NCBI GenBank assembly: GCA_902556405.1
Contig: CACDWF010000001.1
Coordinates: 248,001 to 312,000, forward strand
DNA: 64,000 nt
Origin: an uncultured Alphaproteobacteria bacterium
GTDB lineage: Bacteria > Pseudomonadota > Alphaproteobacteria > Rhodobacterales > Rhodobacteraceae
Direction of reading: 5' to 3'
Notes under the pieces: model-generated
What the model saw: only the letters and a program-made list of their open reading frames with translations
The model's database searches: none
What the model was told of the DNA's origin: nothing
Position numbers and translations under genes: made by a program
Shown: positions 1 through 64,000 of the stretch, piece by piece
How positions within the stretch are numbered: position 1 is the first letter of the stretch
How the letters are laid out: each line of letters starts with the position of its first letter

Positions 1-40
1 TTCGGTTCATTTTATTTAACTTTTCTGGATATTTTGACAT
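1..40 (-). CDS. 5' end of an unidentified gene running off the window
   Basis: An ATG at position 40 on the minus strand is followed by 13 open codons (MSKYPEKLNKMNR) to the window edge. It is preceded by GGGAG, close to the ATG. It is divergent from the SDR gene at 123. Too little is visible to name it. Confidence 0.4.
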   Translation of the reverse strand, partial: MSKYPEKLNKMNR

Positions 41-122
41 AAACTCCCTATCTCTTGTGCTTATAGCAAATGACGTTTACAAAGGTGTATCATAGGTTAC
101 AACAAAGCTATAAGGATAAAGT

Positions 123-815
123 ATGACAAATATTCTAATCACCGGTGCAAATCGCGGTCTTGGTCTTGGTTTTGTTAAAAAGTATATAGAAAAAAAAATA
201 CATTTAATATGCACAACCCGAGACATATCGGGATCAAAAGAACTTTTAGCATATAAAGAAAAATATCCTGATAATATGGAAATATTTGAGCTAGATTTAT
301 TAAAGGATAACGCTCCATTAACTTTAGCAAATTTCATAAAAGATAGGCCAATAGATATATTAATCAACAATGCTGGAGTTGGTAGCTCTAACCAACATTT
401 TCAGGCAGTATCATTAAACCCATGGTTGGAGGTTCTTAAAGTAAATTTGATTGCCCCTCTTATGATTACTCAAGCAATTATTAAAAATGTAAAAGTAAGT
501 TCAGCCAAGAAAATATATTTCCTTAGCTCTCAGCTTGGTTCAATAGAGGATAACAATAGTGGTGGAATGTACATTTATAGATCATCTAAATCCGGCCTGA
601 ATCAGGTAGTGAAATCTCTTTCAATTGATTTAAAGGCATATGGAATTACCGTTGTTTCACTTCATCCTGGGTGGGTCAAAACAGATATGGGTGGGGCCAA
701 TGCTCCAGTTTCTATCGACGAAAGTGTCGAAGGAATGATTAGAGTTATAGAAACAACCGATATTGCAGATACAGGGAAATTTCTTAATTTTCACGGAAGA
801 GAATTACCTTGGTAA
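123..815 (+). CDS. short-chain dehydrogenase/reductase (SDR)
   Basis: A 230-residue classical SDR, an NAD(P)H-dependent cytoplasmic oxidoreductase. The N-terminus has the cofactor motif TGANRGLG (residues about 7-14). NNAG follows near residue 87, a serine in FLSSQLG, and the catalytic YxxxK in YRSSKSG near residue 152. Length is normal for the family, close to C-factor/CsgA-type SDRs. The start is supported by AAGGA 6-10 nt upstream. It stands alone, with a partial minus-strand gene on the left and a cyclase remnant on the right. The substrate cannot be told from sequence. Confidence 0.9.
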   Translation: MTNILITGANRGLGLGFVKKYIEKKIHLICTTRDISGSKELLAYKEKYPDNMEIFELDLLKDNAPLTLANFIKDRPIDILINNAGVGSSNQHFQAVSLNPWLEVLKVNLIAPLMITQAIIKNVKVSSAKKIYFLSSQLGSIEDNNSGGMYIYRSSKSGLNQVVKSLSIDLKAYGITVVSLHPGWVKTDMGGANAPVSIDESVEGMIRVIETTDIADTGKFLNFHGRELPW

Positions 816-881
816 GACTATAGCGTCTGCTTAAGTCTTTACTTTGAAGAGTGTTATTTTATCTTTTCTGCCTCTAATCGT

Positions 882-1079
882 TTAATTTTTAACCTTTTCA
901 GCGTTTAACGTTTCATTTAATCTGTTTTTGAGACCTTCAGTGACAAGAAAATCACACTTTAATTCCTTACAAATATCGCACACGCGATTTGCAACATTTA
1001 CTACATCTCCTATTACAGTAAATTCTTTCCAGTCCTCATTCCCTATATTACCAACAACACAGGTTCCAAAATTTATCAC
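882..1079 (-). pseudogene. C-terminal remnant of a class III adenylate/guanylate cyclase
   Basis: The 65 readable codons match only the end of a class III nucleotide cyclase catalytic domain: a G-x-VVGNIG stretch followed by EFTVIGDVVNVANRV, which in intact cyclases carries adenine/metal contacts. The N-terminal two thirds, including the metal-binding aspartates, are absent, and the sequence runs directly into the end of the ABC ATPase gene at 1086. I read it as the residue of a deletion that fused the ABC operon to the tail of a cyclase gene. Whether it is translated (GTG at 1079) is doubtful. Confidence 0.7.
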
Positions 1080-1085
1080 ATCAAA

Positions 1086-2789
1086 TCAAAGTCTAAATAA
1101 GTCCATTCTAGGCATTAAGCCCAAAAGGTGCTTGCTATATTCATGCTTAGGGTCGTCAAATAATTTATCTGTTTCTGCGATTTCACATATTCTACCATTT
1201 TGCATCACAGCAACTCGATCACACATTTGTCTAATCACCGGTAAATCGTGTGATATGAATAGCATTGTAAGATTTAGCTCCTCTTGTAAATCTTTAAGTA
1301 AATTTAATATGTTGGCCTGTACTGAAACGTCTAATGCTGAGGTCGGCTCATCACAAATTAGGATTTCTGGTCTTGATGCGAGTGCTCTAGCAATAGAAAT
1401 TCTTTGTCGCTGACCACCAGAAAACTCATGTGGATATTTTTTAAGTGAGGTGCTGGGCATTCCAACAAAAGAGATCAAATCTTGAACAACTTTTGCTGTT
1501 TCAATTGCATTTCCTGTTGATCGGTGAAAACGAATTGGCTCGGATACTATATCTTCAACAGTCATTCTGGAATTTAGGGAAGAATAAGGATCTTGGAAAA
1601 TCATTTGCATTTTTCTTCTAATTAAAGAAGTTTTAGTTTTTTCACTTTTCTGCAGTACGTTATGGCCAAATATCTGTATATCACCGGACTTCGGTTTATA
1701 TAATCCTGCTATAAGACGGGCTAGCGTACTTTTTCCTGACCCACTTTCTCCAACCAATCCAAAGCTTTCACCTGTCTTAATCTCAATCGATACATCATCA
1801 ACAGCTTTCAAAAAAATACGGTTTTTGCGAAATAAAGCCTTCTTTATAGAAAATTCTATCGATAAATTCTTTACTAACACAGCTGTATCATGGGTCTTGG
1901 AGGTTTTGTTTTTTGAAAGCCAGTGATCACCTACATTTTTCATAGCGACCTTTTCTTCTGATCCGTCAATATAGTCAACAACAGTAAACCTATTAAGCTT
2001 TTGATCTCCACTCGGTACCGCAGATATCAAACTTTTTGTATAGTCATGTTTTGGTTTTTGAAGAACTTGTATTACTTTCCCTTGCTCCACGAGTTGCCCG
2101 TTATACATTACGGCGACACGATCTGCGATTTCAGCTATAACTCCAATGTCATGAGTTACAATTATAACTCCTAAATTCCGTTGCTTACACAGTGATTTTA
2201 TTAAATCCAAAATTTGTTTTTGAATAGATACATCTAATGCAGTAGTTGGTTCATCTGCAATGATTAAATCAGGGTCACCAGCCAGCGCCAGAGCTATAAC
2301 AACACGTTGACGCATTCCACCTGAAAACTGATGTGGATAAGCGTCCAAACGTGTTTCTGGATACGGGATGCCAACTGATTTAAGAAGCTCAATTGATTTC
2401 TCGCGAGCGGAAGCTCCCGAAATTCTCAAAGTTTCAATAAGTGTCTCTGATAATTGTTTGCCAATTGTCATAAGTGGGTTTAATGAAGTTTGGGGATCTT
2501 GAAAAATAGTACCTATTTTTGCCCCTCTTATCTTTCTCATTTCTTCATTGGACAACTGATCTATCCTCACTCCATCAAAAATAATTTTGCCTCCTGAAAT
2601 ATGACCAGGGGGTTCTAAAAGATTTATTACAGAGTTGCCTACAGTTGACTTTCCAGCACCACTTTCTCCTACAAGCCCTAAGACTTCACCCTTAGCAACT
2701 CCAATTGAGACTTTTTTGACTGCTGAGACTTGCCCCCTGCGTGAAGGAAAATCTACACTTAGATTATTGATCTCAAGAAGATTGGTCAT
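1086..2789 (-). CDS. fused double ATPase of a peptide/nickel-type ABC importer
   Basis: This 567-residue protein joins two ATPase domains that are separate (DppD and DppF) in Escherichia coli. Domain 1 (about 1-270) has Walker A GESGAGKST, signature FSGGMRQR and Walker B LIIADEPTTALD. Domain 2 (about 305-567) has GESGSGKST, FSGGQRQR and LICDEPTSALD. Each ends in the oligopeptide-transporter extension. It energises uptake of the ligand held by the binding protein at 4745-6307. The open frame extends upstream, but the ATG at 2789 is preferred: it overlaps the permease stop as ATGA, and homology begins there (MTNLLEINNLSVDF). It is the last gene of the four-gene operon. Confidence 0.93.
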   Translation of the reverse strand: MTNLLEINNLSVDFPSRRGQVSAVKKVSIGVAKGEVLGLVGESGAGKSTVGNSVINLLEPPGHISGGKIIFDGVRIDQLSNEEMRKIRGAKIGTIFQDPQTSLNPLMTIGKQLSETLIETLRISGASAREKSIELLKSVGIPYPETRLDAYPHQFSGGMRQRVVIALALAGDPDLIIADEPTTALDVSIQKQILDLIKSLCKQRNLGVIIVTHDIGVIAEIADRVAVMYNGQLVEQGKVIQVLQKPKHDYTKSLISAVPSGDQKLNRFTVVDYIDGSEEKVAMKNVGDHWLSKNKTSKTHDTAVLVKNLSIEFSIKKALFRKNRIFLKAVDDVSIEIKTGESFGLVGESGSGKSTLARLIAGLYKPKSGDIQIFGHNVLQKSEKTKTSLIRRKMQMIFQDPYSSLNSRMTVEDIVSEPIRFHRSTGNAIETAKVVQDLISFVGMPSTSLKKYPHEFSGGQRQRISIARALASRPEILICDEPTSALDVSVQANILNLLKDLQEELNLTMLFISHDLPVIRQMCDRVAVMQNGRICEIAETDKLFDDPKHEYSKHLLGLMPRMDLFRL

Positions 2790-3718
2790 CGTAATTTTGG
2801 ATTGAGTGCGTCTCGCATCCAGTCTCCCAATAAATTTACAGAAAATACCAGTATTATAAGGGCAATAGCAGGAAAAAGAGTAATCCACCAAAGTCCAGAG
2901 AAAAGAAATTCATTACCTACTCTTATAAGTGTACCTAGCGAAGGTGTGGTTGGCGGTATACCTTGGCCAAGAAAGCTTAAAGTTGCCTCGGCAATAATGG
3001 CAAGGGCTAAACCAATAGTGGCGATGACAAGGACAGGGCGAAGTGTATTAGGTAAAATATGTCGCAAAATGATCGTAATCTTTGGCAATCCGATAAGCTT
3101 GGCAGCTTGAACATATTCTTTTTCAGCCTCTACAAGTGTGGCGCCTCGTGCTACTCGTGCGAACTGAGGCCAATCCGTTAGACCAATTGCAACAATTACG
3201 ACATAAATTGCAAACTCTTCACGTAATTCCAGAGGTAGTGCTGCCCTACCAATTCCATTTATAAGTATTGCAACTAAAATCCCAGGGATTGTAAGCTGTA
3301 CATCTGCTATCCGCATAATGACTGTGTCTGTAAATCCCCCAAAATACCCTGAAATTACGCCTAATGTGACGCCCAACAACATGCCCAAAAAAACGGCCGC
3401 TATGCCAACAAGAATTGAAATGCGTCCTCCGTAAAGAATGGTCGATAGCATATCTCGTCCTTGATTATCTGTTCCAAGAAGGTATGCTGATGACCCTCCA
3501 TCTGACCAAGCTGGAGGAAGTTTTCCATCCCACAATGAAATCTGAGCAGGATCAAAAGGATTATAGGGTGCGATTAAAGGTGCCGCGAAGGCTGCAGTAA
3601 TCGCAATAAAAGTGATACTTGCCGCTATGACAGCTCCAGGCGTCGTAAAAAAAGAATAAACAATATCATTGTCTAAAAATCGCTGCCAGCGAGAGTTTGA
3701 TTGGTCTAATTTTGCCAA
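2786..3718 (-). CDS. ABC importer permease, DppC/OppC type
   Basis: Inner-membrane permease of the BPD_transp_1 family with about six hydrophobic segments. The EAA loop that contacts the ATPase is visible as EYVQAAKLIGLPKITIILRH. The N-terminal cytosolic stretch followed by a TM and a long periplasmic loop (NPFDPAQ...LGTDNQGRD) is typical of DppC. I prefer the TTG start at 3718 to the in-frame ATG at 3772: TTG lies 1 nt after the upstream permease stop and 8 nt after a strong GGAGG, whereas the ATG would overlap the DppB gene by 53 nt. It overlaps the ATPase start by 4 nt. Confidence 0.9.
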   Translation of the reverse strand: MAKLDQSNSRWQRFLDNDIVYSFFTTPGAVIAASITFIAITAAFAAPLIAPYNPFDPAQISLWDGKLPPAWSDGGSSAYLLGTDNQGRDMLSTILYGGRISILVGIAAVFLGMLLGVTLGVISGYFGGFTDTVIMRIADVQLTIPGILVAILINGIGRAALPLELREEFAIYVVIVAIGLTDWPQFARVARGATLVEAEKEYVQAAKLIGLPKITIILRHILPNTLRPVLVIATIGLALAIIAEATLSFLGQGIPPTTPSLGTLIRVGNEFLFSGLWWITLFPAIALIILVFSVNLLGDWMRDALNPKLR

Positions 3719-3719
3719 T

Positions 3720-4691
3720 TTATGATCCTCCACGTCGTATTCGGGGATCAACAACAAAGTAAAGAATATCAACGATAAGATTTATCACTACGAATAGCAA
3801 AGCAACAAAAATCAAATATGCAGCCATTATAGGTACATCGACAAAGTCTACTGCCTGAATAAACATCAGGCCAGTCCCCGGCCATTGGAAAACCGTTTCT
3901 GTAATAACAGAATATGCTATAAGTCCCCCTATATTTAAGCCAATTATTGTTATCACAGGGACAAGTGTGTTGCGCAGTGCATGCCCAAAATGGATAGCTC
4001 TGTTCGCCAAACCTCGAGCTCTCGCAAACTTTATATAATCTGATCTCATTACCTCTAACATCTCTGCTCTAACTAGTCTCAAAATCATCGTAAGTTGGAA
4101 AAGAGATAATGTGACTGCCGGTAAAATAATTGACCTCCATCCATCAATAGTCAGTAGGGATGTCTTCCATCCACCTAATTCAATTACTCCCGCTCTACCA
4201 GAAGAAGGAAGCCAGCGTAAGTGTACTGCAAAAAGATAAATGAGACCTATACCAATAATAAAGGTCGGTAAGCTTACACCTATAAGACTGACGCTCATAA
4301 TTATTTTACTCACCCATGAATAACGGCGAATACCTGTATAAACACCGAGCACTATACCTGTCAGCACAGCAATGACAGCCGAAGCAAAAACCAATTCCAG
4401 CGTCGCTGGCAGTCTTTCCAATATTAATTGACTTACCGGTTGTTTAATGCGGTATGACAGTCCAAAATCCCCTTGTGCAACATTAAGCATAAACCTCTGG
4501 TATTGGACCAAAATGGGATCATCTAATCCAAGTTGCTGTCTAATTTCTATTCTCTGTTCCCTGGTTGCATCTTGACCAACCATATTATTGACTGGGTCAC
4601 CAACAAAATTAAACAACGAAAAGCTTATGGCTGAAACAACTGCCATAACCAAAAGAGACTGTGCTAACCGATTGAGAATGAAATAAAACAT
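3720..4691 (-). CDS. ABC importer permease, DppB/OppB type
   Basis: Inner-membrane permease of about 323 residues. It begins MFYFILNRLAQSLLVM, the usual first TM of DppB proteins, followed by the periplasmic GDP...LGLDDPILVQY loop. The EAA motif region is DYIKFARARGLANRAIHFGHALRN, and the C-terminus is VDPRIRR, all family hallmarks. The ATG at 4691 is preferred over the upstream one at 4727 because AGAAGG lies just before it and because the upstream extension falls in the intergenic hairpin. It is the second gene of the operon. Confidence 0.92.
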   Translation of the reverse strand: MFYFILNRLAQSLLVMAVVSAISFSLFNFVGDPVNNMVGQDATREQRIEIRQQLGLDDPILVQYQRFMLNVAQGDFGLSYRIKQPVSQLILERLPATLELVFASAVIAVLTGIVLGVYTGIRRYSWVSKIIMSVSLIGVSLPTFIIGIGLIYLFAVHLRWLPSSGRAGVIELGGWKTSLLTIDGWRSIILPAVTLSLFQLTMILRLVRAEMLEVMRSDYIKFARARGLANRAIHFGHALRNTLVPVITIIGLNIGGLIAYSVITETVFQWPGTGLMFIQAVDFVDVPIMAAYLIFVALLFVVINLIVDILYFVVDPRIRRGGS

Positions 4692-4707
4692 TGAACCTTC
4701 TAATAGC

Positions 4708-4731
4708 AGGGGTGCCATCATTGGCACCCCT
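4708..4731 (-). promoter_or_regulatory. perfect hairpin between binding-protein and permease genes
   Basis: AGGGGTGCCA (4708-4717) and TGGCACCCCT (4722-4731) form a perfect 10-bp stem with a 4-nt loop, placed after the binding-protein stop and before the permease ribosome binding site. No T-run follows in the direction of transcription. It is therefore more likely a 3' stabiliser or partial attenuator, giving more binding protein than permease, than a full terminator. Confidence 0.7.
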
Positions 4732-4744
4732 AATATTATTAATT

Positions 4745-6307
4745 TTATTTAAAGACTACGTAGCGTGGTCTTAAATGGTCGTCTGCAGCGATTGGTACAT
4801 CAACATTGTCTTTCATGCTCCAACCAAGCACCTGATGGTGAATAGGCAAATATGGCATTTCTTTCTTAATTATTTGCCAGGCTTCATCAATAAGAGCCGT
4901 ACGCTTTGGAATATCAGTTTCTGTTTCAATTAGCTTGGTAATTTCATTTACTCTCGCATTATTGTAACCGATACCGTTCCATGATCCTTCCCCATCAAAT
5001 AGATAGGAGAACACATAGTGGCTATCTAATGTAGACACACCCCATCCTAACATGTAAAAGTCAGAAATTCTTTTTTGAATCTTTGGAAAGTGCTGTGCTT
5101 TTGGAATAGCGTCTAGGTTCACTTTAACGCCAATTTTCGCTAACATCGCAACTGCCGCTTGGCAGATTTTTTCGTCATTGTTGTAGCGATTGTTAGGACA
5201 ATCAAGCTGAATTTCAAAACCATCTGCATAACCAGCTTGTTCCATTAAGCTTTTGGCTTTACCTAAATCGAAACCGTACTGCTTATCGAGTTCAGGTGTA
5301 TTTCCTAAAACTCCTGGCGGTGTAATAATACCAGTGGGAAATGATAATCCGTCCATAACAACTCTCTGAATAGCATCTTTATCGATCGCAAGATTGAATG
5401 CTTCTCGAACTCTTATATCTCTAAACGGATTTTTCCCTTTGATATTCGAACTTCGTAGCTCATCAACGCCTTGGTCCATACCAAAGAAAATAGAACGAAC
5501 CTGCGCAACTGTTTTTGTTGTTAGACCATCTGTGGCTTCAATTCGTTTTAAATCCTGCAAAGGCGCATCTAGAACGAAATCTACCTCACCGGAAAGTAAT
5601 GCAGCGACACGGGTTGCAGCATTTTTAATTGGTCTATATTCTATGCGATCAACATTACCAGGAAACATAGAATTGCCCCACCAATTTGGGTTCCGCGTGA
5701 GCACTGAAAGCTCTTCTGGTGCTCGACTTGTCAGCATAAATGGTCCAGTACCGTTAGAGTTTCGCACCGAAAACGTTTCTTCTTCCGCCGCAAAATCCTG
5801 TGGTCTTTCCACTCCATTAGCTTTTGCCCAGCCACTGTCCATGATGTACACATTCGTAAGTGTGTTAGGCAGAATAGGATTCGCTCCGTCGGTAACTAGT
5901 TTAATGGTGAAGTCATCAATCACTTCAACTTTAGCGACTGTTTTTACTTGTTCCTTATAATCTGACGATTCTTCAAGCGCTCTATTAAATGAAAAAACAA
6001 CGTCTTCCGCTGTAAAATCAGCACCATCATGGAATGTAACTCCTTGACGTAGCTTGAAGGTCCATCCGTCTGGTGAAGCTGTCCAGCTTTCTGCTAGTTC
6101 TGGAACAAGATTCATTTCGATATCACGAGCAACGAGTGCTTCATATATTTGTCCATTGAATGCAATTGTAGGGCTCTCATTTTGGGAATGAGGGTCCATA
6201 GTCAATGCATCCCCTTGACTTGTCCAACGCAGGACGTTTTCAGCGTTGGCTGTCGTTGCCATGATTAAGGCAACTGAAAACAGCTTTGCTAACTTTAAAA
6301 AATTCAT
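4745..6307 (-). CDS. periplasmic solute-binding protein, family 5 (peptide/nickel)
   Basis: A 520-residue SBP_bac_5 protein and the first gene of the importer operon. A Sec signal peptide ends near ATTANA-EN. The mature part opens with LRWTSQGDALTMDPHSQNE and contains the family block VTFHDGADFTAEDVVFSFNR. It captures the ligand in the periplasm and delivers it to the permease pair. GGAGG 5 nt before the ATG at 6307 fixes the start, so four upstream in-frame residues were dropped. A TATAAT lies at 6325-6330. The neighbouring M20 and M24 peptidases suggest a peptide or acylated amino acid ligand, which is inference. Confidence 0.93.
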   Translation of the reverse strand: MNFLKLAKLFSVALIMATTANAENVLRWTSQGDALTMDPHSQNESPTIAFNGQIYEALVARDIEMNLVPELAESWTASPDGWTFKLRQGVTFHDGADFTAEDVVFSFNRALEESSDYKEQVKTVAKVEVIDDFTIKLVTDGANPILPNTLTNVYIMDSGWAKANGVERPQDFAAEEETFSVRNSNGTGPFMLTSRAPEELSVLTRNPNWWGNSMFPGNVDRIEYRPIKNAATRVAALLSGEVDFVLDAPLQDLKRIEATDGLTTKTVAQVRSIFFGMDQGVDELRSSNIKGKNPFRDIRVREAFNLAIDKDAIQRVVMDGLSFPTGIITPPGVLGNTPELDKQYGFDLGKAKSLMEQAGYADGFEIQLDCPNNRYNNDEKICQAAVAMLAKIGVKVNLDAIPKAQHFPKIQKRISDFYMLGWGVSTLDSHYVFSYLFDGEGSWNGIGYNNARVNEITKLIETETDIPKRTALIDEAWQIIKKEMPYLPIHHQVLGWSMKDNVDVPIAADDHLRPRYVVFK

Positions 6308-6427
6308 ATTTACCTCCAAATAGTATTATAACAAAAGGCTAGGCTCGTTACGTTTTAGTGTCTATAGTTTTTTTCATAATTATCGCTAAGTTAACTTTCA
6401 TTTAGTATTTACAGAAAAGTCTGTCCA

Positions 6428-7816
6428 ATGGTTTTACTCGATCAAGCTCTAGAAAATTCCAGAAATTCCTTCACCAACGGCGAATTTATCGCAAAGTTAA
6501 GTAGCCTGGTGCGAATTATAACTGATAGTAAAAATTCTGTGTCCAACGAGGAATTGATAAGTTATTATTCCGAAGGTTTATTGAGTATACTTACTGAACT
6601 GGGTATCCAAACAAAAGTAATTGACAACTATGTAGAAAATGCCCCACCGTTTTTGATTGGAGAGAGGATAGAGTCATCCGAATTAAAAACAATACTTCTA
6701 TACGGACATGGAGATACAGTCCCTTTACAACAAGGGTTATGGTATGAGGGTCTTATCCCAAATGAATTAAAAATCGTTGACAAAAAAATTTATGGTAGGG
6801 GCGTCGCTGATAACAAAGGTCAACATCTTGTAAATTTACTGGCACTGCGTTCAGTTTTAAAAACCCGCAAAAAACTTGGCTTTAATCTGAAGATTATCTT
6901 TGAAATGGGTGAAGAAATTGGGTCGCCTGGACTATTTGAACTTTGTGAGAAGTATAAGGATTATTTGAAGTCTGATGTCTTGATTGCGTCAGATGGTCCT
7001 AGGGTCGCTATAGATGTGCCAACAGTTTTTCTGGGCTCACGAGGCGCAATAAATTTTGAGCTTGAAGCTAAATACCGTGAAGGTGCTCATCACTCAGGCA
7101 ATTGGGGAGGAGTTTTAAGGGATCCTGGGGTTCGACTATCGCATGCATTGAGTGTTATTGTTGATACAGATGGAAAAATTTTGATCGATAATTGGAAGCC
7201 AACGTCTCTTACGGCCGAAGTGCGTGGCAGGTTGGAGTCGTTACCTAACATTATTTCTGAGAGCCTTGAAATTGATGAGAGTTGGGGAGAGCCTAATTTG
7301 TCTCCAAATGAAAAACTATTTGGTTGGAATTCATTTTCTGTTCTTGCCCTGAATTCAGGCAATATTAATGTACCTGTAAATGCAATTCAACCATCAGCAA
7401 AAGCATTATGTCAGCTAAGATTTGTAGTAGGAACTGATGCAAAAAAGGTCATCTCTTCTTTGAGAGGACATCTCGACAAACTTGGTTTTAAAGACATTGA
7501 TATTATTACGGAAAACGCAATTAATTTTGAAGCTTCAAGAACTGATTTGAATAATATTTGGTTGGAAAAAGTTGAGCAAATTTTGGAGAAATTTCACGGA
7601 GATAAAATCCATGTGATACCAAACTTAGCAGGATCCCTTCCTAATAATTGCTTCACTGATATTTTGAACATTCCAACTATTTGGATACCACACTCATACA
7701 AAGAATGTTCGCAGCACGCTCCCAATGAACATTTGCCAATCGAGTTACTTACAAATGCTCTTTTATTGATGACAGATTTATATTGGAATTTGGGTAAAAG
7801 TGACTCACAGAAATAA
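6428..7816 (+). CDS. M20-family metallopeptidase/deacylase
   Basis: A 462-residue dinuclear zinc hydrolase of the ArgE/DapE/carboxypeptidase G2 family. Metal-site motifs in order: YGHGDTVP (His near 94), GRGVADNKGQ (bridging Asp), EMGEEIGSPG (catalytic Glu-Glu), ASDGPR, and a C-terminal His in WIPHSYKECSQHAPNEH. The central dimerisation domain is present (FELEAKYREGAHHSGNWGG). It hydrolyses peptide or N-acyl bonds in the cytoplasm. It is divergent from the importer operon, which probably supplies its substrate, and convergent with the M24 peptidase, with only 4 nt between stops. The exact substrate is unknown. Confidence 0.9.
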   Translation: MVLLDQALENSRNSFTNGEFIAKLSSLVRIITDSKNSVSNEELISYYSEGLLSILTELGIQTKVIDNYVENAPPFLIGERIESSELKTILLYGHGDTVPLQQGLWYEGLIPNELKIVDKKIYGRGVADNKGQHLVNLLALRSVLKTRKKLGFNLKIIFEMGEEIGSPGLFELCEKYKDYLKSDVLIASDGPRVAIDVPTVFLGSRGAINFELEAKYREGAHHSGNWGGVLRDPGVRLSHALSVIVDTDGKILIDNWKPTSLTAEVRGRLESLPNIISESLEIDESWGEPNLSPNEKLFGWNSFSVLALNSGNINVPVNAIQPSAKALCQLRFVVGTDAKKVISSLRGHLDKLGFKDIDIITENAINFEASRTDLNNIWLEKVEQILEKFHGDKIHVIPNLAGSLPNNCFTDILNIPTIWIPHSYKECSQHAPNEHLPIELLTNALLLMTDLYWNLGKSDSQK

Positions 7817-7820
7817 ATAA

Positions 7821-8906
7821 TTAATTAGTGATGACTTTTAATTCTCGAGGTATTTTAGACAGTATTTCGGGACCACTATCTTTCAGGATAATAACCTCTT
7901 CGAGCCTTACGCCAAATTTATCTGGCATGTAAATACCTGGTTCAATGGAGAAAACCATTCCTGGTTCTAAAATGGTTTCCGAAGTAGATGTTATAAAGGG
8001 TGGCTCATGGACTTCGGTTCCTAGCCCGTGCCCAGTTCTATGAACAAAATATTTTCCGAAACCTGCTTTCTCAATGACTTCTCTAGCTGCTTTGTCTACA
8101 TTTTTAGCAATTTCTCCCGGATAAGCTGCTTCCAATGCTGCGCAAATTGCGTCTTCAACAATTTGATGTACTAAAGCATAATCTTTTGTAGGAGGTCCTA
8201 CATTCGACATTCGGGTTATATCAGATGAATAACCTTCAAATTTTCCACCTAGATCTATCAGGATTGTATCACCTTCTTTCAATACTCTTGATCCTGTTTG
8301 ATGGTGTGGGAACGCACTGTTTGAGCCTGAGGCAACGATAGAAAACTGTGGTAGTGCTCCTTGATCGGAGAAACTATCTTGTATCTCTAAAGCTATATTT
8401 TTTTCGGTCAATCCAGGTTTTATAATATTCCAAGCTTTTTGCATTGCTTGATCGGCTTGATGAGCATTTACCCGCAAAATCTTTTGCTCAGTAGCATCCT
8501 TTCGCATTCTCAAAGCGCCAATAGTTGTCCCTGTAAAAAACCGATTAGAATTTAGCAGTTTATCTTCAACAAGCGCTGCATGGTCCGCACGCATAGTATC
8601 GTCGACGATTATGGTTCTATATGAATATTTTTCAAGATCTGCAAGTATGTTATCAACAGCTTTTGAAGGGCCAGATGCATCTGACCAACAATAAAAGTCA
8701 ATATCAGTATGTTGTCTTAAACTCTCGGCCTCAAGTTCTGGCACTAAAAAGGCTGAGCTTGTCAATGTTAAAAAAAATAAAAGTGGACGTTCATCAGCAT
8801 GAGGATTTACCCCAAGAAGCCAATTCAGATTTGCACCCGGTGATAAAACGATCAAATCGACATTTTGGTCACCCATTTTTTCGCGTAATTTATCTAAATT
8901 TGTCAC
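7821..8906 (-). CDS. M24-family aminopeptidase (Xaa-Pro dipeptidase-like)
   Basis: A 361-residue protein with an N-terminal creatinase-like domain and a C-terminal pita-bread domain. The five metal ligands are recognisable: two Asp in IDLGGKFEGYSSDITRM, His in HRTGHGLGTEVHEPP, Glu in FSIEPGIY and Glu in RLEEVI. FPHHQTGSR holds the substrate-side histidines. It probably cleaves peptides imported by the nearby ABC system. Length is normal for the family. The ATG at 8906 follows an AGAGG-like site at moderate spacing. Confidence 0.9.
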   Translation of the reverse strand: MTNLDKLREKMGDQNVDLIVLSPGANLNWLLGVNPHADERPLLFFLTLTSSAFLVPELEAESLRQHTDIDFYCWSDASGPSKAVDNILADLEKYSYRTIIVDDTMRADHAALVEDKLLNSNRFFTGTTIGALRMRKDATEQKILRVNAHQADQAMQKAWNIIKPGLTEKNIALEIQDSFSDQGALPQFSIVASGSNSAFPHHQTGSRVLKEGDTILIDLGGKFEGYSSDITRMSNVGPPTKDYALVHQIVEDAICAALEAAYPGEIAKNVDKAAREVIEKAGFGKYFVHRTGHGLGTEVHEPPFITSTSETILEPGMVFSIEPGIYMPDKFGVRLEEVIILKDSGPEILSKIPRELKVITN

Positions 8907-9318
8907 TCTAACCTCTCAAAATAAGGCTTATAAGTTAATAAATAGCAACAAGCTTATCAACCAAAAGCTCTATTTTTCATCGAGCTATATGGATTTTATT
9001 TTTAAAATCAAAAAGACGACTCCAACTCTCGTCTGTTACTTAGTTTATAAGTTATCAATCCTAGGACGTTTATTAGTAATTTTATGTATATAAAACAATA
9101 ACTTAAAATTATATTTCTTTAGAAATTATTTGGTCTTACTGATCCCAATTTCACTCTGGGTTGCTCTTTTTCTTTTTAGCTGTGTAACAGTTGATCTCGC
9201 CTACAAAAGTAATTTACCAACATTGGTTCTTCTCATGGTTGACAGGGTGGCTAAAAAAAGTAACCTTTAATTAACTTTTATCCATCACTCAAACCTCTGC
9301 TTTGAAAGAAAATATAGA
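8907..9318. other. 412-nt spacer between divergent genes
   Basis: Divergent promoters for the M24 gene and the export lipoprotein must lie here. The only coding-like signal is an open frame on the plus strand from TTG at about 9130 to the TAA ending near 9271, encoding a hydrophobic stretch (VLLIPISLWVALFLFSC) and a basic tail. It has no ribosome binding site or ATG, so I do not call it a gene. No repeat or strong hairpin was seen. Confidence 0.5.
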
Positions 9319-11019
9319 ATGAAATTAAGTATTACCATTAAGAGATCTCAATTTATCTTGATATCATTTTTTCTTTCAGTGCTACTCACGAATTGTGGGA
9401 CGTTTTACTTCCCATTTGAATTTGATGCAGGAAAGCGGTCTATAAGGGATCAAGCGCAATCTTCAGCAAAAATAACAATAATCCCTTTGACAAGACAAAC
9501 AGCTATCAAAGCAAATAAAAGTGAGTATAAGTCGCAAATTAAATTCTCCACGATCCGTTCCAAGCAAGTATTAGTTGATAAAAACAACAAGGTAATTAAT
9601 AGTTATCCCTTAGACCATAAACCAGGGCCATATATTTTAGGCCGAGGAGACGTGTTTGAAATAACTCAAATTTTTCAGAAAACTGGAAAAGACCCGGTTA
9701 TTTTCTCTAGACCAATTATTATTGAAGATGACGGTTTTATTAACCTAATTGAAATTGGTCGTTTGAAAGCCGAAGGGTTATCAAAGAAGGAACTAGAAAA
9801 TAAGATCAAGCAAAGGATGTCGGAACGATTCATACCTCAAAAATCTTTCCAGGAAAAATACCCTAAAAATAATGATCCTGGCCCATACAAGATAGGCGTT
9901 GGCGATAGCTTATTTTTGATTACTTCGGTACCTCAAGCTGGTTCAGCCGTTGGAAGAGAGGTTCGCACAAGGTTCATAGTGCCAAACAACGGAAATATAA
10001 AAATACTGAATATCGGTACAATCAACGTTTTAGATAAATCATTAGGGGCTGTTTATGATTTAATTAACAATAGATCTAAGGACTCTTTAATATTTCAAGA
10101 TTTCAACTTGGAAATTAATGGCTTCAATAGTAAGAAAGTATACTTCTCTATGGGTAATTCAACTAGTCAAATCCCATACTCTGCGTATCCGATATTTATT
10201 AGTGATATTCTAGAAAAGTTTTCCCTTAGTACCAGAAGTCTTGATATGAGAATTGTGATAATAAGGGGGCCAAAAGAATTTTCTTTTTCCCTAAAAAATA
10301 TAGTGCGCGAGCGTCCAAAAATACGTATTTTCCCAGAGGATAAAATATATGCATATCATCTTCCTACCGATGCCAACCTCGAATTAAACATAACGGACTT
10401 CAACAGTACTAAATTTTTTGTCAATTATAAGCCTATTCCATACACTAACCGACCTATTTTATTCAAAAACTTAGTTGGTGAATCAGAGGCTCTAAATGAG
10501 TTTGCAAAAATTGATAGAGACTTAATAATACGGTTAGAAAGAAATGGACGAAAATATTATTTTTCAGCTGTAGGTCTTTTTGATGATGATGCCCCGCCTT
10601 TAAGAGTTTTTCCAGATGATAAAATTATTATACAGCCTCTGGACTACTCTGGTGACGCGGTTTTTGTAATAGGTGAGACTGCCAAACAATCAAGAATTAC
10701 TATTGACTCTGTAACTAGACCAACACTCTCTACAATCATATTTGATGGCTTTATAGATGACACTATGGGTACCGACAAAAGCCAAATTTTTGTTCTGAGG
10801 GAGAAGAAAATAGGAGAATTTGATGCCTATCATCTAGATATGACTTCGCCGCATAGAGCAATATTAGCCAGTAGTTTGGAAATGAGACCACAAGATGTAG
10901 TTTACATAGGCGCGCAACCATTAGTAAATTACAATAGAGTTCTTGGGCTCCTTCTCGGAACTGCTCAAACTACCCTGCAAGGGTCTCAAACGATAGTTCA
11001 AGCAGCTCAAGGGGATTAA
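9319..11019 (+). CDS. outer-membrane polysaccharide export lipoprotein (Wza-like)
   Basis: A 566-residue lipoprotein: hydrophobic N-terminus and lipobox LLTNC with Cys26 as the likely acylation site. Two Poly_export-type blocks follow, PGPYILGRGDVFEIT near 102 and PGPYKIGVGDSLFLIT near 188, then SLBB-like segments with the repeated 'V.PDDKI' phrase (FPEDKIYAY, FPDDKIIIQ). Such proteins form the outer-membrane channel for capsule or exopolysaccharide. The duplicated N-terminal block makes it longer than E. coli Wza (about 380 residues). No other capsule gene is adjacent except, possibly, the ABC exporter at 11729. Confidence 0.82.
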   Translation: MKLSITIKRSQFILISFFLSVLLTNCGTFYFPFEFDAGKRSIRDQAQSSAKITIIPLTRQTAIKANKSEYKSQIKFSTIRSKQVLVDKNNKVINSYPLDHKPGPYILGRGDVFEITQIFQKTGKDPVIFSRPIIIEDDGFINLIEIGRLKAEGLSKKELENKIKQRMSERFIPQKSFQEKYPKNNDPGPYKIGVGDSLFLITSVPQAGSAVGREVRTRFIVPNNGNIKILNIGTINVLDKSLGAVYDLINNRSKDSLIFQDFNLEINGFNSKKVYFSMGNSTSQIPYSAYPIFISDILEKFSLSTRSLDMRIVIIRGPKEFSFSLKNIVRERPKIRIFPEDKIYAYHLPTDANLELNITDFNSTKFFVNYKPIPYTNRPILFKNLVGESEALNEFAKIDRDLIIRLERNGRKYYFSAVGLFDDDAPPLRVFPDDKIIIQPLDYSGDAVFVIGETAKQSRITIDSVTRPTLSTIIFDGFIDDTMGTDKSQIFVLREKKIGEFDAYHLDMTSPHRAILASSLEMRPQDVVYIGAQPLVNYNRVLGLLLGTAQTTLQGSQTIVQAAQGD

Positions 11020-11728
11020 AGCGACTAGGTCTACGTCTTATTAAGTATTACAATTAAAATGTTCTATGATATAAAAAAGAAGTGTAAAGGTTTTTTTTGA
11101 CGGTTTTTTATTGCCCACTGATAGAGAGTTATTGATATACGTTTAATTATCAGTAGGTAGATTTCATTCCTTGTCAGACTAACGATATTAAATCAGCGTG
11201 GTTATTCATCTAAAATAAGCACATAAACAATTATTTACTCTAATATTTAGCGCTATCTGGCTCTCTAAATAAATGAGACCCATATGCTTTATCTTCGATA
11301 ATCAATGAAGCATTCTAATGTGTACCAAAGCCACAATCTCCAGTAGCACTACAAAGCGTTATCCTTTGTTCTTCGCCTGTTTTGACTACATAAATATACT
11401 CTTTAGAGAACATTCTCTGTGCTGCCAAAATAGAAGTACTGATAACAATTACGAACAGACATAGCTTAGTAAAGTTATCCATTCATAACCATAAGAGTTA
11501 TCATGCTATTCCAACCTGACAACACTAAGAACATTAATATGAACATCAAACCAGGTGTAGAGAAAAGATAGCAGCAGATATTCACGAAAGGCTAGCGGCT
11601 CTGTTTTAGTTGCTGCGATGTTTTCCGTGGCTTTGGGACCATTCGCAGTGTTATGTAACTGGATGCAGTCCCTTATTATGGTCCCACACATCTAAATTCT
11701 GCATTATTTATGAACAAATTAGCTTAAA
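11020..11728. other. 709-nt low-coding region
   Basis: Apart from one small minus-strand frame listed separately (11315-11482) I see no gene. ACTGATA near 11117 and TATCAGT near 11148 form a weak 7-bp inverted repeat. Frames at 11506-11691 (minus) and 11610-11792 (plus) have no ribosome binding site and no protein-like composition. Confidence 0.5.
11315..11482 (-). CDS. small secreted or membrane-anchored protein, 55 aa
   Basis: The frame reads MDNFTKLCLFVIVISTSILA, then a short polar part ending GDCGFGTH. It looks like a signal peptide or N-terminal anchor followed by about 30 exported residues with two cysteines (LCSATGDC). There is no good Shine-Dalgarno site, and no family is recognised. 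It is included because the N-terminus has a clear secretory pattern inside an otherwise empty spacer. Confidence 0.4.
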   Translation of the reverse strand: MDNFTKLCLFVIVISTSILAAQRMFSKEYIYVVKTGEEQRITLCSATGDCGFGTH

Positions 11729-13564
11729 TTATTCGGCAGCATCTTTGAAATTTATGAAACCTCCCGATTGCCTTTTCCAGAAATTTGAATAAATACCATT
11801 TTGTTTCAATAAATTAGGATGTGAGCCCTGTTCTACAATTTTTCCGCGGTCCAATACAATTATCCTATCCATGTTTGAAAGGGTCGATAATCGATGGGCA
11901 ATAGCGAGCACAGTTTTACCGTCCATCACTTGCTCAAGAGCTTTTTGTATTGTCGCTTCTACTTCGCTATCTAATGCGCTTGTTGCCTCATCAAGTACTA
12001 AAACTGGAGCATTTTTTATGATAGCACGCGCAAGAGCAATACGTTGGCGTTGGCCGCCTGAAAGTTTAACTCCACGTTCTCCTAAAAAAGCCTTGTACCC
12101 TTTACGGCCATTGTTGTCTATGAGGTCTTTAATAAACTCATGAGCACCTGCCTTTATGGACGCCGAACTGACTTCTTCAAATGATGCATCAGGTTTTCCA
12201 TAAAGTATGTTTTCCTTTGCGGACCTGTTAAACATTGAAGTTTCCTGTGACACCATGCCGATCTGACGCCGAAGGCTGTCTTGGGTTACATTCAAAATGT
12301 TTTGCCCATCAATAAAAATCGCACCGGTTTCTGGATCGTGCAACCTCAATAGTAGATTAACTAGTGTAGATTTTCCCGCTCCAGACGCTCCAACAAGGCC
12401 GATCTTTTCTCCAGGCTCTATAGTAAATGAAATTTCATTTACACTGGCGATCTTTTGACCGTAGGAGAATGAGACATTTTTAAATTGAATTTTACCATGT
12501 GGTATGATCAGAGTGTCTGCATTTTTTCTATCAAGCATAGTTTGAGGAACTGCCAAAGTATGCATGGCGTCTTCAACTTCACCAAGCTTAGTGTAAATGG
12601 TCATTAGCGAAAAACCAACCCAGCCTGCCATCATTGTTAGACGCATTGATACTGAACCAGCAGCAACAATTTCACCAGGAGATATTTTTCCTTGAAACCA
12701 AAGAGCGACGGCAAAGGCGAAAACGGCTGCAAAAACTATACTAGCATATATCATCATAAAAGTTCGAAACCAAACGAGTTCACTACCGTAGACAGTGAGT
12801 TTTTTACGAAGCTTTCCAAAAGCTTCCAAGGCAGCTGAGTCCTCGTGTTTTGAGTTCGCAAATATTTTGACCACATTTATATTGCTTATAGTGTCTACAA
12901 TTTGACCCGTGGCAACGGCTTGCGCGTTTGCTGTAGTAGATGCTTTTGCTTTAATGCGTGGCATGAAAAAACGCATTACAAAAACAAAGCCAACGAACCA
13001 CAAAAGTATAACTGATCCGATCCGCCAATCTATTATACTTATTATAACTACGGCAGCTATCACTGAAATAAGAGCGAACAGAACCGTGTGTATACTTTCA
13101 ACCACTACATCTGTTAAGGCACTAGCTGCTTGAACCTCTTTTTGTGCCACACGCCCGGCAAAATCATTTTCAAAAAAGGTTTTTGAATGGCCTAACGTCC
13201 ATCGATGAATACGGGTGGCTATTAGGGTCCTAATACCTGGCGTGAGTATTACGGACTGAATGTAAGCTGAAACTGCAAAAAATAAAGGTCTTGCTCCTAG
13301 CAAAAAAACGATGGCAATAATTAGCACAAACAGCTTTTCTGACAACAAAACGCTAGGGTTATTATCGAGTAATAAATCCAAGATAAACCCCATCAACGCT
13401 GCTGTAAGTGTTTCTGCAATCGCAGATAATATACTTGCCACTGCAGCCAACCCTATTACGAAATGGCTGCCGCTCAAGCACCAGTAACAAAACTTTAGAA
13501 GGCTATCAGGTGGCGTCCCCGATGACTCTTTTAGATGATCTATGGAAAGATACGGCAGTCTCAA
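11729..13564 (-). CDS. ABC exporter, fused membrane and ATPase domains (MsbA/lipid-type)
   Basis: A 611-residue half-transporter. The TM domain spans about residues 30-330, and the ATPase domain starts near 350 with Walker A GASGAGKST, Q-loop GMVSQETSMF, signature LSGGQRQR, Walker B VLVLDEATSALD and H-loop IAHRLS. It exports lipids, glycans or hydrophobic compounds as a dimer. The apparent initiator is TTG at 13564, with no ATG near the family start. The nearby polysaccharide-export lipoprotein could be a functional neighbour, but they are on opposite strands. Confidence 0.88.
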   Translation of the reverse strand: MRLPYLSIDHLKESSGTPPDSLLKFCYWCLSGSHFVIGLAAVASILSAIAETLTAALMGFILDLLLDNNPSVLLSEKLFVLIIAIVFLLGARPLFFAVSAYIQSVILTPGIRTLIATRIHRWTLGHSKTFFENDFAGRVAQKEVQAASALTDVVVESIHTVLFALISVIAAVVIISIIDWRIGSVILLWFVGFVFVMRFFMPRIKAKASTTANAQAVATGQIVDTISNINVVKIFANSKHEDSAALEAFGKLRKKLTVYGSELVWFRTFMMIYASIVFAAVFAFAVALWFQGKISPGEIVAAGSVSMRLTMMAGWVGFSLMTIYTKLGEVEDAMHTLAVPQTMLDRKNADTLIIPHGKIQFKNVSFSYGQKIASVNEISFTIEPGEKIGLVGASGAGKSTLVNLLLRLHDPETGAIFIDGQNILNVTQDSLRRQIGMVSQETSMFNRSAKENILYGKPDASFEEVSSASIKAGAHEFIKDLIDNNGRKGYKAFLGERGVKLSGGQRQRIALARAIIKNAPVLVLDEATSALDSEVEATIQKALEQVMDGKTVLAIAHRLSTLSNMDRIIVLDRGKIVEQGSHPNLLKQNGIYSNFWKRQSGGFINFKDAAE

Positions 13565-13806
13565 TTTTACTACTCTATTTGAACTGAATTTTTCGTTAAT
13601 TTTACATACAGCATAAGCCCTGATAGTTAGCTAGGCTTAAATTTAAAAATTTCTAATTGATTTTATTATAAATTATCAAAACGAAGGATATGTACATAAA
13701 TTTTCGAAAATTAATTTTATACAGCGTCTTTCCAGGCTTAATGTACTTTTCTACTTAACTTATTCTTGTTTTTGCCCCCCCCTTTATCTGAGAGAAGTAG
13801 TAGGTT

Positions 13807-13929
13807 TTAATCCTCATACTCTTCTCTTTTTATTAACTGCCCAGAACTAAAGTCATACATCTTAGCGTCCCTCCACTTTGAAACGTCTCCATCCCAACCC
13901 ACTTCATAGGTCTTCAAAAGTAACTTCAT
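13807..13929 (-). CDS. small hypothetical protein, 40 aa
   Basis: The frame starts with ATG at 13929, overlaps the end of the 101-aa gene by 26 nt, and encodes MKLLLKTYEVGWDGD... ending GQLIKREEYED. It is called because its last codons and 3' flank recur, in degraded form (GQLIRR, stop, EYED), at 41324-41365. No family recognised; translational coupling to the upstream gene is likely. Confidence 0.5.
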   Translation of the reverse strand: MKLLLKTYEVGWDGDVSKWRDAKMYDFSSGQLIKREEYED

Positions 13930-14209
13930 CGGGTTTGTACCATTCATCAATCATGTCCGGCACATTGTCCTCTTCACAATTTGCTAGTTCGAGTGAATAG
14001 TTTCTGACATCCCATTCATCGAATTTGCCATAGGTAATAATTGACCATCGTCTAGTTCCTTCTTTCCTTCCATGTCGTTTCAGATATACATTCTGAACTT
14101 CCTGCATTAATGGAGGGCCTCTATAAACGAAGCCCAGATAGAAGACTCTCTGATGTTGAGACCCTACAATTAGTTTTTCTCTTTCAGATAATGTGATTAC
14201 CTTTTTCAT
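13904..14209 (-). CDS. hypothetical protein, 101 aa, under the repeated leader
   Basis: A 101-residue soluble protein starting MKKVITLSEREKLIVGSQHQ, rich in aromatic and charged residues (RWSIITYGKFDEWDVRNYSLE, acidic C-terminus). No family recognised. Its interest lies in its 5' region: the 64 nt before the ATG form one of five copies of the pseudoknot leader. It sits just outside the proposed left att site of the island, in tandem with the 73-aa gene upstream and the 40-aa gene downstream. Confidence 0.65.
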   Translation of the reverse strand: MKKVITLSEREKLIVGSQHQRVFYLGFVYRGPPLMQEVQNVYLKRHGRKEGTRRWSIITYGKFDEWDVRNYSLELANCEEDNVPDMIDEWYKPDEVTFEDL

Positions 14210-14273
14210 GTGTTTCTTCGCTTTAGTGATTTAGCGTTATGCAAGGCTCACAAGTTGAAAATTAAAGTGCCTT
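14210..14273 (-). ncRNA. pseudoknot leader copy 1 (variant)
   Basis: On the minus strand AAGGC (14273-14269) can pair with GCCTT (14247-14243). GTGA in the loop end (14251-14248) can pair with TCAC (14229-14226), directly before CTAAAGCGAAGA and the ATG at 14209. The third and fourth positions of the second helix differ from the other copies, with compensating changes on the partner strand. This supports a real fold. Confidence 0.65.
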
Positions 14274-14285
14274 TAAGTTGTATTT

Positions 14286-14507
14286 TTAGAAGCCGCCTTC
14301 CTTTATCATTCTAAGGGCTTCTTCCAGGCTTAGCCCTGGATGGTCTTCAATTACTCCTCTCGCAATCGATATTCGAAATTCACCATATTCTTTGACAAGT
14401 CTACGGCGTTCTTCTTCCTTTTCCCTTTGCTCTCGATTAAGACGAAGTTTCAAAGCCATTGCATCTGCAAAGTCTTGCTCATGTTGTGATAATTTTTTTG
14501 AATTCAT
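14286..14507 (-). CDS. hypothetical charged helical protein, 73 aa
   Basis: A 73-residue protein starting MNSKKLSQHEQDFADAMALK. The middle is highly charged and helical (REQREKEEERRRLVKEYG), and the C-terminus is SLEEALRMIKEGGF. Ribosome binding site GGAGGA lies 7 nt before the ATG and is part of the repeated leader. A truncated homologue, 20 codons long with a near-identical leader, lies at 41786-41848 ahead of a glyoxalase-fold gene. No family recognised. Confidence 0.6.
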   Translation of the reverse strand: MNSKKLSQHEQDFADAMALKLRLNREQREKEEERRRLVKEYGEFRISIARGVIEDHPGLSLEEALRMIKEGGF

Positions 14508-14572
14508 AATGTCCTCCGCTTTAGTACTTCTGGCCCAATGCCAAGGCGTACAAGTTGGTAATTAAATGCCTT
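14508..14572 (-). ncRNA. pseudoknot leader copy 2
   Basis: Minus-strand leader of the 73-aa gene. Helix 1: AAGGC (14572-14568) with GCCTT (14547-14543), enclosing a 20-nt loop ATTTAATTACCAACTTGTAC. Helix 2: GTAC at the loop end (14551-14548) with GTAC (14527-14524). A conserved CTAAAGCGGAGGA follows and contains the Shine-Dalgarno site. The linker between helices is 15 nt. Confidence 0.7.
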
Positions 14573-14694
14573 TATTGATAGATATTATTTATCACAATCC
14601 ATTGCAAGCAAAATCTTTTTGGGGGACCAATTGGGGGACTAAACAAAAAAATAGGGTCTACAAAACTGAATTTATTATGTTTTTAGGAACTATA

Positions 14695-14708
14695 TGGCGG
14701 AGGAGGTG
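14695..14708 (+). other. left attachment site (attL)
   Basis: TGGCGGAGGAGGTG is identical to the 3' end of tRNA-Ser including the encoded CCA (61619-61632); flanks on both sides differ. It lies 169 nt before the chosen integrase start. The chance of a 14-nt match in just this place is very small. Confidence 0.75.
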
Positions 14709-14849
14709 TCTTCCACTTAAAGCCTTGTAAGTAGCTGATTTTTCTCTACATTTTTATATAAGCATGTTAATATAGTCAATAATAATTGGCATATCATCAA
14801 TTTATTGTTTCAAGCTGTTTCGATACGTTTCATGAAAGCCAATCAGAAA

Positions 14850-14869
14850 TGTGGGCCTGAATGTGGACC
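14850..14869 (+). repeat. 12-nt-spaced TGTGGRCC pair, probable integrase arm site (left)
   Basis: TGTGGGCC (14850-14857) and TGTGGACC (14862-14869) repeat with a 12-nt period immediately upstream of the integrase start. The same pair with the same period occurs at 61544-61563 near the other island end. This is the arrangement expected for arm-type binding sites of the recombinase. Confidence 0.55.
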
Positions 14870-14876
14870 TGAATAT

Positions 14877-16079
14877 ATGTTAACAGATACTAAAGCAAAA
14901 AAAATTAAGCCTAACGATAAACCGTTAGCCGATGGAACAGTAATAGGGTTGAGACTTTTGAGTGCTAACAAAAATGGACGTGGAAAGTGGAAGCTTAGAT
15001 TTGTTTCTCCAACAACTCGTAAACGCAGAGATATGGGGCTAGGAACCTATCCAGATATTAGTATTACTCAAGTCCGAGACTTAGCTAATGCAGCAAGAAA
15101 GAAAATAGCTGAAGGCCTTGATCCTATAGAAGAAAAAGCAAATGAAAATAATAATGATGAAAATGATCAACCGATCAATTTTCAAACAGCTGCCAATTTA
15201 GTCTATAACGATCTTAGTCCTGGATGGAAAAATGAGAAACACAAAGCCCAATGGATAAGCACAATAAAGCAATATGTAAATCCGTCTTTAGGTTCAAAGA
15301 TAGTCAGTGATTTGAAGCCTAAGGATTTTGCACAGGTACTTCGTCCTATTTGGCTTACTAAACCAGAAACTGCTTCTAGAGTTAAACAAAGGTGTAGCAC
15401 GATTATAAAATGGTGTTACGCAAATGGGCATGTATCAGGTAATCCTATTGATGCAGTAGACTTTCTTCTCCCAAAGCAACCTAGTGCCTCAATAAGAACC
15501 AAACATTTTCCTTCCATGCCTTGGGTAGATATTCCGTCTTTTGTATCGAATAATCTTTCCAATAACTCAAGTATTGGCAGTATTCTTTTAAATTTCGTTA
15601 TTCATACTGCTGCGAGGTCGGGCGAAGCGCGCTTTGCGAAGTGGGATGAGATAGATTTCAAGAATAAGGTCTGGACAATTCCAGCAACAAGAATGAAAGG
15701 GAAGCAACAACATCGAGTACCTCTAACTTCTTTTTTATTAGATATTTTGAATTTACAAAAAAAGGTTAGTAACCAAGGCTTTATCTTTAAAACGGCAAAG
15801 GGATCGGCATTAAGTGACATGGCTCTGACAAAAATATTAAGAGATAAAAAAGCAAGTAGTGATGAAAAGGGACGACACGCGACGGTTCATGGATTTAGAG
15901 CATCTTTTCGAAACTGGGCCTCAGAGAATGGGTATGCTAGAGACTTAGCCGAAAGAGCTCTTGCTCATGTAATAAAAAGTAAAAGTGAAGCGGCTTACCA
16001 TAGAACTGATCTACTTGAAAATAGAAGAAGGATGATGGCAAAATGGTCAGACTTCCTAGTATCTGAGCAAAAAAAATAA
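14877..16079 (+). CDS. tyrosine recombinase/integrase with Arm DNA-binding domain
   Basis: A 400-residue P4-type integrase. The N-terminal arm-binding domain (DUF4102 type) starts MLTDTKAKKIKPNDKPLADG and contains the usual 'MGLGTYPDISITQVRDLANAARK'-like pattern. A core-binding SAM-like domain follows. Catalytic residues: Arg in TAARSGEARFAKWDEID, Lys in TRMKGKQQHRVPLT, HxxR in HGFRASFRNWASE, His in RALAHV and the nucleophile Tyr in AAYHRTD. The ATG at 14877 is chosen because homology begins there; the frame is open to 14805, but that part is translated from the repeat region. It should insert and excise the island at tRNA-Ser. Confidence 0.92.
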   Translation: MLTDTKAKKIKPNDKPLADGTVIGLRLLSANKNGRGKWKLRFVSPTTRKRRDMGLGTYPDISITQVRDLANAARKKIAEGLDPIEEKANENNNDENDQPINFQTAANLVYNDLSPGWKNEKHKAQWISTIKQYVNPSLGSKIVSDLKPKDFAQVLRPIWLTKPETASRVKQRCSTIIKWCYANGHVSGNPIDAVDFLLPKQPSASIRTKHFPSMPWVDIPSFVSNNLSNNSSIGSILLNFVIHTAARSGEARFAKWDEIDFKNKVWTIPATRMKGKQQHRVPLTSFLLDILNLQKKVSNQGFIFKTAKGSALSDMALTKILRDKKASSDEKGRHATVHGFRASFRNWASENGYARDLAERALAHVIKSKSEAAYHRTDLLENRRRMMAKWSDFLVSEQKK

Positions 16080-16131
16080 AAAAATTTTTAAAAATTTTTT
16101 CGTATAAACTATTGTTTTTATTGAATTAACT

Positions 16132-16151
16132 TACCCTAACTTGTTAGGGTA
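16132..16151. promoter_or_regulatory. perfect 9-bp dyad, candidate operator
   Basis: TACCCTAAC and GTTAGGGTA are separated by TT, between the integrase stop and the AlpA-like gene. A perfect dyad at this place fits an operator for the small regulator or an excisionase site; it has no T-run, so it is not an obvious terminator. Confidence 0.5.
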
Positions 16152-16256
16152 CGATCGGTTAATTTTTACTATTGATTTATTTAAAATGTTGGCCCAAATA
16201 TCTATAAAAAGAGGAAATTTGGTACGTATTGAGACATAAAAATAGCTGGTGATTTC

Positions 16257-16523
16257 ATGGAAAGAAAAGATTTGAAAATGTCGAGAATTCCACTCAGAAT
16301 TCAAAATTTTGGTGATCTTCCGAACGAAGCTTTAATCAGCGCAAAAGAGATTTGTTTGCTGTCAGGTAGAAGTAGAAGCAGTCTTTGGAGAGATGTCAAA
16401 AAGAGTAGATTACCTAAACCGATATCAATAGGCTCCAATTCCGTTCGTTGGCCTGCTGGCACGGTAAGAGAATATTTGTTTGGAGGAACCAGGAGTAAGA
16501 ATGTGCCTTATGACAGAACCTAA
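16257..16523 (+). CDS. AlpA-like helix-turn-helix regulator/excisionase
   Basis: An 88-residue protein whose middle, LISAKEICLLSGRSRSSLWRDVKKSRLPKP, is the MerR/AlpA-type winged helix, ending in the usual VRWPAGTVREYL. Such proteins in P4-like islands control integrase expression or excision. A second ATG at 16278 (MSRIPLRIQ) is an alternative start; neither has a strong ribosome binding site. Its end overlaps the start of the primase gene. Confidence 0.82.
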   Translation: MERKDLKMSRIPLRIQNFGDLPNEALISAKEICLLSGRSRSSLWRDVKKSRLPKPISIGSNSVRWPAGTVREYLFGGTRSKNVPYDRT

Positions 16524-17427
16524 AAATTCACAAGTGGTAACTGAAAAACTTGGAGTAAATAAAAATACTATACCTGACTTATTAAAGGATCGTGATCAGT
16601 GGATTGTTTGGAAGGCTTTGAAGAAGGATAATGGAAACAAAGTTTCAAAGGTTCCCATTGATCCAATTTCAGGAAGAAATATTAATGCTCTTAATAAAAA
16701 AAACCATATGGATTTTGATACGGCTTTTCACAAATATGAAATTGGGTCTGGCAGTGGCATTGGCTTTGTTCTTACCGGTGAGCCTCTAAAAATATCGAAC
16801 AAGTTATTTTATATCGTCGGAGTTGATATCGATAACGTAATCGATAGCCATGCTAAAAATTGTGTGCGTAAATTAGTTAAAAATATTGGTAGCTATTGTG
16901 AAATCAGTCCTAGTGGCAATGGGGTAAGGGTATTCGCATTGAGTTCAATACCAGTAGGAAAGGGGCAATCAAACTCTGGAGAAATGTATTATGAAAAAAG
17001 ATTTTTAACTGTTACAGGAAGAGGACCTTACAGAAAGCTAGTTGATGCTTCTAATGTTTTGCAAGGTATTGAAAATCAATGGTGGCCTGCAATTAAAAGT
17101 TGTTTAGAGAATAAATCAGCCTCGGTCACACCAAATTTTTATCCGGAAACTCCTAGAAGGAGAGCTGAGCTATCTGATTTACTGAACTACATAAGCTCTG
17201 ACTGCAGTTATGAGCGCTACCGAGGGGTGGTTTGGGCAATTTTAGGCACAGGATGGCCAGACGCAGAAATTCTTGCAAAAAGCTGGTGTTTGAAGGCACC
17301 AGACCGATATAACGAAAATGATTTTTTTTCATTAGTTAAAAGCTTTAATGAAAATCATGAGAACCCAATAACTGTTGGGTCATTAAAATTTTGGGCAAAA
17401 GAAGCCGGTTGGGGTGGAGATGAATAA
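16501..17427 (+). CDS. island primase with PriCT_2 domain
   Basis: About 308 residues. The N-terminal part has the primase/polymerase signature order: DQWIVWKAL, KVPIDPISGRN, a GIGFVLTG strand, VGVDIDN (metal-site Asp-x-Asp) and SPSGNGVRVF. The C-terminal part (LLNYISSDCSYERYRGVVWAI...NENDFFSLVKSF) is a PriCT_2 domain. It should prime replication of the excised island together with the SF3 helicase that follows. Starts at 16501 or 16510 are both possible. It overlaps the helicase gene by 8 nt, implying coupling. Confidence 0.78.
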   Translation: MCLMTEPKNSQVVTEKLGVNKNTIPDLLKDRDQWIVWKALKKDNGNKVSKVPIDPISGRNINALNKKNHMDFDTAFHKYEIGSGSGIGFVLTGEPLKISNKLFYIVGVDIDNVIDSHAKNCVRKLVKNIGSYCEISPSGNGVRVFALSSIPVGKGQSNSGEMYYEKRFLTVTGRGPYRKLVDASNVLQGIENQWWPAIKSCLENKSASVTPNFYPETPRRRAELSDLLNYISSDCSYERYRGVVWAILGTGWPDAEILAKSWCLKAPDRYNENDFFSLVKSFNENHENPITVGSLKFWAKEAGWGGDE

Positions 17428-18331
17428 TAGTAGTATTGCTGCTTTGCAAGAACTTCAAAAGGAATATTGTCTGTGTAGTTTTAATAGCCAAATAAAAGTA
17501 GGAAGACTGAAAGAAATTGAGGAAATTAAAAAAGGAAAAAGAAAGGAAGACATAAATGCTTACTCGAGAGCAGATGGAAAATTACTCATGCAAAGATACC
17601 TTGAACAACTGCCGTATAGCATAAAAACAGAGGAGATAATAAATGAATTTTTTATATCTCCTCAAACTACAAACTATAATGAAGTCATTTTTTCGCCAAC
17701 AGCATGCAACAAAGAAACACTCAATTACTGGGTTCCTCCTAAACCAAAGGCAGTAAAAGGGTCTACTTCTATTATAGGCTCGTTCTTAAGAGAGGTGATA
17801 TGTGATAATGATCCCGATCTTTTCTCTTATTTAACAAGATTTCTAGCGCATATGGTCCAAAAACCTTCGGAGAAACCTGGAGTTATGCTGATTTTATTAG
17901 GGGGTCAAGGGATTGGTAAGGGAACATTTTTCAATTTAATTCAAAAGATATGGGATGGTTCCACTTTGCTTGTCTCGGATGTTGAACATGTAATTGGAGG
18001 CTTCAATGGAGCGCTAGAAAGAAATTTTGTCGTGTGTATGGATGAGGCAATTTTCAGTGGACAAAAAAAAGCTATAGAACGTCTAAAGTCTTTTGTTACT
18101 GAACCTATGATACAAATAGAAAAAAAATATGTACCACGGCAAGAGATACGATCTCTACATAGATTTATAGCTTCGTCAAATCAGAAACATTTTGGAAATG
18201 TTGATTTAGATGATCGGAGATTTTTGTTTTTTAGAGTAAGCGAAAAATATAAAGAGGATACTGCTTACTGGAATAATTTGTATGACGCTTTGAACGATAA
18301 AAAAAATTGGAGGCAGTCTTCTACAGATTAA
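17420..18331 (+). CDS. SF3 helicase (DUF5906/primase C-terminal type), frame-broken N-terminal part
   Basis: About 303 residues with the superfamily 3 helicase order: Walker A GGQGIGKGT, Walker B FVVCMDEA, motif C HRFIASSNQ and arginine-finger region DLDDRRFLFF. It should unwind the island origin. GGGGTGGAG precedes the ATG at 17420. The frame ends at 18331 with an unrelated tail (RQSSTD) right after a run of eight A (18299-18306); the expected C-terminal part continues in the next frame at 18307. It is either a programmed -1 shift or a one-base indel. Confidence 0.8.
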   Translation: MNNSSIAALQELQKEYCLCSFNSQIKVGRLKEIEEIKKGKRKEDINAYSRADGKLLMQRYLEQLPYSIKTEEIINEFFISPQTTNYNEVIFSPTACNKETLNYWVPPKPKAVKGSTSIIGSFLREVICDNDPDLFSYLTRFLAHMVQKPSEKPGVMLILLGGQGIGKGTFFNLIQKIWDGSTLLVSDVEHVIGGFNGALERNFVVCMDEAIFSGQKKAIERLKSFVTEPMIQIEKKYVPRQEIRSLHRFIASSNQKHFGNVDLDDRRFLFFRVSEKYKEDTAYWNNLYDALNDKKNWRQSSTD

Positions 18332-18741
18332 AAAATACGGATTTAAGTAATTTCAACGTTCGAAAAAAACCGATCACAAAAGAATTATTTTCTCAAAAGC
18401 TTAAATCTTCTTCGGGTTTTGGGCGATATTGGTACGAAGTGTTAAATCTTGGTTATTTAGATATCGGGTCGAATTCTTCTCCATATATAAAATTTGATGA
18501 GTCTTTTATAGATTCTCAAAAATTAATTTTTTACTATGATGATTTTTATAAAAGAACTCGACAATATAATCCGCGTCAATTTTCAGAAGTTAGAGAGGGC
18601 CTAAGTGAGTGGTGTCCTTCAGCTAAGCATACAAGGAAGAAAATAGATGGGGATCATAAAAGAGGATACCAGTTACCAAATATCTTAGATGCTCGAAAAG
18701 ATTTTGAGTCTAATATTGGCTCTAAAATATCATGGAATTAA
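18307..18741 (+). CDS. C-terminal part of the SF3 helicase in the -1 frame
   Basis: Reading from the TTG at 18307 gives LEAVFYRLKNTDLSNFNVRK and continues for 144 residues. This is the segment that normally follows the ATPase core in this family ('...LLYYLLNRDLSGFNPR.VP.T' pattern). No independent ribosome binding site suits it, although GGAGG occurs inside the first codons. It is most likely made as a fusion with the upstream frame through slippage on A8, or has been separated from it by a single-base change. Confidence 0.6.
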   Translation: MEAVFYRLKNTDLSNFNVRKKPITKELFSQKLKSSSGFGRYWYEVLNLGYLDIGSNSSPYIKFDESFIDSQKLIFYYDDFYKRTRQYNPRQFSEVREGLSEWCPSAKHTRKKIDGDHKRGYQLPNILDARKDFESNIGSKISWN

Positions 18742-18830
18742 GTTGCCGGTGTTGCCAGATAAATTTAAAAACTATTTTTTGTTAACCTTTTTTTTAAAAG
18801 TTTTTAAAAATTGAAGGCAACGCTGGCAAC
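18742..18830. repeat. 15-bp inverted repeat built from GTTGCC iterons
   Basis: GTTGCCGGTGTTGCC (18742-18756) pairs with GGCAACGCTGGCAAC (18816-18830) over all 15 positions, two of them G-U. The 59-nt loop is nearly pure A/T. GTTGCC occurs twice on each strand, so the site is also an array of four hexamers around an AT-rich stretch, directly after the helicase gene: a plausible replication origin. Confidence 0.6.
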
Positions 18831-18876
18831 AATCCTCTTATCGATTCATGAGGTGCTGTGAATTAATTGTAAAACC

Positions 18877-19173
18877 GTGTCACAAACTAAAGAAAAACAT
18901 ATTTTATTGGCTGGAGGGCGTATCCATGCCTTTAGATGCCAAGCTCTATCAAAACGTAGCAAACAGCAATGTAGAAAAGCAGCTTCTAAGGGAAAGCGTG
19001 TTTGTATGTTCCATGGTGGCAAATCAACTGGCCCCGTAACATCTCTTGGCAAGCAACGCTGTGCAAATGCTAGAACTATTCACGGGAGAGAAACTAGATC
19101 AATACGTATTAAGCGAGCGCAGAAGTTATCAGAGATGAAATTTTACTTTTCTATTATGAAAATGTACTTTTAA
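18877..19173 (+). CDS. HGGxxxGP small island protein
   Basis: A 98-residue basic protein with the pattern CQALSKRSKQQCRKAASKGKRVCMFHGGKSTGPVT. This is recognisable as a short family common on mobile elements, with 'C...S.R...QC...A..G...C..HGG.S.GP.T.' The three Cys and the His suggest a zinc site and the basic content suggests DNA or RNA contact; the function is unknown. Start is GTG at 18877. Confidence 0.65.
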   Translation: MSQTKEKHILLAGGRIHAFRCQALSKRSKQQCRKAASKGKRVCMFHGGKSTGPVTSLGKQRCANARTIHGRETRSIRIKRAQKLSEMKFYFSIMKMYF

Positions 19174-19198
19174 TTTATAACTCTAGTTAGGATAAAAA

Positions 19199-19402
19199 AT
19201 GGGAGATGGGAAAGAACCGGATAAAACATCAAAAGTAATGATCGTAGGTTTCGCTGTTATTCTAATTCTCGGTGGTGCATATGGGCTTTCTAATAATGAC
19301 TTGGGATGGTCAGCCATTATATTGGGTTCTTTAATACTTCTATATTATATTTTTCCAAGTAACTTAACAAAACAATTTAAAAGAAAGAAACTTGTCGAAT
19401 GA
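19199..19402 (+). CDS. two-TM small membrane protein, 67 aa
   Basis: A charged N-terminus (MGDGKEPDKTSK) is followed by TM1 (VMIVGFAVILILGGAYGL), a short polar turn, TM2 (SAIILGSLILLYYIF) and a basic tail (KQFKRKK), so both ends are probably cytoplasmic. AGGATAAAA precedes the ATG. No family recognised. Confidence 0.6.
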   Translation: MGDGKEPDKTSKVMIVGFAVILILGGAYGLSNNDLGWSAIILGSLILLYYIFPSNLTKQFKRKKLVE

Positions 19403-19440
19403 AATATTCTATTTTTATTCAGTTTTGGTAATTTCTTTTT

Positions 19441-19581
19441 ATGAATACTTTAAGATATTTTTTATTTTATATAATAATCATTTTAAGCCCTAATATTGTC
19501 TCAGCAAGTGACTTGAAAGAGGAATTTGGGCTTAAATATATTGAAAAAGATGATTGGGATAAGCTGAAAGAAAACTTATAG
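19441..19581 (+). CDS. small exported protein, 46 aa
   Basis: MNTLRYFLFYIIIILSPNIVSASDL is a typical signal peptide with VSA-S as possible cleavage site. About 22 charged residues follow (EEFGLKYIEKDDWDKLKENL). It would release a small periplasmic peptide. No ribosome binding site stands out. Confidence 0.45.
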   Translation: MNTLRYFLFYIIIILSPNIVSASDLKEEFGLKYIEKDDWDKLKENL

Positions 19582-19813
19582 TTTCACTAGGAAGTTTATA
19601 AATACTGCCTCCACTTTAATTATGTTAAATTAGTTCCGCTATTAATGTTTTTTTTATTTCTATCTGGTTGTTGGTGGCAAGAGATGTTGTGTAATTTTCG
19701 CTATGAGAGATGAACACAATAACAGTAGAATGTTTTATGATGAATGCACGGCGATTAATGATCCGGCGACAAGGGGCTGGTTACTTGAACAATAAAACCA
19801 AATTGAGTTAGAA

Positions 19814-20101
19814 ATGACAGCTATTCGATATACAGTGATATTGTTAATTTTGTTACTGTGTATAGTGTATGGCTCATATGTCTATTTCGAATGGGGATCA
19901 GCAAAGGAATTTCAAAAGGATGTTGATTGGCTTTTTTGGGCTTGTGTGAAAATACTACAAGATTGGGGGAAGTGGACAGGTCTTGGCTATAATCTTTTAA
20001 ACATTATTATATTTATAATTCTTCAGCCGCTACTTATCTTAATATTCTTCGTTCTCTGGAGAATTGAGGTATCAAAGAGAAAAAGACGAGATGGTTTCTA
20101 A
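19814..20101 (+). CDS. two-TM protein, paralogue of 25725-26024
   Basis: A 95-residue membrane protein with TM1 at residues 7-27 and TM2 at about 62-83 (NIIIFIILQPLLILIFFVLW), ending in a basic tail. Between them lies WLFWACVKILQDWGKWTGLGYNL. The last half matches the protein at 25725: 'W.C..IL..WG..TGLGYNL.NI.IFI.LQP.LILIFF.LW..E'. Family not recognised. It overlaps the caspase gene start by 11 nt, so the two are probably co-translated, and the paralogue pairs with a small two-Cys protein in the same way. Confidence 0.75.
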   Translation: MTAIRYTVILLILLLCIVYGSYVYFEWGSAKEFQKDVDWLFWACVKILQDWGKWTGLGYNLLNIIIFIILQPLLILIFFVLWRIEVSKRKRRDGF

Positions 20102-22709
20102 TTTTAAAAATTTACGTCCATACAATGCAGCACAATCTTTAGCTTGGATAAAGAGGAGTCGAATATTAACCGTTCTTATCATGACTTTGAGCATAATGTG
20201 CTTTGGCTTTACTTCATATGCTTCCGAAGAACTGGATTTAGTAAAACTTAAAAGGTCTGCAGAGGCTGGGGTTCCAAAAAGCCAGTTGGAGTTGGCACTG
20301 ATATATTCTGAGGGAAGAAACGGTGTCAGGAAAAATACTGAAGCGGCTATTAAGTGGTTTCGTTTGGCTGCATCTACTGGAAATTCTGATGCACAAGTAC
20401 TCCTTGCTGATGCAATACGAAGAGGTCTAGGAACACAAAAAGATATAAACGAAGCTATCATTTGGTACAAAATGGCAGCAGAAAATGGAAACCCAATGGC
20501 CTTTGCAAGCCTTGGTCAAATTTATTTAGAGGGTGAGGGCGTAGTAAAAGATATTACAGAGGCGCTTGAATGGCTTAAACGCGGTGCAGAAGCTGATAAC
20601 CCCTATTCACAAATGCGGTTAGGAGACAGTTATTTAGCGGGCCAAGGTGTTGAACGCAGTAAAGCAGAGGCTGAAAAATGGTACGAAAGAGCGATGACGA
20701 ACTTAGAGCACCAGCGTCTTTTAAGATTAGGGAATAACTATCTATTTGGGAAAGGTGTTGAAAGAAATTTAGTAACGTCTTTCAAAAATTTTGCTGAGAC
20801 GGCGAAGGGGGGAAATGCTGAAGGTCAGTTTAGAGTTGGGGATGCGCTGTACAAAGGTCTCGGAATTCCAAAAAATAAAAGAGATGCAATACAGTGGTAC
20901 AGTAAGGCCGCTAATAAAGGTAACATCTTTGCAAAACATGCCCTGGCACAGGCATATTTTAATGGTGATGGAGTTAGACAGGATAGAGTAAGGGCATTAG
21001 AAATGCTTGAGGAAGCGGCAGATGAAGGACATATCGACAGCTTATTTGCCCTTGGTCAGCTCTATCTACAAGGCGATTTTGTTGAGAAAAATATTAATAA
21101 AGCCTTCACCTTGTTTGAAAAGGCGGCAAAGCAAGGAGATGCAAATAGCCAATATGACATCGGGCTTTTTTTAAAAACAGGTATGGGTGTTCAACAAAAT
21201 GTAAAAGAGGCTTTCAAATGGTTTATGCTTGCCTCTGATCAAAATAATCCTGACGCACAACTAGAATTAGGATTGGCTTTCAGCACTGGGAGTGGCGTTG
21301 AGAAAAACTTTTCAGAAGCATACAAATGGTTTCTTATATCTGCGGAGGGAGGAAATAAGATCGCGCAAAACGAAGTTGGTAGAGCTTTAAGGGATGGATT
21401 AGGAGCCCCTAAAGATATGCAACAGGCTTTTGGTTGGTTTGTTAAATCCGCTAATCTTGGTTATAGAGAGGCAATGACAAATGTGGCGCTAGCCTATCTT
21501 GAAGGCCAAGGAGTTATCAAAAACATCCAAGACGCAATAGAATGGTTCCGAAAAAGCGCTGATCAGGGTGATGCTAACGCTGAATACCATCTCGCAAGAA
21601 CGTATTCTTCAGGAGTACATATTTCTCCTAACCCGACAGAGGCATTTAAATTGATGCAGAGCGCTGCAGTAAATGGGCTCGTTGTGGCGCAAAGGGAGTT
21701 AGGCGAGTTTTACAGCAAAGGAGTGGGTACAACAAAAAATCCATCCATGGCATTCGAGTGGCTTAATAAGGCCTCTGAGAACGATGACGGTCGTGCCCAT
21801 TATTTACTTGCTCAGGCATATTTCAGGGGAGATGGAACGCAGAAAGATAGTAATATGGCCCTCCTTAAAGCTCAAAAAGCTTTATCCCTAGGAATTTCAG
21901 AAGCATCTTTTTTAGTGGAGGTTTTGTCATCTTCAGCGGATATAAAAAGTAATCCTGTCCTTGATGAGGGTAAAGAGATAGAGTTTGGTAATTACTATGC
22001 TCTTATAATTGGAAATGATGATTATCAAAACGTCGATAAATTAAACACAGGTGCTGTTGATGCGAAGGCTGTAAATGAGATACTTAAAACAAAATTCAAT
22101 TTTAAAACCGAATTGCTGATAAACCAATCTCGAACACAGATTTTGGATACATTATATAGTTACAGAACCAAACTTACTGAAAGTGATAACTTATTAATTT
22201 TTTATTCTGGCCACGGTGAAAAAGATAAAAAGACTAATAGAGGTCACTGGCTTCCAGTTGATGCAGACCCTGAGAAGAAGTACACATGGATTTCCAATAG
22301 TGCTATCTTAGACGAAATAGAAGCCTCAGATGCCAAACATATTTTACTCGTTATTGACTCATGTTTCTCAGGAATATTTGCAGAGAAACGTCTAAAGGAG
22401 AAAAACGGGGTAAAATCAATTCAAAGAGAGCTCCTCGAACAGAAAAGTCAATTGAAGTCACGATGGGTAATGACTGCTGGTGGTGATGAACCTGTCTTTG
22501 ATGCTGCTCAAGGAGAAAATTCGATTTTTGTTAAGCATTTTTTGTTAGCACTTACTAAAGTTTCACAACCTGTTACTGCAATGCAACTTTTTGATCAAAG
22601 CATTAAAAACAGCGTTGAGCTAAATAGTAATCAAGTGCCTACATATACCCAAATTCAAAATGTAGATAGTCGAGGTGGCGAATTTATCTTTGTGCGCACT
22701 AAAAACTGA
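20091..22709 (+). CDS. Sel1-repeat protein with C-terminal caspase (peptidase C14) domain
   Basis: An 872-residue exported or membrane-anchored protein. A hydrophobic segment (ILTVLIMTLSIMCFGF) near residues 24-40 is followed by about 15 Sel1/TPR-like repeats ('A...W..KAA..G...A...LG..Y..G.GV..'). A caspase-fold domain runs from about 635 (YYALIIGNDDYQN). The catalytic dyad is intact: His708 in FYSGHGE and Cys758 in VIDSCFSG. The orientation of the segment would place repeats and protease in the periplasm if it is a signal peptide. The ATG at 20091 overlaps the upstream two-TM gene; the gene is convergent with the anti-sigma-like gene, their 3' ends overlapping by 11 nt. Probably a stress- or infection-triggered protease; substrate unknown. 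Confidence 0.9.
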   Translation: MVSNFKNLRPYNAAQSLAWIKRSRILTVLIMTLSIMCFGFTSYASEELDLVKLKRSAEAGVPKSQLELALIYSEGRNGVRKNTEAAIKWFRLAASTGNSDAQVLLADAIRRGLGTQKDINEAIIWYKMAAENGNPMAFASLGQIYLEGEGVVKDITEALEWLKRGAEADNPYSQMRLGDSYLAGQGVERSKAEAEKWYERAMTNLEHQRLLRLGNNYLFGKGVERNLVTSFKNFAETAKGGNAEGQFRVGDALYKGLGIPKNKRDAIQWYSKAANKGNIFAKHALAQAYFNGDGVRQDRVRALEMLEEAADEGHIDSLFALGQLYLQGDFVEKNINKAFTLFEKAAKQGDANSQYDIGLFLKTGMGVQQNVKEAFKWFMLASDQNNPDAQLELGLAFSTGSGVEKNFSEAYKWFLISAEGGNKIAQNEVGRALRDGLGAPKDMQQAFGWFVKSANLGYREAMTNVALAYLEGQGVIKNIQDAIEWFRKSADQGDANAEYHLARTYSSGVHISPNPTEAFKLMQSAAVNGLVVAQRELGEFYSKGVGTTKNPSMAFEWLNKASENDDGRAHYLLAQAYFRGDGTQKDSNMALLKAQKALSLGISEASFLVEVLSSSADIKSNPVLDEGKEIEFGNYYALIIGNDDYQNVDKLNTGAVDAKAVNEILKTKFNFKTELLINQSRTQILDTLYSYRTKLTESDNLLIFYSGHGEKDKKTNRGHWLPVDADPEKKYTWISNSAILDEIEASDAKHILLVIDSCFSGIFAEKRLKEKNGVKSIQRELLEQKSQLKSRWVMTAGGDEPVFDAAQGENSIFVKHFLLALTKVSQPVTAMQLFDQSIKNSVELNSNQVPTYTQIQNVDSRGGEFIFVRTKN

Positions 22710-24033
22710 ATGAGGATCCTTTAGGATAAAGAGAGTAGACTTTCTCAGTTTTCCAATCACCATCCTCATCGATAGCAACTCTATCAACAACACCATCTTC
22801 GTTTTCATCCAACAGCCATCTGAATGAATACTTCCCTTCATTATCAATTGATACCAACCCAAGACCATCTATAACTTTGTTGTCGTCCCGATCTATAGAC
22901 ATCTGCCATCCTGTATTTTCTTTATTTCGATGGGATATTATATTTGCATACCCACTATCATTTACATCTATATAAAAGCTCCCGTCTCTTTGCCAAATAG
23001 CTGTATTTGGATCGCCGATCTCATTAGCATTCTCTGATGCATTATCTGCTATTGATAAAATCGACTTATCAATGATTTTATTACCCAACTCTATTTTCAC
23101 CGTTCTGGAAAATAAGGAGCTTGGTATCGCCATAAAATTACTTGATGCCGTTTTTAAAAGATTGTCTCCATTTTTTAGAATTGTGAATCCAATTATCTGA
23201 GACTCAACTTTCTCCTCATTATCATTAGGTGTATGAATATACTGAATGTAGTCTAGACCAACGGGGCCAATAACTTCATATGGGCCAAGCGATTTAGTTT
23301 CACCTTTCTTTATAGGCTTTCTATCGAGGAGGACCTGTTTTTCTCCTGTTGAATCTTGATAAATTAAAGTTATGAGGCCAGAGCTTAATCCCTTTAAATC
23401 TATTCCAAGCTCAGCGCCAGTCACAACAAAATCTCCATTCTCTAATTTATATGAAAAATCTTTTTTAAGATTAACAGTAATATCAATTGTGCCTTTTATT
23501 TCAGTGGATAATGTCCGTCGTTTATCAGGCTTCCGCTCAAGACCCTTTTTTTTCAGAGATCTTTCTTTGTCTAAAAATGCACCCACATTAGCAAGTTTAA
23601 TTTTGTTTTCCAATTGATCAGAACGCTCACCTGCTTGGAAGGAAGAATAAAATTCCCTGGCCAAGCTTTCATTACTTGTTGTCTGCAATTGATAAGCGCC
23701 TGTCCCAATGAAAATGCCAAAAGCGGCTATTGAGGCTGCTATTGCTCCACGACCAAAGTTGCCAAAGCTGAAACCAGCCCGTTTCTTTTTTTCGAAGCTT
23801 TCGTCCTTTTCAATTCTTTTCTTTCGAAGTTTTGCATAGAGGAGTTTGGGCATTTCTTTCTTGTCTTTAGTGTGCTTTAGCATCACTGTATTTGCCAATT
23901 GAAACTTATAAATTCGTGCTTCTAATTCTTTATCTTTTACGCGAGCATTGCTTATATTGCTGGTAAGTTCAGGACCGGCATCGCCATCCACATATTGCAT
24001 TATTTGTTCATCTGTAAAGTCCATTCTACTCAT
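22699..24033 (-). CDS. membrane anti-sigma-like protein with DUF4384-like and EF-hand-like parts
   Basis: A 444-residue single-pass protein. The N-terminal cytoplasmic part (MSRMDFTDEQIMQYVDGDAG) resembles zinc-free anti-sigma domains. A TM lies at about 98-118 (GAIAASIAAFGIFIGTGAYQL). The periplasmic part has a stretch like DUF4384 (LITLIYQDSTGEKQVLLDRK...GPYEVIGPVGLDYIQYI), a domain often joined to bacterial caspases, and then calcium-loop-like D-x-D-x-DG repeats near the end (DVNDSGYAN, DRDDNKVIDG, DENEDGVVD, DEDGDW). Its ATG overlaps the sigma-factor stop (ATGA). It is proposed to hold the sigma factor and sense an envelope signal, perhaps with calcium; that is inference. Confidence 0.7.
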   Translation of the reverse strand: MSRMDFTDEQIMQYVDGDAGPELTSNISNARVKDKELEARIYKFQLANTVMLKHTKDKKEMPKLLYAKLRKKRIEKDESFEKKKRAGFSFGNFGRGAIAASIAAFGIFIGTGAYQLQTTSNESLAREFYSSFQAGERSDQLENKIKLANVGAFLDKERSLKKKGLERKPDKRRTLSTEIKGTIDITVNLKKDFSYKLENGDFVVTGAELGIDLKGLSSGLITLIYQDSTGEKQVLLDRKPIKKGETKSLGPYEVIGPVGLDYIQYIHTPNDNEEKVESQIIGFTILKNGDNLLKTASSNFMAIPSSLFSRTVKIELGNKIIDKSILSIADNASENANEIGDPNTAIWQRDGSFYIDVNDSGYANIISHRNKENTGWQMSIDRDDNKVIDGLGLVSIDNEGKYSFRWLLDENEDGVVDRVAIDEDGDWKTEKVYSLYPKGSSFSF

Positions 24034-24590
24034 CCCTCATTAGCGCTATGTAATTGTTTATAAAGACAGTTTGAAAATGATTTCTTTGCTCTGGCAAGGA
24101 GAGGTAAGAGGGTTCCAAGTGGCATGCCCAGAAGCTTACTCATTCTTTCGGTTGTCATTGGCTTCCCTGATCGATCATCGCGTCCATTAATTTGCAAATA
24201 GAAAACTTGATATTGTTTTTCACTAAGTTTTTTAAGACAAGTTTCGTACGCTATGTTGGTATAGACTTCTTCTGAAACGTCAACATTGAGATATGCTTCT
24301 GACATGTTTCTGATATCCGTTAGGATAACGTCATAATTTTTTTTACGCCGCCCTTTATCTATGTATATTCTTTCGAGGATCGTACGCGCCCAGGCGAGAA
24401 AATGCTTCCCATCAAATTGGTCCATTTTTTCTATGCATCGAACACACGTATCGTGAACTATTTCTTCCGCTTCACTTTCATTCCTATAACCATTTTTACT
24501 CTGTAGATAAAACATCCTATCAAACAGCTTTTGGTACGAGCCTTTAAGCTGATCTTCAATTAAAACTTGCCAGTTTGTTTTGCGTTCCAA
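24030..24590 (-). CDS. ECF-type sigma-70 factor
   Basis: A 186-residue sigma factor. Region 2 is recognisable: SEAEEIVHDTCVRCIEKMDQFDGKHFLAWARTILERIYIDKGRR. Region 4 holds CLKKLSEKQYQVFYLQINGR...TTERMSKLLGMPLGTLLPLLARAKKSF, with the usual helix-turn-helix. It starts at TTG 24590 with GAGG upstream. It directs RNA polymerase to a stress regulon, probably released by the coupled membrane protein. It is divergent from the small-protein operon at 24722, whose promoter lies in the shared 130-nt spacer and is a natural target. Confidence 0.85.
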   Translation of the reverse strand: MERKTNWQVLIEDQLKGSYQKLFDRMFYLQSKNGYRNESEAEEIVHDTCVRCIEKMDQFDGKHFLAWARTILERIYIDKGRRKKNYDVILTDIRNMSEAYLNVDVSEEVYTNIAYETCLKKLSEKQYQVFYLQINGRDDRSGKPMTTERMSKLLGMPLGTLLPLLARAKKSFSNCLYKQLHSANEG

Positions 24591-24721
24591 TGCTGAAACC
24601 TCGAATCATTTCTTCTAAAATCTTTAGAAAAAATAGGACAAACTTTTTTTTTTAACAACTGCAATAAAATCCACTTTCCACTCGTTAAGTACTTTTGATC
24701 GCACAAAAATAGGTGAAAGAA

Positions 24722-24964
24722 ATGGATAAATTTATAGTCTTTGCGACAATCCTTTTTCAAGGTGAAGTAAAACAGTTGGAATATAAGGCAATCGATTTTT
24801 CAACGAAGGAAGAGTGTTATGAATATATGACCAAACATGACAAGCACTTTGGTGAGGTTGTAGATAACATACGACAAAGCATCCAACCTACGGGTAGACT
24901 TCTTGTTATTGGTTGTTCCGAGCGGAATAAAATTTTTCGCAATGACAACGGTGAACTGAATTGA
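24722..24964 (+). CDS. two-Cys small protein, family member A
   Basis: An 80-residue protein starting MDKFIVFATILFQGEVKQLEYK. The family pattern is a hydrophobic N-terminal strand, LEYK, 'F...EEC..YM', and a C-terminal 'G.LLVIGCSER'. Two conserved Cys lie about 36 residues apart. GGTGAAAG lies before the ATG. Five members occur in 24.7-27.5 kb. I do not recognise the family. First gene of the plus-strand operon facing the sigma gene. Confidence 0.75.
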   Translation: MDKFIVFATILFQGEVKQLEYKAIDFSTKEECYEYMTKHDKHFGEVVDNIRQSIQPTGRLLVIGCSERNKIFRNDNGELN

Positions 24965-24970
24965 ATTGAA

Positions 24971-25216
24971 ATGGGTCTTTTTATTATTTGGGCAACCGTG
25001 GCCTTTAATGGTGAGGCCACTAACTTAGAGTATCAAGGTGGTTTGTTTAAAACACACGAAAAGTGTATTGAGTATTTAACGAAAGAAGAAAGTTACGTTT
25101 TAGAAACTCTCAATAAATATATTAATGATAAATATCCAAATGGAAAATTACTCATGTTAGCGTGTGGCGCTAGATCTAATTTTGAAAAATATAAGGGATT
25201 AGATGAAACAATATGA
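24971..25216 (+). CDS. two-Cys small protein, family member B
   Basis: An 81-residue protein, MGLFIIWATVAFNGEATNLEYQ, with the same layout as member A: 'F.THEKCIEYL', 'LETLNKYI' and 'PNGKLLMLACGAR'. It starts 6 nt after member A stops and its stop overlaps the next small frame as ATGA. Function unknown. The N-terminal hydrophobic stretch is too short for a TM and may be a beta strand. Confidence 0.75.
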   Translation: MGLFIIWATVAFNGEATNLEYQGGLFKTHEKCIEYLTKEESYVLETLNKYINDKYPNGKLLMLACGARSNFEKYKGLDETI

Positions 25217-25317
25217 ACACGGATGCAGTATCTTCGTCTGGGGTATCCCCTTTAGGAGAAATTGAGATAGAAAGAGTAACTCATACGCACAAAGATAAGT
25301 TTTCATGCAATGTGTAA
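25213..25317 (+). CDS. 34-aa small frame coupled to member B
   Basis: Starts at ATG 25213 overlapping the stop of member B (ATGA) and reads MNTDAVSSSGVSPLGEIEIE to a C-terminal FSCNV. Only the coupling supports it. No family recognised. Confidence 0.35.
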   Translation: MNTDAVSSSGVSPLGEIEIERVTHTHKDKFSCNV

Positions 25318-25414
25318 GATCAAAATGGAATTTTTAAAATAATTTTTTAAAACACAATAATACGTCGCACTCATTCGTTCAGTGGATTAGGTAACGAGAA
25401 ATAGGGAGCAAATT

Positions 25415-25702
25415 ATGAGCATTACGCTTGAAAGTAATTTTTCACATCATGCGATAAAGCGATCACAGCAAAGAGGAATAAGACCTTGGGTTGTAAATTT
25501 TGTTTTGGAATACGCAGACAAATATAAGCACGCAAACGAAAGCTGCATCTCACAATTTATCTCTAAACGTAGGGTTAAAAAACTCATTCAAGAAAATGTT
25601 TTGTCACCTGCGAAGGCAGCGCTAATAGACGGAGTGGTCGTGATTGCTAAGGATGAAACCATAGTAACTGTCTTCCATAAGAAAATGCGCTTTCGTAAAT
25701 AA
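25415..25702 (+). CDS. DUF4258-like protein (RelE/BrnT-like fold suspected)
   Basis: A 95-residue basic protein: FSHHAIKRSQQRGIRPWVVNFVLEYADKY at the start and VVVIAKDETIVTVFHKK at the end, the order seen in DUF4258 proteins ('HA..R...RGI....I', then 'VVV..D..IVTVF'). Some are toxins or ribonuclease-like, but no antitoxin partner is evident here. A good GGGAGCAAA ribosome binding site lies before the ATG. It belongs to the small-protein operon. Confidence 0.65.
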   Translation: MSITLESNFSHHAIKRSQQRGIRPWVVNFVLEYADKYKHANESCISQFISKRRVKKLIQENVLSPAKAALIDGVVVIAKDETIVTVFHKKMRFRK

Positions 25703-25724
25703 CTCAAGAAAAGGAAAGAGAATA

Positions 25725-26024
25725 ATGGAAGTTAAAATCCCAATAAAAAAGCCTCCGGTAATCGACACTTTGCCTAACAGTCTAAGTACAGCTGAGGAAC
25801 AGCTTAATATGCTTTTGAAGGATAAATTCTTTGGTTTTACTAATTTTATAGATCTGGTTTTTTGGTGGTGTGTGGACATTTTACACGTATGGGGGGATAT
25901 TACTGGTCTTGGCTATAATCTTATAAACATCTTAATTTTTATCCTGCTACAACCCGCTCTGATTTTAATATTTTTCACATTATGGATCGTTGAACGTACA
26001 CGAAGAGGGGGGTCTCATGGTTAG
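25725..26024 (+). CDS. two-TM protein, paralogue of 19814-20101
   Basis: A 99-residue protein with a cytoplasmic-type polar N-terminus (about 45 residues), then FWWCVDILHVWGDITGLGYNL and TM2 NILIFILLQPALILIFFTLW. The similarity to the gene beside the caspase covers the last 60 residues and is strong, so the two loci are parts of one system. AAGGAAAGAG lies before the ATG. It overlaps family member C by 8 nt, as the paralogue overlaps the caspase gene. Confidence 0.75.
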   Translation: MEVKIPIKKPPVIDTLPNSLSTAEEQLNMLLKDKFFGFTNFIDLVFWWCVDILHVWGDITGLGYNLINILIFILLQPALILIFFTLWIVERTRRGGSHG

Positions 26025-26295
26025 TACCACTACATGGATTGTTTTCGCGCAACTCGTTATCTTCAACCCTCAGAGCAATGGAAATGAAAATGAGCTTACT
26101 GAATTTAGACAAAGAGAGTTTCCAACGCAAAGCCAATGCTACCAGTTCTTGCACGACAACTATGTGTTTCTCGATACAGCTCTAAAAAGACATGCGGAAA
26201 GACGAAATGGCCGCGTAATAATCTTGGGCTGTGGAGATCGAGCAGAACTAAGTGAGATCTCGTCAGACTATGACCGTCAATACGGACGAGGATGA
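26017..26295 (+). CDS. two-Cys small protein, family member C
   Basis: A 92-residue member: WIVFAQLVIFN, LTEFRQREFPTQSQCYQFL, LDTALKRHAERRNGRVIILGCGDR. The two Cys and the terminal 'GCGDR' match members A and B. The ATG at 26017, inside the end of the two-TM gene, follows GAGGGGGG. Family unknown. Confidence 0.72.
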   Translation: MVSTTTWIVFAQLVIFNPQSNGNENELTEFRQREFPTQSQCYQFLHDNYVFLDTALKRHAERRNGRVIILGCGDRAELSEISSDYDRQYGRG

Positions 26296-26325
26296 AAACA
26301 TTTTAAAAAAGAAAAGGAGAAGAAA

Positions 26326-26538
26326 ATGCCATTTGATGAACATAATTATGAATATGTAAGAGATAATAGTTTTGCTCAAAAAAGAGCACTTGTTGCTGAT
26401 AGCAGGTTTAAAATTATTCAAAAGAGACAAACGAAAAAACGATTTGATAAGCCAATTGCATATTTCTTAATAGGTGCGACGCTTTTTTTCTTGTTTATTC
26501 AGATAGGAATAATCACTCCGATGACTTTGCATTCATGA
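26326..26538 (+). CDS. single-TM small protein, 70 aa
   Basis: About 45 polar, basic residues (MPFDEHNYEYVRDN...KRQTKKRFDK) precede one TM (PIAYFLIGATLFFLFIQIGII). AAAAGGAGAAGAAA gives a strong ribosome binding site. The stop overlaps the next ATG (ATGA). No family recognised. Confidence 0.62.
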   Translation: MPFDEHNYEYVRDNSFAQKRALVADSRFKIIQKRQTKKRFDKPIAYFLIGATLFFLFIQIGIITPMTLHS

Positions 26539-26714
26539 ATTGGAAATACATAATAGCTGCTACAGTTCTAGTATATTTCCTAAGGGGAGATGAGTGGTTT
26601 CTATATTTTGCTGCCTATGCAGATTATTGCTATGAATTTCAAGGTATCAACAAAACAACAGAAGACCTTGGCAACTTTTTTTCATGCTTCTCTAAAGCAG
26701 CAACTTTTCAATAG
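26535..26714 (+). CDS. small membrane protein, 59 aa
   Basis: Starts MNWKYIIAATVLVYFLRGDEWF with an N-terminal TM or signal anchor, then an exported-looking part with two Cys (ADYCYEF, FFSCFSKA). It is coupled to the upstream gene through ATGA. No family recognised. Confidence 0.5.
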   Translation: MNWKYIIAATVLVYFLRGDEWFLYFAAYADYCYEFQGINKTTEDLGNFFSCFSKAATFQ

Positions 26715-26725
26715 CTAGTTAGATC

Positions 26726-26980
26726 ATGGCAAATATTTGGTATTTGGTTGCTATAATGTTTGGAGTTCATGAAGATGGAAAATTAGATGTTTACATTTTT
26801 AGGGAACCAAAAAACTCTACTGGTTTTTATTCAATCGGTTCTTGTCGAAATTTTGTTAGTGAAAATCCAACTTACTTAATTGAAACCCTTAGAAAGCAAT
26901 ACGGGGATCGACCTATGAAACAACTTTTATGTGCCCCCGTAGATAGTGTTAAGCAATTACTTGAAACCACGAAGCAATAA
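26726..26980 (+). CDS. two-Cys small protein, family member D
   Basis: An 84-residue divergent member: MANIWYLVAIMFGVHEDGKLD, then FYSIGSCRNFV, LIETLRKQYGDRPMKQLLCAP. Both Cys and the LIETLR helix are kept; the terminal Gly-x-Cys is altered to LLCAP. It follows the 59-aa gene by 11 nt. Confidence 0.68.
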   Translation: MANIWYLVAIMFGVHEDGKLDVYIFREPKNSTGFYSIGSCRNFVSENPTYLIETLRKQYGDRPMKQLLCAPVDSVKQLLETTKQ

Positions 26981-27049
26981 AGGACTTTAGGAGCGCAATA
27001 TTTTGGAATATCCACTCGTTTAGTTAAGAGAAAGCGGGAAAGGATTTAT

Positions 27050-27463
27050 GTGAACAACCAAGGTGTATCCATATTTATAGTTTTTTTGGCGCTACTTGCT
27101 TTAAGTGGTTGCATGACTACAGACCAAACCCCCAATGGTTTTGCTGAGATGGAAAAAGAAGATATAAGGAGCCTTGAAAAAGAACGATCGGAAAAATCGC
27201 AAAATAAATCTATTCAATACTTTGTGGTTGCACAATTAAGATCAGTTAATGACCAGCCACAAGAATTTCTTGAGTTTAAGAGTAAACGTTTCAGTGATAA
27301 GAGTAGCTGTGAGAAATGGATGATTTCAAATAACAGACTACTAAACGAAAGCCTTCATAACCATGTCACAAGTAGAAAAAGGGGGTATTTCGTTGATAAT
27401 ATTAAATGTCTGAGAACTGCATTCTTTGCAAATGGATTCGATGAACAAGGCACAAGTATTTAG
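27050..27463 (+). CDS. lipoprotein carrying the two-Cys domain, family member E
   Basis: A 137-residue protein from GTG 27050 (GGAAAGGA upstream). A signal peptide with lipobox ALSGC puts the acylated Cys near residue 21. A charged linker (EKEDIRSLEKERSEKSQ) follows, then the family domain: IQYFVVAQL, FLEFKSKRFSDKSSCEKWM, LLNESLHNH and a terminal 'IKCLR'. This member shows that the domain can work in the periplasm at a membrane, close to where the anti-sigma sensor part and caspase are expected. Confidence 0.7.
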   Translation: MNNQGVSIFIVFLALLALSGCMTTDQTPNGFAEMEKEDIRSLEKERSEKSQNKSIQYFVVAQLRSVNDQPQEFLEFKSKRFSDKSSCEKWMISNNRLLNESLHNHVTSRKRGYFVDNIKCLRTAFFANGFDEQGTSI

Positions 27464-27492
27464 AAGATCATTGAAAATAATGGGAAACAATC

Positions 27493-27591
27493 ATGAAGAA
27501 CAAAAATAAACATGATATAGTTTTTGTAGTTGCCTTGGGGTACTTCGCGATCTCATTTTTCTTTATAAAATTATCCAAAAAAAATGCTTAA
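27493..27591 (+). CDS. single-TM microprotein, 32 aa
   Basis: MKNKNKHDIVFVVALGYFAI, then SFFFIKLSKKNA: a basic start, one TM and a basic end. It is the last frame before the convergent zorD gene, whose stop is 3 nt away. Supported only by pattern and position. Confidence 0.4.
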   Translation: MKNKNKHDIVFVVALGYFAISFFFIKLSKKNA

Positions 27592-27593
27592 AA

Positions 27594-30500
27594 TCATATG
27601 ATATGATTAGGCCATAGACACAAATCTTCTCTTGAAACAAGCTTGACGTTTTCTTTCTTAGCAAGTTTTTTAGCAGAGTTTGTGAAACCCCTATAGTTCG
27701 TTACTACAACACAGTGAGAATTCTTAAGATCAGGGTAATTTTTCCGAGCATTTAGAACCTCTTTTATTGCACCCTCGCTCAGGTTTTGGTCTGGTGAATT
27801 TGTGACTTTTGCCTGAATAATAACGTGCTCACTTGTTCGTTCAGTATGCGTTAAAATTTTATCAGCTCCTCCATCTCTTGATATACTGGTATTAGCACTT
27901 CTCCAAGGCCCCTTCTTCGCTTGGTTGCCTATCCAATCTTCAAATTGTTGACCAGTCATTCTATCTATTTCGTTCAAGTCAATCTTATCTTCGTTAGAGT
28001 TTATAAATTCTAGAATACGACTACTTTCTTCCTCGTTACTTTTTGCAGGCATTAGAACGCCTTGAAATAGTCTTCTTTTTCTGATCATTATATTATTGAG
28101 AATACAGTCAAAACTTTTTTCTTTAAATTGCGAGTGAATTGCCAAAGGTATGTGAATAGTGACATCTTTTTGTTGTCCAATCCTATATATTCTGTCGTTA
28201 CACTGCTCTTCGACAGCTGGGTTCCACCATCTTGCCAAGTGAATAACATGTGTTGCGGCGGTCAAAGTAAGGCCGACACCTGCAGATTTTGGGCCCAAAA
28301 TTAAAAGATCAAAAGACCCATTATCAATATTTTCTTGAAACTCTCTCACTATTTGTGCTCTTCTAGGCACTGAAACATTGCCATTAATTATATCAACTTT
28401 TTCAAGCTTAAACTTCTTTTTAAAAAAGGTTTGAAGAAGGTATTGCAACTCAACTCTTTCCAAAAATACTAAAGCCTTGCCTCCGCTCGTTTGTATATCA
28501 CTTAGTATTTCAGTTACCTTTTTTATCCTGGCAGATCTAAATAAAAAATCCTCAAGATCATTATCCTCAGAACCTGCTAGCTCTAATTTTTCAGGGTGTA
28601 GAGATACAGATCTAAGTCCATCTATTTGTTTGAAGGAACTAGATCTAATTCCGTTCTGCTTTGCATAATTTAAATCATCAATAAGCTGAGTGTATGCCTG
28701 GTCTTGAATTCCATCCATTTCTATCGGATATTTTTCGTATCGCTTCAAGGGTAAATCAGAAGCTGCTTCCGATTTCATGCGTCTAATTCCTATAGGTGGA
28801 AGAGCTTTTTTGTTACTTTTATTTTTTCCTTCTTCAAAAATCCTTCTATAAAGTTCCTTAAGCATATTTTCATCTGGTGAATTAAATTTATCGGTAAAAT
28901 TTTTCAAAGTGCCTAAATATCCTGGAACAAGGGTATCAAGAATTGCCCAGAGGTCGGAAAGGGAGTTTTCAACTGGTGTACCAGTTAAACCTATTTTAAA
29001 ATCAGCTTTCAAGCTTTTGGCTGCATTATTTTGGAGTGTCCCAGGGTTTTTGATGTTTTGTATCTCATCAAAAACAACAGCGGAAAAGGGAACTTGCCCA
29101 AACGATTGCTGATAGTTGGTTAATGTAGTGTAAGTTGTTAATACCCAGGTGGGGTAAGTTCTATCCTCATCACTTAATGAACTGAAGTCAAGTCGCGATA
29201 TTTCATTTGCATCGTCCAGATCAAGACCAGAAAGCCCACTTCTATATTCCTTTAAGCGTGACCCATAAGCCTCTATTTTAATTCCGAGTTGATCATCATT
29301 CATGTGAATATCAACTTCTTCTTGCCAATTTCTAAGCAGTGAAGTGGGAGCTACTATTAATATAGGAGCTAAAGGTTTTCCAGTTTTGTCTTTTTTGTAT
29401 TGTTGTAGCCAGGCAAGAAAACTTATAGATTGTAGAGTTTTTCCAAGCCCTTGGTCGTCTGCATTAAGTATTCCAGGCAAACCATTTAAATACGCATCTA
29501 TCATCCACTCTAAAGACTGTTCCTGATGTGCTTTTAATTTCGATGTTATGCTTTCTGGAGCTTCCTTTTTTGTAGATGCACCCCTCGGAACATAGTTTTG
29601 AACATAATCAAGATCTTCAAAATTTTCTTTTACGATAAGAACGTGTGTTTGTTTTTCGACACTTTTTGACGTACTTTCGGATCCAGTTGTTTGAGCTTTT
29701 TTCAACCCGTCAAGTTGATTGAGAACCTCGAGTGTATTTTTGTTTGCTTCAATTTTTGTATTATTAAACTCAATGCTTGTTTCACCCTTTTCAATAGCTT
29801 TTGTTACTTTTTCTATAAGAGTTTCAACCTCCTCGGGTTTAATGGGAACATATTTATCGCCAATTTTTACGCCAAACGTTTCTGGCACCCATCCATTGTC
29901 TATATATTTGACATAGGGAAGTGCTGGCGGGATCCATAACCCTAATTTTATAACTCGTTCTGAGAATTCCCGCGTCTCTTGGAATAATTCTCCAATGCGT
30001 GTTTCGAGTTCTTGTTGTTGGTTCAAGGTTTCTTCCAATCTAATATTATCAGTTGAAGTTTCACTCGCCGCCTTGTTTTTATTTTCCAAGTATTCGGTAA
30101 GAGCTCGCTTAGGATTCCTAGCAAAGTCCTCCCGAGACTCTGGGCTACTGTTTTTCTTCTGTTTGACTAGTTCCAATGCTTCATACAAATCGTCTTCGAT
30201 GAGCAAATATTCGTTCTTACCAACAATATAAGTCTTTTTTACTTTAGGAAAATGGTCGAAAGATTGATTGCCGTGTTCAAACCTAAGCGTTTGATTATCG
30301 TTAAGAAGGCTATCATTCTCAGAAAGTATTGATGTGTCTTCAAAATCCTCATTATCTTGCCCTACTATTTTTTCAGGTTTTTTTTGAAATAACACGGGGT
30401 TAAAAGTTATGCCATCTGATTGCCTTTCGACTCTCAGCGAAAATGAGTTGGCCGATTTAATATTTATCTCAGCTAGTGAACCTTGCAGATCAGCAATATC

Positions 30501-31070
30501 GGCCCGAGACGCTTCTGAAAAGTCTGGGTTAACTGAACTATTAGTTTCCAATAAATTTTTGATTGTAGCCATTAAATGCCATTGCTTATCAACTGGCTTT
30601 TCAGACTCTCGGCGATAGTTTTCTATGGTCTCAATGATCGAAAATATTGGGTCCGGGACTATATAGTCTTGGCTGAGAGTTTGAAGTCGGGCTCCTAATA
30701 CCTGTGAGGATTGGGTGTTCCATTTATACTCTAAATCAAAGTCAGGGTTTCTTAGCACCCCTTTTATTTTTATTGAAATTGTGAAATCTGGGTTTGGTGG
30801 CAATCCTAATGCATTCAAAGAATTTGAGGAAAGGTTAGCTAAGCACTTATGCGAAAGTTTCAATTCATTTTCGTTCTGTATAACATGCTCAGGAAATTTA
30901 TTTGCTAGCATTGATATCTCGGATATCGCCGCAGCCTGAGAGGCATCCGATTCATTAAGCCACTGCGCAATAGAAATATTCGTCCTTGTTTCTCGTAAAA
31001 GCATACCCTTCGTTATTTTTTCGAAATTAATATCTGCCCCAAAGTCGGTATATGAAATCTTTACTGACAA
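27594..31070 (-). CDS. zorD: ZorD: SNF2 helicase with C-terminal Mrr-like nuclease, type I Zorya
   Basis: A 1158-residue effector of the Zorya anti-phage system. After an unconserved N-terminal half comes a SNF2 core: ADDQGLGKTLQSISF (Walker A), VVFDEIQNIK (motif II), GLTGTPVENS (III), then HELICc with GPKSAGVGLTLTAATHVIH and RIYRIGQQKDV. The last 115 residues are Mrr-like: GQQFEDWIG, DGGADKI, HVIIQAK (the D...QxK catalytic pattern) and VVVTNYRGFT. It should bind and degrade invading DNA once the ZorAB motor signals. Last gene of the operon, 2 nt after zorC. Confidence 0.9.
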   Translation of the reverse strand: MSVKISYTDFGADINFEKITKGMLLRETRTNISIAQWLNESDASQAAAISEISMLANKFPEHVIQNENELKLSHKCLANLSSNSLNALGLPPNPDFTISIKIKGVLRNPDFDLEYKWNTQSSQVLGARLQTLSQDYIVPDPIFSIIETIENYRRESEKPVDKQWHLMATIKNLLETNSSVNPDFSEASRADIADLQGSLAEINIKSANSFSLRVERQSDGITFNPVLFQKKPEKIVGQDNEDFEDTSILSENDSLLNDNQTLRFEHGNQSFDHFPKVKKTYIVGKNEYLLIEDDLYEALELVKQKKNSSPESREDFARNPKRALTEYLENKNKAASETSTDNIRLEETLNQQQELETRIGELFQETREFSERVIKLGLWIPPALPYVKYIDNGWVPETFGVKIGDKYVPIKPEEVETLIEKVTKAIEKGETSIEFNNTKIEANKNTLEVLNQLDGLKKAQTTGSESTSKSVEKQTHVLIVKENFEDLDYVQNYVPRGASTKKEAPESITSKLKAHQEQSLEWMIDAYLNGLPGILNADDQGLGKTLQSISFLAWLQQYKKDKTGKPLAPILIVAPTSLLRNWQEEVDIHMNDDQLGIKIEAYGSRLKEYRSGLSGLDLDDANEISRLDFSSLSDEDRTYPTWVLTTYTTLTNYQQSFGQVPFSAVVFDEIQNIKNPGTLQNNAAKSLKADFKIGLTGTPVENSLSDLWAILDTLVPGYLGTLKNFTDKFNSPDENMLKELYRRIFEEGKNKSNKKALPPIGIRRMKSEAASDLPLKRYEKYPIEMDGIQDQAYTQLIDDLNYAKQNGIRSSSFKQIDGLRSVSLHPEKLELAGSEDNDLEDFLFRSARIKKVTEILSDIQTSGGKALVFLERVELQYLLQTFFKKKFKLEKVDIINGNVSVPRRAQIVREFQENIDNGSFDLLILGPKSAGVGLTLTAATHVIHLARWWNPAVEEQCNDRIYRIGQQKDVTIHIPLAIHSQFKEKSFDCILNNIMIRKRRLFQGVLMPAKSNEEESSRILEFINSNEDKIDLNEIDRMTGQQFEDWIGNQAKKGPWRSANTSISRDGGADKILTHTERTSEHVIIQAKVTNSPDQNLSEGAIKEVLNARKNYPDLKNSHCVVVTNYRGFTNSAKKLAKKENVKLVSREDLCLWPNHII

Positions 31071-31072
31071 AG

Positions 31073-32449
31073 TTACGCTCCACGATTTTTATTTGTATCA
31101 ATGTAATATTTTGCTTTTGATCGCCAGCGACCTTGGAAATCATGAGGTATCCGCTCGTCTAGCATTTGGGGTTTAACTCTCAATTCATCGTTGTGATATT
31201 CCTTCTTGTACATTTTAGGGATAAATTTGTTATCTTCTTTAAAAAATCGAATGGAAAAATCATGTGAACCTTCAATGACCGTTAATCTTCTGATTTTCAT
31301 AATGAAATAACATGTTTGGTCTTGTGTTTTATTTTTGATAGTAGCGAATAAATTAATTCTACCCTTAGATGTGTCCCGTACTCTTTCTTCTGCGAATGAC
31401 GCTCCTCGTTTACTTAAGATAACCCATGCGCGATCAATCAAGCCCTCATCAAATACTTTTTCCCAAAAAACTCTTCTTTTTGCCCATTGTTTGCTGTCCT
31501 CAAATTTGTCTATGATGTCAAAAAACATATTTAATGAGTCCTGTGTCAGCCATCTAAATACTATATCGAGATATTGCTTTCCAACTCTATCCCACCTCGC
31601 TCTGTTAATTCTTGGATCTCCAAAGTTTTTCTCTAAAAATATTAATAGATCTTCTTTCAGATCAACGTCTGGATCTTGCTTTAAAAACGGTTTCAATAAT
31701 CCTTCGATACCCCGCCACTGTTGCGTCTCCAAAACAATATTTTTGTGGGGATTAAGCCAATTTTTAATACTCTCAAAAGCTGATTTCTCTTGGTTACTGA
31801 GCCTAGTTTCAAGTTTTTCAAGTAATGTTATATATACCTCATTGAATAAACCTGGCATATGAGGGTTCGATATCCCAAGGTCTTTAAGTTTTTCAAATGG
31901 CTTTTCATGATCTACGAGTTCCTCGGCAATTCGGTCAATTAATCCTTGAGGTTCAAATGCTTGAAATTTGTCAATAAAATCAGAAAATGGCAAACTTGAT
32001 GAGGCGCTACAGGTTTGAAGCTCGGTTGCTAGCCTTTTTGTGAGGGACGAATTTTCTCGAAAACCTCCTAAATATCCATTAAAGCAACCCTTTACAAATG
32101 ACTTCTTATCTTTTTTTAACTGCTCAAAAAAATCTTCCGTGACCCTGTTCCACTTGTTTTCTTTAGCGAATGAACTTGAAAAATAATCTAGTGCTAACGC
32201 TGCGGCATCACTCCATTTATAGCTCGTCCAATTCTCGGTCTCGAGCCTTTTAATGAATTCCTCAAGTCTGTTTTCCAAATTCTTCAACGAGGGGGTATTC
32301 ATTTGAGGATATTTTTTATAAACTTCAGATAGGGCATTCTCGAGATCATCAAAGTTATAATTTGATGGAGGAGGGATCCAGACCACTTCTTGATTAAGAA
32401 CCTCTGATAATCCTTTTTGATTTTCGTCCGAAGTTGTATCATCAGTCAT
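31073..32449 (-). CDS. zorC: ZorC, EH-signature protein of type I Zorya
   Basis: A 458-residue soluble protein rich in Trp and Arg (QWRGIEGLLKPF, NRARWDRVGKQYLDIVFRWL, FEDSKQWAKRRVFWEKVF). I identify it mainly by its position between zorB and zorD and by an EH_Signature-like central part. ZorC is known to bind DNA and cooperate with ZorD. It overlaps the end of zorB by 8 nt. Confidence 0.85.
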   Translation of the reverse strand: MTDDTTSDENQKGLSEVLNQEVVWIPPPSNYNFDDLENALSEVYKKYPQMNTPSLKNLENRLEEFIKRLETENWTSYKWSDAAALALDYFSSSFAKENKWNRVTEDFFEQLKKDKKSFVKGCFNGYLGGFRENSSLTKRLATELQTCSASSSLPFSDFIDKFQAFEPQGLIDRIAEELVDHEKPFEKLKDLGISNPHMPGLFNEVYITLLEKLETRLSNQEKSAFESIKNWLNPHKNIVLETQQWRGIEGLLKPFLKQDPDVDLKEDLLIFLEKNFGDPRINRARWDRVGKQYLDIVFRWLTQDSLNMFFDIIDKFEDSKQWAKRRVFWEKVFDEGLIDRAWVILSKRGASFAEERVRDTSKGRINLFATIKNKTQDQTCYFIMKIRRLTVIEGSHDFSIRFFKEDNKFIPKMYKKEYHNDELRVKPQMLDERIPHDFQGRWRSKAKYYIDTNKNRGA

Positions 32450-33914
32450 TATTGAAACTCTCCTCTATACTTCTTTTTATCTGCCTGCTGATTATATCTG
32501 CTTCAGTTAGACTTCTTGGAGTCATCATAATAAAACGTAGATCTATTCGTCGATTTTCTGCTTTACCTATAGAGCTTTGATTGGAGCTTACAGGTCTTGT
32601 GTCCCCGTATCCTGAGACGGCTAAAACTGGCTGCCCAGAGTCGCTTTTTATATCGAATTTCCTTTTTCGGTAATTTGTTGCATTTAAATATTTTTCTAAA
32701 GATCTTTCAGTTCTAAGAATTTCCCGTAATGTCTCAGCTGCTCTCATGGTTGAAAGTGCTAAGTTATCTTCAATATTTCTCCTGCTTATGCGCACGTTAT
32801 CGGTATGGCCTTCAATTTGAATAGTATCTACGATGGCATTCGAAGGGTTACATTGTTCATTGATTGTAGTGTTGGGGCCTAGGGTAAAGCAGCTAAGTTC
32901 CTCTTTTAAAACTTGTGCTAGTTTTCGAGTTACTACTAAGCCAAATTGGTCTGGCGTATAACTACCCGACTGAAACTTTAGGTGCTTTTCTTGAAAACGG
33001 AGAATGCCAGTATCCGATTTTACTTCAACTTCAATATCCAGTGCTTCTAATCTTTTTTGAATTTTAGCTAACAATGATTTTCTCACTTGGGCGATTTCAT
33101 CTAAAACAGTTTGGATTGTGCGAACTCCTCTTGTTTTTAATTTTTCCTCAAGTTCTTCAATTTGGATTAAAAGTTTTGCAATTTGCTCGCGTAGCTCCTC
33201 AACGAGTTTCTTTTGTGTATCAAGTTTTTTCTTTGGGACCATGATTAATTTTTCTTCTTTTAATTCATCATTACCCTTTTGTAATTCTTGATTTTTGACC
33301 ATTAAATCATCAATTTGTCTTTGAAGTTTTAATATGGTTTTGAGATCGGAATCCTTTTCTTTTAATGAGCGCTGTAGAATAATAATCGTCTCTCTAAGGT
33401 CGACATTCTCTGCTGATAATGTTTCCTTTTCTTTAGTTAGAATTAAAATTTTTCTCTTTAATTCCTCTGCACTAAGCAACTCTTTAGCTTTGTCATCTAA
33501 ATACTGATTAAGTGTCGCGATCTCTTCTCTATATTCAATATTTTTTGCTATTTCTCTAGCAAGTTTTTTTCTCAGTTCTTCAATCTGTTTATCTTTCTCA
33601 TTTATTAAAAAATCCAATCGAATTACCTTTAGCTCAAGCTCTGCTATCGTGTCTCTCGCTTTACGCAAGTCGAATTGCAGCTCCCTGATTAGTTCTTTTA
33701 ACTCCCTTATTTCCTCTTTTGCGACTAGTAGCTCGACAACAACCTTATCGTATTTACTCTTCTCTATGACTTCTTTATTAGGTTCTGTTCGTAAGGAAAA
33801 ATAAGCCATTAAGATCATTATTATAAATAGCACGGAGATCATAAGATCTGTCATTGATATAAAAACAGACTCTTCCTCCTCTTCTTGGCGCCTTCTTCTC
33901 GAGTAAATTGCCAT
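32442..33914 (-). CDS. zorB: ZorB: MotB-like stator with OmpA-like domain and very long coiled coil
   Basis: A 490-residue protein. An arginine/glutamate-rich N-terminus precedes one TM with the proton-carrying aspartate (Asp23, SMTDLMISVLFIIMILM). Residues about 45-285 are an uninterrupted heptad-rich coiled coil. The C-terminus is OmpA/MotB-like, with IEGHTDNVRISRRN, SGYGDTRPV and ENRRIDLRFIM for peptidoglycan binding. E. coli type I ZorB is about 246 residues, so here a coil of some 230 residues is inserted between membrane and peptidoglycan domain. It forms the ZorAB proton-driven motor that detects phage attack. Confidence 0.9.
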   Translation of the reverse strand: MAIYSRRRRQEEEEESVFISMTDLMISVLFIIMILMAYFSLRTEPNKEVIEKSKYDKVVVELLVAKEEIRELKELIRELQFDLRKARDTIAELELKVIRLDFLINEKDKQIEELRKKLAREIAKNIEYREEIATLNQYLDDKAKELLSAEELKRKILILTKEKETLSAENVDLRETIIILQRSLKEKDSDLKTILKLQRQIDDLMVKNQELQKGNDELKEEKLIMVPKKKLDTQKKLVEELREQIAKLLIQIEELEEKLKTRGVRTIQTVLDEIAQVRKSLLAKIQKRLEALDIEVEVKSDTGILRFQEKHLKFQSGSYTPDQFGLVVTRKLAQVLKEELSCFTLGPNTTINEQCNPSNAIVDTIQIEGHTDNVRISRRNIEDNLALSTMRAAETLREILRTERSLEKYLNATNYRKRKFDIKSDSGQPVLAVSGYGDTRPVSSNQSSIGKAENRRIDLRFIMMTPRSLTEADIISRQIKRSIEESFNND

Positions 33915-33916
33915 TA

Positions 33917-36079
33917 CTAGCTCTTGTACTCTTTAACGTCATCCACTGCTGCTCTTAAAGCTGTCACACCCTGGGTCATGCTATTTGTACTTTGCTCAAC
34001 GGCTAAGCTCATTTTTTCTTGAGCCTCTTCAAGTCCAGTCTTAATTTCAATAAAGGCGGCACCGAGTTTTTGATCTATATCTGATGATTTTTCAATTATT
34101 ACATCAAATTTTTCAATAGAGTTTCCTAGGGATTTAAGCGTATTTTGAACAACTTCACCTGTTTGTTGTATAGAGGTTGAACTAGCACTTAGTGCTTCTA
34201 TTATCCTTTTGTTAATATCACTAATGTTTTGCACTGCTACTCTGATTGGGTCACTTGCTTGGCGTAAATTATTTGTACTATTTTGTAATGCTTCAGAGGC
34301 ATCTTTTGTTTCCGAGGAGGCATCTCTTATTTGTCTTCCGTGGTTTTCAAGAGAGTTTGATGAATTCTTCAAGTTTGTACTAAAGCTATCCAATGATTTC
34401 TCTAAGTCTTGTACTGGACCCGTTATTACGCTCTCAATGCCTTTTTGAAATTCCTCAGCCTCACTTAAGATTGAAGCAGATGCATCTTTAATTCCATTAG
34501 CCATTTGACTGCCAGCCGATTCAAGCTCCAGTCTAGCATCCTTATTTACATCATCCAACATCTCTGCAATCTGTTTAGAACTTGCTTCCCCAGCCTGCTG
34601 TATAGTTTCTTTTAAATTGGAGGCGGCATCCGATATCGCTGTTGCGGCCTCAGCCATCTTGATAGCTCCCTCTCGCGTATTTTCCTCTATTTTTGATAAA
34701 AGATTACTCAGTGCCTCCTGAGACTCCTCAGTTTCTTTTTTCCTTCTCTCGGCACTTGTTTCAGCCTCATCTCCGAGATCTTTTCTGATTGTCGCAATAC
34801 CTGCTGAGAGATCTTGAATGACTTTATTTATTTCACTTGCAATATTCTCTCCTGAAGAATTTAGTTTTTCTGAAACTGACATAAGTGCGGTATTAACACC
34901 GCTTAGTGTGGACGCTATTTCTTTTAAGCTTTCATTCAATTTCTCATGGAGGCTGTTGCCAAGACCCTCTACCATTGTACCAACTGTATCGGTAGATGTG
35001 TTCATAACTCTATTTATAACTGGATCAAGCTTTTCAGAAAGCTTGGCAGGGAGCTGTTCATTTAATGCATTACCAATGGTTGCGGATAAATCACTATTGA
35101 ACTTCTCCAACAATTTATTTGTTTGTTGCGCCTCTGTAAGTTGCTGCGAAACAACTTTCTCGACCGTGAGAAATTCAACACGTTCCTCCAGTGCATCACA
35201 AAATTCTCTTAGCTTTCTTTCAAGAATTCGAGAGTACGTCCGAAACAGTATAAGAAAGATAATAGAGCAAAACAATCCCGTAAGAGACATAAGAAATTTT
35301 GATTTGGTTGAATTTAAAAACGCTGACATACCCTGTTCGCTGAAGTTTTGTCCGTCAGCAGTATATTTCTGCCAATCTATGTCCTTGGCATTTTTATTTT
35401 CTGTTGGTCTGAACTCAGTTGTTATTGAAGAGTTAGGGTCTTCTATTGGTATAGCTTGGAAAAAGTCACCGTTTTCTTGTTTTTGGAAGGCATAGATGTC
35501 TTGACCGTTAATATTTGTAAAAAAAACTAACTTTTTGTTGTTTTCGTATTCTAGCGTAACTTGCTTGGTTCCCGTTTCAACTAAGCCACCAATCGCGGAT
35601 ATTATTCCTAGAAATGTTAAGAGAAGACCTATAGAAACAAATATGCTCGGTACTTGTTTCCACAACGGATTAAGTTGGGATATTTCCTCAGAATTAAAAA
35701 ATTCCATAGGTCTTACTGTATTTTTTATAACGTCCGTATCGTCTTCATAAAACGTTTCATTATATTCTCTCCATGCTGTAGCAAAATTATGGGCGAACTC
35801 TCCTTTATTTTCGTTATCAAAATTTTGAAGATCTCTTCTTAATTCAAGATTTGCAGAAAAATCTTTTTCTCCTTCGGATCTATATATTATTTTTAGTGCC
35901 TTTGATACGAGGGAACTTGCATTATTTTGAATTGAGATAAAGCGGGCACTTATAATTATAAGCCCAACCAATAATAGAATACAAATATTGCCAGCTGTGC
36001 CTTCAGCAGCCAAGAGAGTGGCTATCCAGCGAATAACAGCTTCAAAAACCAAACCAGGAAATATGAAAATCGATTCCAA
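33917..36079 (-). CDS. zorA: ZorA: MotA/ExbB-like channel with long cytoplasmic tail
   Basis: A 720-residue inner-membrane protein and first gene of the Zorya operon. TMs lie near 30-48, 143-163 (SIFVSIGLLLTFLGIISAIGG) and 265-285 (MSLTGLFCSIIFLILF). From about 290 to the end it is a long Ala/Ser/Glu-rich coiled coil, the tail that in studied ZorA passes the signal to ZorC/D. Length agrees with E. coli ZorA (about 729). Start is TTG 36079 with GGAGG 5 nt upstream. The 180-nt spacer to the plus-strand leader at 36197 must hold its promoter. Confidence 0.92.
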   Translation of the reverse strand: MESIFIFPGLVFEAVIRWIATLLAAEGTAGNICILLLVGLIIISARFISIQNNASSLVSKALKIIYRSEGEKDFSANLELRRDLQNFDNENKGEFAHNFATAWREYNETFYEDDTDVIKNTVRPMEFFNSEEISQLNPLWKQVPSIFVSIGLLLTFLGIISAIGGLVETGTKQVTLEYENNKKLVFFTNINGQDIYAFQKQENGDFFQAIPIEDPNSSITTEFRPTENKNAKDIDWQKYTADGQNFSEQGMSAFLNSTKSKFLMSLTGLFCSIIFLILFRTYSRILERKLREFCDALEERVEFLTVEKVVSQQLTEAQQTNKLLEKFNSDLSATIGNALNEQLPAKLSEKLDPVINRVMNTSTDTVGTMVEGLGNSLHEKLNESLKEIASTLSGVNTALMSVSEKLNSSGENIASEINKVIQDLSAGIATIRKDLGDEAETSAERRKKETEESQEALSNLLSKIEENTREGAIKMAEAATAISDAASNLKETIQQAGEASSKQIAEMLDDVNKDARLELESAGSQMANGIKDASASILSEAEEFQKGIESVITGPVQDLEKSLDSFSTNLKNSSNSLENHGRQIRDASSETKDASEALQNSTNNLRQASDPIRVAVQNISDINKRIIEALSASSTSIQQTGEVVQNTLKSLGNSIEKFDVIIEKSSDIDQKLGAAFIEIKTGLEEAQEKMSLAVEQSTNSMTQGVTALRAAVDDVKEYKS

Positions 36080-36196
36080 TTAGACCTCCAAGGTAATGCT
36101 AGAGCGTAACACGAATATACTCTTTCTCAAGTTTCAATTAAAACGCCAGAGGATATAAAATAATGTTTAAAAAGGAATATTCATGTATAGTTTATT

Positions 36197-36261
36197 AAGG
36201 CTTTTAAATACCAACTTGTACGCCTTGGACTGGTTCCTAAAGTACTAAAGCGGAGAATATC
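36197..36261 (+). ncRNA. pseudoknot leader copy 3
   Basis: Helix 1: AAGGC (36197-36201) with GCCTT (36222-36226). Helix 2: GTAC (36218-36221) with GTAC (36242-36245). Conserved loop text TTTTAAATACCAACTTG and 3' text CTAAAGCGGAG, ending 16 nt past helix 2 at the ATG 36262. Confidence 0.7.
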
Positions 36262-36420
36262 ATGGAAAATGAAAAAGATACTTCGAAACAGCTATTGTTT
36301 CTTGAACCTGTAAATAAAGACAGTAATGAAGATGAATTACTTTGAAGATTAGTCGTAAGGCTTGAATCCCTTGGTTTTAAGATAATCGGCAGACAAAAGG
36401 AACGAAGAGATGAAAATTAA
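36262..36420 (+). pseudogene. small leader-controlled gene with an in-frame UGA at codon 28
   Basis: Starts MENEKDTSKQLLFLEPVNKD and stops at TGA 36343-36345, but the same frame continues to 36420 as RLVVRLESLGFKIIGRQKER. The homologue at 59475-59633 is exactly as long (52 codons) and has Glu at codon 28. So this copy carries a nonsense codon, or is a truncated 27-aa form. Its full frame overlaps the next gene (36410) as in the intact copy. Function unknown. Confidence 0.6.
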
Positions 36421-36859
36421 GTGGGTAGAACCTAAGGAAGACGATCCGATCTTTAAAAATGGATTTATACTTTCACCTATGAAGAGCCAAAGTCCAAAGA
36501 AAACCTTTCAAAATACAACTAACGGGAAGTCAGTTGTCGGCGCCGTTTTCCAACAGACTAAAAATCCTAATGAAGGGCTAGCTGCTATCTCGTCCGACGC
36601 AGCAAAGGCGTTAAATATTTCTAAAAATGATGATACTAAATTACAATTAGTAGCCATTAAGATGATTGAAAATTCCAAAGATACTGCCGATGGCACTTCA
36701 AGAAGTGTAGAAAAAAAGCCAACTTCAAATGCTAAATTGACAAAACCATTTATTCAAGTTGGTATATTCGGTGTCGAAAACAATGCTGTAAAAACAGGAA
36801 ATCAGATGTCTAAGCTGGGCTTACAGACAAATACATTTGAATTTAATGAGTTTTGTTAA
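36410..36859 (+). CDS. chimeric small protein with RlpA/SPOR-like tail
   Basis: 149 residues. The first 22 (MKIKWVEPKEDDPIFKNGFI) match the second gene of the cassette at 59623. The rest differs and resembles the end of an RlpA-type protein: AAISSDAAKALNISKNDDTKLQLVAIK, then a SPOR-like start FIQVGIFGVENNAVKTGNQMSKLG. The SPOR part stops early, about 30 residues short. There is no signal peptide, so it cannot act as a normal RlpA. AAGGAACGAAGAG precedes the ATG. It looks like a recombinational fusion at a cassette gene. Confidence 0.6.
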   Translation: MKIKWVEPKEDDPIFKNGFILSPMKSQSPKKTFQNTTNGKSVVGAVFQQTKNPNEGLAAISSDAAKALNISKNDDTKLQLVAIKMIENSKDTADGTSRSVEKKPTSNAKLTKPFIQVGIFGVENNAVKTGNQMSKLGLQTNTFEFNEFC

Positions 36860-36971
36860 TGAATTTACTTGAAAGCCTAAAAAAAATGAACACTAATGCT
36901 TTTACTGCTTAATAAGTGATGTACCTGTTTAGGGATTGAGTTTTAGGATAGTAAATAACTGGGGACTAACA

Positions 36972-38324
36972 ATGACCTACAATGAACTTAAGGCAAAGAT
37001 TTCTAAAAAAGAAGTCGATACAGTTTTGGTTTGCATGGTCGATATGCAGGGCCGATTGATGGGTAAAAGGTTTCATGCGGAAGCCTTTCTAGAAATAGCG
37101 GAAAGTGAAACGCATTGCTGTAATTATTTGCTCGCCACAGATTTGGAGATGGCAACCCCAGATGGTTATGCATCAACAAGCTGGTCTGCTGGATACGGTG
37201 ACTACGTTATGCAACCTGATTTAAGCACCTTACGAATGGTACCATGGCTTGATGGAACGGCTTTATGCCTTTGCGATATTTTGGATCATCATACCAACAA
37301 GCCGGTAGAATTTTCTCCCCGGCAAGTTTTAAAGGCTCAGATTAAAAGGGCGGAACAACTGGGATTTTCAGCCGTCATGGCCACAGAGCTGGAGTTTTTT
37401 ATATTCCAAGGAACTCATGATGAAATAGCATCAAATGGTTTTAAAGAGCTAAAGCCAATTTCAAACTATAATGAAGATTACCATATTTTTCAGACGTCCA
37501 AAGAAGAGCACGTGATGAGGCCTATCCGCAACTTTCTTAGAGAAATGGGTATCCCAGTTGAGGGTTCAAAAGGAGAGGCGGAGGCAGGTCAGGAAGAGTT
37601 GAATATAAAATATGCTGACGCCTTGGCAACAGCCGACCATCATACACTCGCTAAGCATGGAATAAAGGAAATAGCTCACCAAAGAGGTTATGCCGCAACT
37701 TTTATCCCTAAATGGCATCAAGACCGGGTTGGTTCTGCTTCTCACGTTCACCAGTCTCTCTTTAGTAACGGTTCAAATGTCTTTTTTGACGCTAAAAAGC
37801 CTTTATCTAAGTCAACAGTAATGGACCATTATATGGCAGGCTTGCTGAAATATGCGTCAGACATCACTGTATTTATGGCCCCTTATGTTAATAGTTATAA
37901 GCGATTTGCCAAAGGTACTTTTGCGCCAACCCGCACAGTTTGGTCCGTCGATAACCGGACAGCCGCTTTTAGATTGGTTGGCGAAGGCAGTAAGTCTGTA
38001 CGTATTGAGTGCCGAATACCTGGATCTGATATGAATCCCTACCTATGTATGGCAGCAATGCTAGCTGCTGGTTTAAAAGGCATTGAAGAAAAACTAAAGT
38101 TACCTCCTGCTTATTCTGGCGACGCTTATGAAAATGATACAGATAATCAAATCCCAAAGACTTTACGGGACGCTAGAGACGCTTTGATGTCATCAAAGAT
38201 GCTAAATGAGGCTTTTGGCGAGGAAACTGTACAACACTATGCGAGGGCAGCAGAGTGGGAAATTGAAGAGTTTAATAAAGTTGTAACTGATTACGAGATC
38301 ATGAGAGGGTTTGAGAAAGCATGA
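36972..38324 (+). CDS. glutamine-synthetase-like gamma-glutamyl-amine ligase
   Basis: 450 residues with the GS catalytic fold: beta-grasp N-terminus (VDTVLVCMVDMQGRLMGKRF), AGQEELNIKYADAL, KWHQDRVGSASHVHQSL, KRFAKGTFAPTRTVWSVDNRTAAFR and RIECRIPGSDMNPYLCMAAMLAAG. Sequence and context place it with PuuA/IpuC/GlnA4-like enzymes, which join glutamate to an amine using ATP, rather than with ammonium-assimilating GS. The ATG at 36972 (GGGGA upstream) is chosen over 36936. Its stop overlaps the ALDH start (ATGA). With the next two genes it should convert an amine or amino alcohol to an acid while protected by glutamylation. Confidence 0.85.
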   Translation: MTYNELKAKISKKEVDTVLVCMVDMQGRLMGKRFHAEAFLEIAESETHCCNYLLATDLEMATPDGYASTSWSAGYGDYVMQPDLSTLRMVPWLDGTALCLCDILDHHTNKPVEFSPRQVLKAQIKRAEQLGFSAVMATELEFFIFQGTHDEIASNGFKELKPISNYNEDYHIFQTSKEEHVMRPIRNFLREMGIPVEGSKGEAEAGQEELNIKYADALATADHHTLAKHGIKEIAHQRGYAATFIPKWHQDRVGSASHVHQSLFSNGSNVFFDAKKPLSKSTVMDHYMAGLLKYASDITVFMAPYVNSYKRFAKGTFAPTRTVWSVDNRTAAFRLVGEGSKSVRIECRIPGSDMNPYLCMAAMLAAGLKGIEEKLKLPPAYSGDAYENDTDNQIPKTLRDARDALMSSKMLNEAFGEETVQHYARAAEWEIEEFNKVVTDYEIMRGFEKA

Positions 38325-39697
38325 CGATGCTTACCTGTGTTTCGCCAATCGATGGAAAAGTTTTTGCAAAAAGAGAAGCTTTATCAATATCCAAGTCTCA
38401 AGAAGTTATAGAAACCTCAAGAAAATCTCAGCCAGTGTGGTCTCAACGACCAATTGAAGAGAGAATTGATTTAGTTTTGGCGGGCGTAGCTGAAATGGGA
38501 CGAATGAACGATGATGTTGTTCCAGAGTTGGCAAAAATGATGGGCCGCCCTGTGCGATATGGTGGGGAGTTTAAAGGATTTGAGGAACGAGCCCAATATA
38601 TGGCAAAGATTGCATCACAATCGTTAAAAGCCATTGATGCGGGAGAAGATGTAGACTTTAAAAGATATATTCGGCGTGTCCCGCATGGTGTGGTTTTTGT
38701 CATTGCTCCTTGGAATTATCCATACATGACCGCCATCAATACAATAGCGCCTGCATTGATAGCTGGAAATACTGTAATTTTGAAACACTCAACGCAGACT
38801 TTATTGGTTGGTGAAAGGCTAGCCAATGCTTTTCATTCTGCAGGTGTGCCAAAAGATGTTTTCCAAAATGTTTTTCTAGATCATGAAACCACAACGCAGC
38901 TGATAGCTGAAAATTCTTTTGACTTTATAAATTTTACTGGCTCAGTTCCAGCAGGTGCATCAATTGAAAAAGCAGCAGCTGGGACGTTCACAGGAGTTGG
39001 CACGGAACTAGGGGGAAAAGATCCTGGCTATGTTATGGAAGATGCTGATCTTGAGGCGGCAGTCGAAACTTTGATAGACGGCGCAATGTTTAACTCTGGT
39101 CAGTGTTGCTGTGGAATTGAACGTATATACGTGCAGGAGAGCCTTTTCGATGATTTTTTGAAAAAGGCAATTTCCATTGTAAGCAATTATAAACTAGGAA
39201 ATCCGTTAGATATGGCTACTACTTTGGGGCCAATGGCAAATATAAGGTTTGCCAATCATGTCAGAGATCAAATTTCTGATGCTCAGAAAAAAGGCGCTAT
39301 TGCGCACATTAAAACTTTTCAAGAGGATAATGGTGGCGTTTATTTAACACCTCAAATTTTGACAAATGTCGACCATAGTATGAAAATCATGACAGAGGAA
39401 AGTTTTGGTCCAGTCGTTGGAATAATGCCTGTTAAAGATGATCATGAAGCTATTCGATTAATGAATGATAGTGAGTTTGGCCTTACAGCGAGTTTGTGGA
39501 CCAGTGATTTGCAAAGAGCAATTAAAATAGGTGATGCGATTGAAACGGGCACTGTTTTTCTGAACCGAGCAGATTATCTAGATCCGTCGTTATGTTGGAC
39601 TGGTTGTAAAAATACAGGCCGCGGTGGGAGCCTTTCTGAGATAGGCTTCCATAATCTCACCCGACCCAAATCGTATCATTTAAAAAAGGTCACATAA
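38321..39697 (+). CDS. NAD(P)-dependent aldehyde dehydrogenase
   Basis: 458 residues. Rossmann and catalytic motifs: APWNYPYMTAINTIAPALIAGN, FTGSVPAG, the general base Glu in GTELGGKDPGYV and the nucleophile Cys in NSGQCCCGIER. EESFGPVVGIMPV and GSLSEIGFHNLTRPKSYH end the domain. Somewhat short for the family, but complete. In this operon it should oxidise a gamma-glutamylated aldehyde. It overlaps the GS-like gene by 4 nt. Confidence 0.92.
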   Translation: MTMLTCVSPIDGKVFAKREALSISKSQEVIETSRKSQPVWSQRPIEERIDLVLAGVAEMGRMNDDVVPELAKMMGRPVRYGGEFKGFEERAQYMAKIASQSLKAIDAGEDVDFKRYIRRVPHGVVFVIAPWNYPYMTAINTIAPALIAGNTVILKHSTQTLLVGERLANAFHSAGVPKDVFQNVFLDHETTTQLIAENSFDFINFTGSVPAGASIEKAAAGTFTGVGTELGGKDPGYVMEDADLEAAVETLIDGAMFNSGQCCCGIERIYVQESLFDDFLKKAISIVSNYKLGNPLDMATTLGPMANIRFANHVRDQISDAQKKGAIAHIKTFQEDNGGVYLTPQILTNVDHSMKIMTEESFGPVVGIMPVKDDHEAIRLMNDSEFGLTASLWTSDLQRAIKIGDAIETGTVFLNRADYLDPSLCWTGCKNTGRGGSLSEIGFHNLTRPKSYHLKKVT

Positions 39698-39699
39698 TC

Positions 39700-40845
39700 A
39701 TGACGATTTCAGTAAACTGGTCTTATCCAACAAATATCAAATTTGGCCCAGGCCGTATCCAAGAATTAGGAGAAGTTTGTCTGGCATTAAACATTAAAAA
39801 CCCTTTGCTGGTTACAGATAAGGGTCTGGCGGGCCTCGAGATTACTGAAAATGCCGTGAATATTTTAAAATCTTCGGGGTTTCAGGGAAGAGTCTTTAGT
39901 GATGTAGACCCTAATCCAAATGAAATTAATCTGGAGGCAGGTATTATTGACTACCAAAAAGGAAACCATGATGGAGTCATTGCCTTCGGTGGCGGTTCAG
40001 GAATTGATCTGGGAAAAATGATTGCCTTCATGGCTGGTCAGACTAGACCAATTTGGGATTTTGAAGATATCGGTGACTGGTGGACCCGTGCAGATAGCAA
40101 TGTAATAGCTCCGATTGTAGCAGTGCCAACGACAGCGGGAACAGGGTCCGAAGTTGGTAGAGCAAGTGTGATTACAAACTCAGAAACACATGAAAAAAAG
40201 ATTATTTTTCATCCAAAAGTTTTACCTTCAGCAGTAATTTGTGATCCTGAATTAACTGTAGGAATGCCATCGTTCATAACTGCTGGAACGGGACTTGATG
40301 CCTTTGCTCATTGTGTTGAGGCTTTTAGTTCCCCTCACTATCATCCAATGAGTCAGGGAATAGCTGTTGAAGGGATGAAGTTGGTTATACAAAACCTGCC
40401 GATAGCTTATAATGATCCTGGCAACATTGAAGCAAGATCACATATGATGTCTGCCGCAATGATGGGAGCTACCGCATTTCAGAAGGGCTTGGGGGCAATA
40501 CATGCACTCAGCCATCCAATTGGAGCGATTTACAATACGCACCACGGGACAACAAACGCAGTTTGCATGCCTGCTGTTTTAGATATGAACGCAGACAAAA
40601 TTAGTGATCGCTTTAATCAAGTCTCAAGTTACCTAGGCATTAAAGATGGATTTAGCGGTTTTTGTGCTTTTGTGAGAGAATTCAATACCTCTCTAAAGAT
40701 ACCGGAAAATCTAAGCGGATTAGGCGTAACAAACGTAGATATAAAAAAACTAACAGAGGAAGCTCTAAAGGACCCAAGTTGTGGTGGAAATCCTATTGAG
40801 CTCAATAGTCAAAATGTTGGTGATGTTATCAAAAAAATTATATGA
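39700..40845 (+). CDS. iron-containing (group III) alcohol dehydrogenase
   Basis: 381 residues. Starts VNWSYPTNIKFGPGRIQELG. Cofactor motif GGGSGIDLGK, PTTAGTGSEVGR, then metal ligands Asp and His in TGLDAFAHCVEAF, His in HALSHPIGAIYNTHHGTTNA, where two further His follow. It oxidises an alcohol to the aldehyde used by the ALDH encoded 2 nt upstream. The combination with a gamma-glutamyl ligase suggests an alkanolamine such as ethanolamine as substrate; this is inference. Confidence 0.9.
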   Translation: MTISVNWSYPTNIKFGPGRIQELGEVCLALNIKNPLLVTDKGLAGLEITENAVNILKSSGFQGRVFSDVDPNPNEINLEAGIIDYQKGNHDGVIAFGGGSGIDLGKMIAFMAGQTRPIWDFEDIGDWWTRADSNVIAPIVAVPTTAGTGSEVGRASVITNSETHEKKIIFHPKVLPSAVICDPELTVGMPSFITAGTGLDAFAHCVEAFSSPHYHPMSQGIAVEGMKLVIQNLPIAYNDPGNIEARSHMMSAAMMGATAFQKGLGAIHALSHPIGAIYNTHHGTTNAVCMPAVLDMNADKISDRFNQVSSYLGIKDGFSGFCAFVREFNTSLKIPENLSGLGVTNVDIKKLTEEALKDPSCGGNPIELNSQNVGDVIKKII

Positions 40846-40860
40846 AGTTTTTGTTAATTA

Positions 40861-41154
40861 ATGATGCTTTCTGTCAGTGGACTATTTTGTTGTTCTAGCT
40901 GGTCAATGACGGAAAAGTGGTCTTTTTCGGGAATGATAGGTTTTGTTGGTCTTATGATCCCACATCTCGTTCGCATGATGGTGGGAGGTGATTACGTTCG
41001 CGTAATACCCTATTCCGCCTTATTGGGAGCAATTTTTCTTCTATGGGCAGATATAACCGCTAGAACCATTATGGCTCCTGAAGACATGCCAATTGGTATA
41101 GTCACCGGCTTTGTGGGGGGTATATTTTTCGTTTGGCTTCTGGGTAGGAGATGA
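40861..41154 (+). pseudogene. C-terminal fragment of a FecCD/BtuC-type siderophore permease
   Basis: From about residue 25 the frame matches the end of FecCD permeases: GFVGLMIPHLVRMMVGGDY, LGAIFLLWADITARTIMAPEDMPIGIVTGFVGGIFFVWLL. The first 240 or so residues of such permeases, and any binding-protein or ATPase gene, are missing. Residues 1-24 are unrelated. A dead remnant brought together with the catabolic operon by deletion. Confidence 0.75.
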
Positions 41155-41286
41155 AGACCAAATTAAAGGAAATTTATTGTAACATTTGCCAATGCTCGAG
41201 AAATCCGAAATCTCAGTACAAAAAAATTTACTTTGTCTGAAAAAATGTGAGACCACTATCCCTTGCATTAAAGAGGGCAGGAGTTT

Positions 41287-41365
41287 TGACCCACCCCCTT
41301 TATCGGAAAGAAGTTAATAGATTTTAATCCTCATATTCTTATCTCCTTATTAGCTGCCCTGACCT
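41287..41365 (-). repeat. degraded copy of the 13.8-kb cassette tail
   Basis: This segment matches 13772-13850: a shared CCCCTTTATC block, GATTTTAATCCTCAT, and the reading GQLIRR, stop, EYED against GQLIKREEYED. The copy begins inside the last codons of the glyoxalase-fold gene, where GGGCAGCTAATAA corresponds to GGGCAGTTAATAA. So that gene has replaced the middle of an older cassette. Confidence 0.6.
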
Positions 41366-41769
41366 AAATCGTTTGTATCATAAGAAAATAACGCAATTTT
41401 GTTTCCTTGAGGATCTCGAAGGTAGCCAACATAAAAATTAGGTGAATAAGAGTCACGATTGCCGGGCTTACCCTCATCCAATCCTCCAGCATCAAGTGCT
41501 GCAGCATGTAAGTCTCTAACTTCTTTTTGACTGCTCACCTGGAATGCAACCATTGATCCGTTCCCAGTTGAAGCTGGTTGTCCATCAAAGGGTTTTTTAA
41601 CATAGAAGTCTGGTAAAGTGGGAACTAAGGAAGGTTTAACAGGAAGAACATAACTAAGGTCACCGTTATTTTCCTCATGCAGAACATAACCAAGTTCTGG
41701 TAAGAATGAAGAGTAAAATAATTTTGCACGACTTATATCGTCTGCTCCAACTGTGACGTAAGCAATCAC
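41350..41769 (-). CDS. VOC/glyoxalase-fold protein
   Basis: 139 residues of the vicinal-oxygen-chelate superfamily: MIAYVTVGADDISRAKLFYS (beta strand and first motif), YVLPVKPSLVP, MVAFQVSSQKEVRDLHAAAL, FYVGYLRDPQGNKIALF with the terminal metal-position Glu replaced by Ile-Ala. Cytoplasmic; substrate unknown. GTG start at 41769 follows AAAAGGAACAAATGGA and lies 16 nt after the truncated 20-aa leader-controlled frame, so expression probably depends on the repeated leader. Confidence 0.8.
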   Translation of the reverse strand: MIAYVTVGADDISRAKLFYSSFLPELGYVLHEENNGDLSYVLPVKPSLVPTLPDFYVKKPFDGQPASTGNGSMVAFQVSSQKEVRDLHAAALDAGGLDEGKPGNRDSYSPNFYVGYLRDPQGNKIALFSYDTNDLGQGS

Positions 41770-41785
41770 TCCATTTGTTCCTTTT

Positions 41786-41848
41786 CTAGTTTAAAGCCAT
41801 TGCGTTAGCAAAGTCTTGCTCTTGTTTTGATAATTTTTTTGAAGTCAT
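41786..41848 (-). CDS. 20-codon truncated copy of the 73-aa gene, probable leader peptide
   Basis: Encodes MTSKKLSKQEQDFANAMALN then TAG, against MNSKKLSQHEQDFADAMALK in the 73-aa gene at 14286-14507. The rest of the gene is gone and the glyoxalase-fold gene starts 16 nt on. It may be translated as a short lead frame that couples the leader RNA to the new gene. Confidence 0.5.
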   Translation of the reverse strand: MTSKKLSKQEQDFANAMALN

Positions 41849-41912
41849 GTTGTCCTCCGCTTTAGTACTTCTGGCCCAATGCCAAGGCGTACAAGTTGGT
41901 AATTAAATGCCT
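41849..41912 (-). ncRNA. pseudoknot leader copy 4
   Basis: Nearly identical to copy 2. AGGC (41912-41909) with GCCT (41888-41885), GTAC (41892-41889) with GTAC (41868-41865), then CTAAAGCGGAGGA. Helix 1 has lost its outer A-T pair. It controls the truncated frame and, beyond it, the glyoxalase-fold gene. Confidence 0.65.
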
Positions 41913-42020
41913 ACCTCAAAATATAATTATTTGTTCATAAACGCAAGCTTTTACATGTGAATGCATAATTCAGCACCAACGATTTGCTCCTCTATTTTTG
42001 TAATAAATAAAGTGTCAGGG

Positions 42021-42083
42021 GTCCCAAATACTAAAGTGGGGGTACCCAGGGACTATGGTATTGGAGGGAACGTCAGCCACCTC
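42021..42083. repeat. 63-nt element identical to 61139-61201
   Basis: Lies just after the stop of the 76-aa gene (which reads leftward). It is identical base for base to the copy at 61139, whereas the adjoining coding sequence has diverged clearly. It begins GTCCC and has GGGAC 28 nt on, with GGGTACCC between, so it can fold. It also holds a plus-strand ATG frame conserved in both copies (MVLEGTSATSLLLLT). Confidence 0.65.
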
Positions 42084-42107
42084 CCTGTTATTATTAACTA
42101 TGCGTCA

Positions 42108-42338
42108 TTATTTATTACCCATAAAATCTAACGCTACATCGTTATCACCATGGTAAATATCATAGGTATGCTTCATGGCTTTTAAAGATTCAAGGGGAAT
42201 ATGAGGACCATGTTCTTTCGTTAATACTTTTACGCCTCTTTCAATCTGCGACCATTGTGTTTGAGACAAGTTTTCAAGCGGTCCATATACTTCTTTCAAC
42301 AACGCATAGGTTTTATTCAATTGCGGATTTTCTGACAC
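42108..42338 (-). CDS. hypothetical protein, 76 aa (copy 1)
   Basis: MSENPQLNKTYALLKEVYGP, then LENLSQTQWSQIERGVKVLTKEHGP and ESLKAMKHTYDIYHGDNDVALDF. Soluble, helical, with a close paralogue at 61226-61456. The two sit in direct ~330-nt repeats at the two ends of the right-hand island segment. GGAGATAAC before the ATG is kept in both. Family not recognised. Confidence 0.7.
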   Translation of the reverse strand: MSENPQLNKTYALLKEVYGPLENLSQTQWSQIERGVKVLTKEHGPHIPLESLKAMKHTYDIYHGDNDVALDFMGNK

Positions 42339-42484
42339 GGTTATCTCCTAGTTGACTCTATAGTAGTTAGTAATTAAAGGATTCTCAAATAGATAACGGG
42401 GATACCCAATGCTCGCATTGTTTTATCGACAATATCCTAATTGTTTTATTTTGGGGTCCTCTGTCTCTCTGTTAATATCAGCAT

Positions 42485-43381
42485 ATGAGAAACAAGCTAA
42501 AAATTATTCTTTTCATAATAATAATTATTCAATTACCTGCGCGAGTATATGGATGTGAACAAACTTTATATCCTGGTTTTTGGAAATGGAATAATTCAAA
42601 GGAAATTCACAACGTATTAGAAGTACTAAAAAAATGTAAATATGAAATTGGAGACGATTTTAATGAAAAGTATGGTAATGAAGCTTTAATTGTTGGTGTT
42701 GCCTTCGGTAATATAAGACCAATCAAATTTTTGATTAATGAAGGGGCTGACCCAAACTATAAGAATTGGATGTCCCGGTCTGCTCTGCATTATGCTTCTG
42801 CTGTAGGAAAAAATGAAGAAGTAATTGAATTGCTTATAAATAATGGATGGAATATAAACCAGGTTGATGATTTTGGGGACACACCAATATTTATAGCGCT
42901 CAAAGAAAAAAATTTCGCGAATTTTTTCGTTCTGATGTCAGCCAATGCATCAACTAGCTTAAAAAATGATCGTGGAGCAACCCCACTTCATTATGCCTCG
43001 GGTTATCACTACAATTATGAAGTAGAAAAGGAGCAATATTTGCTCAGAAAATATACCTCCCACAAGATTGGTGATGCTTTAGGTGTGATTTCAAAGCTTT
43101 TAGATAATAATCATTCTATCAATTTAAGGGATAAGTTTGGACAAACTCCACTGCATTATTCTGCTGGAGACTTTATAGTATTCGATTACCTATTAAAAAA
43201 TGGAGCTGATCCAAACCTTCAAGATATAATGGGTAATACTGCCTTTCATTTATGGTACAGGTCTTGTGAAGGGGTTTTAGCTACTGCCTCATTAGTAGAA
43301 AAATATAACTTTGATACGTCAATAAAAAACAATGATGGCAAAACATATCTACAAATGGGAAAAGGTATTTTTTGTGACTAA
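42485..43381 (+). CDS. secreted ankyrin-repeat protein
   Basis: 298 residues with a signal peptide (MRNKLKIILFIIIIIQLPARVYG-CEQ). Four to six ankyrin repeats follow: INEGADPNYKNWMSRSALHYASAVG, NNGWNINQVDDFGDTPIFIAL, LKNDRGATPLHYASGY, LRDKFGQTPLHYSAGD and NGADPNLQDIMGNTAFHLW. It probably binds a protein partner in the periplasm. It is a single gene with no visible operon partner; ribosome binding site weak. Confidence 0.82.
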   Translation: MRNKLKIILFIIIIIQLPARVYGCEQTLYPGFWKWNNSKEIHNVLEVLKKCKYEIGDDFNEKYGNEALIVGVAFGNIRPIKFLINEGADPNYKNWMSRSALHYASAVGKNEEVIELLINNGWNINQVDDFGDTPIFIALKEKNFANFFVLMSANASTSLKNDRGATPLHYASGYHYNYEVEKEQYLLRKYTSHKIGDALGVISKLLDNNHSINLRDKFGQTPLHYSAGDFIVFDYLLKNGADPNLQDIMGNTAFHLWYRSCEGVLATASLVEKYNFDTSIKNNDGKTYLQMGKGIFCD

Positions 43382-43588
43382 GAGTTTGGCTACAATGTAA
43401 TTTTTGTCCTTAAACCTATGGCTTAAGGCCTTCCAAAATGATTTGAAATATCAAACTAATATTCAGTCTTAAAAGTAACTTTTCTGTTATTTTTGTGTTC
43501 ATCTAATATTTTTTTGTTTTGTGTGTCCTGAATAAACTTTCCTTTATATTGTTTTGAACATTTACATTTTTTATTTGACTCTATTAAA

Positions 43589-43626
43589 TAATAACATTAA
43601 ATGATGTTAATAACATTAAATGATGT
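43589..43626 (+). repeat. 19-nt tandem duplication at the start of the MerR-DksA gene
   Basis: TAATAACATTAAATGATGT occurs twice head to tail (43589-43607, 43608-43626), immediately before the ATG at 43634. Two tandem copies at the 5' end of a gene with a MerR-type DNA-binding domain could be an operator for self-control. Confidence 0.5.
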
Positions 43627-43633
43627 AAACGTA

Positions 43634-45688
43634 ATGAAGCAAAAAATAGATAAGTTATGGGAGGGGTCAACAGACCAATTTGTTGAATTAGCAAAAATAC
43701 ATGCGTTTGATAGAAATCTTATTTCAAGTGATCAAGAGCCAAACGTGAGACTTATTAGAGATTATGTCTCAAGAGGAATACTGTCAAAGCCGAAAAAAGA
43801 AGGAAAAGAAGTGGTATTCAGTCATACCCAGCTTATTGAGTTTCTTGCTTGCAGGTCGCTCATTAATGAGGGTTGGCCACTCAAAAAAATTGCTGATGAT
43901 TTTCAGAAATCAACAATAGATGAAATTAAACTTATTATACCTGGAGAGACACCAGAAAATGACTCTATGAGGCTTATAAAAAGCTTTGGTAAAAGAGGCA
44001 AAACGCAAAATATTTCTTCAGCGCAAAGTGTAAAGGCATCATCTGCTACCGAAGAAAGTCCTCTGAGATCAAGGTCAGGAAGACTACTCAATTTCATAAA
44101 GTCTAAAGGTTTTTTAAAAAGCGGTTATAGGCCCTCTGATGACGAACCTTTTATGAACGAGGATCAGATAGCATATTTTAGGGATAAACTTCTCGATTGG
44201 AAAAAGTCTATTCTATCCGAGAGTAAAGGCACCAAAAGAGAAATGAAAGGAGAGAACAGAAACATTCCAGATCTTGCTGATAGAGCGTCAGAAGAAACAG
44301 ATCGAGCGTTAGAGCTTAGAACAAGAGACCGTCAAAGAAAATTGATTTCAAAAATTGATGCAGCTTTAAGAAGAATAGAAGATGGATCCTATGGATACTG
44401 TGAAGAAACTGGAGAGCCAATATCTTTAAAAAGATTGGATGCCCGTCCCATAGCAACCTTAAGTGTGGAAGCACAAGAGCGACTAGAACGACAAGAACGA
44501 CGAGAGGGATCTAATAAAAGTTTGAAAGGAAGCTTCGATCCCACAATGACTGAAGAACAAAAGGAAAGTATAGAACGACAAAAGGAAAGTTTAGAACGAG
44601 TAAAAGATATTCCAGCTAATAATTTTTTCGAATTGGCAAAGTGGGCAAGTAAAACTAATAATTTGCAGGGCTTTGAAAGAAGTATAGCCTTTAAAGCCGG
44701 TCGACAATTAACTACCGGTGACATATCAGCCAAGCTAGCATTAAATGCAGTAAGAATTTATCAGGCGGCCATGCAGAAAGGTTTCAAGCCATCCTCAGCA
44801 AAATTTTTTGAAAGCTCAGAGAGCGTTGAAGTCACTAAACCCTCCCCAGAGCCATTCTATAATTTAATGACTAATTCTACTGAAGAGACTAGTCCTAAAA
44901 AAAAATCTATGGGTAAGGCAATATGGGATGACCTTGAGGAAGAGAAAAATAATAGATCAGCTTTTATTCAATGGTGCGCTAGGAAATTGGAGGAAGCAGG
45001 TGAAATAGAAGCACTAATAGAGGTGGATTACAGTCAAAAAAATCAAGAAATTCATGGATACAATTACTCTGAAAAGTCAGGTGTCCTTGATCTTTTTATT
45101 TCAGTATTTAATGGTGCTAATGAAGTGTATCAACTCAATAGATCGGATGTTCACAAGTTATTAAATAAACTTTTACGTTTTTTTTTCTTGAGTAAGGAGT
45201 CAAAACAAAACCCACTCCACGTGACTGAAAGTGCTTATGATTTAGTATATTTAATACAATCTGAAAAAATAAAAGTAATTCGCCTCTTTCTGCTTACTAA
45301 TGGACGATCAAGAGAAAAAAGTGTGGAAAATCGAGAAATAAATGGAATTCCTACCCAAATACAAATTTGGGATATCGACAGATTTTATTCATTAGAGAAA
45401 GGCGAAGGTAAGACTAGTGTGAAAAGTATGTCTGATCTCTTGAGTCACTTCAGCGAAAGAAGAAAAGAAATCACTGAGCTTGAACGGTTAGCAAAGATTT
45501 TAGGCACTACAAGCTCAAGCCTTAGCACTGAAGACTTCACAAAGCTAAACATTACAAAATCAATCAATTTGCAAGTGGACAAATCCGAAATGAAATCGAT
45601 GACGCGGGAAAGAGCAAAAGCTATAGCTCGCGCAATAGAGCTTAGTTTAATTTTAAAAAAAAATAGGGAGGAAAATACTGATGACTGA
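43634..45688 (+). CDS. MerR-HTH / DksA / AIPR-N-domain fusion protein
   Basis: 684 residues from ATG 43634 (an in-frame ATG at 43601 lies inside the tandem repeat; neither has a clear ribosome binding site). Part 1 (about 5-110): MerR-like winged helix, NVRLIRDYVSRGILSKPKKEGKEVVFSH...LKKIADDF. Part 2 (about 170-297): complete DksA domain, with DLADRASEETDRALELRTRDRQRKLISKID and GYCEETGEPISLKRLDARP. Part 3: an Arg/Glu-rich linker. Part 4 (about 440-585): a domain homologous to the N-terminus of the AIPR protein at 48474 (FIQWCARKLEE, IHGYNYSE, YDLVYLI, IPTQIQIWDIDRF). It should touch DNA and RNA polymerase. I know no described protein of this layout. It overlaps the VWA gene by 8 nt. Confidence 0.82.
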   Translation: MKQKIDKLWEGSTDQFVELAKIHAFDRNLISSDQEPNVRLIRDYVSRGILSKPKKEGKEVVFSHTQLIEFLACRSLINEGWPLKKIADDFQKSTIDEIKLIIPGETPENDSMRLIKSFGKRGKTQNISSAQSVKASSATEESPLRSRSGRLLNFIKSKGFLKSGYRPSDDEPFMNEDQIAYFRDKLLDWKKSILSESKGTKREMKGENRNIPDLADRASEETDRALELRTRDRQRKLISKIDAALRRIEDGSYGYCEETGEPISLKRLDARPIATLSVEAQERLERQERREGSNKSLKGSFDPTMTEEQKESIERQKESLERVKDIPANNFFELAKWASKTNNLQGFERSIAFKAGRQLTTGDISAKLALNAVRIYQAAMQKGFKPSSAKFFESSESVEVTKPSPEPFYNLMTNSTEETSPKKKSMGKAIWDDLEEEKNNRSAFIQWCARKLEEAGEIEALIEVDYSQKNQEIHGYNYSEKSGVLDLFISVFNGANEVYQLNRSDVHKLLNKLLRFFFLSKESKQNPLHVTESAYDLVYLIQSEKIKVIRLFLLTNGRSREKSVENREINGIPTQIQIWDIDRFYSLEKGEGKTSVKSMSDLLSHFSERRKEITELERLAKILGTTSSSLSTEDFTKLNITKSINLQVDKSEMKSMTRERAKAIARAIELSLILKKNREENTDD

Positions 45689-46988
45689 CTTTACTTTAGC
45701 TGCACAAAGACCGGCCTTACTAAAAGGGTTTGATAATGAATTTCATATTTTAGCAAAATTGAAAGCACCTGAACAACCAGAGGATACAAGAGAAAGAAAA
45801 CCGTTAAATTTGTCAATTGTTATAGATCGTTCAGGTTCGATGTCTGGGCAACCTTTAGAAGAGGCTAAAAAATGCGCATCAATGATCGTCAATAGCTTAA
45901 AAGGTACCGATAGAATTTCAGTTATTACGTATGATAATAATGCCGACATAATTGTTTCATCAACAAAAGCCGTACATAAGATAGAAATATTGCGAGCTAT
46001 AGAGCGTATTAGTTCTGGAGGGATGACCGATCTTCATTCTGGGTGGCTGTTAGCAGCTGAGCAAGTAGCCAGATATAAAACAGAAAATTCGATCAATAGG
46101 GTGCTTTTACTGTCAGATGGAATGGCAAATACCGGTTTAACGGATCAATTTGAAATTAATAGTCAATGCTCTGAGTTGGCGGAAACAGGTGTTACAACTT
46201 CAACCTATGGTTTAGGAGAGCACTTTAATGAGAGATTAATGGTTGAAATGGGTCGAGCAGGCAGGGGTCAATCTTATTATGGTCAGAAAGTCGAAGATTT
46301 AGAGGATCCGTTTCGAGAGGAATTTGATCTCTTATCAAATACGATAGCATCAAAATTAGAAATTTTCGTGGAATATCCAGATTTTGTTAAATTAGAACTA
46401 TTAAACAATTATAATGGTCGAGATCCATTATGGAAAATGCCAGATTTAGCATATGGAGGGGAGGCATGGGCTTTATTTAAGCTTACGATTAAGGAGGGAG
46501 ATCTACAAAGATCAGGTAGGGTAGATATACTTCGCTCTCATATTTCTTATGAAGATATCAACGGTGAAAGAGTCCAAACTCCAATAAGAAGTATTCGTTT
46601 AAGGCCTGTAAATGAAAATGCGTTTGGCGCGCTGGTAGAAGATCCAATTATTAGAACACGAATTCAAGAAGTAAGAGCGGCTTCCCTTCAAGATATTGCA
46701 AGAGTTGCAGCCGATAGAGGGGATTGGGGTGCTGTTGAGCACGCTATCAAACAAGCTGAAGAGGAAGCCTTTGATAATGCTTGGATTAGAGAAAATCTAA
46801 AATCTCTAAGAAGATATGCAGCAACGAGAGAGAGAAATGCTTTTTCAAAAGAAGCTATGTATTCAGCCGATAAGTTTAGGTCTCGCCTCGCAAGTAGTGT
46901 TGAAAATAGTCGAGACTACAGTGTTGATGAAGAAAACATAAAGCCAATGTACTTAAGAAGAAAAGAAGAACGTGGGAAAAGAATGTAA
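45681..46988 (+). CDS. VWA-domain protein
   Basis: 435 residues. The VWA domain holds a full MIDAS: DRSGSMSGQ, Thr in GGMTDLHSG and Asp in LLLSDGMANTG. It is followed by a beta-rich part (LEIFVEYPDFVKLELLNNY) and a helical C-terminus rich in Arg/Glu. Cytoplasmic, metal-dependent protein-binding scaffold. AGGGAGG lies before the ATG, inside the end of the MerR-DksA fusion gene, so the two are coupled and probably partners. No MoxR-type ATPase gene is nearby. Confidence 0.85.
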   Translation: MTDFTLAAQRPALLKGFDNEFHILAKLKAPEQPEDTRERKPLNLSIVIDRSGSMSGQPLEEAKKCASMIVNSLKGTDRISVITYDNNADIIVSSTKAVHKIEILRAIERISSGGMTDLHSGWLLAAEQVARYKTENSINRVLLLSDGMANTGLTDQFEINSQCSELAETGVTTSTYGLGEHFNERLMVEMGRAGRGQSYYGQKVEDLEDPFREEFDLLSNTIASKLEIFVEYPDFVKLELLNNYNGRDPLWKMPDLAYGGEAWALFKLTIKEGDLQRSGRVDILRSHISYEDINGERVQTPIRSIRLRPVNENAFGALVEDPIIRTRIQEVRAASLQDIARVAADRGDWGAVEHAIKQAEEEAFDNAWIRENLKSLRRYAATRERNAFSKEAMYSADKFRSRLASSVENSRDYSVDEENIKPMYLRRKEERGKRM

Positions 46989-47029
46989 ATTCCCTGATAG
47001 CTATTTGGTTCATCAAAAGAGTTTAAGAG

Positions 47030-47272
47030 ATGCAAAAAATAAAACCGAAAAGAATGGAGCAGTTTGATCTCGCCTTGAAGGGGGAGCTTGAAGATTACAG
47101 GGAGGCTTGCTGTTTTTGTGGTGATGCCTTGACCGATATTTTTAAAACACATAATCCAGCTCCTCTCAACAGGGAGGAAGAAGCAGTTTGCTGTGAAATT
47201 TGTGTAGATAAGTTTGTTAGACCGGCAAGGATGCTACAAATACTTAATTTTAAAGAGGATGAATATAATTGA
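47030..47272 (+). CDS. small putative zinc-finger protein, 80 aa
   Basis: Holds ACCFCGDALTDIF and, 26 residues later, AVCCEICVDKF: two CxxC-like knuckles that could bind one zinc. Starts MQKIKPKRMEQFDLALKGEL. The stop overlaps the TTG start of the next gene. No family recognised. Confidence 0.6.
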   Translation: MQKIKPKRMEQFDLALKGELEDYREACCFCGDALTDIFKTHNPAPLNREEEAVCCEICVDKFVRPARMLQILNFKEDEYN

Positions 47273-47913
47273 AATTATTGCTTTCTCTTACTCTTATTTT
47301 GGCTGGTTTTTGTACAATCGCAGGAAAAACAGTTTTTGGTGCCTGTATGAGTGGGTGGCCAAACGACTTTGTTATTGGTGAGGAAATAGGGGGAAATAAT
47401 AAAGTAAGAAAGAGCTATGATGGCAGGGTAGTGACGCTTGATGGGTATATTTATTATTTTGGTGAACTTATGCCCACTGAAACGAATAAGTGTGGGGACT
47501 TGTTATTTACACCTGTTTTTGTAAATGATAGCGGCGAATATGTTCATGTGGGGATAAATAGACGACACTTCCATAAATTAAATAGATGCGTTTTTGCGCC
47601 TTTTAAATTTGGACACTATGGGAAAAATGATTTGCGTACTTCACGCACTGCAGGAATGTGGCAAAAGATAAAGTGGAGTCAGCAACACCGCCCTTGGGAA
47701 GATAAAGATAGAGTAAAATACTGTAAAATATCTCTTCAGGGTCGGTATGTTTATCGAGAACATTTTCTAGGAGATAATCCAAGATATACTTTTAAGGGGG
47801 AAGGGAAAACAGCAAGCTTTGTACTCGATTTCTTTAGACCACATCGATATCGCCTTTATCTCGATATTATTAGAATTTTTGATCTTTATAACTCTGGGGT
47901 AAAAGTAAGATGA
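47269..47913 (+). CDS. secreted hypothetical protein, 214 aa
   Basis: The signal peptide LLLSLTLILAGFCTIAGKTVFGA precedes a Cys-containing beta-type domain (CMSGWPNDFVIGEEIGG, NKCGDLLFTPVF, GINRRHFHKLNRCVFAPFKFG). Start TTG 47269 overlaps the upstream stop (TTGA). Stop overlaps the next ATG (ATGA). No family recognised. Part of the operon that begins with the MerR-DksA fusion. Confidence 0.6.
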   Translation: MKLLLSLTLILAGFCTIAGKTVFGACMSGWPNDFVIGEEIGGNNKVRKSYDGRVVTLDGYIYYFGELMPTETNKCGDLLFTPVFVNDSGEYVHVGINRRHFHKLNRCVFAPFKFGHYGKNDLRTSRTAGMWQKIKWSQQHRPWEDKDRVKYCKISLQGRYVYREHFLGDNPRYTFKGEGKTASFVLDFFRPHRYRLYLDIIRIFDLYNSGVKVR

Positions 47914-48305
47914 TCAAAAAAATATTAGCTCTAATTACCTTTTTGATTTTTTGTTTCAGCGCTCAATCTCAGGAATTTTATCGGTGCAAAGCAAACAAGT
48001 TTCTCCATGTAGAAGGCTCTGGTACAACTACGGATGTACCCATCGGAGGCGACTTAACATTTTCATTTATTTGGGATTGGCAAAATAAAGAAGCGTTTTT
48101 TGAGGGGATGCCTTTCGTGGCGGGAAATCTAGGCGGCTTGGAAACAATAAAAATTGATAGACAAAATGATGATTGGTTTATGATCAATAGTTTCTGGTAC
48201 AAGTTCACCTATTCATTTAATCAATTTTTCTTTAGTGGCAATGACAAAGACGCCTTAACGATTATCGTTGGAGAATGTGATGAATACGCCGTTTATGTAC
48301 ATTAA
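47910..48305 (+). CDS. secreted hypothetical protein, 131 aa
   Basis: Signal peptide MIKKILALITFLIFCFSAQS, cleaved before QEFYRCKANKF. The mature part is beta-rich (FSFIWDWQNKEAFFEGM, WFMINSFWYKFTYSF) with Cys near both ends (YRCK, VGECDEY). ATGA-coupled to the 214-aa gene; last gene of the operon. No family recognised. Confidence 0.6.
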   Translation: MIKKILALITFLIFCFSAQSQEFYRCKANKFLHVEGSGTTTDVPIGGDLTFSFIWDWQNKEAFFEGMPFVAGNLGGLETIKIDRQNDDWFMINSFWYKFTYSFNQFFFSGNDKDALTIIVGECDEYAVYVH

Positions 48306-48473
48306 AAAAGTATACCGACCTAAATGTATATTTGGGTTATACAAAACAACACTATACTTATTAGCATTTATCAAAAAAATAGCTCTTTCGTTTATATTTG
48401 TTTCAAATAGCTTAAACAAAAATTTTAGAAAAAAGAAAGTGGAACTTTACAATATTTTGGGGTCGAATTAAAA

Positions 48474-50543
48474 ATGTTAGATACTAGGGATAAAATAATG
48501 CCGAACGAATTACTTATAGACTTAAAGCATGAAATAGACGCCACTGTAGAGGTTCTCGAGGATGGAGCTTATCCCCATGAGATATTTTTGGAATGGTGTA
48601 TAGATCAGCTTACTGAGCTCAATGAAACGGAGGATCTAGTATCGGTTTTTTATGAAAAGAAGGGACAAATGATTCATGGTTATAGTTATTCTGATCATGA
48701 TGGAAGGCTAGATCTTTATGGAACAAGCTATAAGGGATCAACAGAAGAATATACTCTTTACAAAGAGAAAGCTTACTCTGAAGCTGGCAAAATATTAAAT
48801 TTTTTTACTAAAAATAAAGAGAGTAAAAAAAATGAGTTGGATATTGAGAAGGAAGCCTACGATTTAGTTGAAATTATAAGGAACTCAGAGATTACTCTTG
48901 TGAGAATTTTTTTATTTACTGAAGGAAAATCAACAATAAACCGTATAGAAGACACCGAGTTTGATGGAATTCCTGTTCAGACTCATATTTGGGATCTTAC
49001 TCGATTTTCAAGGTTTAGATCTTCCAAAGATTACGTTGACAGTACTGATGTAATTTTTTCTGAGTACGGATTGGAGTCTATCTCCTGCTCATCGACAAAT
49101 CTTATTTCAAATGAAATAGATACATATATGTGTGTAGTTCCAGGAGAACTGCTAGCAGACATTTACATGAACTATACATCTAGATTGCTGGAGAGAAATG
49201 TAAGATCTTTCCTTTCTTTTAAATCAAAAATAAATAAAGGAATTCTAGATACAATTAAAGATGAGCCTGAAAAATTTATAGCTTATAATAATGGTTTAAC
49301 AGCCGTTGCGTCATCTATTGAGACCAATCAAGACAAAACGAAAATTACGAAAGTAAACGGCTTCCAGATTGTTAATGGTGGTCAAACAACAAATACTGTC
49401 TATAGAGCTAAGTATGCTAATAAAATCGATGTTTCAAATGTATTTGTACCCATGAAGCTTTGTGTTCTCTCACAAGACTCAATGGATGAGTTTGGCCCAA
49501 AAATTTCAAAATTTGCTAATACGCAGAACGTTATAAGAAGAACCGATTTGGTATCAAATCATCCAATATTCCGGGAGATTGAAACTTGGTCCAGGAAGAC
49601 ACTCGCTCCAAAAAAAGAGAGTGGAAAAGGAATTGAAACCAAATGGTATTTTGAGCGTACGAGAGGACAATATATGGACGAAGTTTCAAGGCACACGCGA
49701 CTTGCTGAGAAGAAAAAATTTGAGAATGAGTATCCTAGAAACCAAAAATTTGATAAGGGAAAGTTAATCAAGTACTGGGGTGTTTGGTATAAGCAAGTTG
49801 AAAAGGTGAGTCTAGGTCTTGAAAAGTACATGCCTATTTTTATTGAAAATCTTTCTACTGACCGATCAAAGTTTGATCAAAAAACACCTGAAGAGTCATA
49901 TCAAAGACTAATTGCTTTAGCAATTATTTATGAAGAAACAGTTAGATTAGTGAGAAGAAATAAGTATGGTGATAGCTATCCCTCGCATGTAGTTAATTAT
50001 ACCTTAGCTCTTATTTCATATAGATCAGAGACTCGGTATGACTGGCAAGAGATATGGCAAAAACAAGAGCTATCGGATGAATTTGTTGAAAACATTTGCT
50101 ATGTAGCAGAGAAAGTAAGAGATGTCTTTAGAGACGTTACAAATAAAGAACATGTTATGGCCAGAGAGTTGGCGTATGGGCGAAAAGTGGGTAAGGGTAG
50201 AAATTCTTTTTGGGAAATATTACTTGAAAAAAATATTGGTTTAAAAAATGAAATAGTGATTTCCAAAACTAGTAATACAAAAAACCTAGGCAATATGCCA
50301 GCAGAGGAAGAAGATGAAAATATCATAAAAGTTATTGACTATGGAGACCAAATGCTGTGGGCCATAGCCAAGTGGTCTAAAGAAACTAAGAGCCTGCCCT
50401 CATGGCAAACAGGAATAGTGGGAAGCGTTGCAAAACGCTTGGGTCGTGGTACGCCCCCTTCAATCAAACAAGCAATCCAAGTTGTAAAAGCAGTTTCAGA
50501 TGCAAAAGAGCTTGGCTTTTCTTTTGAAAACAATCAAGGCTAA
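48474..50543 (+). CDS. AIPR-family (abortive phage infection) protein
   Basis: 689 residues. The AIPR core is seen at about 250-430: EKFIAYNNGLTAVASSIETN, INGFQIVNGGQTTNTVYRA-type block, KISKFANTQNVIRRTDLVSNHP. The N-terminal domain (about 25-180) is shared with the MerR-DksA fusion. The C-terminal 100 residues look helical. AIPR proteins occur in restriction-like operons with Z1 and GHKL ATPase genes, as here, though this gene faces them on the opposite strand and ends 12 nt from the nuclease gene stop. Confidence 0.85.
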   Translation: MLDTRDKIMPNELLIDLKHEIDATVEVLEDGAYPHEIFLEWCIDQLTELNETEDLVSVFYEKKGQMIHGYSYSDHDGRLDLYGTSYKGSTEEYTLYKEKAYSEAGKILNFFTKNKESKKNELDIEKEAYDLVEIIRNSEITLVRIFLFTEGKSTINRIEDTEFDGIPVQTHIWDLTRFSRFRSSKDYVDSTDVIFSEYGLESISCSSTNLISNEIDTYMCVVPGELLADIYMNYTSRLLERNVRSFLSFKSKINKGILDTIKDEPEKFIAYNNGLTAVASSIETNQDKTKITKVNGFQIVNGGQTTNTVYRAKYANKIDVSNVFVPMKLCVLSQDSMDEFGPKISKFANTQNVIRRTDLVSNHPIFREIETWSRKTLAPKKESGKGIETKWYFERTRGQYMDEVSRHTRLAEKKKFENEYPRNQKFDKGKLIKYWGVWYKQVEKVSLGLEKYMPIFIENLSTDRSKFDQKTPEESYQRLIALAIIYEETVRLVRRNKYGDSYPSHVVNYTLALISYRSETRYDWQEIWQKQELSDEFVENICYVAEKVRDVFRDVTNKEHVMARELAYGRKVGKGRNSFWEILLEKNIGLKNEIVISKTSNTKNLGNMPAEEEDENIIKVIDYGDQMLWAIAKWSKETKSLPSWQTGIVGSVAKRLGRGTPPSIKQAIQVVKAVSDAKELGFSFENNQG

Positions 50544-50555
50544 GAGATACTTTGT

Positions 50556-51563
50556 TTAGTCAATAGGTAACTGTTCCGAATAGATAAATTTCGCGCAGGC
50601 ATCTGCCGAGACGCTGTATTTCTTAACTGAAATTTTATTGGAATAACTATCTGGAAGTATTCTCGGAAAAGTATTTTCAACTTTATAGATTACAGGCGTT
50701 TCAACTTGAATTCTGATCCCTTCAGACTCATAATAGTCATAGTGTATGATATGATACCCAGCTCTGTTAAGGCTTTCCATAAATGTTTGTTTTTCGATGG
50801 ATGAAAACTCGTATTTTTCTTGGATTGACTCGATGATTTTATTTATATTGTGCCCGATGTCTGAATTCTCCAAAATGGGGTTTGCAAGAAACAGATGCTT
50901 TCCTTGTATGTCATCTAGTTGCTTTTCACCTTGAATATGGAAGTTTTTATCACCCCCTATTATCGTTGTTTTCACTTCTATGTGGCATCTAGTAAACACA
51001 AAGTCATGTAGGCCTCTTTCAGGCCCTTCCCAACTTTCAAATGCCCTCAGCTTAGATGTACGCGGTAAGACCAGGTCTCGTAAACAAATTAATTCCCCAA
51101 TAAGACCGATTTGTCTCTCTTTTGATAGAGGACCTTTTGAGTTTGTAAAAAAAATTTTCCAAGATTGCAATAACTGCTTTAGTCTCAAAACAGCTTGTTT
51201 AGGCGAGCTAATTTCCATAAGTTCCGTGATGATGTGAGATAAAAACTCCAGATATATATTATTATCGTATTGATTTGCTTTTTTCAGAGATATTCCTTGT
51301 AAATTTTCCTGCATTACGTTTTCAATTATAATTCCGTCAATTATAGGTATCGATTGCAAAAATAAGAATTCAGTTTTATGAAAAAGGCTGAGCCATAAAG
51401 ATTTGCTAGTATCTAAATTTAGGTAAATACCTATTTCAATTTTTTCTGAGTTTATTCTAAGTTTGGCAGTAGAGTTTTCTTGATGTGATAAAGACTTTTC
51501 AAGTTTACGAATATAAATTTCTAAGTTTTCAGAATGCATTTTTTCTCTATTAGTCGTCGTCAA
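50556..51563 (-). CDS. PD-(D/E)XK-motif nuclease
   Basis: 335 residues. Nuclease core: ERQIGLIGELICLRDLVLP (motif I Glu), HDFVFTRCHIEVKTT (Asp, then ExK) and QLDDIQGKHLFLANP. It matches the 'PD-(D/E)XK motif protein' that accompanies Z1 ATPases. Its start, TTG 51563 with GAGGAG 7 nt upstream or ATG 51539, overlaps the Z1 gene. It should cleave DNA selected by the ATPases. Confidence 0.85.
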   Translation of the reverse strand: MTTTNREKMHSENLEIYIRKLEKSLSHQENSTAKLRINSEKIEIGIYLNLDTSKSLWLSLFHKTEFLFLQSIPIIDGIIIENVMQENLQGISLKKANQYDNNIYLEFLSHIITELMEISSPKQAVLRLKQLLQSWKIFFTNSKGPLSKERQIGLIGELICLRDLVLPRTSKLRAFESWEGPERGLHDFVFTRCHIEVKTTIIGGDKNFHIQGEKQLDDIQGKHLFLANPILENSDIGHNINKIIESIQEKYEFSSIEKQTFMESLNRAGYHIIHYDYYESEGIRIQVETPVIYKVENTFPRILPDSYSNKISVKKYSVSADACAKFIYSEQLPID

Positions 51564-54267
51564 ACTCTAACTCCTCTTCTACATCATCTAATAAATTGAC
51601 AACATAGGTAGTTTTCCTCGCATTTGAAGACTTTGGAAAGCTTATTGCACATGCTGGAATTATGAGGCCGGGGATAGATGTTTGTTGAATTGATCCATCT
51701 AAAAGGTAAACTATTAATAGTCCATTTTTATTGCTTCTTTTCTTTCTATAATCTTCCCGTTTTGGCTTATTCGGCGCCGCTTCATTTATAACTTCCTGAA
51801 GCTCACTCTCAGTTAAATCTAATCTCTCATCATTTGCACTAGTAAGATTTCTTGCTGATAGCAAAAAGGTATTCCCCTCATTTTGATTTTTTCGCTCAAG
51901 TGGTTTCGCTTCGTAATTTCCAAAACTTTGTAAATTGTCTCCGCGAGAACGTGAATATAAAACTAGTGTCCAATTTTCTAGCTCGCTGATTTTATTCATT
52001 TGTTGAATATAGTCTATTATTAAATTCTTCTTCCAGCCTGGCGACGCCTTTTCGTCTACTTGAAATTTTGAGATAAAATCTATTATTTTTTTTGAATTTA
52101 AATTTCTAAAGATGGTATTGCTTGAAACTGTCTCGCCTTTTGGGAATGATTTATTATTGATAAATTGTTTAATGTGATCCAGATTATTTTTCTGGATCTC
52201 TAGCCCAATAGGTGAAACATCAAATCCTGTCATTTCGATATATGTATCGGCAAAAGATATGTTTAATTTTCTAGAGCGGTATTGTTTATTAGTAGCTGTT
52301 ACCAACATCATTCCTGGATGAGAAAGAATTTGCTGTTGATAGTCGAGAGGAGTCAATGTTTCCTTATCCATCGAGATAATTCTATCTCGGAGATTTTCCA
52401 AGGCTAACGATACATGTCCATACCAATTATATAAACGGCCTGTTGTATACAACCGACAGAGATCTTTATACCCGTCCCTGTATCCAAACCAACGACCCAT
52501 CTGCATAAGTGTATCATACATACGTGAACAACGCAGAAAGTAACTGGTTGTAAGATGAGGTAAAGTTAGCCCCCTTGAAAGCTTATCTCCTCCGATCCTT
52601 ATAGAAATCAACCCATTTGGATGTTGATCTTCGTCGATCACATCCTTGTAGTCGCCATTAATTGTATATACATTATGACGTAATCTTCCCACAACTATCC
52701 TAAGTTGTTCCCTTAAAGTTTCTTCAGAAAGTTCTTGATTATCAAAGTCTGTATTAAACAAGTCAATTGCATCAGCTAAACGTTTCTGAGTGCCAATTGC
52801 ATGTTGTTTTATGGCTATCTCATTATACAAGTCTTCAACAAAGTTAAGAACATGATCATAAATTTGACTTTGCACATCTTTGAATCTAGTAACGTGGATG
52901 AGCATTGTCCCATGTTCCTTATCTTGTCCTCTAGCTTGTCGAATAGCAGTAGCTACCAAAAATGAAAGAATTGAGTCGACCATACTTTCGGGAAGTTTTT
53001 CGACTTTCAAATATTTATCGTGTTTGTCAGGAAATGTTTCTATCCAATCGCTTGAATATGTGTCGACGTCGTCAAGATTTCTAAACCAATCTAAACTAGT
53101 TTCTCTATCGTTTGAATCTACGATAGCCTCAGTGGAGTCACTTTCATCTTGAATGGAACCAAAGACTTCTTTAGGTCCTATGTAATTGTCTGACCGACCA
53201 ATACAATGGATAAAATTTCTTGGGAATAAATCGTCTGTATTTTCTACATCTATTAGCGTATTTGCGAATGGTGTCGCAGTGTATCCGATATAAGCACTTC
53301 TACTAAAGAGAGACAAAATCTCTCTTATAAGCCCGTTAATCGTTGAACTTTCATCAATTTTTTTCTTCGTATTTACTGAAGCATTATCAGCTTCGTCATC
53401 AATAAGCAACAATCTCTTGTTTTTATGTTGGTCGTGTCCTTCTGGCAAATATCTCTTAATATGTCTTATTAGATTTTCTAGCGGACCTTTAACTTTTTTA
53501 TTGACCGAATACCCTTCAAACATGCCTGGGTCGTTAGCTTCTAAAAAATCTCGCTCTCGATTAGTCCAGTTAGGCAAACGATGTTTGTCCTTTCTTTTAG
53601 AGTTGTTCATAAGCATTGAGCCAACGCCGCATATTTTATTGCCTTCTGAAGTCAAGCTTGTATTGAAGCCAGTTATTCCTTCTTCAAATCTTTTTTGGGT
53701 TTGAAATCTAAGTGAGTTGTGCATTCCAGACAGGACAATAACAATATCGTATCCGACGTCTAATGCCTTAGCAACAAGTCCCAGGAAATTAGTAGTTTTG
53801 CCAGATTGAACATCCCCTATGACTAGTCCTTTAGAGGACCACGGACCAGTTCTTTCTGGGTTTTCAATTAAGGAAAGTATTTTATCTGTAGAAGCATCCC
53901 ATTTGCCAACTTTGTCAGCATTGTTTCTTTGAAGCATATACTTTTTATAGTCAACCCAAAAAGTACCATCTTCGATAAGGTCTCGCTTTTGACTTAACCA
54001 TTCAATATGCTGATGTTTAAGAACTACACTTGTAGAATCCTCCGCCTTAATAGCGATTTCTGTATTCAGTCTCTCAACCAATAATGCTAACTTAACCTTT
54101 TTGATAATATCTTCAGAAAGGTTATTAAGATTTTTATAAAACTCAAAATATTGTTCAACGCTTCTCATAAGATCTTCTTTTTTCAACAATGAACCGGAAC
54201 CCTCCGATTTATTTAAGTTGGACAAAACTGCCTCAAATATATCTTCTTCAATCTGCTTAATATTCAT
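51550..54267 (-). CDS. Z1-domain superfamily II ATPase
   Basis: 905 residues. Walker A GDVQSGKTTNFLGLVAKALD near 150-170, motif II LIDDEADNAS, motif III GYTATPFANTLID, the Z1 hallmark RIGGDKLSRGLTLPHLTTSYF and QMGRWFGYRDGYKDLCRLYTT. A helicase-like motor of the restriction-like systems described by Iyer, Abhiman and Aravind (2008) for MutL/MORC-related ATPases. It overlaps the GHKL gene by 4 nt and the nuclease gene by 14 nt: one operon. Confidence 0.92.
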   Translation of the reverse strand: MNIKQIEEDIFEAVLSNLNKSEGSGSLLKKEDLMRSVEQYFEFYKNLNNLSEDIIKKVKLALLVERLNTEIAIKAEDSTSVVLKHQHIEWLSQKRDLIEDGTFWVDYKKYMLQRNNADKVGKWDASTDKILSLIENPERTGPWSSKGLVIGDVQSGKTTNFLGLVAKALDVGYDIVIVLSGMHNSLRFQTQKRFEEGITGFNTSLTSEGNKICGVGSMLMNNSKRKDKHRLPNWTNRERDFLEANDPGMFEGYSVNKKVKGPLENLIRHIKRYLPEGHDQHKNKRLLLIDDEADNASVNTKKKIDESSTINGLIREILSLFSRSAYIGYTATPFANTLIDVENTDDLFPRNFIHCIGRSDNYIGPKEVFGSIQDESDSTEAIVDSNDRETSLDWFRNLDDVDTYSSDWIETFPDKHDKYLKVEKLPESMVDSILSFLVATAIRQARGQDKEHGTMLIHVTRFKDVQSQIYDHVLNFVEDLYNEIAIKQHAIGTQKRLADAIDLFNTDFDNQELSEETLREQLRIVVGRLRHNVYTINGDYKDVIDEDQHPNGLISIRIGGDKLSRGLTLPHLTTSYFLRCSRMYDTLMQMGRWFGYRDGYKDLCRLYTTGRLYNWYGHVSLALENLRDRIISMDKETLTPLDYQQQILSHPGMMLVTATNKQYRSRKLNISFADTYIEMTGFDVSPIGLEIQKNNLDHIKQFINNKSFPKGETVSSNTIFRNLNSKKIIDFISKFQVDEKASPGWKKNLIIDYIQQMNKISELENWTLVLYSRSRGDNLQSFGNYEAKPLERKNQNEGNTFLLSARNLTSANDERLDLTESELQEVINEAAPNKPKREDYRKKRSNKNGLLIVYLLDGSIQQTSIPGLIIPACAISFPKSSNARKTTYVVNLLDDVEEELEFDDD

Positions 54268-55712
54268 TTTTGGAACTCTCTATAAATCTCGTCTTTGAAG
54301 CTTGTGAAGGGCTCGGCTTCAACTAAATCGCGGATAGCCATTTCCCTAGGCTTATCAATATCATCTGTGAACTGTAATGCCATTTTTACTAAATCTAGAA
54401 CTTCAGGTAATGAAAAATCTAATTTAGGCTTATCGATATTGTCATCATTCTCCTCTATCTGTATCATTGAGGTCGGCACCGACTTTTCTAACAATTTTAT
54501 AAAGTTAGTAACATCAGAACTTTTTCCATTATAATTTTTTTTGATTAATTTTAGTACAGGGTGTTCTTTATTGATCTCAAACATCAATTTTCCACTTCTG
54601 GATCTTTTCGGTTCCCATACAAAACTTTTTGATCCAAACTCTCTTCCTGCAGACTTTGCCCTGAATTTTGCTACATCTAAAGCTTCTTTTCTAGTTCTTT
54701 TTGCATAGGCTTCGAGTTTATCTCTATTTATCGCAGGAATACTCACTCGGCTTTTCATAACGTCTATATTCCATGTTTTGTCTAAACTGTTCGGCAAATC
54801 GATGATTATTCTAGCAAGACTGTAGTGTGTATCAGGTTTTTTATCTCTGAGGTTTAGCCAGCTCCCGTTTACAATTAGTCTATTATTTCGATAAACATAA
54901 AAACCTTGTTGTGCGACCCAACCCTTTATTCCGGCATAAAAATCGTAGTCTTTCCCAACGAACTTACTATTGTGTGGCAAAACATAAGGAACAATTTTTA
55001 CATCACCTTCTATAATCTCTGGCGCTGATGGGGTACAATTTGGAGGAATGGGCAGCCAAGGTTTGACGTTCTCTGCATTGACGGTTATCGAAAATTGTTT
55101 CTTTTCCAAAAAACGACCGAATATTGTTCCCAAGTAAGCAGCCAAATCGGCACCCATTTGACGGAACGTTTCAATTTTTATTGCAGTTTTTTTCAAGTTG
55201 TCGCACTTTTTCCATACAATAAGAGTTCCAAATTCTTTTAATTGAGCAGGAAATTTACTTGCCCAGGTTGGCATATTTTTCTTCACGAGCCATTTCTGTC
55301 GTTCTTCGACCAAATCCAGGTCCCAGCATCGAAATGCAACTTCAGTACTTTTTGTTTTTGAGAAAACATTTAACTCCCTTGCAATTGAAAAGGAAGCCGC
55401 TTTTAAACCTAATCCAAAGCGACCAAGATCATTTTTTTCTCTTTTATCATTAGGATTTTTTGAACCAAGAGACATATTGATAGCTAGATCCTCTTCGGTC
55501 ATTCCTTCACCATTATCAAGGATATATATATATGGATCAGATTCATTCCATTCTAAATGAACAACAATTTCTGTAGCCTTCGCTGTTATAGAGTTGTCTA
55601 TAAGATCACAGATTGCAGTATTGAATGTATAACCAAAGTTTCGTACTGACTCTATTAAGCTACTTCCTGGAGGAAGTTCTTCCAAATCTTCTGAATAGAG
55701 TTTATTGGCCAA
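54264..55712 (-). CDS. GHKL ATPase (MutL/MORC-like)
   Basis: 482 residues. Bergerat-fold motifs: N-box CDLIDNSITAKATEI, G1 ILDNGEGM, G2 GRFGLGLKAAS; the second domain resembles the MutL/MORC S5 transducer (YRNNRLIVNGSWLNL, SRVSIPAINRDKLEAY). ATP-driven dimer clamp expected to act with the Z1 ATPase and nuclease. It is the first gene of the operon and lacks a strong ribosome binding site. No methyltransferase gene accompanies it. Confidence 0.9.
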   Translation of the reverse strand: MANKLYSEDLEELPPGSSLIESVRNFGYTFNTAICDLIDNSITAKATEIVVHLEWNESDPYIYILDNGEGMTEEDLAINMSLGSKNPNDKREKNDLGRFGLGLKAASFSIARELNVFSKTKSTEVAFRCWDLDLVEERQKWLVKKNMPTWASKFPAQLKEFGTLIVWKKCDNLKKTAIKIETFRQMGADLAAYLGTIFGRFLEKKQFSITVNAENVKPWLPIPPNCTPSAPEIIEGDVKIVPYVLPHNSKFVGKDYDFYAGIKGWVAQQGFYVYRNNRLIVNGSWLNLRDKKPDTHYSLARIIIDLPNSLDKTWNIDVMKSRVSIPAINRDKLEAYAKRTRKEALDVAKFRAKSAGREFGSKSFVWEPKRSRSGKLMFEINKEHPVLKLIKKNYNGKSSDVTNFIKLLEKSVPTSMIQIEENDDNIDKPKLDFSLPEVLDLVKMALQFTDDIDKPREMAIRDLVEAEPFTSFKDEIYREFQK

Positions 55713-55873
55713 ATAGCTTACCCGTCAAAAATAAATTTATTACATAGAATATAGTGATGTTAACAGATATCTTTTCGTGATTAAATTTTATAATCTTAAT
55801 TCCCAAGAGATTCTAAAGCCAAAAATAAATAGTTGACTACTATATAAATTTTAATTATTTTGCACACTCAAAA

Positions 55874-55959
55874 ATTATCTTCCTTTTATTTTTAAAAATT
55901 TCTCAACTGCATACGGTTGGTAAAAGTTAATAAATTTTTAAAAATAAAAGGAAGATAAT
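55874..55959. promoter_or_regulatory. perfect 28-bp inverted repeat covering a ribosome binding site
   Basis: Arms at 55874-55901 and 55932-55959 are perfect complements over 28 bp, separated by 30 nt that contain a smaller CAAC/GTTG hairpin. The right arm includes AAGGAAG, the ribosome binding site of the gene at 55961, 1 nt before its ATG. An RNA hairpin would hide that site; a DNA-binding protein or a small mobile element is the alternative explanation. Confidence 0.75.
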
Positions 55960-55960
55960 C

Positions 55961-56443
55961 ATGACAATCCAAGCAAAAATTCCATCAAATCTCGAAATGA
56001 CCATTTCAGCTGAGGCACTTGAAAAAACTCAGTTTCTTCTCAAGTCCCTTGGTTTTGATCTATTTGAAATGTGGCAGCATGACTCCGGGCTTTGCTATGA
56101 GATTTGGAAAAGCGAAAAAAACTCTGTTCGGGTAAATATATCTCAGGATCTATCACATAAAGACGCTTCTAGGTCCGATATTGTAGAAGAGGTTGATTAT
56201 CTCTATTGGGAGCTAAGAGCTATAAAAAATATACTTATTGATCATGTTTATGAACCAGATGTTGAAAATTTGGGAATTGAAAAAACGCCTCAACAGGAAT
56301 TTGCAGAAGCTGTAGCGTCAGTGAAAGACCTAGACGCTTTTGAAGATTCTGAAAAAACTTTCTTGTTCAAAAAGCATGTTGATCCGATACTGATAGCATA
56401 CTTATCTATGGATCAGGATCAGAGAAAAGCCATACAGCAGTAG
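55961..56443 (+). CDS. hypothetical protein, 160 aa, first gene of helicase operon
   Basis: Starts MTIQAKIPSNLEMTISAEAL; soluble, acidic, with a Trp-rich core (FEMWQHDSGLCYEIWKSEKN, DYLYWELRAIKN). No family recognised. Its ribosome binding site lies in the right arm of a 28-bp inverted repeat, so its translation, and that of the coupled helicase 11 nt downstream, may be tightly controlled. Confidence 0.72.
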   Translation: MTIQAKIPSNLEMTISAEALEKTQFLLKSLGFDLFEMWQHDSGLCYEIWKSEKNSVRVNISQDLSHKDASRSDIVEEVDYLYWELRAIKNILIDHVYEPDVENLGIEKTPQQEFAEAVASVKDLDAFEDSEKTFLFKKHVDPILIAYLSMDQDQRKAIQQ

Positions 56444-56454
56444 GAGGCATAAAA

Positions 56455-58644
56455 ATGTTAGAACTTAATCAAGAACAAAGATTGGCTGCTGAACACTCAA
56501 GCGCTCGTTTGCTTGTCCTAGCTGGACCAGGAACAGGTAAGACAAGTACTCTAGTTGGAAGATATCTATATTTACTAAAACAAGGTGTTGAGCCAGAGAA
56601 AATTTTATGCTGTGCATTCTCAAGAAAAGCTGCAGACGAGATAAGAAGTAGAATAAATACGGAAAGGGGTACGGATTTAGATCAGGACAACCTCACAACT
56701 TTTCATGCGTTAGGCAACAGAATTGTTAGAAATTATTCCGCTTTAATAGAATTGAATCCTCCGGAAACAATACTGTCTCAAGCTTTTCAAAGAGTAGCTA
56801 TTATCAGAAGTATTAGAATAGAAAATGAGGAAGCATTAAATGAAACAGATGAAGATAGGGATATCAATAATACAGAGATCCTTAGTCAGATTGATATTTT
56901 TAGGCAAAACTTGCTTGACGTAGAAGACGCCGGTGTCAAAGCAAGTGAAACATCAGATACGCTACTAAATCTAGCTGCTAGAATCTATCCATATTATGAA
57001 AAGCATCTGACAGATAATAATAAAATAGATTTTGAAAGAATGATTCACTACGCCATTAAAATTCTAGATCAGGATGTGAAGGGAAATAAACAAATTGTCA
57101 AAAAGTATGAACATGTTCTTGTTGATGAGTTTCAGGATATAAATTTTTCTCAAAAAAGAATGATGGATCGTATTTTAGAAGGCGGAGCAAAGTATTGGGT
57201 TGTTGGAGATGATGACCAAGCAATCTATGGTTGGAGAGGAAGCGACGTAAAATTCATATTAGAATTTGAACAGGATTATCCTGGAGCTAAAAAAGTAAAC
57301 CTTAAACAAAACTATAGGTCCGGTCGTTCGATTGTCTATCTTGCGAAAGAGCTGGCATCTTATCTAACCTCAAGGCATGACAAAATGTTAACCGCCGTTA
57401 CCGAGGCGAAAGGTCAAGCTAGAATATTTGATTTTGCAAATGAAGAAACCGAAGCATCTGGTGTTGTAGACCTTATTCGATCTCGGAAGGAAGCAGGCGT
57501 CAATAATAATGAAATTGCTGTTCTTGCTAGAACTAATCAACTTCCTGCGGCAGTAGCTGCAAAATTAGCACTAGCCGATATTCCCTATTTTACAAAAGAT
57601 GGATCAGGTTTATTTTCGGACAAATATTCAAAGCAGCTAATAAGTGCTATTGCTATCAGCGATGGTCAAAATTTGGATAGAAGGTATGCTATTAAGATTT
57701 CCAACCAATTGGAAAGCTTCGCTACCAATTTAGCGACTAATCCATGGCCAGTCAAAGTTGCTTCGTTATCTACCTTTTTAACAAATAGAATATCAGGGTC
57801 AGACAGGCTCACTGATGATGAGAAACTAGAAGCAACAGAACAAATCAAAATTCATAAAGACTATCTTGCATCCTATCCTGGATCGGACGTGGTATTTGAA
57901 AAATTGAATGCCTTTACTAATGCGACCGAAAATTCTGATGCAGTTTATGTCGGTACAATTCATGGGGCAAAAGGTTTAGAATGGAATAGTGTTTTTATAA
58001 TTGGGTGGGAAGAGTCGGTTTTACCTCATTCACTGGCTGTGAATAGACTTGATGAAGAAAGACGACTCGCTTATGTCGGTATAACGCGGGCAAAAGAGTA
58101 TCTAAGCATGTCGCACGTAAATAAACGAAACGGAACAGAAAAGGTTCCGTCCCAATTTTTGTCTGACTTGGTTAGAAGATTGAAGGAACAAGTTCAACCT
58201 AATCAACCTGTCGAGGCAAATCAAAGGGAAAGACTATTTGGGTCAGAGGTTGTTAAGAATCGCAAGAAGCTTATAGACAGAGTGGAAGAGAATCGGAGAG
58301 AAACTGTAGTAGAATTCAATGCGGCAGACGGTTTATTATCTCATGAAGGGTACAGTGCAAGCAAAAATGGCCCCACAGACCAAAGACGTCAGAGAATTTT
58401 ACAAAATATTTTTATCGGAGATGTTCAGATTCCAGAATTTATATCAGAAAGCGTTCTTACCCAATGGGGAAAGCCAAGATCCCAAGAGAGGTTCGATAAA
58501 TTAAGGAATTCAATTAACTCCTTTAAAAGTCTTAACGAGGGAAGAAGAAATAGGTCAGATGAGGCGATAAGAAAATGGGAAAAAGATATAGAGTATCTGG
58601 ATAATGTACTCATTAAATCTATCGAGAGTAATGATGAATCTTGA
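56455..58644 (+). CDS. UvrD/Rep-like superfamily I helicase
   Basis: 729 residues. Motifs: Q LNQEQRLAAEH, I LAGPGTGKTST, Ia FSRKAADEI, II VLVDEFQDIN, III VVGDDDQAIYGWRGSD, IV LKQNYRSG, V VGTIHGAKGLEWNSVFI and VI EERRLAYVGITRAK. AGGAGG precedes the ATG. It ends with a basic region in place of a recognised nuclease. It differs from housekeeping UvrD in context: sandwiched between a small unknown protein and a GIY-YIG-like nuclease, reminiscent in logic of helicase-nuclease defence pairs such as GajB with GajA. Confidence 0.92.
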   Translation: MLELNQEQRLAAEHSSARLLVLAGPGTGKTSTLVGRYLYLLKQGVEPEKILCCAFSRKAADEIRSRINTERGTDLDQDNLTTFHALGNRIVRNYSALIELNPPETILSQAFQRVAIIRSIRIENEEALNETDEDRDINNTEILSQIDIFRQNLLDVEDAGVKASETSDTLLNLAARIYPYYEKHLTDNNKIDFERMIHYAIKILDQDVKGNKQIVKKYEHVLVDEFQDINFSQKRMMDRILEGGAKYWVVGDDDQAIYGWRGSDVKFILEFEQDYPGAKKVNLKQNYRSGRSIVYLAKELASYLTSRHDKMLTAVTEAKGQARIFDFANEETEASGVVDLIRSRKEAGVNNNEIAVLARTNQLPAAVAAKLALADIPYFTKDGSGLFSDKYSKQLISAIAISDGQNLDRRYAIKISNQLESFATNLATNPWPVKVASLSTFLTNRISGSDRLTDDEKLEATEQIKIHKDYLASYPGSDVVFEKLNAFTNATENSDAVYVGTIHGAKGLEWNSVFIIGWEESVLPHSLAVNRLDEERRLAYVGITRAKEYLSMSHVNKRNGTEKVPSQFLSDLVRRLKEQVQPNQPVEANQRERLFGSEVVKNRKKLIDRVEENRRETVVEFNAADGLLSHEGYSASKNGPTDQRRQRILQNIFIGDVQIPEFISESVLTQWGKPRSQERFDKLRNSINSFKSLNEGRRNRSDEAIRKWEKDIEYLDNVLIKSIESNDES

Positions 58645-59344
58645 TGATTATAGATTTAAACTAAGAGATAAAAACTCCCGTTTTAAAGACAGATTGTTTA
58701 AAGACCATGTTACTAGCGATTTAGTAGAGGCGGGAGGTTTGTTTCTTTCTCTTGCTAAACCTGACATTGAGATAGCCACGTTAATCGATCATGAGCTTCG
58801 GAAAAGAAAATCTTTAGAGAGAACTTCTGAAAATGTTGAAGCATGTAAAGAAATACAAAATGCTTTTAAAAAGGCTAATATTGAGCCGATAGAATGGCTA
58901 TTTCGCGCCAGAGTAAGGTTAAGAACACTTCACAATGCACCAGACGGGTTTGGAACATTTTCTACATATGTTATTTTGATAGACTGGTTAGATAAAAATA
59001 ATAATTATGGAGTTTATGTTGGTCAAAGTCGTAAGTTACCTGATGAGAGATTTTTGCAACACATTGAAGGAGTAAAGGCGGGACAGAATGTTGAGGAGCG
59101 GGGTGTTCAGCTGCTGTGGTCTTTAATGCCGTACGCAAATAATGTTCTCAAAGCAAAAACAAGGAAGATGTATGAAAGTGCAGTTCACCATTGCCTAGCA
59201 TCCGTAAAGGCAAAAGGATTTAAAAATGATCTTCTGAAAGTGGGTGGTGACGGGAAAAAACAGGACCCAAATAGTTGGCCGGGCAATTTTCAAATGAAGT
59301 TAAAAATTTTTTTGAGTGATTTCCATGAAAAAAATGAATACTAA
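58634..59344 (+). CDS. GIY-YIG-like nuclease
   Basis: 236 residues. The C-terminal half is GIY-YIG-like: FSTYVILIDWL, GVYVGQSRKLPDERFLQHIEG (second strand with Y-V-G, then Arg and His in the helix), and MYESAVHHCLA, where the Glu would bind the metal. The N-terminal half is helical and unassigned. Start ATG 58634 overlaps the helicase stop by 11 nt; upstream in-frame starts lie inside the helicase gene. It likely nicks or cuts DNA opened by the helicase. Confidence 0.68.
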   Translation: MNLDDYRFKLRDKNSRFKDRLFKDHVTSDLVEAGGLFLSLAKPDIEIATLIDHELRKRKSLERTSENVEACKEIQNAFKKANIEPIEWLFRARVRLRTLHNAPDGFGTFSTYVILIDWLDKNNNYGVYVGQSRKLPDERFLQHIEGVKAGQNVEERGVQLLWSLMPYANNVLKAKTRKMYESAVHHCLASVKAKGFKNDLLKVGGDGKKQDPNSWPGNFQMKLKIFLSDFHEKNEY

Positions 59345-59409
59345 AAGTCACTGGTGAAATAATGATCCAGAGACTTGATTAAAATTATTAATTAATCTAT
59401 AAAGTATCG

Positions 59410-59474
59410 AAGGCTTTTAATTACCAACTTGTGCGCCTTGGAATGGTTCCTTAAGCACTAAAGCGGAGAAAATC
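59410..59474 (+). ncRNA. pseudoknot leader copy 5
   Basis: Helix 1: AAGGC (59410-59414) with GCCTT (59435-59439). Helix 2: GTGC (59431-59434) with GCAC (59455-59458), where copies 2-4 have GTAC with GTAC: a compensated change. Followed by TAAAGCGGAGAAAATC and the ATG 59475. Confidence 0.7.
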
Positions 59475-59633
59475 ATGAAAAATGAGAAAGACACTTCAAG
59501 ACAGTTAATGTTTCTTGAGCCCGTTAGTAATGACACTGACACCGAAGAGTTAGTTGAAAGGCTTATTTTGAAACTAGAAAGTTTTGGTTTCAACATCATT
59601 GGTAAAGATGAGGAAACAAAAGATGAAAGTTAA
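59475..59633 (+). CDS. small leader-controlled protein, 52 aa
   Basis: MKNEKDTSRQLMFLEPVSND, then EELVERLILKLESFGFNIIG. Intact form of the UGA-broken copy at 36262-36420, same length. GGAG before the ATG belongs to the repeated leader. Overlaps the next gene by 11 nt. Function unknown; helical, acidic. Confidence 0.65.
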   Translation: MKNEKDTSRQLMFLEPVSNDTDTEELVERLILKLESFGFNIIGKDEETKDES

Positions 59634-59787
59634 GTGGGTAGAGTTAACTGAAGATGATCCTATTTTTAGACAGGGTTTTATATTATCAAATCAAGGTTCT
59701 AGGCAAATAGAAAAACAAAAAAGTGAACTGAAGCACAAGAAGCCTGGATCCAAACAGAAATCATCTAAGCCTAAGTTCAAAAAATAA
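59623..59787 (+). CDS. small basic protein, 54 aa, second gene of the cassette
   Basis: Starts MKVKWVELTEDDPIFRQGFI, matching the first 22 residues of the gene at 36410, and then differs: a Lys-rich tail (KHKKPGSKQKSSKPKFKK). The ATG at 59623 rather than 59584 is chosen because the homology starts there. A hairpin terminator follows 6 nt after the stop. Function unknown. Confidence 0.6.
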   Translation: MKVKWVELTEDDPIFRQGFILSNQGSRQIEKQKSELKHKKPGSKQKSSKPKFKK

Positions 59788-59793
59788 AAAAAA

Positions 59794-59815
59794 AGAGGGA
59801 CCATAAAGTCCCTCT
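59794..59815. terminator. bidirectional rho-independent terminator
   Basis: AGAGGGAC (59794-59801) and GTCCCTCT (59808-59815) enclose CATAAA. An A-run precedes it on the plus strand, i.e. a U-run for the minus transcript. It lies between two convergent genes (59623-59787 plus; 59825-60172 minus). Confidence 0.8.
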
Positions 59816-59824
59816 CTAATTCAA

Positions 59825-60172
59825 CTAATGAGTTGTTTCTTCTTCCGGGTGATTACCTCTGGAGTATAAAACTTCTACATACATAGTTTTTTTCTCTTCT
59901 ACGAACTTGGATTTCCACACTAGCTCTATCCCCTTATAATCTATAAGGTCGTACCATATTTCGTATGTATTATATTTTTCTACCTGACCCTCAATAATAT
60001 TGATGATACCATCAAGAGCCTCTTGCTTTCCTCTGCTTTCCCTTGAGAGTGTGAGTAAATCTTCCTTTGAATAGAAGGCATCCAATACGGCTGGTGCAAA
60101 ATATATTTCCATCTTCACATCGGAAATCTGGTGGTCGGCTATCACATAAGAAAAGATATTGATGTTATTCAT
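59825..60172 (-). CDS. hypothetical protein, 115 aa
   Basis: Starts MNNINIFSYVIADHQISDVK; ends in an acidic EVLYSRGNHPEEETTH. AAGGAGATT before ATG 60172 decides the start against the longer frame from 60238. It contains NTYEIWYDLIDYKGIELVW in the middle. Resembles small ferredoxin-like (ABM/DUF) proteins in length and strand pattern only. Own terminator at 59794-59815. Confidence 0.65.
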   Translation of the reverse strand: MNNINIFSYVIADHQISDVKMEIYFAPAVLDAFYSKEDLLTLSRESRGKQEALDGIINIIEGQVEKYNTYEIWYDLIDYKGIELVWKSKFVEEKKTMYVEVLYSRGNHPEEETTH

Positions 60173-60432
60173 TTGAATCTCCTTAAAAATCAAAAACCAA
60201 AATGTCAAAAAGCAAACAACAGCTTTAAAGCTGCGCAATGATCTAAGATATTTAAGGATGACTATTGTCTATTATTTATTTAAAAAAATTGCAACAAAAT
60301 ATTTGTATTTCTTAATAATGTTTGAGCTCTTAAAACTGACATATATTTAATCTTCACAAAAAAGTACAAAATTTTATTTTGGGAATTTCTTAGGTGCTTT
60401 TATTGTTCTCTAGCAACTAACGGAATCTGATC

Positions 60433-61062
60433 ATGGATAGAGAATATTTTAAAAAGCAACTGAGAAGAGTTGAAACTGACTTAAATTTTGATGATGGGTA
60501 TCAGTTACTCTATGGTCCTTGGAAAACTATTGGAAGCCAAAATATTGCATGCATATCTTTAAATCCATCTCTAAGAAATGATGACCATAAAAAAATGATC
60601 TCCGATGAAAGGGGTAATTCATATCAAGTTGAGGAGTTTACAACCTCGTCACCCATTACCGCACAAATTCTAAAGATGTGCTCATATCTTGAGGTCTCAC
60701 CAGAAAAAGTTCTAATGGGAACAATTTGCCCATTCCGAAGTAAAGATTGGAATACAATGAAAAAGGATAATAAAATGGTAATGGAACGTGGGTTAGCAAT
60801 TGGTCGTGAGTTCTGGGATCAAGCTTTAAGTAACAGAATGAATTTGGTAATTGCACTTGGAAAAGAAGCTACTGATACACTATGCCAATTATTTAACGGA
60901 GAAAAGGAACTTGAAATCAGAGCAAACTATCAAAACACCACTTTGAAGCGATTTCGAACAAATAGGAATTTCAAGATAATTTCTCTCCCTCATCTTTCAA
61001 GATTTCTAATTTTTTCACGTCTCGCATGCGCTACACCCCTTCAAAAGATTTTTGCAATTTAG
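60433..61062 (+). CDS. uracil-DNA-glycosylase-superfamily-like protein
   Basis: 209 residues. Motif 1-like IACISLNPSLRNDD, middle strand VLMGTICPFRSKDW, NLVIALGKEATDTL and motif 2-like IISLPHLSRF, the order of the UDG-like fold seen in DUF1643-type proteins. The catalytic Asp/Asn of motif 1 is not in the usual place, so glycosylase activity is doubtful. Single gene near the right end of the island. Confidence 0.6.
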   Translation: MDREYFKKQLRRVETDLNFDDGYQLLYGPWKTIGSQNIACISLNPSLRNDDHKKMISDERGNSYQVEEFTTSSPITAQILKMCSYLEVSPEKVLMGTICPFRSKDWNTMKKDNKMVMERGLAIGREFWDQALSNRMNLVIALGKEATDTLCQLFNGEKELEIRANYQNTTLKRFRTNRNFKIISLPHLSRFLIFSRLACATPLQKIFAI

Positions 61063-61138
61063 TTTGCAAAACCCTCAATCGAAAAGAGGTATTTCAGAAT
61101 TCGCTTAAGCGTTCTGATATTACTTGATAAAAAGAGGA

Positions 61139-61201
61139 GTCCCAAATACTAAAGTGGGGGTACCCAGGGACTATGGTATTGGAGGGAACGTCAGCCACCT
61201 C
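61139..61201. repeat. 63-nt element identical to 42021-42083
   Basis: Second copy of the conserved 3' element of the 76-aa gene, close to the right island end. Identical over 63 nt to the copy 19 kb away and followed, as there, by TTATTATTAACT. Confidence 0.65.
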
Positions 61202-61225
61202 TCTCTTATTATTAACTGACCGTCA

Positions 61226-61456
61226 TTATTCATTACCTGTAAAAGACAAAGCTACATCTTTTTCAGAATGGTAATTATCATAGGTATGCTTCATGGCTTT
61301 CAAAGATTCAAGAGGAATATCAGGACCATGTTCTTTCATTAATGCTTTTACGCCCCGTTCAATTTGCGACCACTGTTTTTGAGACAAGTTTTCAAGCGGC
61401 CCATACACTTGTTTTAACAACGCATAGGTTTTATTCAATTGTGAGTTTTCTGACAC
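61226..61456 (-). CDS. hypothetical protein, 76 aa (copy 2)
   Basis: MSENSQLNKTYALLKQVYGP, LENLSQKQWSQIERGVKALMKEHGP, ESLKAMKHTYDNYHSEKDVALSF. About four fifths of residues match copy 1 at 42108-42338. Ribosome binding site GGAGATAAC. Together with the 3' element it forms the right-hand ~330-nt direct repeat. Confidence 0.7.
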   Translation of the reverse strand: MSENSQLNKTYALLKQVYGPLENLSQKQWSQIERGVKALMKEHGPDIPLESLKAMKHTYDNYHSEKDVALSFTGNE

Positions 61457-61543
61457 AGTTATCTCCTATCTGAAGTTAAATTTTAGCATAAGTAAGCGGT
61501 AGCTTAAAGTAGGCTCTCACAATTTTGTGAGTAGTAGACTAGA

Positions 61544-61563
61544 TGTGGACCCTAATGTGGACC
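61544..61563 (+). repeat. 12-nt-spaced TGTGGACC pair, probable integrase arm site (right)
   Basis: TGTGGACC at 61544-61551 and 61556-61563, same spacing and orientation as the left pair at 14850-14869, 56 nt inside the right attachment site. Confidence 0.55.
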
Positions 61564-61618
61564 TGATAATATTATGTATTTTTAAGTTATTGAATTATAA
61601 TGGATTTTTACGTTTTTG

Positions 61619-61632
61619 TGGCGGAGGAGGTG
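61619..61632 (+). other. right attachment site (attR) in the tRNA-Ser 3' end
   Basis: TGGCGGAGGAGGTG, the complement of the tRNA-Ser acceptor 3' strand with encoded CCA, identical to 14695-14708. The island lies on the 3' side of the tRNA, so the tRNA remains intact. Confidence 0.72.
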
Positions 61633-61708
61633 GGATTCGAACCCACGGTAGACTTTCACCTACGTCGGTTTTCAAGACCGGTGCATTCAACCACTCTGCC
61701 ACTCCTCC
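61619..61708 (-). tRNA. tRNA-Ser (anticodon UGA)
   Basis: 90 nt on the minus strand. Acceptor GGAGGAG pairs with CTCCTCC; the discriminator is G and CCA is encoded. Anticodon TGA at 61674-61672 in loop CTTGAAA. The long variable arm of serine tRNAs and TTCGAATCC in the T loop are present. It reads UCA and, by wobble, other UCN codons. Confidence 0.97.
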
Positions 61709-61829
61709 GGTAACGTCGATAATATAAACAAATTTTTTTTTTTCAATTGAAAAGATCTTTATTAATTTTGACCAAATATTTATACTAGAAGGTATTAGTT
61801 ATTGTATTTTACCTAATAAGGAGTTTGTG

Positions 61830-62837
61830 ATGAAGGTTAAAGCATATGCCGCCAAAAATGAGAAAGGTCTTCTAGAGCCTTACGAATATGAGTTAGGAGA
61901 GATAGGGCCTGACGATGTCGATATAGAAATAGAAAATTGTGGACTTTGCTACAGTGATGTTCATTACATTGACAACGATTTTTCAAATAACGAATATCCT
62001 TTTGTTCCTGGTCATGAGGTTATCGGAAAGATTACGGCAATTGGCAGCCAAGTTAAAGATAGGCGCGTTGGGCAAAGAGTTGGAGTAGGGTTTCAGGCTG
62101 GTTACTGTAAGACATGTGAATGTTGTTACAATGGTGACCATAATCTTTGTGATGATAGAGTGGGTGTTTTCTTAGGGCGTAATGGAGGGTTTGCCGATAA
62201 GATAAGAGTTCAAGATTTAAGTGCTATTCCAATTCCTGATGCACTTGATCCAAGGACTGCGGGTCCTCTTATGTGCGGTGGTATCACAGTTTTCAATCCT
62301 TTTGTCCAATATGCAGTTAAGCCCACTGACAGTGTCTGTATTTTTGGAATAGGTGGACTTGGTCATATGGCTATAAAGTTTGCTAATGCATGGGGTTGTG
62401 AAGTGACCGCTATCACTGGTTCTGAAAGTAAAGTAGAAGAAGCTAAGAGTTATGGTGCGCATAATGTGGTTATTGCCAATGATATTGATGCGATTAAAAA
62501 GCTTAAAAAATCTTTCGATTATTTATTTTTCACAGGCCATGCGTTTGAAGGTAAATGGGGTTTATTTATGAATACTCTCAAGCCAAAAGGTAGGCTTCAT
62601 TTCCTTGGGCTTTTATCTGAGCCTCTAAATATAACTATGTTTCACATGTTGAGGGGACAAAATTCAGTGTCCGCTAGTCCTGTTGGGGGACCTGAAGCAA
62701 TGAAAAAAATGGTAGAATTCTGCGCTAGACACAAAATAATTCCAGAAGTGGAATTTTTCAAAATGTCAGAAATCAACGAAGCCATAGCCCACCTTAAAAG
62801 TGGTAAGGCACGTTACAGGATTGTTTTGGAAAACTAG
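61830..62837 (+). CDS. zinc-dependent alcohol dehydrogenase (CAD/YahK-like)
   Basis: 335 residues of the medium-chain family. Catalytic zinc: Cys in CGLCYSDVHY, GHEVIG and the later Cys in GPLMCGGITVFNP. Structural zinc: GYCKTCECCYNGDHNLC. Cofactor loop GIGGLGHMAIKFANAWG. The architecture matches NADPH-dependent cinnamyl/aldehyde reductases. ATG 61830 with AAGGAG 6 nt before it is preferred to the GTG one codon upstream. First chromosomal gene to the right of the island. Confidence 0.92.
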   Translation: MKVKAYAAKNEKGLLEPYEYELGEIGPDDVDIEIENCGLCYSDVHYIDNDFSNNEYPFVPGHEVIGKITAIGSQVKDRRVGQRVGVGFQAGYCKTCECCYNGDHNLCDDRVGVFLGRNGGFADKIRVQDLSAIPIPDALDPRTAGPLMCGGITVFNPFVQYAVKPTDSVCIFGIGGLGHMAIKFANAWGCEVTAITGSESKVEEAKSYGAHNVVIANDIDAIKKLKKSFDYLFFTGHAFEGKWGLFMNTLKPKGRLHFLGLLSEPLNITMFHMLRGQNSVSASPVGGPEAMKKMVEFCARHKIIPEVEFFKMSEINEAIAHLKSGKARYRIVLEN

Positions 62838-62843
62838 CTAGTA

Positions 62844-63578
62844 TCAGTTTTTGATTTTTATTGATATCATTTCGGCTACTGATTTTTGGTTGTCGTTAAC
62901 TTTTTCTTGTAAGTCATTGATGCGTTCACGTCTCTCAGAAATCTGAACTGAGTTCTTCATAATATCTATTGCATTTGTCTGTGTCTTGGATTGAATCTCA
63001 ATAATTCGCTTTTGATTTTCAGAAGCCATCTCCTCTATTTTGGCGCACCTTTTTGTATTTTGTTCTATGCGTTTTTTATTATCTTTTTCAGTAGCTTTCG
63101 AGGGATGAAACTCACCCTTTAGAAATTTCTCATTAGTTGCCAAGTTTTCTGTATTAAATTGTAGTGTGTCCTCATTTTTTTTCATAATCATCCTGTTTAG
63201 TTCAATAAGCCTCTTGTTTATCTCAGTGAGTTGTTTGTTCACTTCAAGAATAGTTTTATTTATAGAAGACTTATGCTCCAGAAAATCTAATTGAGCTTTG
63301 TTATTCATCGATTCTCTAAAATTTATTTCGACATCATGCTCAGCAATCATGTTGCTCATTATGGCTAATCTATTTCTTAATATCTCATCTGTTTCTTGAT
63401 TAGCGAGGTGATGGTTCCCCATGTAAGCCGCATTATAGTTTCTCATGATAGAGGCGTAATTTTGTTCTATAGAGGCCCTACATACTTCCACCTTTGTTTT
63501 GTTTGAATTTATAAGTATCTCAAGCTCGAATATTTTTCGGCGATTTGATTGTATTTGGGCCTTATTTTCGGGATTCAT
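62844..63578 (-). CDS. coiled-coil hypothetical protein, 244 aa
   Basis: Almost entirely helical with repeated Asn at core heptad positions (LEILINSNKTKVEVC, INKTILEVNKQLTEINKRL, AKIEEMASENQKRIIEI, INDLQEKVNDNQKSV). No signal peptide, no TM, no catalytic motif. Convergent with the alcohol dehydrogenase (6 nt apart). No family recognised. Confidence 0.7.
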   Translation of the reverse strand: MNPENKAQIQSNRRKIFELEILINSNKTKVEVCRASIEQNYASIMRNYNAAYMGNHHLANQETDEILRNRLAIMSNMIAEHDVEINFRESMNNKAQLDFLEHKSSINKTILEVNKQLTEINKRLIELNRMIMKKNEDTLQFNTENLATNEKFLKGEFHPSKATEKDNKKRIEQNTKRCAKIEEMASENQKRIIEIQSKTQTNAIDIMKNSVQISERRERINDLQEKVNDNQKSVAEMISIKIKN

Positions 63579-63710
63579 ACGTTACCTCTTTCTAATTAAA
63601 TTAGGTGATAAAACTTTACTACCTTGGACATTAGACTACTATAGCGTATTAAGCGCATAAAATTCAAAAAAATATTAAATTTCGGTGAACCAATTTAGGA
63701 ATATATAAAA

Positions 63711-64000
63711 ATGTATAAAGAATTGTTAACTTCGCAGCATGGCGATACTTTTGTGATTTCCCTTAACAGACCAGAAAAGTTAAATGCATTTACTAAAACC
63801 ATGCAAGACGAACTTATTGAAGTTTTTGATCACACTGATCAGAACGATGACATTAAATCAGTCGTGATTACTGGGGAAGGGCGGGCCTATTGTGCAGGAG
63901 CAGATTTGGTTGATGGGCCAAACACTTTTAATTATGCAAAGGAAGGAAATAGGCTCTCTAATGATGATAATGTTGATGGAGGTGGTTTAGTAGCACTTAG
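63711..64000 (+). CDS. enoyl-CoA hydratase/isomerase, 5' part
   Basis: Opens MYKELLTSQHGDTFVISLNR, then PEKLNAFTKTMQDEL and SVVITGEGRAYCAGADL, the crotonase-fold oxyanion-hole segment. The gene runs off the window. TTTAGGA upstream serves as ribosome binding site. Expected role: hydration or isomerisation of an enoyl-CoA in fatty-acid or amino-acid degradation. Confidence 0.85.
   Translation, partial: MYKELLTSQHGDTFVISLNRPEKLNAFTKTMQDELIEVFDHTDQNDDIKSVVITGEGRAYCAGADLVDGPNTFNYAKEGNRLSNDDNVDGGGLVAL

Follow-up and report, generated by a model that had tools for sequence, protein, structure and literature searches.

A patchily conserved cassette of an ECF sigma factor, a putative membrane anti-sigma factor and a Sel1-caspase as a candidate envelope-linked switch for small-protein genes

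The window analysed here, a stretch of 64,000 nucleotides from an uncultured member of the Rhodobacteraceae (contig CACDWF010000001.1), contains one cassette at 19814–27463 that consists of an ECF-type sigma factor, a probable membrane anti-sigma factor, a caspase with Sel1 repeats, two paralogous two-transmembrane (two-TM) proteins and a small-protein operon. A first-pass annotation of the sequence had noticed this grouping, which our analysis confirms. The span proposed there, 18877–27591, does include the cassette, but its start does not hold, as the conserved part begins at about 19814. The gene at 18877, which lies outside the conserved cassette and comes after integrase and primase/helicase genes, matches phrog_3678 and phrog_6177, both without assigned function.

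The two-TM protein TM1 (19814–20101, plus strand), which carries an extra N-terminal hydrophobic segment, is encoded 5' of the caspase gene and overlaps it (20091–22709, plus strand; alternative TTG start at 20064). Both gene arrangements described earlier were found as claimed: the caspase gene converges with the anti-sigma gene (22699–24033, minus strand), with an overlap of 11 bp, and the latter overlaps the sigma gene (sigma A; 24030–24590, minus strand, TTG start) by 4 bp. On the plus strand beyond the sigma gene follow two small proteins, s1 (24713–24964) and s2 (24971–25216), a DUF4258-like protein (25415–25702; phrog_6182 at E=7e-7, Pfam DUF4258 below cut-off), the second two-TM protein, TM2 (25725–26024), s3 (26017–26295), a small protein with one hydrophobic segment (26326–26538), another small protein (26535–26714), s4 (26726–26980) and s5 (27050–27463), which is of lipoprotein type with a lipobox-like LSGC. 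The paralogy of TM1 and TM2 is borne out by 58% identity across 62 residues. The first reading had missed that the five ORFs starting at 24713, 24971, 26017, 26726 and 27050 (s1 to s5) form one divergent family with two cysteines, and also that the cassette holds three shared promoter-like elements, P1 to P3.

Whether the genes occur together in other genomes had been suggested as a check, and they do. Among 101 relatives searched for the trio of sigma factor, anti-sigma factor and caspase, 22 of which are genomes of the same genus, the full-length trio was present in the same seven genus genomes in identical order and linkage (form A), and a diverged trio was present in two more (form B, in G008 and G017), whose sigma factor is 22% and whose anti-sigma factor is 18–20% identical to those of form A. 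The cassette is thus patchy, with form A or B in 9 of 22 genomes, absences being uncertain because these genomes are only 58–91% complete. Relatives of this kind of sigma and anti-sigma factor were found in this one genus only. Weak sigma matches in other genera were not accepted as the same system: G053 has a sigma/anti-sigma-like pair (judged by eye) without caspase, the G063 contig measures just 3.1 kb, and the matches in G094 and G096 were downgraded, with flanks of only about 1.5 kb.

The smaller genes are conserved to varying degrees in the seven form-A loci. While s2 is present in all of them, s1 occurs in six (no match in L063), s4 in four, and the small proteins at 26326 and 26535 in six each (no match in L061); s5 is separated from the rest by inserted genes in three other loci. 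TM1 is whole in six and split across two frames in the seventh, L060. In G017, the form-B trio is followed by TM2, s3-like, 26535-like and 26326-like genes, and since TM2 was not found in G008, the set of outputs is not constant.

A bipartite element of the type CAATA-N15-TCGTT lies 5' of all three small-protein units, that is, as P1 (24662–24690), P2 (25351–25383) and P3 (26996–27024, 5' of s5), all on the plus strand, in 7/7 form-A loci, which do not represent seven independent events because the loci are related. The pattern CAATW-N16..17-CGTTWAGT occurs twice in the window at an expectation of 0.01. A matrix trained on 13 sites, taken from P1 and P3 only, recovers P2 at the same place in all seven loci with scores of 14.1–26.1; in six simulated 64-kb sequences it gave 0.17 matches each at scores of at least 13 and none at 15 or above. 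In the seven genomes that have sigma A, the tight pattern matches 25 times, and 17 of these matches fall within cassettes, versus 8 in the 15 genomes without sigma A, and those 8 are all inside long frames with scores of at most 13.6; its reversed form, as control, also gave 5 matches in 22 genomes. The cassette sites scored in G000 and G010 reached 15.1–46.4 and lie outside long frames except P3, which falls in a 160-codon stop-to-stop frame, compatible with an s5 that reaches further upstream. Other patterns were less useful: an early version, whose spacer had one base too many and which allowed up to 2 mismatches, had three matches in the window, none in the cassette, at 1.47 expected; TCGTTWAGT alone had 3 at 0.91 expected; and a loose CAAT-N16..19-CGTTWAGT matched in 21 of 22 genomes and lacks specificity. 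The tighter pattern and the matrix were used instead.

Form B has an element of its own, TTGGAACT-N15-TCTCTAC, which is located 5' of the form-B sigma operon and of the two-TM operon. It has 5 matches in the 22 genomes versus none for the reversed control; four of the five, with identical spacing, are in the two form-B loci, and the fifth (G018) is spaced differently. The elements therefore differ between forms A and B together with the sigma factor, and because both have changed together, the adjoining sigma factor very probably drives these small-protein units through the putative promoters. This lends strong support to the earlier proposal that release of sigma switches on the small-protein operon. 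The further proposal, that sigma release leads to caspase activation, is not supported, since no element scoring at least 9 precedes the TM1/caspase unit in any of the seven form-A loci and the caspase belongs to the sigma operon in only one of the two form-B loci: in G017 its gene begins about 20 bp after the sigma and anti-sigma genes, downstream of a form-B element, and in G008 no such element was found 5' of the caspase gene on the caspase strand.

Sigma A is of ECF type by its match to TIGR02937 (E=2.7e-13; 49.9 bits against a cut-off of 42.9); the 24 further models shown, from a total of 47, all fall short of their own cut-offs. Sigma70_r2 is matched above cut-off (E=2.5e-8) and region 4 below it, the reverse of the form-B sigma factor, in which region 4 exceeds the cut-off and Sigma70_r2 does not. 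A profile search of the PDB returned two sigma chains for sigma A at E-values of 0.004–0.007. The product of 22699–24033 is probably the membrane anti-sigma factor of this sigma. It comprises a helical N-terminal domain (residues 1–40 modelled as helices at pLDDT 70–88), a marginal hydrophobic stretch at about 95–116, a beta-rich domain and Asp/Asn-rich C-terminal loops. A hydropathy segment above 1.6 is present in four of five anti-sigma factors tested, the window's own protein being the one in which none exceeds this value. The protein has no family match in Pfam and NCBIfam profile scans and none at E≤1 in the PDB profile search; its structure model is poor overall (mean pLDDT 41), and fold matches were discounted for this reason. 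Two earlier descriptions of this protein were not upheld: for the part called DUF4384-like, the window protein yields no Pfam DUF4384 match at E≤1 (the best PF14326 score among six genomes, 13 bits against a cut-off of 27, comes from the G007 anti-sigma factor only), and the repeats likened to calcium loops match no Pfam calcium-binding family.

The caspase was described correctly, with 15 Sel1 stretches, a C14 domain (PF00656, E=3.3e-21) and an intact dyad, His708/Cys758, which is invariant in all seven orthologues (residue numbers count from the ATG at 20091 and become 717/767 in the 881-residue frame). The form-B caspase likewise has a C14 domain (E=8.6e-22) and, by eye, the dyad; for both forms Pfam lists repeats plus C14. 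The one match that points towards EACC systems is to the NCBIfam model for EACC1-associated caspases, and it stays below cut-off (66.9 of 140 bits). N-termini resembling signal peptides were seen, by eye and hydropathy, in five of five caspases examined from both forms. The caspase is thus probably exported, most likely to the periplasm, which would place it on the side where the anti-sigma factor could be cut. A general pairing of alphaproteobacterial C14 caspases with ECF sigma factors was considered and rejected: six caspase loci outside the genus (L074–L079), two of them on contigs below 7 kb, have no sigma frame by a combined sigma profile that detects six ordinary ECF loci.

The cassette lies in a variable island. 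A type I Zorya system, identified by PADLOC, adjoins it; Zorya was dismissed as part of the regulon or switch, as it is encoded on the opposite strand and has no sigma element before it. Variable genes around the cassettes include Zorya, AIPR/AbiU-like, DEDDh exonuclease, ADP-ribosylglycohydrolase and ZorA-like genes (cargo family scans covered 5/5, 4/6 and 1/1 inserted genes in L060, L062 and L063, respectively), and upstream in the window are an integrase, part of a primase and a DUF5906 helicase. The three metabolic genes that border form B in G008 also border the island with form A in G000, which extends through Zorya, and their proteins are 100% identical; the cassette may be mobile. With Zorya adjoining and a variable cargo, an anti-phage role is plausible on circumstantial grounds.

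We propose that the cassette could be a transcriptional switch that is complete in itself and carried on an island. The anti-sigma factor would hold the ECF sigma factor at the inner membrane, with its sensory part outside, and the Sel1-caspase would be the likeliest protease to cut it upon an envelope signal, perhaps phage attack. In the RpoE-RseA-DegS pathway, a membrane anti-sigma factor and a protease outside the inner membrane control sigma-driven envelope genes; here the caspase would take the role that DegS has for RseA, in a variable island and with a local regulon. The freed sigma factor would then transcribe s1 and s2 from P1, the genes for the DUF4258-like protein, TM2, s3, the 26326 and 26535 proteins and s4 from P2, plus cargo where cargo follows, and the lipoprotein s5 from P3. 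These outputs, with the two-cysteine and two-TM proteins as candidate effectors, would have their site of action in the envelope; alongside the inserted cargo genes, they would probably defend the cell from phage or bring about its death once infected. To this reading as a whole we give an even chance.

The order of events could also be the one suggested originally, in which an envelope signal frees sigma and the caspase is activated downstream as a killing effector. Bacterial caspases are death effectors in other defence systems, and in G017 the caspase, lying in a sigma-driven operon, would be induced and could also be an output. Yet a caspase that is exported would not reach targets in the cytoplasm, and neither the seven form-A caspase units nor the G008 caspase are preceded by a sigma element; we consider this order unlikely and, because the form-A caspase lacks such an element and looks exported, favour a caspase that acts upstream by cutting the anti-sigma factor. 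Somewhat less improbable, albeit still well short of the preferred reading, is a general envelope-stress response that resides on the island by chance and has no role against phage. The membrane anti-sigma factor, exported protease and lipoprotein output do resemble RseA/DegS, and PADLOC assigns nothing to sigma and anti-sigma, while its only matches to the caspase are a PtuA model and one for caspases in general. The patchy distribution amid variable genes, Zorya among them, and the metabolic genes that border both forms argue against this reading.

The small proteins might, on the other hand, be phage-derived or phage-facing, TM2 for instance acting as a decoy or a holin-like pore; the cassette would then be a lysis or abortive switch or belong to a phage-satellite-like element. 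We regard this as improbable, about as much so as a downstream caspase. TM2 relatives (34–69% identical) are found on 55 IMG/VR viral contigs, many of them near-duplicates, with endolysin or holin genes nearby in three of eight neighbourhoods read, and the integrase, primase and helicase genes upstream fit such an origin. Against it, 5 of 384 other genomes of the class likewise encode TM2-like proteins; two of these (L113 and L114) have adjoining integrase-like frames by eye, and in the remaining three no phage gene is obvious nearby. The four TM2 copies from phages that were tested have no PHROG match, and sigma and anti-sigma factors were not found in viral contigs. Searches of INPHARED gave no TM2 relative at 1e-3, and searches of plasmids no anti-sigma relative. 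A phage origin of the two-cysteine proteins was rejected, as neither tblastn against INPHARED nor pattern scans of IMG/VR returned a relative of s3 or s4. The family was not found in any of the 384 other class genomes sampled, and for s3, predicted as beta-beta-alpha-alpha-beta (mean pLDDT 75), the PDB gave no match at E≤0.001.

A coupling of caspase-like proteases with ECF sigma factors has precedents in CRISPR-linked systems and a small number of others. Among the closest is CASP/craspase (type III-E: Cas7-11, the TPR-CHAT protease Csx29, Csx30 and CASP-sigma), in which an ECF sigma factor, with several sigma motifs in the locus, is likewise combined with a sigma inhibitor and a caspase-like protease that has helical repeats; Csx29 cleaves the inhibitor Csx30, and three sigma motifs are given for that locus (PMC10028731). 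Unlike in that system, the protease here is of the C14 type, carries Sel1 repeats and seems to be exported, the inhibitor appears to be anchored in the membrane, and a new small-protein family makes up the outputs; no CHAT family is listed for the caspases of either form, both of which match C14, which sets them apart from CASP/craspase, and no CRISPR genes were found among the proteins scanned. EACC2-caspase systems also have an ECF sigma gene next to that of the caspase, together with a DUF1822 TPR repeat protein (eLife 2021; PMC8195603), whereas in this cassette the caspase itself bears the repeats and an anti-sigma factor is present. For ECF54, with CHAT, subtilase and carboxypeptidase neighbours, ECF control linked to proteases has been proposed from gene context (PMC8999054). 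None of the papers listed in our literature searches treats this exact combination, as judged from titles and the openings of abstracts; two of them, PMC10028731 and PMC8195603, concern related couplings. What appears new here, as far as sequence comparison can tell, are promoter-like elements in both forms that change together with the sigma factor.

The coupling would here be CRISPR-free, would act across the cell envelope and would control a defined regulon within its own locus. If the caspase does cut the anti-sigma factor, bacterial caspases would be envelope sensors too, not executioners alone, and the paired change of sigma factor and promoter element offers a ready genetic handle on promoters, sigma and outputs. 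More tentatively, at clearly below even chance, the cassette could be a non-CRISPR switch of innate immunity. The exported caspase would make the site-1 cut in the anti-sigma factor, and the sigma factor so released would have a promoter code that was exchanged as a set with the regulon. This regulon would join a new two-cysteine family to interchangeable defence cargo, such as ZorA/ZorB-like motor genes or a ClpP-like protein and its transmembrane partner, and the whole would amount to a regulatory chassis for defence islands.

The genes reported in the first-pass annotation proved to be real in our gene reading of the window and in family scans. The sigma gene (24030-24590, minus strand) overlaps the anti-sigma gene (22699-24033, minus) by 4 bp, and the latter is convergent with the Sel1-caspase gene (20091-22709, plus). 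The proposed paralogy of the two-TM proteins TM1 (19814, before the caspase gene) and TM2 (25725, facing operon) was borne out by 58% identity over 62 residues. Two invariant cysteines define one divergent family (24 sequences compared) that takes in five small ORFs in the operon facing the sigma gene (s1-s5 at 24713, 24971, 26017, 26726 and 27050). A family search placed all five members of the own genome within the cassette (TM1 to s5, 19814-27463) and found none in 384 other sampled genomes of the class.

The annotation had asked whether the genes co-occur elsewhere, and they do: strong matches to anti-sigma, sigma and full-length caspase were each found in the same 7 of 101 genomes, exclusively within the own genus, whose 22 genomes are 58-91% complete, and with the order TM1 to s5 kept. 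Six relatives are uncultured Alphaproteobacteria with AG- isolate names, which we take to denote marine single-cell genomes. Weaker matches outside the seven concerned the anti-sigma (4 genomes), the sigma (4) and the caspase (13, Sel1 or caspase part only, including G008 and G017). Gene order is retained in all seven loci of this form A with individual losses: TM1 is split in L060, the locus comparison gave no match for s1 in L063 or for the 26326 and 26535 genes in L061, and s4 was found in four loci.

Aligning the regions upstream of s1 (P1) and s5 (P3) revealed a common element, whose pattern matched twice in the window (0.01 expected). A matrix trained on 13 P1/P3 sites recovered the P1 of L063, left out of training, and a third site, likewise absent from training, before the DUF4258-like gene 25415 in 7/7 loci (scores 14.1-26.1); beyond three sites per locus, its single further match, in L060, was weak (9.3). 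In six simulated sequences there were 0.17 matches per 64 kb at scores of at least 13 and none at 15 or above. Genome-wide, a tight pattern matched 25 times in the 7 sigma-A genomes versus 8 times in the 15 others, the latter all inside long frames with scores of 13.6 or lower; the reversed control gave 5 matches in total across the 22 genomes. Cassettes hold 17 of the 25, and two lie about 31-34 kb from the G002 cassette (scores 22.5 and 27.1). The 22.5 site, outside long frames, is followed by genes for a small Cys and a 26535-like protein and for proteins of 114 and 255 aa. In the G002 region L205 8485-10330 (minus), a distal element of sigma-A type precedes the small Cys, 26535-like and secreted-looking proteins; the C-terminus of the last appears SPOR-like by eye. 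The remaining six look like background: the four that were scored reach at most 4.3 inside long frames, and the other two are G000:C18 and G003:C7. P3 of the window falls within a stop-to-stop frame of 160 codons, consistent with s5 being read upstream of its start.

Two more genomes of the genus, G008 and G017, carry a diverged trio (form B). Sigma B shares 22% identity with form-A sigma, and anti-sigma B 18-20% in a poor alignment; searching 148 relatives with anti-sigma B returned both genomes and, in G002, a partial match to a 255-aa protein whose N-terminus is signal-like. The G017 order is a secreted-looking 118-aa protein, sigma, anti-sigma, caspase, TM2, and s3-like, 26535-like and 26326-like genes; G008 has the trio and the secreted-looking protein, with no TM2 found. 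The form-B element, TTGGAACT-N15-TCTCTAC, is distinct from that of sigma A. It lies upstream of the secreted protein-sigma-anti-sigma operon in both genomes, of TM2-s3 in G017, and in G008 of a gene pair encoding a multi-hydrophobic-segment protein and a ClpP-like protein (NCBIfam match below cut-off). These four sites share one spacing and are found 19-32 nt upstream of an ATG. In 22 genomes the pattern matched five times (reversed control, 0), the fifth match, differently spaced, being in a genome without sigma B (G018). The elements differ with the sigma: one type of TM2/small-protein operon carries the element that accompanies its resident sigma. This match is the strongest evidence for the putative regulatory link, and judging from sequence, sigma very probably drives the small-protein genes.

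Gene coupling and architecture make it likely that the putative anti-sigma holds sigma. Signal-peptide-like N-termini in all five caspases looked at (three form-A, two form-B) and hydrophobic segments above 1.6 in 4/5 anti-sigmas, the window's own falling below, predict that the anti-sigma has its sensory part on the same side as the caspase. The element search found no sigma element upstream of the caspase in the seven form-A loci, for which reason we place the caspase upstream of sigma; the order with the caspase downstream of sigma release is kept as a rival. That it is the upstream protease cutting the anti-sigma is an even call. In this candidate order, caspase cleavage of the anti-sigma would free sigma, which would then act on the small-protein genes. 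Csx29-Csx30-CASP-sigma is the closest working parallel, and EACC2-caspase and ECF54-CHAT are related protease-ECF sigma couplings. The CHAT test for membership in the first was negative for the cassette caspases. On EACC2, Pfam gave repeats and C14 for these caspases, and an EACC1-associated caspase model scored 66.9 bits against a cut-off of 140. We therefore call the cassette a new form of the known caspase-like protease-ECF sigma coupling rather than a clear member of these families.

Extra genes separate the small operon from s5 in three of seven loci (L060, L062, L063), and a 155-aa frame lies there in L061. According to family scans, L062 contributes a DEDDh/RNase_T exonuclease together with an ADP-ribosylglycohydrolase to this cargo, L060 a ZorA-like protein (E=3.5e-6) and L063 an ankyrin protein; several other cargo proteins had no match in these scans. 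The five-gene cargo of L060 (806-6173, minus), directly behind the small-protein operon, comprises the ZorA-like protein, two membrane proteins and, as judged by eye, one OmpA/MotB-like and one von Willebrand-like protein.

A type I Zorya system with ZorA-D all matched (27594-36079, minus) adjoins the cassette, convergent with s5. AIPR proteins, which are related to abortive-infection proteins, occur at 48474-50543 and, in L058, on the far side of s5. The window's island, through Zorya, and the G008 form-B locus have in common as neighbours the genes for glutamine synthetase, aldehyde dehydrogenase and Fe-ADH (100% protein identity); shared borders and neighbouring defence genes fit a putative defence hot spot. 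Just left of the cassette, a tyrosine integrase, a PriCT-2 primase part and a DUF5906/VapE-like helicase (14805-18741) form a satellite-like integrated element. A large protein at 43601-45688 unites DksA-type domains with AIPR_N and, below cut-off, a MerR-like match, an unusual combination.

TM2-like two-TM proteins, mostly of 54-68 aa, also occur on 55 IMG/VR contigs (L147-L201, e.g. L149, L184 and L196); four of them tested had no PHROG match. In eight viral neighbourhoods read, lysis genes were near in three, terminase-like genes beside two and DNA methyltransferase-like genes (called by eye) beside three. G009 and G014 carry solo copies of TM2 (L104, L105) near genes that by eye are DNA cytosine methyltransferase-like.
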